NCBI GenBank assembly: GCA_021208605.1
Contig: JAJOJK010000002.1
Coordinates: 1-37,605 of the forward strand
DNA: 37,605 nucleotides
Direction of reading: 5' to 3'
Origin: Candidatus Woesebacteria bacterium
GTDB lineage: Bacteria > Patescibacteriota > Microgenomatia > UBA1400 > UBA1396
In this document: one piece after another, positions 1-37,605 of the stretch
How the letters are laid out: every line of letters starts with the position of its first letter
Position numbering within the stretch: the stretch's first letter is position 1
Notes under the pieces: generated by a model
What the model saw: only the letters and a program-made list of their open reading frames with translations
What the model was told of the DNA's origin: nothing
The model's database searches: none
Program-made: the position numbers and the translations under genes

Positions 1-88
1 CGACGGGGTGAGCATACCGAAATAGAAGAAATGCGAAACAACCCTAGTGCATGCGGAGTGAGCGGGGGCGAACGAAGTCGTGAGTCCC
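1..88. repeat. Dispersed imperfect repeat, copy A (may extend beyond the left edge)
   Basis: Aligns by eye over its whole length to 1366-1455; shared core AACCCTA.TGCATG.GGAG.GAG.GGG.GCGA.CG. Confidence 0.65.
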
Positions 89-1045
89 TTAGCGGCCACA
101 TTTTTTGACAAACATGGTGTAATGGATATATGCCTTTTCTTCGTAAGAATATCATTTTTTTCAAGGGAACGTTTTTTGTCTTTACGGCAGGTTATAGATG
201 AACAAGAAAATGATCCTTTGGGAAATCCTCGTTGTAGAATATCAATTACACTTCCGGACGCAGAAAAAACTGCTATTTTTATAAGTGCAAACTCACCGAA
301 AGAAGCATATTCTCGTCCACCGGAAAAAGTACAGAATCCTAATGAAATCTTGCAGCTTGAACGATATAGTTACAATGCTGGGGCCGGCGAATCATACCAA
401 GCGTTAGTGAGACCTTGGGTCTTTAAGAAAAATGATGTTACTTTTTTGGGTACTGGCGATCATCACGAGTTGTATTATCAATTATTGTCTAGTGGTAATA
501 GCTCAAAAGATGATGTTCTTCTTAGTTTTGATTCGCACGATGATGCAAAAACGAACCGGTTTCCAAAAGGTGATGATATTGAAGAAATAACCCTGGGAAA
601 TTTTGTGCGAGTTGGTGTACAAGAGACGATCCGTAAAGTGTGGCGTGATTATATTTTGATTGCACGTCCACAAACGCAAACAGACCATTCTGTAGCAACT
701 TTTGATCAGAATAACTTAGCATTGATGCCTTTTACTGAAAATACTCAACAAAGTTTAGAGTATGTGATTCAGTTAATGTCGTATGCTGTTACAATTGCAA
801 AACAGAGAAAAAGTAAAGTTATTTTAACTATAGACCTAGACTTTTTTGGTAGTTTTGACACGATTGCATACAACGAAAATGAGATGAAACAAGTGCTAGA
901 TACAATTTTTTCTTTTGTTGAAAAAAATAAAAAGTATATTCGGCTCGTTCATTTATCCGAAAGCCTAGGATATACCCGTGACGGTAATCATCAGATACAA
1001 AGTATTTACTCAGTATTAGTGCAAAAGTTAAAAGAGCTATCCTAA
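80..1045 (+). CDS. UPF0489-like protein (arginase/deacetylase-like fold suspected); true start may be 122
   Basis: 321 aa ORF with LLSFDSHDD and VILTIDLDFF Asp-rich motifs resembling the UPF0489 family. Confidence 0.6.
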   Translation: MSPLAATFFDKHGVMDICLFFVRISFFSRERFLSLRQVIDEQENDPLGNPRCRISITLPDAEKTAIFISANSPKEAYSRPPEKVQNPNEILQLERYSYNAGAGESYQALVRPWVFKKNDVTFLGTGDHHELYYQLLSSGNSSKDDVLLSFDSHDDAKTNRFPKGDDIEEITLGNFVRVGVQETIRKVWRDYILIARPQTQTDHSVATFDQNNLALMPFTENTQQSLEYVIQLMSYAVTIAKQRKSKVILTIDLDFFGSFDTIAYNENEMKQVLDTIFSFVEKNKKYIRLVHLSESLGYTRDGNHQIQSIYSVLVQKLKELS

Positions 1046-1056
1046 CAATTGTCTGC

Positions 1057-1084
1057 TTGTCCATTCGATATAGGACGGTATAAT
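1057..1084 (+). promoter_or_regulatory. Putative sigma70-type promoter for the tRNA-Phe/tRNA-Gly unit
   Basis: TTGTCC (1057-1062), 16-nt spacer, perfect TATAAT (1079-1084), 32 nt before tRNA-Phe. Confidence 0.6.
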
Positions 1085-1116
1085 ATAACTCTCGTGAAAA
1101 TATTAAAATAATACTT

Positions 1117-1192
1117 GCCAGGTTAGCCAAGGTGGTCACGGCGCGTGTCTGAAGAACATGAGATCGAGGTTCGACTCCTCGACCTGGCACCA
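1117..1192 (+). tRNA. tRNA-Phe (GAA), CCA encoded
   Basis: Cloverleaf by eye: GCCAGGT/ACCTGGC acceptor, anticodon arm CGTGT CTGAAGA ACATG, T arm CGAGG TTCGACT CCTCG, ACCA end. Confidence 0.92.
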
Positions 1193-1222
1193 CTCTGCTC
1201 TGCTATACTGCAGATCAGAAAC

Positions 1223-1297
1223 GCGGAAGTAGCTCAGTGGTAGAGCGTCTCCTTGCCAAGGAGAAGGTCGCGGGTTCGACCCCCGTCTTCCGCTCCA
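1223..1297 (+). tRNA. tRNA-Gly (GCC), CCA encoded
   Basis: Cloverleaf by eye: GCGGAAG/CTTCCGC acceptor, anticodon arm TCTCC TTGCCAA GGAGA, T arm GCGGG TTCGACC CCCGT. Confidence 0.95.
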
Positions 1298-1298
1298 A

Positions 1299-1325
1299 TA
1301 AAAAATCCCCGAAAGGGGATTTTTT
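1299..1325 (+). terminator. Rho-independent terminator after tRNA-Gly
   Basis: AAAAAATCCCC GAAA GGGGATTTTTT hairpin with U tract directly after the tRNA. Confidence 0.92.
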
Positions 1326-1365
1326 GTTGGAGTGAAAATGTGGGCGAGATGCAGCGAAGCGGGTT

Positions 1366-1455
1366 CTGACGGGATCGAGCCTTCCGAATATCAGATAGGC
1401 GAGATAACCCTAATGCATGTGGAGCGAGTGGGAGCGAGCGCAGGCGTGGAACCCC
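1366..1455. repeat. Dispersed imperfect repeat, copy B
   Basis: Homologous by eye to 1-88, direct orientation. Confidence 0.65.
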
Positions 1456-1734
1456 GTCTTTCATGATGAAATCAAAGCACGAAATGACGGTGTTTTGACC
1501 GAAGGTGCCTGCATAAATCATGGTAATCCAAACCCAAACTTGATCGGAATTGGTCCAGACAGCCCCCTGTATCCAAAAGTTGGATCGCAAGACGAGACCT
1601 TTTATCCCGGAGGAGATCTCGGCATTCCCCGTTTATCGCTGAGGACAGCTTTTGTGGTGATGGTCAACTAGATATCCTTCTGCAGCCATTGAAAACACCA
1701 CGAAAGAACGCCGCGGATCGTTTTGAATAATTGT

Positions 1735-2775
1735 TTAGGATGTGTAACGGGTGTTGATGCCTTCGTTATAGGCTCTCAAGTACTCCCTGTACCAAGCACT
1801 GAGTAATTCAATTTTTATTAAAGCCTGCTGTTCTTCGTCCATTATAATATGATTATAAATCTTGGCTAATATGCTTTGAACGTTTCGCTCGTAAATCTGT
1901 TGGTCGAACAGCTGAATTGTAAAAAGTCTCTTGGCTTCTCTCATAGCGTTATCGTGGATTGCTTCATTCGGTGCAGAAATGGCATTCCGTAAATGTGGAA
2001 CTGCGGCCATGAGTTGGTAATAAGAATAGTGTTCTCCTACTGTGGCTTGAAATCTCTTTGAGTACGTGCGTGGTGGCGCAATACTCAAACCGTATAATTC
2101 CATAAATTTGAGTAGTTTACTTTCCTGCTCAAGAGCTTTTTCTTGCTTTTCCTTCTCAATTTTCTGATTATACTCTGTCACCAACGCCCCATACATTATT
2201 TGGGCATACCGCTCTGCTCCGATATGACTGGGTGCTAATTGATTCCAAAATGGGTCTTCGTTCTCCAAAGACACGTTTACAAACCTCAACACGTAGTTGT
2301 ACAAGTCCTGTAGAAGTGGAAGATAGGCTGGATAGTTTTTTTCCGCGACTTTTTGTACTAGGTATTGCATCTGTCTAATCTGATCCGCTGAAAAATCTTT
2401 CCTCTCTCCAATATCCGCGTAATTCGCAATTGTCTGGTGGGCATCATCAAGGCTCTTTTTAATGGCTTCCACTAATTTTTGAATAGCTTCCTTTGTTTCT
2501 GGATTACTCGGAAATCTTGAAGGATTTTTAATTAAATTTTGAAACAGTTTAATTTCCTCATCCATTCCTGAAATGCTGGCTTCCTTCTGTACGAAATTCC
2601 AAAAATCAACATCTTCAATTGGTGGCACGAATTTTTCTTTTAATTGCTCTCCAGTCAGAGCAAAAAGTTGCTGTAATGCGAGTGAATTTGGTCCAAGATC
2701 AGCTGTTGAGGTTTTTTCCGTTCCTGAAGCTTGGATCACATTCTCACGATTTTTCCTCCGTCCAAAAAAAGGCAT
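1735..2775 (-). CDS. Hypothetical protein, 346 aa, helix-rich, no recognised domain
   Basis: Long ORF with upstream TATAAT and a GGAAGGAAG ribosome-binding-like sequence before ATG. Confidence 0.8.
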   Translation of the reverse strand: MPFFGRRKNRENVIQASGTEKTSTADLGPNSLALQQLFALTGEQLKEKFVPPIEDVDFWNFVQKEASISGMDEEIKLFQNLIKNPSRFPSNPETKEAIQKLVEAIKKSLDDAHQTIANYADIGERKDFSADQIRQMQYLVQKVAEKNYPAYLPLLQDLYNYVLRFVNVSLENEDPFWNQLAPSHIGAERYAQIMYGALVTEYNQKIEKEKQEKALEQESKLLKFMELYGLSIAPPRTYSKRFQATVGEHYSYYQLMAAVPHLRNAISAPNEAIHDNAMREAKRLFTIQLFDQQIYERNVQSILAKIYNHIIMDEEQQALIKIELLSAWYREYLRAYNEGINTRYTS

Positions 2776-2823
2776 GTTCTTCCTTCCTGTTACTTAAACC
2801 CTATTATATAAGCGAAAAGGCAA

Positions 2824-3765
2824 TTATGCTATTTTAGTTTTGCTCCACCACGTAATCACCTCGCCGATTTCAGTATGAGGCTCCTCATGAAAGCTATGAT
2901 CGGCGCCAGCAATGACTTTGTAGGAGTTTTGAGCATTTGGTGATTCATGTTCAGCAAATACTTGTATTACGTTACTCGGTTGTTCAATGCAAAATATATC
3001 TTCACTGCCATAGAGCACAAGTGTTGGTTTTGTCACCTCGCTCCACATGTGAAACAGCGGTTTGGTGGACCACTTTTCCTGGCGAAAGTGCTCGGTAAAT
3101 GGAAAGGTGTTGTAGTCGCCATCCGGATCCAGGACGTCTACGAGGGCCTGGTAAGTGAGTAAGCTGTCTGTGGCATCAATGGAGAGAAAGTGGGTGCCTT
3201 CGCCGTTGGCTACTTTTTGTTGAGCGTTCTCCAGGACTTTTCGCCACTGGTCAAAGCCAAAGCTCTGTGCCCAGAGGCCCATATCATCTCCACCTCCCAC
3301 GAGCACGTAGGCATCAACCGGATTATTGGGTTGGTAGTGGTTGTAAACCACGATTTTATTGGCGCCTGTGGACTCACCGATGAGGATAATTCTTTTCATG
3401 CCGCGAGCTCTGGCCTCCTCAACGGCGGCAGAAATGTCAAACACGGCATCGCTGATTTTTTCGAGGGCGGTGCCAATTTTTACTTCCTGCTCTTCTCCCT
3501 CAACGATTCTGGTGAGTTTGCGCACATAGGTGGCACCGCGGTTATTAAACGGGAAAAAGTGGATGCCCTGCTCGGCGAGTCGCTCGGCAAAGAGGTGCAT
3601 TTTGTCCACTTTATAAAAAATCGAGGCATTGCCGCAGCCATGGAGAAAAATACAGGCAGTCTGTGAGTCTTTCTGAGTGGGCGTATACCACAAACCCGGT
3701 AACACAATACCGTCTTCGGTCTGGATCTGAAGGTGTTCAAGGCTGTAGCGCTGAGACTGAGGCAT
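2824..3765 (-). CDS. Alpha/beta hydrolase
   Basis: HGCGN oxyanion-type motif, nucleophile elbow IGESTG, late YGSEDIF and ADHSFHE (Asp/His). ORF track starts at 3774, but TACAAT lies 7 nt before the internal ATG at 3765. Confidence 0.85.
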   Translation of the reverse strand: MPQSQRYSLEHLQIQTEDGIVLPGLWYTPTQKDSQTACIFLHGCGNASIFYKVDKMHLFAERLAEQGIHFFPFNNRGATYVRKLTRIVEGEEQEVKIGTALEKISDAVFDISAAVEEARARGMKRIILIGESTGANKIVVYNHYQPNNPVDAYVLVGGGDDMGLWAQSFGFDQWRKVLENAQQKVANGEGTHFLSIDATDSLLTYQALVDVLDPDGDYNTFPFTEHFRQEKWSTKPLFHMWSEVTKPTLVLYGSEDIFCIEQPSNVIQVFAEHESPNAQNSYKVIAGADHSFHEEPHTEIGEVITWWSKTKIA

Positions 3766-3864
3766 GGGTTCCATTGTAGGCTAAACGCAACGCCCCGTCA
3801 TGGTAGAGAAATCACTTGCCGCAAACTGATAAATCTTAAGCGCCCAAATGAAACTAGGTACTAT

Positions 3865-4815
3865 TTATCTACCCACCAGCGATTCTTTTAGCTCAATAAG
3901 ACGATATAATCGTTCTTGTATTTGCTCTAAACTGTGTGAATGATTCTCTAAATAGTCCCACTGAAATCGGTCCAGAACTGCACCTAATTGAGTTAGAGCA
4001 CCTCTAACCCCATCGAGAGCCTGAGAGTAGGATGGATATAAAAAATAAGTCTCAGCATCTGTTTGTGGGAGATGATTTTCAAGTTTAGATATAGTATCGG
4101 CCAAAATCTTTGCAGCTCTTTTTTGAGTCTGTATTCTTTCTTCTTTGGCTTGTGCTTGTTCAATGGCACATGTTTGTTCCCAGATTAAAAACCCGATAAT
4201 TACTTTCAAGAGAATAGAGTCATCCATATCATATATATTATCTATTCTTTTCGCTAATTTGCGCTCGATATTCTGCATCGATTGCTTACGCATGTTAGAA
4301 CGAATTCTATCAGGTATATCAGGATTTAGGCCATAATTAGTGTAATTATCAAAATAAAGACGTAAGAGAAATTGGATTACTGGGGGAATTTTAACAAAAT
4401 TACTATCATGAAACATATCCAAATTAGGCTCAACTGTAGGACTCATATTACTAACTTGTCGAGTTCTATCCAAAGGGTGAATCGTAGTGCTCACTGTTCC
4501 CTGAAATACTTTAGGTGGATTTGGCAGAAAAACTTTTATATCATGCGATTCTAAAAAAAACCACAGTCTATCCTGATTATTCGCTTCATTTGCTTTGTCT
4601 ATGAAAATATCATAATCCAAATCAGGATTCATTCGGGTTTGAGTGGGAAGAAGAGGGTTCAAAAGATCGGGGAACTCAGACTCAAATTGCCGGATATAGC
4701 TCTCAATCATGGGTATGTATTCTTGAAGCACTTTACTTGCAGAACTCATAGAGTATTCACCCTCTGGAACCGAGGCTGGATAGAAGATTGGTTCACGATC
4801 AGTAATTCTTTTCAT
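3865..4815 (-). CDS. Hypothetical protein, 316 aa, no recognised domain
   Basis: Long ORF preceded by GAAAGGAGAAGCA ATG. Confidence 0.78.
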   Translation of the reverse strand: MKRITDREPIFYPASVPEGEYSMSSASKVLQEYIPMIESYIRQFESEFPDLLNPLLPTQTRMNPDLDYDIFIDKANEANNQDRLWFFLESHDIKVFLPNPPKVFQGTVSTTIHPLDRTRQVSNMSPTVEPNLDMFHDSNFVKIPPVIQFLLRLYFDNYTNYGLNPDIPDRIRSNMRKQSMQNIERKLAKRIDNIYDMDDSILLKVIIGFLIWEQTCAIEQAQAKEERIQTQKRAAKILADTISKLENHLPQTDAETYFLYPSYSQALDGVRGALTQLGAVLDRFQWDYLENHSHSLEQIQERLYRLIELKESLVGR

Positions 4816-5819
4816 TGCTTCTCCTTTCAGTTCCTAATATACTCATAACTGTGTTAGGACAGTTCGTGCTCTCTTTTGTATTTTCTTTGATTCTGCTTCT
4901 ATTATCGGCCCATTTTCTTGTGAAGTCAAGTAAAAAGTTGTCGATTGCGTGGAGTTTGTCGCCTATTTTTATTTCTTTGGTGGTGGTGGCCTTGGGAACT
5001 TCCTTGCCGGAACTGGCGGTGACCGTTTCGTCATTGATGAGTGGCGATGGTGGGTTGGCTATTGGAAATATTGTGGGCAGTAACATTACGAATGCTACCT
5101 TAGTGTTTGGCTTATCGGTGGTCAGTGGATCGCTCAAAATTGGGACCTTTAAAACTCAGCGTAACGCTTATTTGATGTTGATTGTGACCGGACTGTTTGT
5201 GTTTCTGCAGTTTTCACGCTGGAGTGGTATTTTTCAGGCAGGAATTCTTTATGTCTCACTCGTTGCGATATTAGTGTATGACTCCCTGCTTGCTTTTCGC
5301 GGCCGTTTTCGGGAAGACAAGGCCTCGCTTCTGCATCTCGTGAAAGCAAATGGGGGAAAACCATCTGTTTGGCTGTGGTTTCCAGTCCTTGCCGTCACGG
5401 TAGTGGTCTTGTTTTTTTCTGGACAGCTCTTGGTGCAGAGCGTGAATGATTTGGCTCTGGTGACCGGAATCTCAACCAGTTTCCTCGGACTGACACTCAC
5501 CGCCACAGTCACCTCGCTGCCGGAGATTTTGACCTTACTCATTGCCGGAATAAAAGGAGAAAGTAAGATTGCATTGGGCACAATTCTGGGCAGCAATATC
5601 TACAATCTCACCCTGATTGGAGGTTTGCTGTCCTTTTTCCCGACCGGACTCACTCCGACTGCGTTAGCAAATGATCTTATGTATCTCTTGTTCACGACCG
5701 TTTTTCTGGTGACTGTGGTTTTGATGCTCAAAGGCAAAGTTGTGAGGCGCGAGGTGGGTTTTCTTGGCATTTTTCTCTTTCTCATTTTCCTCTTTTTGAG
5801 TTATTGGACGACTGCTTAA
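4815..5819 (+). CDS. Sodium/calcium exchanger-family (CaCA) membrane protein; start uncertain
   Basis: Two alpha-repeats: ALGTSLPELAVTVSSLMSGDGGLAIGNIVGSNITN and TATVTSLPEILTLLIAGIKGESKIALGTILGSNIYN; multiple hydrophobic segments. Confidence 0.9.
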   Translation: MLLLSVPNILITVLGQFVLSFVFSLILLLLSAHFLVKSSKKLSIAWSLSPIFISLVVVALGTSLPELAVTVSSLMSGDGGLAIGNIVGSNITNATLVFGLSVVSGSLKIGTFKTQRNAYLMLIVTGLFVFLQFSRWSGIFQAGILYVSLVAILVYDSLLAFRGRFREDKASLLHLVKANGGKPSVWLWFPVLAVTVVVLFFSGQLLVQSVNDLALVTGISTSFLGLTLTATVTSLPEILTLLIAGIKGESKIALGTILGSNIYNLTLIGGLLSFFPTGLTPTALANDLMYLLFTTVFLVTVVLMLKGKVVRREVGFLGIFLFLIFLFLSYWTTA

Positions 5820-5898
5820 CCAGCATTTTCGAGCAACCTGTAACGCACAAAAAAAAGACCTCAGTTCGCACTTGTATCCATGCTGACAAAGCTGCTAC

Positions 5899-5904
5899 TA
5901 TAAG
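5899..5904 (+). promoter_or_regulatory. Putative -10 box for the FN3/ABC operon
   Basis: TATAAG 53 nt before the preferred start at 5958; no clear -35. Confidence 0.35.
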
Positions 5905-5957
5905 TGAGAACTGCCCTGTGGATGACGCGTTTGCACAAGTTACACTCGGCAGAAACT

Positions 5958-8900
5958 ATGATATTCAAACAACTGAATCGCATCATCTTAGCAGTAACTC
6001 TCTGCACATTTGCCAGTTTATTTTTTGCCCCCGCTGCCCAAGCCGCGAGCGTGAGCTGGGACGGTGGCGGTGACGGTTCCTCTTGGTCCGACGCCACCAA
6101 CTGGAGCGGCGATGCAGTGCCTGGGGCTGATGATGACGTCACGATCGATATGAGCAGCGTGACAGTGAACATTGGCGCGGCTACGACCATTAATTCTTTG
6201 ACTCTCGGTAATGCGAGTGGCACAACGGATCCGATTCTCAATTTTAGCTACGATGCATCTTTAGCCCCACTCGTTATTGATGATGGTGATTTTACTATTT
6301 ATACGAACTCGGTGCTGACACATACAGCTGGTACAACGGCTGTTCAAGGGAAAATCTATGTTGATGTGCAATCTGGCGATATGTTTGTGTATGGCAGCAT
6401 TAATGTAGAAGGAAAAGGGTTTCAAAGATTCTCAGGTGACGGAAAACCGTGCTGTAATGAACGTCAGACCGGTGGTGCTTCGCATGGTGGCATTGGTGGA
6501 AACGGAAACAGCGGGACGTATGGCGCAGGAAGTACTACCATCTATGGTTCTGAGACCGCTCCAGTCACCTATGGAAGTGGCGGTGGCTACGATAATGGCG
6601 CAGGAACCGGCTCTGATGGTGGTGGTGCGGTTCGGCTCACAGTGAATGGAACGCTCACGGTGAATGGATCTATTAACGCGAATGGTGAAATAGCCTATGA
6701 ATGGTCGATCTATTCTGCTGGTGCCGCCTCTGGAGGTTCCATTTGGTTGGATGTTGGCACACTCGAAGGCACTGGTTCGGTTACTGCCAATGGTGGTGAT
6801 GGTGGGATCAATTATTCCTATGAATCGGCTGCAGGTGGTGGTGGTAGAATTGCTATTTACTATGATACTGATTCCAACGACTTTTCTGCGCTGAGCGCTG
6901 ACGCCGGAGCACTAGTAAATGGCACGACCGCAGCTGGAGACGGAACCCTGTACTTAGTGGGTAAAGTGGGGACTCCCTTCAATACTAAACAGTTCAAAAA
7001 CGATGGCATTACTGCCATTGGTACCGGTGGGGAAACCGATGAAGTCATTGTAAAAGCCAGCTTCCAAGTGGCCGATGGCGACAATCCCGAAACACTTACT
7101 CCCGAAGTGGAAGTACGCGAAGTTGGCACCGATTTTTCAGACGTTGCCACCCACACCGGTGATGATATTACGTATTCCGGCGGCGCAGGTGCAGTGGCGA
7201 CCGTATCTATGACTGGTCTGGTTGATGGCGCGAGTTACCACTGGCAAATGCGAGCGTGTGATGACTCAAGCCAGTGTTCTGAGTGGCTGAGTTATGGCGG
7301 CAATGCTGAAAATGCGGCTGACTTTACTGTCAATCAAAACACGCTGCCCAACAACCCAACTATACCTGGTTCCTCTTTCTTTATTGGCGGACAATATACC
7401 AACGATGCTCAGCCGAGTATTAGTTTCGTGCTCAGTGACGAGAACTCTGGCGATTCCGTCAAATACCAAATTCAGATTGCCGATAATGCCGGCTTTACTT
7501 CTCCTGCTGTGAATTATGAGTCGGCGTTAGGCGCTCAAGGCACATTTACATTTACTGTTGGTCAAGCCGAAGGAACCGGATCATATACAGCCGGAACTGA
7601 GGGACAAGAACTCACGAGCGGCAACTACTACTGGCGCGTAAAAGCGATTGATAGCAACGATGGCGAGTCCAGTTGGACTACTGCCTCTGGTACGCCAGCA
7701 TTTATTGTCGATCTCGTCGATCCTACTTCAGCGTCGAACGTGGTAGTGAAAGCGACTGCCGGCGCTTCATCTTCTTATTCCAGCCAAGAAGATGCCGTAT
7801 GGATGAGCAGCAACAGTCTCTATTTCGACTGGGATGCTGGTACTGACGCTTCCGGCGTAAAAGGATATTGTTTGTACTTAGGCACCAATCCAGTGGGTGA
7901 TGCCGCCACCGACAGCGGTATTTTAGGCTCTTCTCCGGTCAGCACAACTGGAAGTACCTGTGAATTTATTGTCGAGGACACGGAAGTCGATTTTGCCAAC
8001 ACCGCTTTGCGCAGCTATGACTGGCTCCAATCAAGTTCAGAGCCGTACTACTTTAAGATCAAGACGATTGATGAGGCCAACAATATTTTCGATGGCTCCG
8101 AGACAACCAATTCTGTTCCGTTCTACTTTGACAAAACAGCTCCATCCAATGTGTCGGCGTTATCGGCCACGAGCGGCAGTCTTTCCAGCGTTGGTAGCAT
8201 GTTTATCAGTTGGCCCACTTCTGGTGATGATGCCGCCGGCGACGCGCACTCTGGGATACTCGGCTTCCAGTATGGAATTAATTCGCGTAACACCTGGTAC
8301 GGTGCGAATACCGACGACACCACTGGCTTGAAATATACATCTTTAGGCGTTTCTCAACCATTCTATTTCCCGAGCTCCGTGCACAACTTGGTGAATTTAG
8401 GTCAAAATACAATTTATTTCCGTGTGCTTGATATTGCGGGGAATGTGTCTGAACTGCGTTCTGCCATTGTGAATTTTGGCGGTTCTGCGCCTGAATTTGC
8501 CGAGGATGATGAAGTCATTGTCACTCCGGAGCGTAATACCGAAAACAGTTTTGCGTTTAGTTGGCCAGAGGCTTCTCCATCGGCTGGTCGAACAGTATCA
8601 AAATACTACTACATGTTTAATACCACTCCACCTTCTCAACTTTCTACCATTACCTCGAATTCGGCCACATATAAATCCACCACCGGTCGGAGTATTTCTG
8701 CCGGAAGAATGCCTGGTTTGATTAAAGGGACAAACACTATCTATGTGGTAGCTGTTGATGACAACAATAACTACTCACAGTCCAACTCAATTCGCGCGGA
8801 TTTTGTATTGGATACAGAACTCCCAGATCCTCCATCGAACGTGACTGTAGCAGATAATTCGATTAAGTCGGCCTCTCTATGGCGCGCTTCGATAGTTTGG

Positions 8901-10367
8901 GAAGCTCCTTCTTACAAAGGTACTGGAGATTTAACGTACGTTGTACAGCGCTCTGTGGATGGAGACGAGTGGGAAGACGTGACAACTACCACGGGGAATG
9001 CCTACGTGGATACTGTATCGGAATCGAAACAGTACTATTGGCGCGTAGGTACGATGGATAATTCTGATGAATCAATTGCCGCTCCGTCGTATTCCAGCGC
9101 GGTTACGCTTACTCCGAAAGGTGCTTATACTGAGCCAGCTGATCTCACTTCCAATCCAGCCGCTTCCAACATTACAACAACAGACGCTACGATTAGTTGG
9201 ACCACTTCCCGTGAATCAGATAGTCGAGTGCTATATGGTTTGAAATCTGGAAGCTACTTTGAGGCTGAGCCTTCGAAATCTGATCAGGTAACGCAACATT
9301 CTATTCCGCTTGATAACCTTGAGCCTGGCACCAAATATTTCTACAAAGTTCGTTGGACGGACGAAGACGGAAATACTGGGGAAAGTGATGAATATGATTT
9401 CGCCACGGCTCCGCCACCAGAAGTCAAAAATGTTGAAGTGAGCAGCATAGGAGTGAGTACGGCAATCGTGAACTTCACTACTACGAATGCTTCCCAGGCG
9501 AAAGTCTACTTTGGGCCGTCAACAGACTTTGGTGGTGTGCGTGAACTCTCCACTTCACAACTGGAAAGTACCTACACAGTAGAACTGACTGAACTGCAAG
9601 ATGGCACGGAGTACTACTACCGCATTAACACGATTGATAGTGAAGGTAATGAGTATGAAGGAACCATCTTGCGTTTCCAAACGTTACCACGACCGGTAGT
9701 GTCCAATATTCAAGTGGAGCAGATTTCGAATACAGCGCAAACTTCTATTGTGGTTACCTGGCAATCAAATACTCCAATTACCTCGGTGGTGACCTATTAC
9801 CCACAAAATCAACCCGAATTAGTGCGAGACCAAGTGGATATTTCTCTGGCTGATGATGACCACTCAATGATCATTAAGGGCCTTTTCCCAGATACTACGT
9901 ATCTATTAAGAGTGAGTGGTCGCGACGCTATTGGTAACGAAGCGGTATCAGAGCCAATTACGGTTACGACGGCTCTAGACTCACGTCCGCCAGCAATTTC
10001 TGCTTTGTCGGTGGAAGGTGCGAATATTGATACTGTCCGTGATCTGGCGAATCCTTCGCAACTGATTGTTTCTTGGACCACCGATGAGCCTTCTACCTCC
10101 CAGATTGAATTCGGCGAAGGTACTGGGACTTCATATACTCAGCAGACACAAGAAGATATGACTTTATCCTTCAATCATGTGGTGGTTATTCCGAATCTTT
10201 CACCATCTAAGGTGTACCATTTACGCGCCATTTCTCGTGACTCTGCTGGCAATGAAAGTCGCAGTGTCGATACGGTTACTATTACTCCCAAAGCCACCGA
10301 TCAGGCACTGGATCTGGTAATAACGAATTTACGCGATGCCTTTGGATTTTTAGGAGACTTTCTATGA
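5958..10367 (+). CDS. Large secreted/surface protein: signal peptide, Gly-rich N-terminal region, several fibronectin type III-like repeats
   Basis: MIFKQLNRIILAVTLCTFASLFFAPAAQA signal peptide from the ATG at 5958 (ORF track GTG start 5904); repeated patterns such as TTDATISWTTSRESDSRVLYG and LEPGTKYFYKVRWTDEDGN. Confidence 0.88.
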   Translation: MIFKQLNRIILAVTLCTFASLFFAPAAQAASVSWDGGGDGSSWSDATNWSGDAVPGADDDVTIDMSSVTVNIGAATTINSLTLGNASGTTDPILNFSYDASLAPLVIDDGDFTIYTNSVLTHTAGTTAVQGKIYVDVQSGDMFVYGSINVEGKGFQRFSGDGKPCCNERQTGGASHGGIGGNGNSGTYGAGSTTIYGSETAPVTYGSGGGYDNGAGTGSDGGGAVRLTVNGTLTVNGSINANGEIAYEWSIYSAGAASGGSIWLDVGTLEGTGSVTANGGDGGINYSYESAAGGGGRIAIYYDTDSNDFSALSADAGALVNGTTAAGDGTLYLVGKVGTPFNTKQFKNDGITAIGTGGETDEVIVKASFQVADGDNPETLTPEVEVREVGTDFSDVATHTGDDITYSGGAGAVATVSMTGLVDGASYHWQMRACDDSSQCSEWLSYGGNAENAADFTVNQNTLPNNPTIPGSSFFIGGQYTNDAQPSISFVLSDENSGDSVKYQIQIADNAGFTSPAVNYESALGAQGTFTFTVGQAEGTGSYTAGTEGQELTSGNYYWRVKAIDSNDGESSWTTASGTPAFIVDLVDPTSASNVVVKATAGASSSYSSQEDAVWMSSNSLYFDWDAGTDASGVKGYCLYLGTNPVGDAATDSGILGSSPVSTTGSTCEFIVEDTEVDFANTALRSYDWLQSSSEPYYFKIKTIDEANNIFDGSETTNSVPFYFDKTAPSNVSALSATSGSLSSVGSMFISWPTSGDDAAGDAHSGILGFQYGINSRNTWYGANTDDTTGLKYTSLGVSQPFYFPSSVHNLVNLGQNTIYFRVLDIAGNVSELRSAIVNFGGSAPEFAEDDEVIVTPERNTENSFAFSWPEASPSAGRTVSKYYYMFNTTPPSQLSTITSNSATYKSTTGRSISAGRMPGLIKGTNTIYVVAVDDNNNYSQSNSIRADFVLDTELPDPPSNVTVADNSIKSASLWRASIVWEAPSYKGTGDLTYVVQRSVDGDEWEDVTTTTGNAYVDTVSESKQYYWRVGTMDNSDESIAAPSYSSAVTLTPKGAYTEPADLTSNPAASNITTTDATISWTTSRESDSRVLYGLKSGSYFEAEPSKSDQVTQHSIPLDNLEPGTKYFYKVRWTDEDGNTGESDEYDFATAPPPEVKNVEVSSIGVSTAIVNFTTTNASQAKVYFGPSTDFGGVRELSTSQLESTYTVELTELQDGTEYYYRINTIDSEGNEYEGTILRFQTLPRPVVSNIQVEQISNTAQTSIVVTWQSNTPITSVVTYYPQNQPELVRDQVDISLADDDHSMIIKGLFPDTTYLLRVSGRDAIGNEAVSEPITVTTALDSRPPAISALSVEGANIDTVRDLANPSQLIVSWTTDEPSTSQIEFGEGTGTSYTQQTQEDMTLSFNHVVVIPNLSPSKVYHLRAISRDSAGNESRSVDTVTITPKATDQALDLVITNLRDAFGFLGDFL

Positions 10368-11116
10368 GCACACCTACTTCCGCTATCACCGCTGAGGGAA
10401 TTTCCAAGTCATTTGAAGTTGGAGACCAGCGCGTACCAGTGCTAAAAAATATTTCATTTACAGTGAAACAGGGTGAATTTTTGGTTATTTTTGGTCCTTC
10501 TGGTTGTGGGAAGTCCACTTTGCTCCACGTTTTACTCGGTCTCGAGTTCCCGACCAAAGGTTCGGTCCAGATACACAATAAGAATATCTATGGTATGAAC
10601 GAAGATGAGTTGGCTGACTTTCGAAAACACGAAATTGGCATGGTATATCAACAACCCCACTGGGTGAAAGCGTTGAATGTGTTGGAAAATGTTGCTTTTC
10701 CACTCACACTTATGCGCGTTGAGAAAGAGCAACGCTTACAGCAAGCTCTGGAGCTGCTTCGCATGGTGGATATGGAAGACTGGGCACACTATTTACCATC
10801 TGAACTTTCGAGTGGACAACAGCAACGGGTGGCTCTTGCCCGCGCCATTATCAGCAATCCTGATCTGATAGTAGCCGATGAGCCCACCGGAAACTTAGAT
10901 TATGAAGCTGGTTTGCAGCTGATGAGTTTGTTGGAAAACATCAATAAGAAAACGGGCAAAACCGTTATTATGGTTACGCATGACTTGGAATACATGCCGT
11001 ATGCCACGCGGGCTTTGGAGATGTTGGATGGTGAAGTTATCAAAGAGGTCACCAACACAAATGCCTACGCCCAAAACGGCAATATCCCGCTGAAACGTGG
11101 AAATGGAAAACACTAG
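10364..11116 (+). CDS. ABC transporter ATP-binding protein, MacB/LolD type
   Basis: Walker [10 protein letters not shown], signature [14 protein letters not shown], Walker [17 protein letters not shown] overlap with the upstream stop. Confidence 0.97.
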
Positions 11117-12953
11117 TATGAAACTGCCCTCTGACTCCAACCGTCGTTCTTTTCGCCAATTCGTGGACTTTGTTTTGAGTCCCCTCTCATTGATGGCATT
11201 GATTATTCTCTATTGGCTGTATTTTATTTTAGAAAAAGCTGCCGCACGATTTCCACGCGTAAAGCGTCTGCGTCAGCGAATTTGGCAATCTGCAAAACTG
11301 CTTGATCCGCCAGCCAAGAAGCCAACCATTTCTCGTATTGATATTATCGAGCTGGCCCTGAAAAACATGCGAAGCAAGCGCATTCGCACACAAATCACTA
11401 TTTTCGGTATGACGATTGGTATCGCCGGCATTGTTTTCTTGGTTTCAATTGGCTACGGATTGCAAGATCTCGTGGTCAAACGAGTAGCTCGCCTGGAAGA
11501 GATGCGCCAAATTGATGTCACTGTTCCACCAGGAAGTAATCTCACTATTACTGAGAATTCTCTGCGTGACTTTGCCCAAATGGCCGATGTGCAAACGGTA
11601 GCTCCCATGATTGCTTTGGTGGCGCGCGCCAGTTATCAAAACTCAGCTACAGATCTTGTTGCGTATGGTGTGACCAGTGACTTCCTTGAGCAGTCGGCAA
11701 TCAAACCAGTCGAAGGACAGATTTTTACAAGTAACGAAATTGTTGTCGAACGGGAAAATGAACAGTCATCTTCGGGAGAGGATGCAAATGTAAATGCAGC
11801 TCGGGAAGCGCTTATTACGCTGGAAGCGGAAACCTGGTACCGAGTACGTGAAAATCCCAATCCAAATGCTCCCCTGCTCGGATATACGCGCTCAACTGGT
11901 AATGAGTATCCAGCAGAGATGGTTACCGGTGAAGAATATTTGGTCGGCACCGAACTCTCTAATGCTTGGGTGCGTGCTGAGGTGCCACTCTGGACCGAAA
12001 ACAACGGTGAGTATGAACCTGTCCGGGCGGATTCGGATCGTCAAGTGTATCGCTTTGGGTACATCACAGAGTCGAACTTGACGGTAATTCCGCTCAATGG
12101 AGAGCGTGAAAGAGGTCTATTGGAAGGACAATCAACGACCAAGCAAGTCAAACTTCCAGACAGCATTTCGCAAGATGTGGTCGTAAACCTGGCCACACTG
12201 CAGGTTCTGGGAATTCAACAAGAAGACGCGGTTGGCGAGGTATTTGAAGTTTCGTTTGTCGTTACGGGAGACCTTTTAGAGGATAAAGATACAAAGATTC
12301 AGTCATTCCCAGTTTCCTATCGCATTGTTGGTGTGACTCCAGATGATCGCTCCGCCATTATGTATGTTCCGTTTGCTGATATGCGCTTGCTCGGTGTGGA
12401 TCGTTTCTCGCAAGTCAAGGTAACCGTGAATGCGGAAAACCGTTTGCAACGAGTGCGCGATCAAATTGAGACACTTGGTTACAATACCAGCTCGGTTGTA
12501 GATACGGTGGTTCGCATCAATAGTATCTTCGGCACAGCCCGCACCATGTTGTTGGTGGTTGGTATGGTGGCGCTTATCATTGCTTCACTGGGCATGTTTA
12601 ATACACTCACAGTTTCACTGCTGGAGCGTACCCGCGAAGTAGGATTGATGAAGGCCATGGGACTGAAGTCCTCAGAAATCCGCGAACTTTTCTTGGCAGA
12701 GTCCATGATTATGGGCTCGGCTGGCGGAGTACTCGGACTCCTCGGAGGATACCTGAGTGCGAAAGTACTTGAAGTGATTCTATCTCTGTACACCCTGTAC
12801 AAAGGCGTTGGCTACATCTCAATCGCCAGTATCCCTTTCGGTTTCGCTCTGCTGATCTTGATTCTCTCGTTTGGAGTCGGACTTTTGACTGGTTACTATC
12901 CGGCCCGTCGCGCTACCAAGATTTCTGCCTTGAATGCATTACGATACGAGTAA
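11097..12953 (+). CDS. MacB/FtsX-type ABC permease with an internal SH3b-like insertion; start may be 11118
   Basis: N-terminal MacB core region (IELALKNMRSKRIRTQITIFGMTIGIAGIVFLVSIG), C-terminal FtsX region (LGMFNTLTVSLLERTREVGLMKAMGLKSSEIRELFLAES ... YYPARRATKISALNALRYE). Confidence 0.93.
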   Translation: MEMENTSMKLPSDSNRRSFRQFVDFVLSPLSLMALIILYWLYFILEKAAARFPRVKRLRQRIWQSAKLLDPPAKKPTISRIDIIELALKNMRSKRIRTQITIFGMTIGIAGIVFLVSIGYGLQDLVVKRVARLEEMRQIDVTVPPGSNLTITENSLRDFAQMADVQTVAPMIALVARASYQNSATDLVAYGVTSDFLEQSAIKPVEGQIFTSNEIVVERENEQSSSGEDANVNAAREALITLEAETWYRVRENPNPNAPLLGYTRSTGNEYPAEMVTGEEYLVGTELSNAWVRAEVPLWTENNGEYEPVRADSDRQVYRFGYITESNLTVIPLNGERERGLLEGQSTTKQVKLPDSISQDVVVNLATLQVLGIQQEDAVGEVFEVSFVVTGDLLEDKDTKIQSFPVSYRIVGVTPDDRSAIMYVPFADMRLLGVDRFSQVKVTVNAENRLQRVRDQIETLGYNTSSVVDTVVRINSIFGTARTMLLVVGMVALIIASLGMFNTLTVSLLERTREVGLMKAMGLKSSEIRELFLAESMIMGSAGGVLGLLGGYLSAKVLEVILSLYTLYKGVGYISIASIPFGFALLILILSFGVGLLTGYYPARRATKISALNALRYE

Positions 12954-12986
12954 TCCTGGTTGCCGAAGCGTGGACACATGGAGTGA

Positions 12987-14210
12987 TTATTTTCGGACAA
13001 ATAAAATGGCGTTAGGAATGTTTCTGCCTGGTCCTGCTTTATAGCCGCCGGACCACAAAGCAGTAGAACCACCACTATCTAAGTTGATGGCATTTTCCAT
13101 ACCGAGCGCACGTAACGCCCAGGCGGCCTCAGCCACTGTGGCCGAGTGAACGACGCCAATATACACCGTATTCCCCTTGTTCGCGACAAAACTGCGATTC
13201 CCTTTGCTCCCTTTTTTGGGATCACCGTCACCAGTGAAACGAATTTCGTTGCCACTCAAAAGTAAAGGAAAGTTGGAGAGTACTCCAGTCGGAGCAGTAT
13301 CGCGGCCCCACTGAGATGCAGCTCCCACAAAGCGAACTGAACCATCAAAAAAGATAACCGCTGGATTGGTACTATAGACATTGTTTTCGGAATTAAAATA
13401 GGTTTTATCTTTGTTCATGACCAGGAGATCAAACGAATTCGTTTTTCCCGCACAAGAAGGATAGCTGGCCGGACAAAAGTAGGTGCCGTTGATACCCGCG
13501 TAAGCTCCATTGCGGCTCACATAGTCTGATAATGGCAAAACTGGACAGTCGTTGGCGCAGTCGCTTCCACTTGCTGTATCGACAATGACGCGCGTGCTGC
13601 TCAAATCACCAGCAACCAGGCTGACCACGAAGGAACCAATATCCGTCTGCACTTGCTGACGACTGTAGCCGCTATTCGGTGCGTCATTGCTTGTGGTACT
13701 TGCTGTGGGAGCTGGGATGGCGGCCGCGGCGGCGAGTTGTTGTTCAGCGGCGGAGATATTGGTTTGCAGAGTTGCTAGTGAGGCTTCAGCGGAAGCATAG
13801 TTATGATCAGCAAGAAACGCGAGGATTTGCGCCCAAGTTTCTTCCAGCTCTTTGGTATCGTAGTTCCGGTCTTGTAATACTAAGAGTCGCTCGTATTCTG
13901 TTGTGGCTTGCGTGTTCGCAGTCTTGAGGTTCTCGAGTTGTTCTTGCAAGGCATCGTTCCGGACGCGCTGATCTTCGTTTTGGAGCTTCGTAAGCGTGGC
14001 AGACAGACTGGCGGAGTACTCAGCGCTGCTGCGATTTTCATTTTCCAACGAGCGAACATAGGCCGAGTATGATTGCCAATTATTCCAAGCGAACCAAGTT
14101 GCGATGGTTATTCCAATCAAAAGCGCACTGCCAGCCAGGGAAGTCCACACGAAGCGCTGCTTTTCGCGCCAGAATGTTTGGAGTTGGAGAAATCGGGCAG
14201 ATTTGGGCAT
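12987..14210 (-). CDS. Phosphodiester glycosidase (NAGPA/DUF2233-type) with N-terminal TM helix and coiled coil
   Basis: YAGINGTYFCP, APTGVLSNFPLLLSGNEI, NAINLDSGGSTALW, GRNIPNAILFV; N-terminal hydrophobic segment then Gln/Glu/Leu-rich heptads. Confidence 0.85.
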   Translation of the reverse strand: MPKSARFLQLQTFWREKQRFVWTSLAGSALLIGITIATWFAWNNWQSYSAYVRSLENENRSSAEYSASLSATLTKLQNEDQRVRNDALQEQLENLKTANTQATTEYERLLVLQDRNYDTKELEETWAQILAFLADHNYASAEASLATLQTNISAAEQQLAAAAAIPAPTASTTSNDAPNSGYSRQQVQTDIGSFVVSLVAGDLSSTRVIVDTASGSDCANDCPVLPLSDYVSRNGAYAGINGTYFCPASYPSCAGKTNSFDLLVMNKDKTYFNSENNVYSTNPAVIFFDGSVRFVGAASQWGRDTAPTGVLSNFPLLLSGNEIRFTGDGDPKKGSKGNRSFVANKGNTVYIGVVHSATVAEAAWALRALGMENAINLDSGGSTALWSGGYKAGPGRNIPNAILFVRK

Positions 14211-14213
14211 GGT

Positions 14214-14492
14214 TTACCGATGTGGAATGGGTTCTATAGTTGTTTCTTCTACGTTGACCCAAAACGTATATTCTTTGTCTGCAACAGAAAAAGAAACATA
14301 CACGCGAGAGGTGGTCAGATCAGGAACGGTATCCACCGTGGCGTGAAGTAATTGTTCGGGAGTAATATCAGGTTTTTGTGTTTCAAACCAGTTGATAACC
14401 AACTGAATGGCATCTGCGGCTCGGTAGCGAGCTTTTTCGGCTATCTTTGATTCTTCTAATGGATTTATGTCTTGTTCTGGAATATCTGCCAT
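14214..14492 (-). CDS. Small hypothetical protein (92 aa)
   Basis: ATG at 14492 preceded by AGAAGGAGAAAAAT; ORF track start (14576) lies inside the upstream gene. Confidence 0.7.
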   Translation of the reverse strand: MADIPEQDINPLEESKIAEKARYRAADAIQLVINWFETQKPDITPEQLLHATVDTVPDLTTSRVYVSFSVADKEYTFWVNVEETTIEPIPHR

Positions 14493-14518
14493 ATTTTTCT
14501 CCTTCTTTCTGCAGCCTA

Positions 14519-17173
14519 TCACATTTCTTCCCATAAATTGGTAAGATTTCCCGAATACATGGCCGTACCGAACCAAGCCCAGTTTTGAGTGTAGTAGTTT
14601 TGCGGGTCTTCCCAGAAGCTGTGTTGCTCGTCTTCGTAGAATTTTTGCTTGAGTTGCGTTTCGTAGATGCGTTCTGCTTCATCTGGCTGTACGGCCATGA
14701 AAAGTCCAATAGTGGCACCGTAGGCAGCCGCGGATTCGTAGCTCTCCCATACTTCTCCCGTATGTCGATAGGCAACAGAGATTCGACCGTTCTCTTGCCA
14801 CTCGTTTATGAGGAAGCTCAGTTTTTCTAAATACACCAGAGCCCGCGGATCTTCGTTCCATTGGTAGTCGAGCGCCACACGCCAGGGTACGCGGATGGCA
14901 TTGTAGGAATAGTCGGTGCTGGAAAGCCCCTCCTCTACAGACACCTGGCGCGCTGTTCCACTAGGAGTAATTTCACACCACTCGGGTGGAAGGAAAACAC
15001 TTGTATCATGACCGAGAGAACTTGCAGAGCATTTTTCCAACACTTCGTAACTCGTGTCGACAACAGATTTCCAGTTATGATTCGGATCTACCTCTTGAAA
15101 GATGCGGTAACTATACGGCGCAAGGTAAGATGGGTTGATAACTACACCTGGATACTGTTGAGCCCATGGTCCAGGTAAGAGATAGTATTTGCCGTTCATT
15201 TCCTTTACTTCGTGTTCCCAAATGGCGTCGATGACTTTCTCGGCTTGGATGCGGTAGGAGTCGTCATTCCAGCGTCTGGAAGCAAAGAGGAGGGCCAGGG
15301 CGATATCTTGGTCGGCATCGGTGGCCGAGTCAATGTCGATAGTGCCGATTTGGCCACTTTCATCTGGTCGGTACCGCCAAGAATAAAGCATGTCTTCATT
15401 GCGGAGGCGCTGATTGGCCCAAGTGAGTACTTCATCAAAGGTTTCTTGATCATTCATCCACACTGCTCGCAATAAGGCATAGGACTGGCCTTCCGAAGTG
15501 GTAATTTGGTTCTGTTGAAGATCGATTACCTTTCCGTTGGCAATGGAGTAGTCTTTGTATGAGTTCCAGGATCGCTCTAGAATGTGATGCGGATAGTAGG
15601 GTCGCCAAAACTCAACACTCCATCCGTCAGATTTGAACGATTTCCAGATACGAGAGTTATTGATAACGGTGGACGTGAGTGGTGAACTTCCAGAGAATAG
15701 ATCACCTTGCATCTGCGGTGTTTGCGCAACGAGGTCAACACGAGAGGGATCTTCAGCCAAGAGATCTTCGCGTACATCGGGATCTTGGTCAACTTTCCAA
15801 TACCACTCGGCGTCAGGAAAGACCAGGGTGGATGGGTTATCCGTGTCTTGCAGATCGATATACGCGTAGTTATCAATAATGATGATATCATCTGGCTGCA
15901 TGTGGTCACGAATCCACTGTACGGCCTCTAATTGGGCTTTGGTTTGTTGGCTCTGAAAGAAGAGATAGGTGCTTTTGGGATTGGCGAAAATATATTCTCT
16001 TTCATAGAGGAAAGCGTATCCAATAAAAATACTACCAATTACCAGCACGTACAGCCCAGTTCGCAGAGATTGATCTTTAAAAGCTTTTAAGAATGTTTGG
16101 AATCCTTCATGAATACAAATTGCACAGAATGCCGCGGCGAGTGGAATATACGGAACGATGTAGAAATCAATTACTACTCCACCGCGCATGAGGAAGAGGA
16201 TGAAGCCGAGTCCAAGCAGACCGAGTCCGGCATAAATACGACGGGAACGAATGAAAGCAATCAGAAGGACCGCGAGGTTCGCTAGTGGCCCAACAAACAT
16301 CAGAAAAGGATCCTGTTTTTTCCATTGCTGGTAGTGACACCAGATAGCTTTGGTTTCACAAACCAGAGAACTATTTACTCGTGATGATTGGTATTGCAAA
16401 GTGCCGAGCAGACTGACATGCTCCTCTGTTCCACCAAGTAAATGCCCAGTAGGAAAGAGTTCTCCTTTGAGGAGCGCGTACAAAAAGTAGAGGGAAATCA
16501 CGGACCCGCTAATCATGAGCCATTTCAGTAGAGCCAAATAGCGATGATACGAATGGGAAGATAAATACAGTGTCAGTAAAAATCCTGGAATGAAAAAAAC
16601 GGCATTTTCCTTCGTGAGCACAGCGATACCAAAACACAACGCGCTCAAAAAAACATGATTCATTTTCAGTTTATCGCGCAAAATGAGTAAGTAGGAAAGC
16701 AAACCCCAAAATACCATGATGTTATCAAGCAGGATTCGCCGCTGATAATAGAGACCAAGTGGAGATATTGAGAATAAGATGCCCGCAATGGCTGCTGCCC
16801 AGTTACTGCGTGTCATCCGCCGGGTGATGAGCATCAGTAGCAAGGTAGAAACAACGTGCAGCACCAGCATGAAGACTCGGCCTGTATTGAGCGAAAACCC
16901 AAAGGTATAAAACCCACCGGTCACAAAAGTCCAGAGAGCAATGAAGATCCAGCCTCCTGGTGCGTGATCATACCAGTACGTGTATGGAGCAAGTTTCCCT
17001 TGTGTTACGAGTGACCATGCTTGTGACATGTAGACACCCTCGTCGTTCTCGTAGTACGGAAAATGGAACATGTTGTGTCCATGAAATATGGCAACAAAAA
17101 TGAGTACTGCCGCAAAAAGAAAGACCGCTACCCAGTCTTTTCGAATGGGCGTAAAGGGAATGTTACGAAGCAT
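14519..17173 (-). CDS. GT-C membrane glycosyltransferase (GT39/ArnT-like) fused to a C-terminal glycoside hydrolase family 8 domain
   Basis: N-terminus: YENDEGVYMSQAW and many TM segments. C-terminal ~370 aa: SEGQSYALLRAVW, ATDADQDIALALLFASRRW, NPSYLAPYSYRIF, YSYNAIRVPWRVALDY. Confidence 0.85.
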   Translation of the reverse strand: MLRNIPFTPIRKDWVAVFLFAAVLIFVAIFHGHNMFHFPYYENDEGVYMSQAWSLVTQGKLAPYTYWYDHAPGGWIFIALWTFVTGGFYTFGFSLNTGRVFMLVLHVVSTLLLMLITRRMTRSNWAAAIAGILFSISPLGLYYQRRILLDNIMVFWGLLSYLLILRDKLKMNHVFLSALCFGIAVLTKENAVFFIPGFLLTLYLSSHSYHRYLALLKWLMISGSVISLYFLYALLKGELFPTGHLLGGTEEHVSLLGTLQYQSSRVNSSLVCETKAIWCHYQQWKKQDPFLMFVGPLANLAVLLIAFIRSRRIYAGLGLLGLGFILFLMRGGVVIDFYIVPYIPLAAAFCAICIHEGFQTFLKAFKDQSLRTGLYVLVIGSIFIGYAFLYEREYIFANPKSTYLFFQSQQTKAQLEAVQWIRDHMQPDDIIIIDNYAYIDLQDTDNPSTLVFPDAEWYWKVDQDPDVREDLLAEDPSRVDLVAQTPQMQGDLFSGSSPLTSTVINNSRIWKSFKSDGWSVEFWRPYYPHHILERSWNSYKDYSIANGKVIDLQQNQITTSEGQSYALLRAVWMNDQETFDEVLTWANQRLRNEDMLYSWRYRPDESGQIGTIDIDSATDADQDIALALLFASRRWNDDSYRIQAEKVIDAIWEHEVKEMNGKYYLLPGPWAQQYPGVVINPSYLAPYSYRIFQEVDPNHNWKSVVDTSYEVLEKCSASSLGHDTSVFLPPEWCEITPSGTARQVSVEEGLSSTDYSYNAIRVPWRVALDYQWNEDPRALVYLEKLSFLINEWQENGRISVAYRHTGEVWESYESAAAYGATIGLFMAVQPDEAERIYETQLKQKFYEDEQHSFWEDPQNYYTQNWAWFGTAMYSGNLTNLWEEM

Positions 17174-18425
17174 GTGACTCCCGGTGTGAATTCAAGTGTG
17201 TTGTTTTTTCCCAAGTATTTTGGCCTTGAGTGAGGTGAATAACACCCCGGAATGCTGCGATGCTCAGAAGAATTTGGTAAGGAAAATATGTTAATAAAAT
17301 GTGAAATGGTAAAAGGAGTGAGTAGGAGTATCCATAGCCGCGTGTAAAGGTATAGAGTCCGTAGTTATAGAGAACAAGCTGAATGAGTAATACGTAGGCT
17401 GGCAGGAGTGAAAACATTGCCCAGACCACAGGGAGCTCCAAAAACAGCATAGCAATGATTGTGAGTGGAAGATAAAAAATCCACAACGCTTGTATGAGTG
17501 GCATGATTAATAAGTAAGCCGTGAAGAGTTGACGACGTACACCAAGTAATTGTCGCCACTCAAAACGAAAAAAGATTTGTAGAAAACCTTGATTCCAGCG
17601 AGTGCGTTGTTTGATGAACTCAGCAATGGTGGTAGGTGTTTCTTCATGAGTTGTATGCGCTTCGTCATACACGATACCAATGTTAGCGCCTTGGAGAGAC
17701 AGACGAATTCCTAAATCTGCGTCTTCGGTTAGAATGTTTTCCGACCATCCATTTACACTTTTCAGTAGAGACTGGCGAATGAAAACAGTGTTTCCTCCTA
17801 GAGGCACTACACCAAATTGTGCATAAAAATGGAGAGCAGACTTAAACCAAAAGTAGTATTCAAGTACGTTCAAAGCTGAAAACCACTTAGAGGTGTAATT
17901 AATAAGTTGTACTCCTGACTGGAGGACGTCGTACTGGTGATCAATCATGAGCGTATTTACAATTTGCAAAATATCTGGATGAGGTTCGTCTTCGGCATCA
18001 AAAACAGCGACTACATCATTCCGGGCGTTTTTGAGACCAATATTCAGGGCCTTAGGTTTGTTGTCGATAGACTTGCTCACTATTTGAAGGCGAACCAATT
18101 GATTTTGCAGAGTGGGAATGACATCTCGCACAGCAGTAATGGTTTTCGCATCATCTTCGCGACATAAGACGATAACCTCGTAGAGTTCTGCCGGATAATT
18201 AAGTGAATTCATGGCGTGTAACGTATCGGCAATGACCTCAGCCTCGTTGCGTGCGGGAACCAGCAGACTGAAAGAATGGACAGGTGTTTGGAATTGTGTG
18301 GGAGATTTTCGCAAATGGAGCGTGTGTGGGTCGTTCCATGAGTAGGTCATGGTCAGGAGCGTGAAGAGAGAGTGAAAGAGCAAAATGAACGAGATAGCGA
18401 TAATAAGTATCGATACTAGTGTCAT
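17163..18425 (-). CDS. Processive-type family 2 glycosyltransferase (cellulose/PNAG-synthase-like, no PilZ)
   Basis: LLVPARNEAEVI, VFDAEDEPHPD, ILTEDADLGIRL, QRTRWNQGFLQ; N- and C-terminal TM segments. Confidence 0.92.
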   Translation of the reverse strand: MTLVSILIIAISFILLFHSLFTLLTMTYSWNDPHTLHLRKSPTQFQTPVHSFSLLVPARNEAEVIADTLHAMNSLNYPAELYEVIVLCREDDAKTITAVRDVIPTLQNQLVRLQIVSKSIDNKPKALNIGLKNARNDVVAVFDAEDEPHPDILQIVNTLMIDHQYDVLQSGVQLINYTSKWFSALNVLEYYFWFKSALHFYAQFGVVPLGGNTVFIRQSLLKSVNGWSENILTEDADLGIRLSLQGANIGIVYDEAHTTHEETPTTIAEFIKQRTRWNQGFLQIFFRFEWRQLLGVRRQLFTAYLLIMPLIQALWIFYLPLTIIAMLFLELPVVWAMFSLLPAYVLLIQLVLYNYGLYTFTRGYGYSYSLLLPFHILLTYFPYQILLSIAAFRGVIHLTQGQNTWEKTTHLNSHRESHAS

Positions 18426-18534
18426 GTTTTTCTTCCTAGTTGTCTATAGTTGTTCAAGGGTAACACGAAAAATGCCTATATTCAGGATGATTTTGCAAGA
18501 GGTTTGTAAGAGAATGATTCTTAGTCATGAAGGA

Positions 18535-18882
18535 CTATGCATTCTTGGTAACAAAGAGAGTCAGAATGGCAAGCGTAATAACGGTGTCGCGAACTCCTAT
18601 GCGCCAGTTGTGAATATACGCCAGTGGCAGAATACTCAGCCACCATATGAGTGTGAGTAAGAGAGTTGCATTTGGCCACACCACAAACAAGAGTGCACTC
18701 CCCAAAAGAATATTTCCCAGGGAGTGAATACGCATAATATCTTTTGGCGCCACAGGACTCCATTTTTGGATGAACGGTGGAATGTATTGGAGCCATTTTT
18801 CGGGATGCCATAGCTGTGATAGGCCAAAACTGAGCATATTGAGGGCGATAGCGAGGCGAAGGATGAGTAAGATGTCAGGCAT
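18535..18882 (-). CDS. Small DoxX-like integral membrane protein
   Basis: MPDILLILRLAIALNMLSFGLSQLWHPEKW..., four hydrophobic segments; start overlaps the SDR stop. Confidence 0.65.
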   Translation of the reverse strand: MPDILLILRLAIALNMLSFGLSQLWHPEKWLQYIPPFIQKWSPVAPKDIMRIHSLGNILLGSALLFVVWPNATLLLTLIWWLSILPLAYIHNWRIGVRDTVITLAILTLFVTKNA

Positions 18883-19771
18883 GGTCGTCCCATTCTTTCC
18901 ATCCTCCGAGGATATCGTAGGTATCTGTTTGGGGTGTAAAGAGATTGCCATCGGTATGCTCTGCAGGAGAATCCAGCAACTGCATATGGTCGGCATAGCG
19001 GCTGAAAATATATTCTGTCAGCTGAGGAAAGAGTCGATGTGCAGCGACACTTACCTTACCCATCATACCAACAGTAACCTCATTTCGTGGTTCATCTACG
19101 AGTCGGACCACTGTTTTAGCGAGCTGCGATGGATGATAGATGGGTCGAACAGGCTGTATTTTCTGACCAGAATAGTTGGCCGCTCTTTGATAAATGGGTG
19201 TATCGAATGTGGCTGGCAAGACAAGACAGATATGAATTGGAGAATTTTGGTATTCAAGCCGCAAGCTCTGGGTGAGACCGCGAATCGCGAATTTAGAAGT
19301 GACATATGGTGAGGCGTGCGGCATAGGAACGGCGCCAATGACTGAAGAAATATTAATGAGGGTACCGCGTTTTTGGCCTTGAAAGTGCTGCAAGGCTGCT
19401 TGGCAGCCATACACATATCCCATCAGATTTACTTCGATAACGCGCTGAAAGCTTTCTGTTGGAATATCCATAAAATTTCCGTAGACAATGACAGCTGCGT
19501 TGTTAATCCAGACATCGAATCCACCCCACTGCTTCTCTGCTTCTTGCGCAAGATGGTGCATTTTATTGCGATCGGTAACGTCGAGTGGTACCGCGATGGC
19601 CTCTCCCCCTCGATCGCTAACCTCCCCAATAACCTCCTGCAGTTCTTCGTTTCGTCGAGCAGCTAATGTTATTTGCGCGCCTTGTTTAGCAAACTCATGC
19701 GCCAGAGCACGGCCATTCCCAGAGGATGCCCCGGTAATAACAACGCGGGTTGGTGTAGTTTTCGTAGACAT
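18875..19771 (-). CDS. Short-chain dehydrogenase/reductase (SDR)
   Basis: TGASSGNGRALA (TGxxxGxG), WINNAAV, ISSVIG, YVTSK. Confidence 0.95.
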   Translation of the reverse strand: MSTKTTPTRVVITGASSGNGRALAHEFAKQGAQITLAARRNEELQEVIGEVSDRGGEAIAVPLDVTDRNKMHHLAQEAEKQWGGFDVWINNAAVIVYGNFMDIPTESFQRVIEVNLMGYVYGCQAALQHFQGQKRGTLINISSVIGAVPMPHASPYVTSKFAIRGLTQSLRLEYQNSPIHICLVLPATFDTPIYQRAANYSGQKIQPVRPIYHPSQLAKTVVRLVDEPRNEVTVGMMGKVSVAAHRLFPQLTEYIFSRYADHMQLLDSPAEHTDGNLFTPQTDTYDILGGWKEWDDHA

Positions 19772-19841
19772 AACTCTGTTCCACTATAAGTACTGAAGAA
19801 CAGAAGTCTGTATGTATGCAGTTACAAATAAGTAAGAAATT

Positions 19842-20462
19842 CTAGCGACGCAAACGGAGGTACGACCGAATCGGTACCAAAACAAGCGCTCCGGCTACAC
19901 TTGTGGCGGACATGATCCAAATGAGTGTGGGAAAACCAAAAACAGTCGCGATGTAGCCGGCAATAACTGCTAAAGCGGCACTCCCTAGGTCAGTGAGCGT
20001 GTTATAGACTCCCCACTCGGTACCCTCTCTGTTGTGATCAATATGGCGGGTAAAGATGGCCATATACGTAGGGGCGCTAATTGCAGTCGAAATACCTAAG
20101 AACAACTGTACTAGGTACAGTTGCCAAGGGTGTTCAATGACGAGATACAAGAGCAGACTCAAGCCAGAAAGGACGGAGAAGACGACCATGAGCAAGTAGT
20201 CATCGGTTTCACCCTTAATTGCGTCAATTGTGTTCGCAACAGGAATTTGGAGTACACTGCGCGCAATCAAGAAAATGCCCATAGCAATACTGACCACCAA
20301 CGCATTACCACCGACAATGAAATCCTCCACGAATAACGCAAACAACGGTGCAAACATGCCTGCTGCACCGACGATCAAGATGTCTGAGGCAATAAGGAGA
20401 CGGATGACTGGGTTAATACCGGTGAACAGAAGACTGGGCAGCGATTTTGAGCGAAGTTTCAT
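19842..20462 (-). CDS. Half-size MFS-like membrane protein (about 6 TM, 206 aa)
   Basis: Six hydrophobic segments; GISTAISAPTYMAIFTRHID and YNTLTDLGSAALAVIAGYIA resemble MFS TM4/TM5. Confidence 0.7.
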   Translation of the reverse strand: MKLRSKSLPSLLFTGINPVIRLLIASDILIVGAAGMFAPLFALFVEDFIVGGNALVVSIAMGIFLIARSVLQIPVANTIDAIKGETDDYLLMVVFSVLSGLSLLLYLVIEHPWQLYLVQLFLGISTAISAPTYMAIFTRHIDHNREGTEWGVYNTLTDLGSAALAVIAGYIATVFGFPTLIWIMSATSVAGALVLVPIRSYLRLRR

Positions 20463-20550
20463 GCTTGCATAGTAGCATGTTGCGGCAGGGTGAGGAATTC
20501 ATAGATGAGCGCCATTCCCATTTTCCGGCGAGAGCATATAACAAAATGCT

Positions 20551-20982
20551 CTACCAGCCAATCTCCGAATACACCGATCCCTCAAACAAGTGCTCCACAG
20601 CCAATCGCACGCCAGGGATAGTGTTCTCGGGTAAGGCGTCAATAGCATGCCACACCAAAGCGCTGCATTTCTCTGGTTCGCAGTTGCTTACTGTTCCACT
20701 CCACTTCTCCACAAGAAAGTAGGCATCAACATACTCGGCATCGGTGGATTTTCGGTGCTGGATGTGCGTGGCTAAGATGTGTTGCGGCTGAATTTCGATA
20801 CTGGCTTCTTCTTTCGCTTCCCGTTGGAGAGCGGTTTGGAAACTTTCTCCTGGCTCCACATGACCAGAAACGAGGCCGTAGTTGCCATCTTCGTAGCCAG
20901 TATTTTGGCGTTGTAGCAGGAGAATGGTGTCGTTTTGCTTGAGAACGAGATAGACGGCGAGGCGGCTGTGGGGTGCGTGCAT
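20551..20982 (-). CDS. NUDIX hydrolase
   Basis: Nudix box GHVEPGESFQTALQREAKEEASI. Confidence 0.95.
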   Translation of the reverse strand: MHAPHSRLAVYLVLKQNDTILLLQRQNTGYEDGNYGLVSGHVEPGESFQTALQREAKEEASIEIQPQHILATHIQHRKSTDAEYVDAYFLVEKWSGTVSNCEPEKCSALVWHAIDALPENTIPGVRLAVEHLFEGSVYSEIGW

Positions 20983-21054
20983 GGAAAAGAGGAATATTAT
21001 TTATGTTATTGTATCAGAGAAAGTACATGATACCCAAGATGCCTCATATACCAG

Positions 21055-21078
21055 AAAGATCCCTTATAGGGATCTTTT
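21055..21078 (-). terminator. Hairpin, probable terminator for 21100-21327
   Basis: AAAGATCCC TTATA GGGATCTTT inverted repeat just past the stop; weak U tract. Confidence 0.6.
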
Positions 21079-21099
21079 CTGCATTCAATTTTATCTACT

Positions 21100-21327
21100 T
21101 TAAACTTTGAACAGCTTAAAGCGCAATTCATGTATTTTCTTGATAGAGTCCTGTGATACATATCCACACTCACCAGATCGTAAGAGAGCAAGAACTTCAT
21201 CTAGTTTTTCTTCAACTTGCTTGCGGTTCGCCTCATTGGCTTCCATTTTTGTCTGCTCCTCAGGGGACATTGGTGCAAAATTATCATTTTCTTCATCTAG
21301 ATGGTCATGTTGTATAGTTTCTGCCAT
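21100..21327 (-). CDS. Small hypothetical protein, 75 aa
   Basis: Upstream TATAAC and AAGGAATTGT ATG; followed by a hairpin. Confidence 0.65.
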   Translation of the reverse strand: MAETIQHDHLDEENDNFAPMSPEEQTKMEANEANRKQVEEKLDEVLALLRSGECGYVSQDSIKKIHELRFKLFKV

Positions 21328-21385
21328 ACAATTCCTTTTTTGTTAATAATATTGGTTATAGTATATCACTGCCAACGTACAACGA

Positions 21386-21772
21386 TTAAGCCACCGGTAC
21401 TTTTTCGACATGTTTCATCTTCCCATCAGCAAATTCAAATAGGATGCCGATTCTTGTCTCTGAAATATTACGAACAGCATGCGGAAGATACGGTGGTACT
21501 TCAATGAGAAGGAGTTCTCCGTTTGGGTTCATCTCTGTTGATTTTTTTTCTCCATTTACGTCAAACCAAATGAATTCAAGATCGCCCACTGCTACGAACC
21601 ACTCAATTCTGGGGTGTTTATGGTTTCCACCGACACTTAAGGGGGCGAGATGAACAAATTGCTGGTCTTTTATTAGAGATTTATCTATTGGAATATCGTC
21701 AGTATTGAGTACCCAAACGTCAGAGTCATCTTTTTTGTATGTAAAATTGAGAGGAGTTATTTTGGGATGCAT
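21386..21772 (-). CDS. Cupin-fold protein
   Basis: GGNHKHPRIEWFVAVGDLEF and LLLIEVPPYLPHAVRNISE resemble cupin motifs; TATAAT 9 nt before ATG. Confidence 0.75.
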   Translation of the reverse strand: MHPKITPLNFTYKKDDSDVWVLNTDDIPIDKSLIKDQQFVHLAPLSVGGNHKHPRIEWFVAVGDLEFIWFDVNGEKKSTEMNPNGELLLIEVPPYLPHAVRNISETRIGILFEFADGKMKHVEKVPVA

Positions 21773-21909
21773 TATTGGTTAATTATAGCAGTGCTAAAAC
21801 GCTCAGTTGAAAACGGATAAAGTATTGATATAAAAAATAAAAAATGCGGTCTAGTTTATTAGGGTGGCTGGGTGAGGGAGCTGTGTACTACAAGTGTTAG
21901 AATAAATCC

Positions 21910-22515
21910 ATGTCAATGAATCAAAAGGTCAAAGCTGGATACAATAATGCTGCTGAGCAATACAATGCAGACTATCGAAATGAGTTCAAAAATAAGCATC
22001 ACTTGGATTGGTTGTTGTCAGAGCTCAATTCAGGATCAATGGTGCTCGATGTTGGTTGTGGTGCAGGTAAGCCAGTTGATGACTATCTAATTGAAAATCA
22101 GATAAATGTCTTAGGAATAGATATTTCGGAGAAACAAATTGAGCTAGCGAGAGCAAACGTCCGTGATGCTGACTATCAAGTTCTGGACATGTCCGAACTC
22201 AAGGAAGGACAATTTACTGTTGATGCTGTTGTGTCTTTCTATGCAATTTTTCACACACCCAGAGAAGGTCACTTGGAATTGCTCAAAAAATTCAGAACTT
22301 TTCTTGATGCGGGCGGATACTTATTGGTCACTATGGGGGCCACTGACTGGGAGGGATCTGAAGATGATTTCTGTGGTGCTGAAATGCATTGGAGTCATTA
22401 CGGTGCGGATCAGAATAAGGATCTAATTGAAAAAGCAGGTTTCAAGATACTGAAGTCAGAAATAGATAATTCAGGAGATGAAAAGCATTTAATCGTCTTT
22501 GCACAAGCAATTTGA
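21910..22515 (+). CDS. Class I SAM-dependent methyltransferase
   Basis: Motif I SMVLDVGCGAGKP, VLGIDISEKQIELAR, DAVVSFYAIFH. Confidence 0.92.
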   Translation: MSMNQKVKAGYNNAAEQYNADYRNEFKNKHHLDWLLSELNSGSMVLDVGCGAGKPVDDYLIENQINVLGIDISEKQIELARANVRDADYQVLDMSELKEGQFTVDAVVSFYAIFHTPREGHLELLKKFRTFLDAGGYLLVTMGATDWEGSEDDFCGAEMHWSHYGADQNKDLIEKAGFKILKSEIDNSGDEKHLIVFAQAI

Positions 22516-22527
22516 AAGAGATTGAAC

Positions 22528-22547
22528 TTGTCGCGAAAACGCGACAA
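22528..22547. other. Perfect 8-bp stem/4-nt loop hairpin at the 3' end of tRNA-His
   Basis: TTGTCGCG AAAA CGCGACAA; no U tract on either strand. Confidence 0.6.
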
Positions 22548-22549
22548 TG

Positions 22550-22624
<75 letters not shown>

Positions 22625-22627
22625 ATG

Positions 22628-22659
22628 TCTCTTCAGGGGTCATTGGCCGTCTGAAGAGA
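22628..22659. other. Inverted repeat between the GT39 gene and tRNA-His
   Basis: TCTCTTCAG - 14 nt - CTGAAGAGA, perfect 9-bp stem. Confidence 0.55.
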
Positions 22660-22759
22660 ACAAGAGGAATTATACCATGAAGACCAAGGTGTCCAGAGTG
22701 GGAACTCGCCTGGTGGCGGCTAACTATCTAAATAGACTGTAGGGCCAAGCAGCCCACCG

Positions 22760-24184
22760 CTACTCAACTACATCAAGTACAGCCGGACCAGAAAAATGCA
22801 GTGTTCCCTCCTGCTCGTACCGATCCAGCGCATTGGCCGGGTAATACACGTAGATGGTGCGCGCCACAGCACTGCTCATGTGCGTATCAGTTCGCAACCA
22901 CTTCTCAAAATACGGTTCTTCTAAGGCAATGCGCGCACTTTGCGCGGGTGGATGGCCTGCATACCAGAGTAAATACTGGTAATGATCATCGGCGGCATCA
23001 TAGACGTCGAGATGACCGCGATAAACCAACGCGTATGGCTCTTTTTGCGCCAGCTCAAGAATCGATTCCACCACCGGCAGGTGATCCGCAACGGTTTGAC
23101 CACGGAGTTCCGGCAAAACAGAAAACGCTTGTAGTGACCACAGGCCAAAGAAGCCAATCGCACCTGCCAGAGAAAACACCTGCCAACGAGGTCGGAAAAG
23201 TGATTGCAGACCAACGGGGATGACTATCGCCGGCGCCAAGAACAGAATGGCCAGTGCGTGATCGCCACCGACGGTTTTTAGTGTAAAGGCCATCATGCTC
23301 AAGGAGATCCAGACCAGGAGAATTGTTTCGTGTATCGGTGGTAAGAGCTGTGCACGCCAGCGGTCCCAGAGGTGCAAACACCAGAACACCAGTGTCGAGG
23401 CAAATATGACAAAGAGGAGTGTGGCGGCAAAGGGTGTCTGCGGAAAAGTGGCCAAAAGCCATTCGCGCGTCCAGTAGGCAAAGGAAGTCGTGCCGCGAAC
23501 TGCGCGCACGAGCAAGAGCAAACCACTGAGGAAGATTCCGGTGCCAATAATGCGTTGCTTCCAAACTCGATCAATACTGTCGGTAAACAAGAGCCAAATA
23601 ACAGCTTGCGCGGCCCACAAGACGGCTGCGGAAAAATTAAACTGGATGCCCAAAACGGGCAAAAGCGCTGCCGCCATCCACCACCGTCGGTTGTTACCCT
23701 GAACGGCTTCGGTCATACTCCACAACCACGCAATGACGATCAGCGGCAAAGGACTCGGCTCAATAGCGATTCGTGCCTGCCAAGTGACCAGTGGTGACAG
23801 GGCATACAGAAGCCCACTTACTACGGCCAAAATTTGGTTCTGCCAGTTACGCCAGACGTAAAGATACAGAAACGCAGTGGTAAACACACTCATTCCGGCC
23901 ACCATGACCGCTGGTCCAATGGGATGAAAATTGGAGAACCACAAAGCAACGGCCGTGAGGTAGTAATACAGCGGCCCCAGAGAGATGCCGGCCACAGAAG
24001 TTGCCGGCCCTTGCAATACGAAATCCCCCAGCAGAATATCGCGACCGGCAAGCATGGCACGGCCTTGGTCAGTAGAGAAAATAAGCCATTCTGGTAAGTT
24101 GTAGAAACGGAAAAACAGCACAACACTCAACACAATACTGAACCCAATTACGGCAGGCACAGTGCGGGCGGTGTCGGTACTCAT
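22760..24184 (-). CDS. GT39/ArnT-like membrane glycosyltransferase
   Basis: Multi-TM protein, STDQGRAMLAGRDILLGDFVLQGPATSV near the N-terminus; ATGA overlap with the parB stop. Confidence 0.8.
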   Translation of the reverse strand: MSTDTARTVPAVIGFSIVLSVVLFFRFYNLPEWLIFSTDQGRAMLAGRDILLGDFVLQGPATSVAGISLGPLYYYLTAVALWFSNFHPIGPAVMVAGMSVFTTAFLYLYVWRNWQNQILAVVSGLLYALSPLVTWQARIAIEPSPLPLIVIAWLWSMTEAVQGNNRRWWMAAALLPVLGIQFNFSAAVLWAAQAVIWLLFTDSIDRVWKQRIIGTGIFLSGLLLLVRAVRGTTSFAYWTREWLLATFPQTPFAATLLFVIFASTLVFWCLHLWDRWRAQLLPPIHETILLVWISLSMMAFTLKTVGGDHALAILFLAPAIVIPVGLQSLFRPRWQVFSLAGAIGFFGLWSLQAFSVLPELRGQTVADHLPVVESILELAQKEPYALVYRGHLDVYDAADDHYQYLLWYAGHPPAQSARIALEEPYFEKWLRTDTHMSSAVARTIYVYYPANALDRYEQEGTLHFSGPAVLDVVE

Positions 24185-25008
24185 GATTTTTGTTTGTTGG
24201 CGATAGACAGAATCAGATCAAGTTGTTTTTGCGTGTCTTGGATAGAACCATTGAGCTTAATATTGACTTGCGTTTGGCGGAAAGAACGGCGGATTTTGAC
24301 ATCAGAATCTTTTCCGAGAGCGCGATTCAGCTCTTTCGTCCAGCGATCAATATCTTTGGAAACTTGCAAGCGAGGCTTGTGTTCCTCATCTTTTTGCCCG
24401 GCCTCATTTTTGCTGCGGCGAACAAGTTCTTCGGTTCGGCGAACAGAGGCATTCTCTTTGAGCACCTGCTTGTAGGTGTCGATCATGACTTTGGTGTCGT
24501 TGATTCCCTGTAAGGCGCGGGCGTGGCCTTCGGTAATGAGCTCACTCAATAAGCCATCTTTAATGGCATCGGGAAGTTGCAGCAGACGAATCGAGTTGGT
24601 GACGTAGGAAACTGATTTTCCAATTTGTTTCGCTGTCTCAGTGGGAGATAAGTTAAATTCTGAGCTGAGGCGGTTCAGAGCATGAGCCCGTTCTATTGAG
24701 TTCAGATCAGAACGCTGGACGTTTTCGATAATCGACATCTCCAGCATGCCACGCGGAGATGTTTTTTTGACCACTGCCGGAATAGTTGGTAGTCCAGCCT
24801 TTTTTGTGGCGCGCCAACGGCGTTCACCCGCAATGATCTGATATCCAGCCGGTGTATGGGCAATGACAATTGGTTCTAAGACACCGTGGAGCTTGATAGA
24901 TTCCACCAAATCATTGAGTTCCTCGGGGTCGAGGTGTTTACGTGGTTGGTGGGGGTTCGGTTGGATCTGGTTGACGTCCAGTTCCTGTATCATTTGTCCA
25001 TCTGCCAT
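24181..25008 (-). CDS. parB: ParB/Spo0J-family chromosome partitioning protein
   Basis: IQPNPHQPRKHL, YQIIAGERRWRATKKAGLPTIPAVV, ENVQRSDLNSIERA, helix-turn-helix LSPTETAKQIGKSVSYVTNSIRLLQLP. Confidence 0.96.
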   Translation of the reverse strand: MADGQMIQELDVNQIQPNPHQPRKHLDPEELNDLVESIKLHGVLEPIVIAHTPAGYQIIAGERRWRATKKAGLPTIPAVVKKTSPRGMLEMSIIENVQRSDLNSIERAHALNRLSSEFNLSPTETAKQIGKSVSYVTNSIRLLQLPDAIKDGLLSELITEGHARALQGINDTKVMIDTYKQVLKENASVRRTEELVRRSKNEAGQKDEEHKPRLQVSKDIDRWTKELNRALGKDSDVKIRRSFRQTQVNIKLNGSIQDTQKQLDLILSIANKQKS

Positions 25009-25082
25009 ACTTGATTGAGTTATAGCAGAATCAGTCTCTTTTCACAAGCTTCACGACGTTATAGGACTTCAGCAATCCGCGG

Positions 25083-25088
25083 TATAAT
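25083..25088 (+). promoter_or_regulatory. -10 box predicting a leaderless rluB-like transcript
   Basis: Perfect TATAAT, 6 nt before ATG at 25095. Confidence 0.65.
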
Positions 25089-25094
25089 AGCAGT

Positions 25095-25787
25095 ATGAAC
25101 TCCATTAAAATTTCCAAGCTCCTGTCTACTGCTGGAGTGGCCTCGCGCCGAAAAGCAGAAGAGCTGGTAGCTGCCGGGAAAGTCAGCGTAAATGGTCAAA
25201 TCATGACCAATGTCGCCGAGCGTGTTATTCCTGGAAAAGATGTGGTGGCCGTGAATGGCCGCATTCTTTCACAGGAAGAAGATACGGTGGTTCTTATGCT
25301 GAATAAACCTCGCGGAGTGGTCTCGACTGTTTCTGATCCGGATGGAAAAGAGACGGTCATGCAATTTGTGCCTCCCGAATACCAAGAGTATCGCCTCTTT
25401 CCGGTAGGCCGACTCGATGAAGACTCCGAAGGTTTGATACTGCTCACCAACGATGGTGACCTCGCTTATCGACTCACACATCCTAAATTTCGGGTGCCAA
25501 AGACGTATCACGTCGTTATTGAGGGTCATCTGACTGAACCAGAAATACAACGACTGCGGCGCGGGGTTCCATTAAAAGGGAGAAAAACGCAGCCAGCCGA
25601 TGTGAAAATTCTGGAGCGTATGGAAAATGCCATGTTGTTAGCAGTGACTATCCGTGAAGGACTACACCATCAAGTACGACGCATGATGCAAGCCATGAAT
25701 CATCCTGTTATTCGGTTGAGACGTGTGCAGATGGGACCGTATTCACTGGGAGACTTACCCAGCGGGTCCATTCGAGATGTGCACTAA
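25095..25787 (+). CDS. rluB: 23S rRNA pseudouridine synthase, RluB/RsuA family
   Basis: S4 domain (KISKLLSTAGVASRRKAEELVAAGKVSVNG), catalytic PVGRLDEDSEGLILLTNDG, VRRMMQAMNHPVIRLRRVQMGPYSL. Confidence 0.93.
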   Translation: MNSIKISKLLSTAGVASRRKAEELVAAGKVSVNGQIMTNVAERVIPGKDVVAVNGRILSQEEDTVVLMLNKPRGVVSTVSDPDGKETVMQFVPPEYQEYRLFPVGRLDEDSEGLILLTNDGDLAYRLTHPKFRVPKTYHVVIEGHLTEPEIQRLRRGVPLKGRKTQPADVKILERMENAMLLAVTIREGLHHQVRRMMQAMNHPVIRLRRVQMGPYSLGDLPSGSIRDVH

Positions 25788-25855
25788 AACTGGCTTGAGC
25801 AGATACCAGAAGTAACACTTTGAATTGTACTGAAATGTATTGTATTGAAATGTTG

Positions 25856-26104
25856 TTAGGCTACATTCACCACAGTACGACCATGTCGCTTGGTGAACTC
25901 CACCACACCGTCTTCAACAGCGTAAATAGTGTAATCACGACCGAGGCGAACACCTTTACCAGGCTTGTACTTGGTGCCTTTTTGGCGCACGATGATGTTC
26001 CCGTTCTTGACGGTTTGACCACCAAACAGTTTGACGCCGAGACGCTTTCCTGGTCGCTGTGAATGTTGATGGGCGGCTGATCCACCCGCTTTAACGTGTG
26101 CCAT
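25856..26104 (-). CDS. rpmA: 50S ribosomal protein L27
   Basis: [62 protein letters not shown]. Confidence 0.98.
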
Positions 26105-26113
26105 AGAGGAAGA

Positions 26114-26119
26114 ATTATA
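26114..26119 (-). promoter_or_regulatory. -10 box predicting a leaderless rpmA transcript
   Basis: TATAAT on the minus strand, 9 nt before ATG. Confidence 0.6.
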
Positions 26120-26148
26120 TCAGATTTTTTATAAAATGAAGAGGCAAG

Positions 26149-27306
26149 TTATCCTCGGGGAGCTTTCTTTTCAAAGACATAGATTTCACGTTGCGTCACC
26201 GCACTCGGCCGACCGCCGCGGAAAGGGCCACTCAGCTGCTCAAATCCCTGTGCAGCAAATTCGTCCAGTGCTTTCGTAACCGTAATGGTTTTGCCTTTTT
26301 TGCCCTCATAGGCAGGGAGAATCATGACAACTCGTCCACCTTCTGGAAGAAGCTTGGCAAAAGAACGAACTGTGCCTTTATACATCTTTTCTAGTCCGCG
26401 GATAACGCCAGGAATCTGTTCTGGAGTTGGGGTTAGTTTGCCCAAAAATGGTTCAGTCACAATACAGGTTGGTTGGGTCGGAAAATCTCGTGGCTCTAAG
26501 TTTTCACTCTTTTTCACAGTCAGGGAGTGCTGAAATTCGTTACTACTCTCCTCGCTCCACCATGCAAGGTTTTTCGTGGTGCTGACAATGGCTTCGGGAG
26601 AAGCGTCATTTCCCAGAACAGATAAGACACCGAGATCAACTGCTTCAATAAGAATGGTGCCCATGCCACAAAATGGATCGAGCACGATGGCATCTTGGGG
26701 CTGGTGAGTACCAATACCGAGGTTAAGCATCATGCGTGAGACTTTAGAGGACAACATACCGCGCTTTCGATCTCGCATGGGTTTTTCCACGTCGCGGATA
26801 CGCCAAGCATCGGGATCTTGCCAGGTCAAAGTAGTCGCAAAGAGTAAAGATTGTTCCAATTGAATAACATGAAGCTCAGTCAGAGATTTGTTATGCTTCA
26901 GAACCGCCGCATTGGCGCCCGTACGCGGCGTTTCGTGGTACGAGACCTTGGTGCCAGCATTATTCAGTTGGCGCTTAATTTCGCGTGCCTCGACAACGGG
27001 GAGATGGTCGCGACCATGTTCGGCTAATGCAAATCGCTTTGGTTGGAGCTCCGTAATGATATTCTTCACCGTAGACTCTACTTCACTGAATTCTAGATGA
27101 GGAGTAATAGAATGGATTTGGGCAATTTTATAGGTGCCGCCTAAAACATGTTGCAGCTGCTCAACATCAATTAGCTCTTCGCTGTCTAAAGCCGCAAAGC
27201 GTTCCTCGAGTCGATCAGGTTCTGGTAAAGCAAAACGGGCCAGAACTGTTTTGAGTTCTTCCCAGCATAAGTCACTGGTTTGACCTAAGAAAAAGAGATA
27301 TGTCAT
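26149..27306 (-). CDS. Trm11-like RNA/DNA methyltransferase
   Basis: MLSSKVSRMMLNLG, VLDPFCGMGTILIEA (SAM motif), TEPFLG at the position of the usual (D/N)PPY motif. Confidence 0.85.
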   Translation of the reverse strand: MTYLFFLGQTSDLCWEELKTVLARFALPEPDRLEERFAALDSEELIDVEQLQHVLGGTYKIAQIHSITPHLEFSEVESTVKNIITELQPKRFALAEHGRDHLPVVEAREIKRQLNNAGTKVSYHETPRTGANAAVLKHNKSLTELHVIQLEQSLLFATTLTWQDPDAWRIRDVEKPMRDRKRGMLSSKVSRMMLNLGIGTHQPQDAIVLDPFCGMGTILIEAVDLGVLSVLGNDASPEAIVSTTKNLAWWSEESSNEFQHSLTVKKSENLEPRDFPTQPTCIVTEPFLGKLTPTPEQIPGVIRGLEKMYKGTVRSFAKLLPEGGRVVMILPAYEGKKGKTITVTKALDEFAAQGFEQLSGPFRGGRPSAVTQREIYVFEKKAPRG

Positions 27307-27312
27307 GGAGAT

Positions 27313-27318
27313 AGTATA
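27313..27318 (-). promoter_or_regulatory. -10 box predicting a leaderless transcript of the Trm11-like gene
   Basis: TATACT on the minus strand, 6 nt before ATG. Confidence 0.6.
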
Positions 27319-27322
27319 CCGG

Positions 27323-27646
27323 TTAGGCTGCGATCTTCTTCACGGTCAATACAGACTCGTGTTGACGATGACCTTGAGTACGACGATAGCGAGACTTCGA
27401 CTTGTACTTCAGGACACGCAGCTTTTCACCCTTTTGGTTCTGCTCGTGTTGCAGCGTTACCACGGCGCCCTCGACAAACGGGGTACCAACCTTTATATCT
27501 TTTCCGTTGCGCACAAAGAGTACGTCAGCGACGGAAACAACACCTTTGCTGTCAATGTGGTCTGCGGCAAGCTTATCGACGACGAGAGTTTCCCCTTCGC
27601 TGACGCGATACTGTTTTCCACCGAGACTGATAATTGCGTAGTTCAT
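27323..27646 (-). CDS. rplU: 50S ribosomal protein L21
   Basis: MNYAIISLGGKQYRVSEGETLVVDKL ... VLKYKSKSRYRRTQGHRQHESVLTV. Confidence 0.97.
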   Translation of the reverse strand: MNYAIISLGGKQYRVSEGETLVVDKLAADHIDSKGVVSVADVLFVRNGKDIKVGTPFVEGAVVTLQHEQNQKGEKLRVLKYKSKSRYRRTQGHRQHESVLTVKKIAA

Positions 27647-27727
27647 AGTTCCTTGTAATTGCGTTCTTCCTTGAGTTGATTCACAAGTTCAGAACATGAA
27701 TTGTATCACGGATTGTCTATTTGTGCA

Positions 27728-28810
27728 TCATGAGCTTTTTGGGTCGCCAATGCGTTGACTCTTGGGGAACGAACTGCGTCGCAGCGACTCCAAGATTCCC
27801 AGACTGGTCGCCGTGGCGAGCAGCGAGCTTCCACCCAAAGAAAACAATGGCAACGGTACGCCTGTAATCGGCATGACACCAATATTCATACCAATATTGA
27901 TAGTCGTTTGGGCAAACAACGTAAATGCCAACCCCAGGGCTACCAAACTCTTCTCTGGTGAGTCAAGTTGCGTCAGGATACGCACAATCCAAAAAAAGAT
28001 GCCCGCATACAAAGAGATAAGCAAAGAACTGCCAATAAAGCCAGTTTCTTCGCCGAAAGTGGCAAACAAGAAGTCAGTATGTCTTTCGGGTAAAAACTGC
28101 AGATTCGTCTGCAGGCCATTTCCAAAGCCTTTGCCCCAAATTTCACCTGATCCTACTGCAATCATGGCTTGACGCGCATTGTAGCCACTCCCGAGCGGGT
28201 CGCTTTGCGGGTTTAGAAAAGTGCGAATACGGTCTTTTTGGTATGGTTGCAACAGAAAAAGCCAACTCACTAGTATGCCAACAATGCCTAGAGCTGTCAG
28301 AGAAAGCGTAAATTGTCGACGTGGTGCGGAGAAAAAATAGATAGCTGCTAAACCAGCACCGGTCACCAGTGTGGTACCCAAATCTGGTTGCAGCATGACA
28401 AGCCCAAGTGGCAGCCCGGCTAACACCAAAAAGCGAAGCATATTTTTTACACTGACGAGTGGATTCACCGCAATCTCAATGCCCGCGAGAAATAGCAGAG
28501 CTGGTTTCAGAAATTCGGAAGGTTGCAAACGATACGACCCAAACCGGATCCAACTCACCGAGCCATTTGTTGCCGTACCGACCACCAAAGTAATCAAGAG
28601 CAATCCCACGACACCAAAATATACGAGCCAGCGCAGTTTCTTTAGCCACAAAAATGGCAAAGAACTCACTACGCCATATGCCACAAAGCTCACCAAAAAG
28701 AAAACGAGCTGATTTGTCCCGTAGGTAGGGTCAATACTGCGCAACGTAATCACAGAAATCACCGCAAACAAAATGAGAGCCAGTGGAAAGATACTACTGC
28801 GCGGACGCAT
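27728..28810 (-). CDS. rodA: SEDS-family protein (RodA/FtsW)
   Basis: RFGSYRLQPSEFLKPALL, MLQPDLGTTLV, GSGEIWGKGFGNGLQTNLQFLPERHTDFLFATFGEETGFIG, GVMPITGVPLPLFSLGGSSLL. Confidence 0.93.
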   Translation of the reverse strand: MRPRSSIFPLALILFAVISVITLRSIDPTYGTNQLVFFLVSFVAYGVVSSLPFLWLKKLRWLVYFGVVGLLLITLVVGTATNGSVSWIRFGSYRLQPSEFLKPALLFLAGIEIAVNPLVSVKNMLRFLVLAGLPLGLVMLQPDLGTTLVTGAGLAAIYFFSAPRRQFTLSLTALGIVGILVSWLFLLQPYQKDRIRTFLNPQSDPLGSGYNARQAMIAVGSGEIWGKGFGNGLQTNLQFLPERHTDFLFATFGEETGFIGSSLLISLYAGIFFWIVRILTQLDSPEKSLVALGLAFTLFAQTTINIGMNIGVMPITGVPLPLFSLGGSSLLATATSLGILESLRRSSFPKSQRIGDPKSS

Positions 28811-28984
28811 ATGCTCAGTCTAGCACAGATTTTTTTCGGAATACCCGGGGACACCCAAACTTTTCACGATTCTTTTCATGATGCGCGGAGTTTGAATAAT
28901 GATTATATATCAGTGTCTTTTGCAAAAGAGTAAGTTTAGCAGTTAAATTTAGTGATTGCTAAATTTGCATTCCACACCAGCAAT

Positions 28985-31821
28985 CTACTCTACCAGGCTA
29001 ATAGAGAGTGTATCACCTTCTGCTAACTGCACAGCCTTCGTCTTTTCTTTGATTTCGGCTTCGAAATCACTTGGCCAAGACGGGGCGGTCACGATAATGG
29101 TGGCGTCAAGATCAACATTCTGCTCTTTGCGCAGGCGTTGGATGGAGCGGATGAGTTCGCGGGCTTCACCTTCGGCCTCAAGATCTGGTGTGAGTACGGT
29201 GTCGAGTTCGGCGGAAAGGTCCGCGTTTTCTTCTTGTGTCCACTCTACTCGCTTTACGTTAAGCTCTTGCTCCACCACAGAGAGAATTTCTGCTCGCGGT
29301 TGCTCGGATGCCGACACAATTCGAATACTGGCCAATGGCTGGCGAACCTTGATGCCGCTTTCGCGGCGGGCGGCGTGGCCTTGTTCTACTGGCTTGCGCA
29401 CGGAAGCCATTTCTTCGAGCAAGACTTCATTGAGGAACTCTTCGTTGACAGTGGGCCACAGTTCAAGATGCACACTGTCCTGTTCTGGATGCAAATGCAA
29501 GTACATGGCTTCGGTAATGAATGGAACAATTGGGGCGGCAATCAGCGCAAATTGCTTCAAAACGTAGTGGAAAGTATTCCAGCTCTGCTCGTTGGCGTCG
29601 TCGCGGAGGCGCTCGCGGGATTGGCGTAGGTACCAGGTGGACAGTTCGTCGACAAACTCAATGATCAAGCGACCAGCGGTGGTGATGTCGTAGTTGTCCA
29701 TGGCATCGGTCATTTCGCGCTTGGTGCCTTCCAGGAGGGCCAAGATCCATTGGTCCATGACATTGTCGGAATCTGGCTGCTGAGGCTGCCACGAGGCCGG
29801 TTTGTAGAGCTGATAGAAGGAAAAGACGTTCCACCAGATATTCAGGATGCGTTTGCGGATCATCTCGACGTCTTCGTCTTTGAAGGCCAAGTTCTCGGCT
29901 TTGGCAACAGGCGATGACATCAAGTAGAGACGGAGAGCATCGGCGCCGGACTGGTCCAAAACGGTCATGGGATCACTGTAGTTCTTCTTGGATTTGCTCA
30001 TTTTGCTGCCATCAGCGGCCAAAATGACACCGGTGTTATGAATATTCGTGACCGCAGGCTGTCCAAAGATACCAACCGACAACACATGCATGGTATAGAA
30101 CCAGGCGCGGGTTTGGTTAATGTACTCCGACACAAACTCGGCTGGATACGCCGCGCGGAACTTTTCTTCGTTTTCAAATGGGTAGTGACGAGAAGCGTAT
30201 GGCATGCTGCCACTCTCGACCCACACGTCAAAGACTTCTGGGATGCGGGTGCCTTGAATGGTGCGCTCGTCATCGAGCCAGATGGCGATGTCGTCAACGA
30301 ACTCGCGGTGGATGTCGGTCAGATTCTCGACTTGTTCTGGGTTAACGGCCCACTCTTTCAGTTCGGCCACGGAGCCAATAATGCGCATGTGTTGGCCTGA
30401 TTCGTCTGTCCAGACTGGCATTGGTGTGCCCCAATAACGGGACCGGGAGATATTCCAGTCAGGCGCGGATTGGATGCCTTTGGCAAAGCGGCCATGTTTC
30501 AAGTGCTCGGGGTACCAGTTGATCTTTTCGTTTTCGGCTAAGAGTTCGTCTTTGAGGTTTTGGACGTCGATAAACCAGGCCGGCAGTGGTGCGTAGTACA
30601 AACGAGTGCCACAGCGGTAGCAGACTGGAATGCTGTGGGTATATTTTTCGCGCTTGTAGACTAAGCCGCGGGACTCGAGTTCGTCATCGATGGCCGGGCT
30701 GATTTTCCAGAGGAATTTGCCGACCCACTCGTCGTTTTGGATGGTTTCGTCGAGTTTTCCTTCTTCGGTGATGTAGTCATAGAGAGGAACATCGTGCGCC
30801 TGCATGACGCGGAAGTCATCTTCACCGTAGACGGCCAAGGTTACAGCACCGGTACCGCGTCGTCAGTCACGAAGGTGTCGGTGACGATGCGATACGCTTG
30901 GTCTTTTGTTTCGTTTTCTCCTGGTGTCCACCAGTCAAAATGCGAGGTGTAGTGGGCATAGCGTTGACTGAGCTCGGTGCCAGTGAGTTCGTCTGCAACC
31001 TCATACTCGCCATCTAAAACGGCTTCAACTCGAGATTTGGCAACGATGTATTTTTCTTCACCTTGTTGGGCAATGACATATACCAAATCAGGATGCACGG
31101 CCAAAGCCATGGTGCCGATTTTGGTCCACGGCGTGGTTGACCAGGCTAATAGGTAGGTGTTTTCGGCAACTTCAAACTTATACGTCGTGCCTTCATCGGT
31201 AACGTCTTCGTAGCTGTTGTCCATGGCGATCTCGAAGTTAGAGAGCGGCGTGCCACAGCGCGGACAGTACAAAATGACCTTTTTGCCCTGGTAAACACGT
31301 TTTTTCTCGTAGAGTTCTTTGAACGCCCACCAGACTGACTCCATGTAGGACATGTCCATGGTTTTGTAGCTGTTCTTGAAGTCAACCCAACGGCCAATAC
31401 GGCGGATGATGACATCCCAGGTGGCGTCGATTTCTTGAATGGCGGAGCGACAGGCGTTATTAAAGGTGTCGATACCCATTTCCTCAATCTGGCGGCGACC
31501 GCTGATACCGAGCTCTTTCTCGATCATGTTTTCAATGGGCAAACCATGACAGTCCCAGCCCCATTGGCGTTCGACTTTGTAGCCTTTCATGGTCCAGTAG
31601 CGAGGCACGACGTCCTTGGCGATAGAACCCAAGATGCTGCCGTAGTGTGGCGAACCGGTCACAAATGGCGGACCATCGTAGAAAACGTAGGGTTTGTTGT
31701 CGGGGCGTTCGGAAACTGAGCGTTCAAAAGCACTAATCGAATCCCAGTGCTCGAGTACTTTCTCTTCGAGGTTGGGAAGATTTTGCCGCTGGCGAAAATC
31801 GATTTGTTGCAGTTTGCTCAT
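28985..31821 (-). CDS. ileS: Isoleucyl-tRNA synthetase, disrupted by an apparent -1 frameshift near 30841-30864 (ORFs 30841-31839 and 28985-30838)
   Basis: N part: GPPFVTGSPHYGSILGSIAKDVVPRYWTM, WGWDCHGLPIE. C part: SRSRYWGTPMPVW, VWVESGSMPYA, GSKMSKSKKNYSDP. A -1 shift restores DDAGTGAVTLAVYGEDDFRVM. Confidence 0.95.
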
Positions 31822-31828
31822 GGTGCCT

Positions 31829-31834
31829 ATTATA
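31829..31834 (-). promoter_or_regulatory. -10 box predicting a leaderless ileS transcript
   Basis: TATAAT on the minus strand, 7 nt before the ATG at 31821. Confidence 0.6.
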
Positions 31835-31850
31835 CACACGCGGAGAAAAA

Positions 31851-31880
31851 TTGAGAGAGGGGTCCGTAAGCTGCTATACT
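31851..31880 (+). promoter_or_regulatory. Putative promoter of 31920-32510
   Basis: TTGAGA (31851-31856), 18-nt spacer, TATACT (31875-31880). Confidence 0.5.
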
Positions 31881-31919
31881 CGTCGGATACGATCTGTTAT
31901 AGGTTGAAAGGAGCGCACT

Positions 31920-32510
31920 ATGAGCGCACAACCCCGGGAAGCTTTACAACATCACGAGGCAGGCGGTGGTGGTTGGTTTGTTGATCAGAATTCTGCCGAA
32001 ACTGTATTGCCGTACTCAGCGTCACATATTCTTGATCGTTTCTACCAAATTGAGTCTGCTCTGTCTGTTGATGGTGCACGAGTCTTGCTGCTGGACGTGT
32101 GTGCCAATGATACGAATCTTTGGCAGCAGTTTCCGCGAGCGGTATTTACGTTTCTCCAGACGAGTACGTGTCCTGAGCGGAGTGATGTTGGGAAGTATGA
32201 GTCTGCTCGCTTTCCTCGGGTTTTGGAGGTGGTGTCGCCGTATCCGGTAGACAGCGGCCACCAGCCGCGGAGTCTGCTCTCAGCGTATGACTGTGTTATT
32301 TGGTTCGGAGACAACGGTCTTGATACTGTCGAGCATGTTCTGGCCTATGCAAGTCCTCAAGGGAGAGTTTGGGTGGATGCGCCGTGTGACGCGATCAGTG
32401 CAGCGCTCAAAAAGATGAGTTTTCCTGTTCGTCAACAAGGCTGGCAGGCACTGCCGACGAAATTCTGCGATTCGTGCGAAACAACGGTAATCACACGCGG
32501 TAATAGATAG
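31920..32510 (+). CDS. Hypothetical protein, 196 aa (possibly a degenerate methyltransferase-like fold)
   Basis: ATG preceded by GAAAGGAGCGCACT; upstream promoter; VLLLDVCAND and YDCVIWFGDNGLDTVEHVLAYASPQGRVWVDAP pattern. Confidence 0.72.
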   Translation: MSAQPREALQHHEAGGGGWFVDQNSAETVLPYSASHILDRFYQIESALSVDGARVLLLDVCANDTNLWQQFPRAVFTFLQTSTCPERSDVGKYESARFPRVLEVVSPYPVDSGHQPRSLLSAYDCVIWFGDNGLDTVEHVLAYASPQGRVWVDAPCDAISAALKKMSFPVRQQGWQALPTKFCDSCETTVITRGNR

Positions 32511-32526
32511 AGAAAATACTCTTTAT

Positions 32527-33837
32527 TTATCCGCGTTTTCGGCGCAGGAAGGCGGGAATGTCGAACTCGTCATCGTCATCAGTCTCGACTGCGGTATCGT
32601 TCGGCGTCGTATCTTGGGTGACAACGGGTTCTGGCTGAGGTGGCTGGGCCATTGGTTGTTGGCGTTGGAATGGTGAGCCAAATGTGGGTGGATTGGCTGG
32701 CGCTTGTTCCTGATTGGAGCGAATTTTTACCGTATTGTGTTGCAACGGTACATTTTCATCAGGTTCTGGCTCCTTCTCCACTGATGGTGCCGCTGCCGGA
32801 GTTTTTGGAGTGAGTTGTTCGCGGCTTTCTTCTGAGTAGGCACCAAAACTTGGGCGCTTGTAGGCGGCAGGACCGTAGCTGTCATTTTCAAATCCTGTTG
32901 CAATAACCGAGATTTTGATTTTGTCGCCCATGTTTTCATCGATAGTGGCACCGAAGATGATGTTGGCATCCGGATCAGTGGCCTGGCTAATAATCATCGA
33001 GGCTTCAGAGATTTCTGGCAGCGTTAAGTTCTTGCCACCAGTAATGTTGTAGAGAACTCCCTTGGCACCATTGATAGAAACATCGAGCAATGGTGAAGAA
33101 ATCGCGGCACGAGCGGCTTTGACAGCCCGGTTGTCACCGCTGGACTCACCGATTCCCATGAGCGCATTACCAGAGTCAAGCATAATGGTTTTTACGTCAG
33201 CAAAGTCAACATTGACTAAACCTGGCTTGGTGATGAGATCAGAAATACCTTTGACACCCTGGCCGAGCACGCTATCGGCTAGATGAAAGGCTTCGATAAG
33301 TGTCATTTGTTTATCGACAACGTCGAGTAAGCGTTGGTTGGGGATTACGATGAGTGTGTCGACGTGATCAGCAAGTTGATCTATACCATCTTCGGCGACG
33401 GTGCCACGTCGCATGCCCTCAAACATGAATGGCTTGGTAACGACAGCGACTGTCAGCGCACCAGCTTCTTTGGCCAACTCAGCGACTACTGGTGATGCGC
33501 CGGTACCAGTGCCACCTCCCATGCCCGCGGTAATAAATACCATATCGGTATCGAACATGAGTTCTTTGATCTTTTCGCGTGATTCTTCCGCGGCTTGGCG
33601 GCCAACTTCTGGGTCAGCACCGGAGCCGAGCCCTTTGGTATAGTTGCTGCCAATTTGCAGTTTTGATTCTGCTTTGCTGGCTAAAAGAGCTTGTGCATCC
33701 GTGTTAATGGCTACAAACTCAACGCCATCAATTTCGGCCGTATCGATCATGGACTGCACCGCATTGCCGCCACCACCACCGACACCGATGACTTTAATTC
33801 GTGCGAAGGAGTTGTTCTTTGGTTTAACGAGTCCCAT
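32527..33837 (-). CDS. ftsZ: Cell division protein FtsZ
   Basis: [30 protein letters not shown] tubulin signature, C-terminal [12 protein letters not shown]. Confidence 0.99.
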
Positions 33838-33870
33838 ATATATACCAATCTTGTCAGATCATCATACCAT

Positions 33871-35181
33871 TCATGGCATAAAGAGTTTAACGAGCTTTTT
33901 AATGCCTTCGGTAATTCCCTCAGCATTGAGTTTGGGAGTGAGGTTGCCAAGTGCAAAGGAGCTTTCTTTGTGAGCTTGCCAATTTCCGGTTTGTTGGGCG
34001 TACAGGAGTAAACCTGTCGCGGTAGCGTACATGGGGGTTTCGATTTCGTCGATCAAACCACGCAAACCAGCTGGTTTACCAACTCGAGCGGGTAAATTGA
34101 TGGTTTTCTTGGCGACATCGAGTATTCCGGCCGTGTCAGCGCCGCCACCGGTAAGAATCAATCCTGCTGGAATGTCATTTTTCAGCTTTTGTTTGCTGAT
34201 TTCGTCGTCGATTAAGTCAAAGATTTCGCGAAGACGCGGGGCGATAATGCCATCTGTGAGTGTGGTACGGGACAAGTAGCGGGTTTCATCGACTAAACCG
34301 AGCTGATGCAGATCAAGTTGGTCTTCCTGCTTTTTGCGTTTGCGCGCTTCTTCGCGGGACTCATCGGGCAGACGACTCGGTGATTCCGGTGGCATGTGAG
34401 AAAGGGCAATCTTAATGCGCTCGGCGGAAGGAATGCTCACGCGCGAACCAAGTGCAATGTCTTTGGTGATGTGCAGCGCACCAACAGGAATAACGGTGGA
34501 GTACATCAGCGAACCCTCTACAAAGACACTCATGGCACTAGAACCGGCGCCGATATCAATGACGGCCACCCCGAGTTCTTGCTCCGTTTCGTTGAGAACG
34601 GAGTAAGCAGATGCTAACCCGGAGAAAATAAAGTCGGCAACTTGAATACCCAGAGATTCGACGCTTTTACGAATATTCTTCATGACGGTGGTCGAACCAG
34701 TAATAATATGCGTTTCGGCTTCGAGCCGCACACCTGACATTCCAATCGGATCTTTAATGCCCTCTTGCGAGTCAACTTTGAAGGAAGTGGGAACGACGTG
34801 CAGAATCTCTCGATTTGACGGCAAGGAAACGGCGCGGGCGGCTTCAATAACGCGGTCGACGTCTTCGTGCACGATGTCGCCCTGCGGATCAGCGACGGCG
34901 ACAACGCCTTTAGAGTTTTGCGACTCGATGTGCTTCCCGCTCACTGAAACATACGCTTGGGTAATACTAAATCCGGCCATACGCTCGGCAGCATCGACAC
35001 TTTCGGTGATGGCAGAGGTGGCTTCTTCGAGATTGACGATCTGGCTTTTGCGAATACCTTGGCTTTGTACGGAAGACGCTCCCACAACGCGCAACTCACC
35101 ACCTTCTTCCACGATGGCAATTAAAGTGCACACTTTGGCGGTTCCAATATCAATGGCGGCGATGACGGTATTCTTGGACAT
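33871..35181 (-). CDS. ftsA: Cell division protein FtsA
   Basis: AAIDIGTAKVCTLIA, VAVIDIGAGSSAMSVF, ILTGGGADTAGI; C-terminal amphipathic GIKKLVKLFMP. Confidence 0.97.
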   Translation of the reverse strand: MSKNTVIAAIDIGTAKVCTLIAIVEEGGELRVVGASSVQSQGIRKSQIVNLEEATSAITESVDAAERMAGFSITQAYVSVSGKHIESQNSKGVVAVADPQGDIVHEDVDRVIEAARAVSLPSNREILHVVPTSFKVDSQEGIKDPIGMSGVRLEAETHIITGSTTVMKNIRKSVESLGIQVADFIFSGLASAYSVLNETEQELGVAVIDIGAGSSAMSVFVEGSLMYSTVIPVGALHITKDIALGSRVSIPSAERIKIALSHMPPESPSRLPDESREEARKRKKQEDQLDLHQLGLVDETRYLSRTTLTDGIIAPRLREIFDLIDDEISKQKLKNDIPAGLILTGGGADTAGILDVAKKTINLPARVGKPAGLRGLIDEIETPMYATATGLLLYAQQTGNWQAHKESSFALGNLTPKLNAEGITEGIKKLVKLFMP

Positions 35182-35184
35182 GCG

Positions 35185-35937
35185 TTACTTCATTATGACG
35201 TCTCGAAAGCGAATGTCGAGGGTTTGATAGTCTGTCTCCATTGTAGTCGAGTGGAAAATAGCTTGTAAAGTGTTGAGCTGGCGTTGGAGCTCTTCTTCGG
35301 TGCCCAGCCGCACATAAATAGAGCCTCTTCCCTCCGGGAAAATCTCGATTTTGCTTTTTTCATACACAATGATTTTTTGAATATTTGGTGACAGTGTTTG
35401 CAGTTCTGCGTACAAAAACGCCATGTTTTCTCTGTCTTGTCTGTCGTAAAGCAATGTTGGCGGCTCCTCAGTGCTTAAAGCGGTGGGATCTTCGAGAAGC
35501 ACAATTGGCACCATTGGTGCCGAAAGTGGCGTCAAAGAACCATTGGCACGAACTTGGTAGTCCTGATTCCGGTGGCGTACAGGGAACAACGCCTCCGCTT
35601 TGGTGATAACTACGTGCACTGTTCCGTACCAGCGCCGTTGGATATCGATACTGGCCAAAGTGCTATCGGATAGTAAAAGCTCTTGCGTAATCTGTTGACT
35701 CTTTTGGGGTACTTTCCAGAACGATGTTTGTTGCAATTGCTGGACGCGTTGCTCGGTGGTGTCTGAACAGTATGTATTTTGCGTGGTAACGCATGTGACA
35801 CGCCAGGGTCGAAAGAAGATGGTGGAAACTGTGGCAGCTACGAGAGTCAGGAGAGCTCCAAAAAGAGCGAGGCGTAGAAACCAAGAACGATGGTGTTCTT
35901 GCCGTTGGCGTTGCTGACGACGGCGATGGGTAGTCAT
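35185..35937 (-). CDS. ftsQ: FtsQ/DivIB-like cell division protein
   Basis: Short basic N-terminus, one TM helix, extracytoplasmic region with LASIDIQRRWYGTVHVVITKAEALFPV; located between murG and ftsA. Confidence 0.8.
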   Translation of the reverse strand: MTTHRRRQQRQRQEHHRSWFLRLALFGALLTLVAATVSTIFFRPWRVTCVTTQNTYCSDTTEQRVQQLQQTSFWKVPQKSQQITQELLLSDSTLASIDIQRRWYGTVHVVITKAEALFPVRHRNQDYQVRANGSLTPLSAPMVPIVLLEDPTALSTEEPPTLLYDRQDRENMAFLYAELQTLSPNIQKIIVYEKSKIEIFPEGRGSIYVRLGTEEELQRQLNTLQAIFHSTTMETDYQTLDIRFRDVIMK

Positions 35938-35941
35938 GGTC

Positions 35942-37093
35942 TTATGATCGTAACAGAGAGATACATGCTTCGGCCAGGAGTTCTGCACCGTTCGTTTGCA
36001 GGGTATCTCGAAGTTTTTCGGCGCGGCGCTTCATGTGGGCGCGCTGCGCAGAAGCCTCTTGCACGGCTTCCCAGAGAGATTCGTCATTGAGATCTTTTTG
36101 TTCCAAGAGCAATGCTGCGCCGGCTTCAACCAATTGTTGGGCATTTTTGTATTGCTCGTTGTTATGCGAAAACGGCAACGGAATGAAGATGGCTGGCAAG
36201 GCCTGAATACTCATTTCGAGCGTGGTGTTTGCCCCTGAGCGAGAAATAGCCAGGACAGCATTCTGCAGAATCCAACTTACCTCTTTTTCCTCTACCCACT
36301 CGCGAATGACATAGTTCTCTCGCTGGGCTTCGGTGAGTTCGTCAGCAACGGCTTGCAGTTGCGACATGTAGCGGTGGTGTTGGCTCTGACCGCACTGGTG
36401 AATTACCAGAAACTTGCTCGTAAGTTCCGGCAAGATTTGCGAGACCGTATTGTTGATCGTTTGCGAACCTTGGCTGCCGCCAGTCACATAGAGAATGGGT
36501 TTCTTACTTTCGGGAATCCACGCGGGACGACTGCGTACTGTTTGCAGAAGTGATCGGCGAATCGGATTTCCTGTCAACACAATTTTCTGTTTGGGAAAGT
36601 GCTTGCGAGAAGCTTCGTGCGAAATAGCTACCGTATCAGCAATCCAGCTAATAAACTGATTCGCCAAACCGGTGGTTTTTGTTTGCTCATGGGTTACAAC
36701 TTTTTTGCCGGTGAGTTTCGCCATGATGGCAAATGGCACCGCTAAGTAGCCGCCAAAAGAAAGGAAGAGATCAATGTCATTATCTTGCAAAATGCGATAG
36801 GCGCGATACAGCGATGGTACAAAACGGATGCCTTCTTCAGCATTCCGCCACCAGTGAGCTCGATGAAATTTGGCAGCCGATGCGGCAAAAAAAGGAATAC
36901 CGAGCTCGGTCATAAGCTCTTGCTCTTTGGCTGGCTGACGTTCTTTTTCTTGGGTGAACTTCCGGCCGACAAAAGAGAGTGATATTTCAGGATATTCTTC
37001 GCGCAAATACTCGATGGTTGCCAGAGCTGGTGTAATATGACCACCGCTTACCAAGATATTGGGCCACGGAGAGGTTTTTGGTGCAGCGGACAT
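35942..37093 (-). CDS. murG: UDP-GlcNAc--undecaprenyl-pyrophosphoryl-MurNAc-pentapeptide GlcNAc transferase
   Basis: ILVSGGHITPALATIEYL, SFGGYLAVPFAIMAKLTGKKVVTHEQ, VLTGNPIRRSL, VTGGSQGSQTINN. Confidence 0.96.
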   Translation of the reverse strand: MSAAPKTSPWPNILVSGGHITPALATIEYLREEYPEISLSFVGRKFTQEKERQPAKEQELMTELGIPFFAASAAKFHRAHWWRNAEEGIRFVPSLYRAYRILQDNDIDLFLSFGGYLAVPFAIMAKLTGKKVVTHEQTKTTGLANQFISWIADTVAISHEASRKHFPKQKIVLTGNPIRRSLLQTVRSRPAWIPESKKPILYVTGGSQGSQTINNTVSQILPELTSKFLVIHQCGQSQHHRYMSQLQAVADELTEAQRENYVIREWVEEKEVSWILQNAVLAISRSGANTTLEMSIQALPAIFIPLPFSHNNEQYKNAQQLVEAGAALLLEQKDLNDESLWEAVQEASAQRAHMKRRAEKLRDTLQTNGAELLAEACISLLRS

Positions 37094-37102
37094 GATGTCT
37101 CA

Positions 37103-37108
37103 ATTATA
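37103..37108 (-). promoter_or_regulatory. -10 box predicting a leaderless murG transcript
   Basis: TATAAT on the minus strand, 9 nt before ATG. Confidence 0.6.
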
Positions 37109-37117
37109 GCAACTTGC

Positions 37118-37570
37118 TTAGAGACGTGGTGAAGATGATGCTTTTTGGCGACGTTGGGCAACTCGCAGGTCATTAAGTGCTTGGCGCAAAGAGGCTTCGG
37201 CAATTTTGAATTCTTTGACCGATTCTTTGTTCTTCATCGCTTCTTCGGCTTGACGTTTTGCCTCTTCCGCCTGAGCAATGCTGATTTCATCAGCGCGCAC
37301 AGCGTAGTCGGCCAAGACGGTAATAGTTCCTTCAGGATTTACGTCCAGGAATCCACCGGAAACGGCAAAAATGTCTTGCTTTTGCGTGGTGCCATCCATC
37401 CATCGATACATGAGCTCACCGGTGCTCAGCTTGGCAAACAGCGGAATATGACCAGGCAAAACCGTAATTTGTCCCAGCTCGGTGTCAACCGTGAGGGAAA
37501 CGACGTTCTTGTCCAAGAGTTGTTGCTCTTGGGTCAAAATCATGAGTCGGAGTTTTGTATCTTCTGCCAT
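37118..37570 (-). CDS. atpC: F-type ATP synthase epsilon subunit
   Basis: MILTQEQQLLDKNVVSLTVDTELGQITVLPGHIPLFAKLSTGEL ... FAVSGGFLDVNPEGTITVLADYAVRADEI. Confidence 0.96.
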   Translation of the reverse strand: MAEDTKLRLMILTQEQQLLDKNVVSLTVDTELGQITVLPGHIPLFAKLSTGELMYRWMDGTTQKQDIFAVSGGFLDVNPEGTITVLADYAVRADEISIAQAEEAKRQAEEAMKNKESVKEFKIAEASLRQALNDLRVAQRRQKASSSPRL

Positions 37571-37605
37571 GGATTTCTTTTCTGCGGATCCTTATAACGT
37601 TTTGG

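Follow-up and report, generated by a model that had tools for sequence, protein, structure and literature searches.

Patescibacteria mostly live attached to other cells, and to our knowledge almost nothing is known about their surface glycans. Four consecutive genes in a Woesebacteria genome raise the question of whether such a cell encodes a glycan assembly system of its own kind and, if so, which of the four genes belong to it. The original prediction treated all four as one module that makes, trims, and decorates a surface polysaccharide. The window analyzed here is the whole stretch of 37,605 nucleotides (C5:1-37605) from a 1.08-Mb genome that is 99.75% complete.

Organization of the Locus

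All four open reading frames were confirmed as consecutive minus-strand genes, with coordinates and spacings exactly as first described:

17163..18425 (−), GT2 membrane synthase, 420 aa; PF13641; DAED/TED/QRTRW motifs
14519-17173 (−), GT-C/GH8 fusion, 884 aa; PMT_2/PMT and PF01270
15583..17173 (−), GT-C (PMT/OST-like) half of the fusion, about residues 1-530; PMT_2/PMT; D44-E45 and WYDH motifs
14519..15582 (−), GH8 (alpha/alpha)6 domain of the fusion, about residues 531-884; E561, D621, and N758
14900..14902 (−), codon AAT (Asn758) at the GH8 catalytic base position (CelA Asp278), assigned from alignment columns
14214..14492 (−), 92-aa small protein; orphan, with no Pfam or NCBIfam family over the cut-off
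12987..14210 (−), NAGPA-domain protein, 407 aa; PF09992; N-terminal transmembrane (TM) segment and coiled coil

Read from GT2 through GT-C/GH8 and the 92-aa protein to NAGPA, the genes are joined by an 11-nt overlap, a 26-nt gap, and a 3-nt gap. Shine-Dalgarno-like sequences (AGGAAG, GGGAG, and AAGGAG, respectively) precede the first three starts. The NAGPA start lacks such a sequence, so its translation is probably coupled to the upstream gene. Counts of promoter-like and terminator-like patterns at the locus showed no clear excess over shuffled sequences, so it is the spacing that points to one transcript for the four genes; the predicted operon fits the gene arrangement and draws nothing from these patterns. 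As anticipated, the window encodes no PilZ equivalent, and a domain search found none in the entire genome. Neither BcsB nor BcsC was recognized among the window genes.

Elsewhere on the minus strand, a division cluster (murG, ftsQ-like, ftsA, and ftsZ) occupies 32527-37093, and isoleucyl-tRNA synthetase (28985-31839) is carried by two ORFs with an apparent frameshift near 30840, representing either a real break or an assembly error. A second GT-C-like membrane protein (22760-25008) overlaps the end of a ParB-like gene. The plus-strand group at 5904-12953, convergent with the glycan genes, encodes a 1487-aa secreted repeat protein; an ABC ATPase and a MacB/FtsX-like permease, the latter carrying a long external insert, come after it.

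Conservation of the GT2/GT-C Pair

Conservation was assessed in 93 genomes of the order and 286 of the class. Strong GT-C matches were found in seven of the order genomes, and strong GT2 matches in the identical seven and no others (Fisher p = 1e-10). The two genes adjoin in six of these, including G031, where an intact GT2 adjoins the fusion; in the seventh (G089), contig ends break the module. The GH8 fusion is whole on one contig in four of the seven, the window included, and two others (G083 and G086) carry the GT2/GT-C pair without GH8, with a GH5 cellulase nearby. Across the class sample, GH8 scored over the cut-off in 25 genomes, nine of which (again including the window) have it fused to GT-C.

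A search of genome contigs with a single sequence (P0002) returned no match, while an alignment-based search with GT-C motifs gave matches. Two such motifs, run against named genomes, yielded at least 80 loci; the best 80, which come from Patescibacteria, Chloroflexi, and Actinobacteria, were used, and all figures per 80 loci are counts among these best matches listed rather than prevalences. Three of the loci may be mis-binned, namely L099 (from a bin called Methylophilaceae) and L094 and L116 (Chloroflexi). With GT-C motifs as the only bait, 75 of the 80 had GT2 directly upstream in the same orientation, and GH8 was fused or downstream in 49. Pairwise divergence of GT2 tracks that of GT-C with r 0.91 over 73 pairs, and with r 0.50 within Patescibacterial fusions and 0.90 within Actinobacteria (none of 2000 permutations reached the observed value in any of the three), a correlation that partly reflects shared descent of the genomes.

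GT2 and GT-C/GH8 therefore form a conserved module, side by side across Patescibacteria, and its GT2/GT-C core, without the fusion, extends to Chloroflexi and Actinobacteria, which bears out the proposed pairing. No description of the module was found in the literature searched, with incomplete coverage, on Patescibacterial cellulose synthase, Microgenomates GH8, and GT-C/GH8 fusions. The pair is real and conserved, appears to be undescribed, and is apparently a variant of the synthase-dependent polysaccharide systems.

NAGPA and the 92-aa Protein

The claim to an undescribed system does not extend to all four genes. NAGPA (PF09992, E 2.5e-13) and the 92-aa protein are encoded near none of the 80 best related loci. 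Within the order, NAGPA is present in 40 of 93 genomes at sites unlinked to the pair (in G031, NAGPA is at 187762 and the fusion at 286542), and the 92-aa protein is an orphan with no relative in any of the 93. These distributions argue against a four-gene module. Judged from sequence, both are probably local passengers that may be co-transcribed with the pair here. A single functional unit, with NAGPA acting on a phosphodiester of the polymer, would agree with the co-transcription suggested by the 26- and 3-nt gaps on one strand, but given where these two genes are found among relatives, we regard it as very improbable. The proposed decoration by NAGPA likewise gained no support. Co-occurrence of NAGPA with the pair was considered and rejected: five of seven pair genomes and 35 of 86 others have NAGPA, and the genes are unlinked.

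The GT2 Synthase

GT2 (PF13641, E 1.7e-38) has the D, DxD-like, TED, and QxxRW motifs of processive QxxRW synthases, the last being Q273-RT-R276-W277, along with a synthase fold: the best PDB matches of its predicted structure (pLDDT 91) are BcsA and the hyaluronan synthases (HAS). None of the 73 aligned pairs lacks the catalytic acidic residues or QxxRW, apart from a single Ser at the second Asp of DAED. This invariance was not forced by the search, since GT2 was unused for retrieval. Motif and modeled fold thus support grouping GT2 with processive membrane synthases. BcsA has eight TM helices and hyaluronan synthase six; the GT2 model has four TM-length helices, so translocation of the chain by GT2 is not assured. 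The best NCBIfam matches, PgaC/IcaA (TIGR03937, 89.9 bits, cut-off 422.3) and the XrtP-associated glycosyltransferase family (73 bits, cut-off 520), fall so far under their cut-offs that the product cannot be named. The CelA-type cellulose synthase family is also below its threshold (53 bits, cut-off 699), and plasmid sequence matches, all under 31% identity among those listed, are uninformative on the product.

The minimal four-helix fold would also suit a glycolipid route, in which a non-processive GT2 glycosylates a lipid carrier, GT-C extends or transfers the lipid-linked glycan after it is flipped, and GH8 releases or holds that glycan. Polyprenyl-phosphate context is indeed frequent at the related loci, GT2 has weak HMM matches to the lipid-acting HpnI/HpnB, and PcManGT (6yv7), a small-fold archaeal GT2, ranks first by target-length TM-score (0.70) among the matches listed for the model. 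However, the profile alignment of GT2 with BcsA covers the invariant TED and QxxRW motifs, whereas that with PcManGT is confined to the N-terminus and contains neither, and the neighboring GH8 and GH5 enzymes act on polymers. We consider a glycolipid route somewhat unlikely. By motif, fold, and HMM, GT2 did not group with lipid-glycosylating enzymes, and its assignment as a QxxRW-type synthase held.

The GT-C Half and Its Proposed Donor

In the predicted structure of the fusion (pLDDT 88), the GT-C half has the multi-TM GT-C fold and the acidic motif in the first external loop expected of a polyprenyl-phosphate-sugar transferase, and it matches the Stt3/AglB oligosaccharyltransferases. D44-E45 is invariant in the 73 pairs, which is partly forced by the search pattern. 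A DPM1-like polyprenyl-phosphate-hexose synthase is encoded near 48 of the 80 best loci, and at least 10 relatives have a DPM1-like domain joined to the N-terminus of their GT2; in L065, a further such fusion recognized by eye, the N-terminal domain matches ArnC-type and archaeal polyprenyl/dolichyl-phosphate transferases. The DPM-like match in the window's genome (41%) is on another contig (C14), away from the pair. DPM-like synthase and GT-C together would constitute a donor arm of a known extracytoplasmic glycosylation type.

The acceptor of GT-C could be a protein or a lipid instead of a glycan. In the case of protein O-glycosylation, GT-C would modify a surface protein as a PMT-type transferase, and GT2 would supply or extend the glycan. 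In favor of this are the PMT/PMT_2 Pfam matches, the oligosaccharyltransferase-like fold, and actinobacterial loci in which GT-C and GH8 flank a DUF4397 protein and a class F sortase comes next after GH8. We judge it quite improbable, however, in view of the BcsZ-like domain tethered to GT-C and the fact that a conserved candidate acceptor protein was not seen beside the Patescibacterial pairs.

The actinobacterial locus L134 (7343-13808) encodes, consecutively, GT2, GT-C, a DUF4397 protein, GH8, and class F sortase, and relatives L137-L165 have GT2, GT-C, a gene-sized gap, and GH8, often with a DPM-like synthase. In Arthrobacter, Curtobacterium, Microbacterium, and Mycobacterium, this gene content points to a sortase-linked glycan or glycoprotein system. 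No description of a system combining class F sortase and DUF4397 was found in the literature searched, the coverage of which was incomplete.

The GH8 Half

The GH8 half (PF01270, E 4.2e-46, 158 bits versus a cut-off of 24) aligns with E. coli BcsZ at a TM-score of 0.86 (2.4 Å) and with CelA at 0.81. The catalytic acid Glu (CelA E95) is retained as E561, as is the DAD aspartate. At the position of the catalytic base (CelA D278), the window's GH8 has Asn758. Most related GH8s keep the Glu/Asp pair intact; Asn at the base position has at least five independent origins on strongly supported branches of the GH8 tree, and several fused copies lack the acid as well as the base. Trimming of the chain, as first proposed, is therefore doubtful in the window's genome. 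The solved GH8 endoglucanase 5cd2 also has Asn at this position in the same alignment, which leaves inactivity of the window's GH8 as likely rather than proven. The PDB contains a D263N mutant of Rex (2drr). Glycosynthase precedent exists for base-less GH8, which the literature searched did not return.

Two loci combine both states: L103 (5936-11601) has two tandem fusions, one with an apparently dead GH8 and the other intact, and in L106 (8959-13723), the fused GH8 is dead, having lost its catalytic residues, while the separate GH8 that comes next is intact.

GH8 beside GT2/GT-C is fused in one lineage and a separate gene in others. A second operon type, GH8-GT2-GT-C-GH5 with separate genes, occurs in many class genomes (L072-L084), and its GT2 is CelA-like (322 bits to TIGR03030). 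The GH8s of this type form one clade with the fused GH8 (support 100/99), the actinobacterial GH8s fall in another (100/100), and those of L068/L069 group with CelA (100/99). These separate clades indicate that GH8s of more than one lineage have joined the GT2/GT-C pair, which we read as suggesting a GH8-type substrate as the product of the pair. GH5 is encoded near eight of the 80 best loci, and a GH5 cellulase adjoins the pair in some relatives.

Within the second type, L072-L074 and L077-L084 share the order GH8, CelA-like GT2 without PilZ, and GT-C, with a GH5 cellulase adjoining in several, and represent a cellulose-like system in the same Patescibacteria class. The window's genome also encodes a secreted GH5 cellulase (G000:C20:31257-32195, L183), which carries two CBM2 domains, is not linked to the pair, and is 42% identical to the GH5 of this operon type.

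Proposed Function of the Pair

With a probability of roughly 55%, we propose that the pair, as defined computationally by its homology, folds, motifs, and linkage, constitutes the core of a cell-surface glycan system of the synthase-dependent type, consisting of a beta-glucan-like synthase and an external, chain-modifying GT-C/GH8 partner. The predicted surface polysaccharide would thereby find its synthase unit in the pair, supported by motif and fold, with no share for NAGPA or the 92-aa protein. We infer what the polymer is, which donors are used, in which direction transfer runs, and what the base-less GH8 does. Working at the inner membrane face, GT2 would polymerize nucleotide sugar into a beta-linked, probably glucan-like chain and pass it across the membrane. 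The DPM1-like synthase would make polyprenyl-phosphate hexose, with which the GT-C half may decorate or anchor the emerging chain outside. The tethered GH8 half would hold the chain and cut it where the acid/base pair is intact; with Asn at the base position, the GH8 in the window's genome would most likely do no more than bind the chain or process it slowly.

A more speculative version, which we hold to be distinctly unlikely, is that the fused GH8 of the window's lineage is naturally base-less and no longer hydrolyzing and grips or transglycosylates a nascent glucan, presenting it to the tethered polyprenyl-phosphate-sugar GT-C and thereby coupling synthesis, decoration, and anchoring. If true, this would be a two-protein machine in which a hydrolase has been converted into a guide repeatedly in evolution.

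The proposed synthase and chain-modifying partner define a two-gene target for the surface glycans of Patescibacteria. Homologues of the GT2/GT-C core occur in cultured Actinobacteria (Streptomyces, Arthrobacter, Curtobacterium, and Mycobacterium), so the product of the core is testable now. The module would extend the synthase-dependent polysaccharide systems by a GT-C arm and would supply GH8 domains that form a natural series from active to dead.

Comparison with Known Systems

The pair resembles the Bcs system (BcsA/BcsB/BcsZ/BcsC) in its QxxRW membrane GT2 with a BcsA-like fold and in having a BcsZ-fold GH8 in the unit. It differs in that PilZ is absent, GH8 is fused to GT-C, which is not a Bcs part, and, by HMM score, the PgaC/XrtP-type group is a closer match for GT2 than BcsA is. 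The PgaC/IcaA and XrtP-associated synthases are in turn the best matches of GT2, yet remote ones, and their partner genes are unlike those here. The available part of a survey of synthase-dependent operons describes no GT-C partner (PMC7112194). Three-component extracytoplasmic glycosylation (polyprenyl-phosphate-sugar synthase, flippase, and GT-C) shares the DPM-like synthase and GT-C, often found together, whereas here GT-C is joined to a QxxRW synthase and GH8; its precedents in lactococci and streptococci install side chains or anchors on polysaccharides (PMC10821137). The GH8-GT2-GT-C-GH5 operons have the same kinds of enzymes and a GH8 from the clade of the fused GH8, but they pair a CelA-like GT2 with a GT-C of another lineage and keep GH8 as a separate protein.

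Follow-up and report, generated by a model that had tools for sequence, protein, structure and literature searches.

A GT-C membrane glycosyltransferase fused to a GH8 domain beside a cellulose-synthase-like gene in Patescibacteria

The fusion gene and its surroundings

The window analysed here, a 37,605-nucleotide stretch of contig JAJOJK010000002.1, comes from a Candidatus Woesebacteria genome of 1.08 Mb that is 99.75% complete. On its minus strand, one unbroken open reading frame, running from an ATG at 17173 to a TGA at 14519, encodes an 884-residue protein (P0001) in which a GT-C membrane glycosyltransferase is joined to a GH8 domain (Table 1). The plus strand of the same interval has stops throughout, ruling out a reading frame in that orientation. 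The original prediction had described a single uninterrupted frame of this length, with a GT-C N-terminus and a GH8 C-terminus. The frame is as it said, on the minus strand, which it had left unstated, and the two-part architecture is upheld by Pfam matches, an AlphaFold2 model and Foldseek comparisons. An assembly artefact is ruled out because the fusion recurs over its full length in independent genomes at 30–48% identity; among its close relatives, the named records belong overwhelmingly to Patescibacteria. The first 11 nt of the fusion gene are shared with the GT2 glycosyltransferase gene upstream.

Downstream of the fusion, the gene at 12987–14210 encodes a hydrophobic helix and a long charged stretch ahead of an NAGPA-type (phosphodiester glycosidase) domain; it is ruled out as a part of the module, as no homologue was found beside the other fusions compared. 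The interval 5904–12953 encodes a 1487-residue protein rich in Fn3/purple-acid-phosphatase-N type domains; an overlapping gene for a LolD/MacB-type ABC ATPase comes next, and then one for a MacB/FtsX permease. A second PMT_2 GT-C gene (22760–25008) overlaps parB by 4 nt (stop/start). The RNA features found in the window are tRNAs only, and a promoter and terminator scan returned about chance level.

Table 1. Positions in the window of the fusion gene, its domains, selected active-site codons and the upstream gene.
Feature	Position	Strand	Evidence
GT-C::GH8 fusion gene (P0001), 884 aa	14519..17173	-	ORF, Pfam, AlphaFold2 model
GT-C membrane glycosyltransferase domain, residues 1-395	15989..17173	-	PMT/PMT_2 match, AF2 helices, positive-inside count, Foldseek AglB/STT3
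D44-E45 codons, GT-C signature acidic pair	17039..17044	-	first extracytoplasmic loop; invariant 30/30; codons checked
Soluble extracytoplasmic domain of GT-C (predicted), residues 396-520	15614..15988	-	own HMM matches unfused GT-Cs
GH8 (alpha/alpha)6-barrel domain, residues 521-884	14522..15613	-	PF01270 E=4e-46; Foldseek BcsZ target TM 0.86
E561, GH8 catalytic acid (CelA Glu95), present	15491..15493	-	alignment; codon checked
D621, GH8 subsite -1 aspartate, present	15311..15313	-	TDAD motif alignment; invariant 30/30; codon checked
N758 at GH8 catalytic base position (CelA Asp278)	14900..14902	-	alignment; codon AAT; Asp in most relatives
Upstream GT2, processive-type motifs FDAED, LTED, QRTRW	17163..18425	-	PF13641 E=1.7e-38; best PDB match BcsA E=1.5e-11

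Fold and topology of the GT-C half

Residues 81–230 of the window protein match PMT_2 (E=1.1e-7; 32.6 bits against a gathering cut-off of 26.1) and PMT (E=5.9e-7; 29.7 bits against 22.7), which places this half among GT39/GT83-like GT-C enzymes. Identity as a protein O-mannosyltransferase equivalog is ruled out by the curated cut-off of NCBIfam model NF058602, against which the protein scores 25 bits where 800 are needed. AlphaFold2 models the window protein with a pLDDT of 87.9 and a pTM of 0.73 from an alignment of 30 homologues; without an alignment, the model reached a pLDDT of only 39. Searched against the PDB with Foldseek, the GT-C part matches AglB/STT3 (best E 5.6e-8), and oligosaccharyltransferases are its nearest relatives there. 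Five of its residues (D44, E45, H70, K188 and Y338) are the same in all 30 fusions compared.

Eleven transmembrane helices are predicted in the GT-C domain, in an N-in/C-out orientation that we read from the AlphaFold2 helices, placing helices 43–58 and 73–85 in the first outer loop. Lysine and arginine make up a fraction of 0.30 of the inside loops versus 0.08 of the outside loops (mean over 30 sequences), and this positive-inside pattern, taken with the orientation, predicts that both catalytic domains lie on the extracytoplasmic face. A 12-helix topology is ruled out, as the C-terminus would then fall inside and the pattern would be lost. Residues 396–520 are part of the GT-C rather than the GH8 half, because an HMM built on them also matches unfused GT-C proteins of Chloroflexota and Actinobacteria. 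Two checks proposed with the original prediction thus came out in its favor: the modeled folds match AglB/STT3 and, for the (alpha/alpha)6 barrel, BcsZ/CelA, and the topology places the GH8 domain outside.

Recurrence and evolution of the fusion

Together with the window protein, 32 fusions found elsewhere make up the set of 33 analysed here, mostly from Patescibacteria with a few from Chloroflexota. A collection scan recovered Patescibacteria fusions in Levy-, Roizman-, Woese-, Ames- and Magasanik-labelled records, as well as in Moranii-, Andersen-, Doudna-, Pace- and Saccharimonadia-type records, and two fusions in Chloroflexota. As a single-sequence query in the genome scan P0001 gave no match; an alignment query did find fusions. 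GH8 domains are scarce, occurring in 4/88 genomes of the order, 27/374 sampled in the class and 23/380 sampled in the phylum. Nine class-level genomes, the window's included, carry GH8 in frames of ~860–890 residues, all nine of which match both halves of P0001; the phylum sample holds further long GH8 frames, judged on length alone. The original prediction had allowed that the fusion might prove common and already characterised, and the first half of that reservation holds in part: the fusion is recurrent but uncommon, at about 2–3% of the genomes sampled from the class or from the phylum. The literature searched, with CAZy and UniProt outside its scope, held no description or characterisation of a GT-C::GH8 protein, and the novelty of the architecture is unproven.

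In a GH8 tree, the fused domains group with unfused GH8s of Patescibacteria and with those of Chloroflexota. The nearest unfused Patescibacteria GH8s adjoin a cellulose-synthase-like GT2 in 9/9 loci inspected. The cassette acquired GH8 at least twice, judging from this tree, because the GH8s encoded in actinobacterial operons form a clade distant from the fused grouping. Fused and unfused forms of the GT-C cluster in their own tree, yet they intermingle among Chloroflexota and among a few Patescibacteria, and gain of the fusion is therefore not separable from its loss. Two genomes (G018 and L095) show GT-C and GH8 as apparently separate genes; true fission was rejected there in favour of a contig break and a frameshift. 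One fusion (L081) lies on a contig binned as Methylophilaceae; in each of the two trees its sequence has a Saccharimonadia sequence as partner, for the GH8 as for the GT-C, and the contig is probably mis-binned.

Partner genes of the cassette

A GT2 gene of the cellulose-synthase type lies directly upstream of 28/33 fusions; of the five without it, three come second in a tandem pair and one begins at a contig end. FDAED, LTEDA and QRTRW are invariant in the aligned partner GT2s. The window's upstream gene carries the motifs of processive GT2s (D, DxD, ED and QxxRW), and its nearest solved structure is BcsA. In many loci, the GT2 is preceded within the same protein by a DPM1-like domain (best PDB match the DPM synthase 5mlz, E=2e-32), with DPM present in just 18/33 fused cases within the DNA fetched. 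One relative (L076) has a GtrA–GT2 fusion, and two others (L081 and L095) a DPM–GtrA. The host genome itself encodes a DPM–GtrA protein on another contig (G000:C14:1982-3271), unlinked to the operon, so that the lipid-sugar synthase and GtrA of multi-component transmembrane glycosylation are both present in the host and are linked or fused in relatives.

In Actinobacteria, GT2, GT-C, GH8 and DPM occur as separate neighbours, and Streptomyces has GT2, GT-C and DPM without GH8. The cassette is repeatedly paired with glycan hydrolases: GH5 genes adjoin it in G018, G066 and a ktedonobacterium, and a GT-C of the same family in Shapirobacteria (L110:5935-8352) bears a C-terminal GH3 domain (PF00933, E=3e-46), a second GT-C::GH fusion. 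Three Chloroflexota partner GT2s (L101:4172-5914, L105:3255-5969 and L102:2450-4138) carry FHA or GAF domains, which suggests control through phosphorylation or through binding of a small ligand. In Arthrobacter (L115:7929-8915), the gene for a DUF4397 protein separates those for GT-C and GH8, and a similar-looking protein occupies the same place in a Microbacterium locus (L122).

The GH8 half and the loss of catalytic residues

PF01270 (GH8) matches residues 535–776 of the window protein (E=4.2e-46; 158 bits against a cut-off of 24). The top phmmer match in the PDB is CelA (1cem, E=1.6e-30), and by Foldseek the GH8 part of the AlphaFold2 model aligns to a BcsZ target with a TM score of 0.86 and to CelA with 0.81. 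The curated cut-off of the NCBIfam BcsZ equivalog NF008305 (299 bits, against a score of 142.6) nevertheless rules out BcsZ identity. Glu95 of CelA, the catalytic acid, is kept as E561, and Y683 (CelA Y215), D621 and R761 are kept as well. R761 corresponds to R245 of BcsZ, which tethers cleaved chains (PMC8805304). The catalytic base, Asp278 of CelA, aligns without gaps to N758; the window protein thus lacks the base aspartate that defines GH8a, which most other fusions carry. Asparagine at this position beside an intact acid also occurs in two related fusions (L072 and L074), and one unfused GH8 (L071) has asparagine there too.

Cleavage by the window protein is therefore doubtful, with E561 kept but the base replaced. 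The original prediction had tethered transfer and cleavage at the outer membrane face: the predicted topology supports the location of both active sites, and the asparagine counts against the cleavage. Chain binding with little or no hydrolysis is the likelier role of this barrel, because the catalytic base is missing, and in a BcsZ with alanine at the base (D242A) cellulose hydrolysis was nearly gone and bacterial cellulose was barely altered (PMC8805304).

Across the family, the GH8 acid is absent from 11/33 fused domains and from 0/33 unfused ones (Fisher p=0.0004, with kinship ignored), and its loss takes at least seven changes on the tree. All checked catalytic residues are intact in 19/33 fused GH8 domains, and hydrolysis is still likely for most members because of this. 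A fused GH8 without the acid is accompanied by another, intact GH8 in two loci (L085 and L088) and by a GH5 in a third (L087). The second protein of L088 (8558-10723; 721 residues) follows the fusion and consists of an unrecognised hydrophobic N-terminal half and an intact GH8; a 728-residue frame after the fusion in G521 resembles it. The GH8 half probably serves in part as a glycan-binding module, given that the acid is lost in a third of fused domains and in none of the unfused ones while the GT-C residues stay invariant. This combination suggests that the barrel is retained without catalysis.

Coupled synthesis and trimming is the strongest alternative for the window protein, although we consider it rather improbable. 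Here, the GH8 would be an active endo-glucanase, served by another base or a water network, and would edit the polymer or release it during GT-C decoration, as BcsZ does in trans for cellulose. E561, D621, Y683 and R761, the complete sites in the majority of fused domains, the company that BcsZ-type GH8s keep with cellulose synthases (PMC5070118) and the variation of the base, or proton acceptor, between GH8 subfamilies (PMC5407803) are all consistent with it, whereas the asparagine at the base, the near-loss of hydrolysis in D242A (PMC8805304) and the repeated loss of the acid in fused domains argue against it.

A proposed decorating role and its alternatives

The cassette pattern points to a decorated cell-surface polysaccharide, because the fusion recurs across Patescibacteria beside a cellulose-synthase-like gene. 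On balance, we lean towards the fusion being an extracytoplasmic glycan-decorating enzyme that acts on the polymer of its operon partner, with the GH8 barrel binding or trimming the same chain. Domains, predicted topology, operon, recurrence, partner genes and active-site changes were computed here; for the polymer, the transferred sugar, the acceptor and the role of the GH8, we infer the following. The upstream GT2 would polymerise a beta-glycan, probably beta-1,4-glucan-like, and, like BcsA, extrude it across the membrane. A polyprenyl-phosphate sugar would be made and flipped by a DPM1-type synthase with an attached GtrA flippase, and the GT-C may then transfer this sugar to the emerging chain at the outer membrane face. 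The fused GH8 barrel would bind the nascent chain in its cleft and present it to the GT-C, and members with a complete GH8 active site may also trim it. In the large GT-Cs of known multi-component transmembrane glycosylation systems, binding of the acceptor polymer is believed to be the task of extracellular carbohydrate-binding domains (PMC8035078).

A protein O-glycosyltransferase could also account for the PMT-family similarity: a PMT-like GT-C would modify secreted proteins, and the GH8 fold would anchor it to a cell-surface glycan. The PMT and PMT_2 matches, the structural proximity to oligosaccharyltransferases and the DPM-type donor synthases would fit such an enzyme. We nonetheless regard it as unlikely: the O-mannosyltransferase score is very low, and the processive-type GT2 that almost always accompanies the fusion and the repeated pairing with glycan hydrolases point to a polysaccharide. 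Least probable is an upstream GT2 that supplies the GT-C with its lipid-linked donor and forms no polymer, leaving the GH8 to act on an external glycan: such GT-A and GT-C pairs exist in multi-component transmembrane glycosylation (PMC8035078), but this GT2 carries the QxxRW motif of processive synthases, and in many loci a separate DPM1-type domain is fused to it or lies beside it.

Beyond the decorating enzyme itself, we raise a broader and more tentative possibility. Patescibacteria, Chloroflexota and Actinobacteria may have in common a so far undescribed class of beta-glycan, synthase-dependent and branched outside the cell, whose GT-C decorator captured a GH8 barrel that was repeatedly converted to an acceptor-holding module or, in the N758 forms, to a natural transglycosylating or synthase-like domain.

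Patescibacteria have genomes of about 1 Mb and mostly uncharted cell surfaces, and a conserved, fused polysaccharide cassette offers a handle on their coat and on how they may attach to partners. With GH8 repeatedly inactivated beside an intact GT-C, the conversion of a glycan hydrolase to a guiding or binding function becomes open to testing, and the natural series of aspartate, asparagine and glutamate at the base position is a ready set for asking how inverting hydrolases lose or change activity.

Comparison with known systems

The GH8 half resembles the BcsZ/CelA-type endo-1,4-glucanases (GH8a) in its fold, catalytic acid, subsite aspartate and arginine, and in its setting, as its nearest unfused homologues adjoin cellulose-synthase-like GT2 genes. 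Unlike these enzymes, it is fused to a GT-C and tethered to the membrane, has asparagine in place of the base aspartate and falls below the NCBIfam BcsZ cut-off. The cassette shares the pairing of a processive GT2 with a GH8 with the bacterial cellulose operons bcsABZC (PMC5070118), from which it differs by an additional GT-C and DPM decoration arm and by a GH8 that is in cis with the GT-C. With the multi-component transmembrane glycosylation systems (such as CsbB/GtcA/YfhO; PMC8035078) it has in common a GT-C, a DPM/GT-A-type synthase, GtrA and the proposed extracytoplasmic transfer onto a polymer. In contrast to them, a processive-type GT2 replaces the genes for teichoic acid or cell wall polysaccharide, and the GT-C bears a GH8. 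The cassette combines these glycosylation systems (PMC8035078) with those built from a synthase and a GH8 (PMC5070118). A published Actinoplanes EPS system was considered as a match and set aside as a different system.

The cyclic beta-1,2-glucan synthase Cgs (GT84, cyclase and GH94; PMC10901819) is the closest known case of a single chain that holds both a membrane glycosyltransferase and a GH-family domain. Both of its domains act on one glucan, and its C-terminal region is a glucan-binding surface (PMC10901819). The soluble domains of Cgs are all cytoplasmic, unlike those predicted for the window protein, and its GT and GH folds and mechanism differ as well (PMC10901819).
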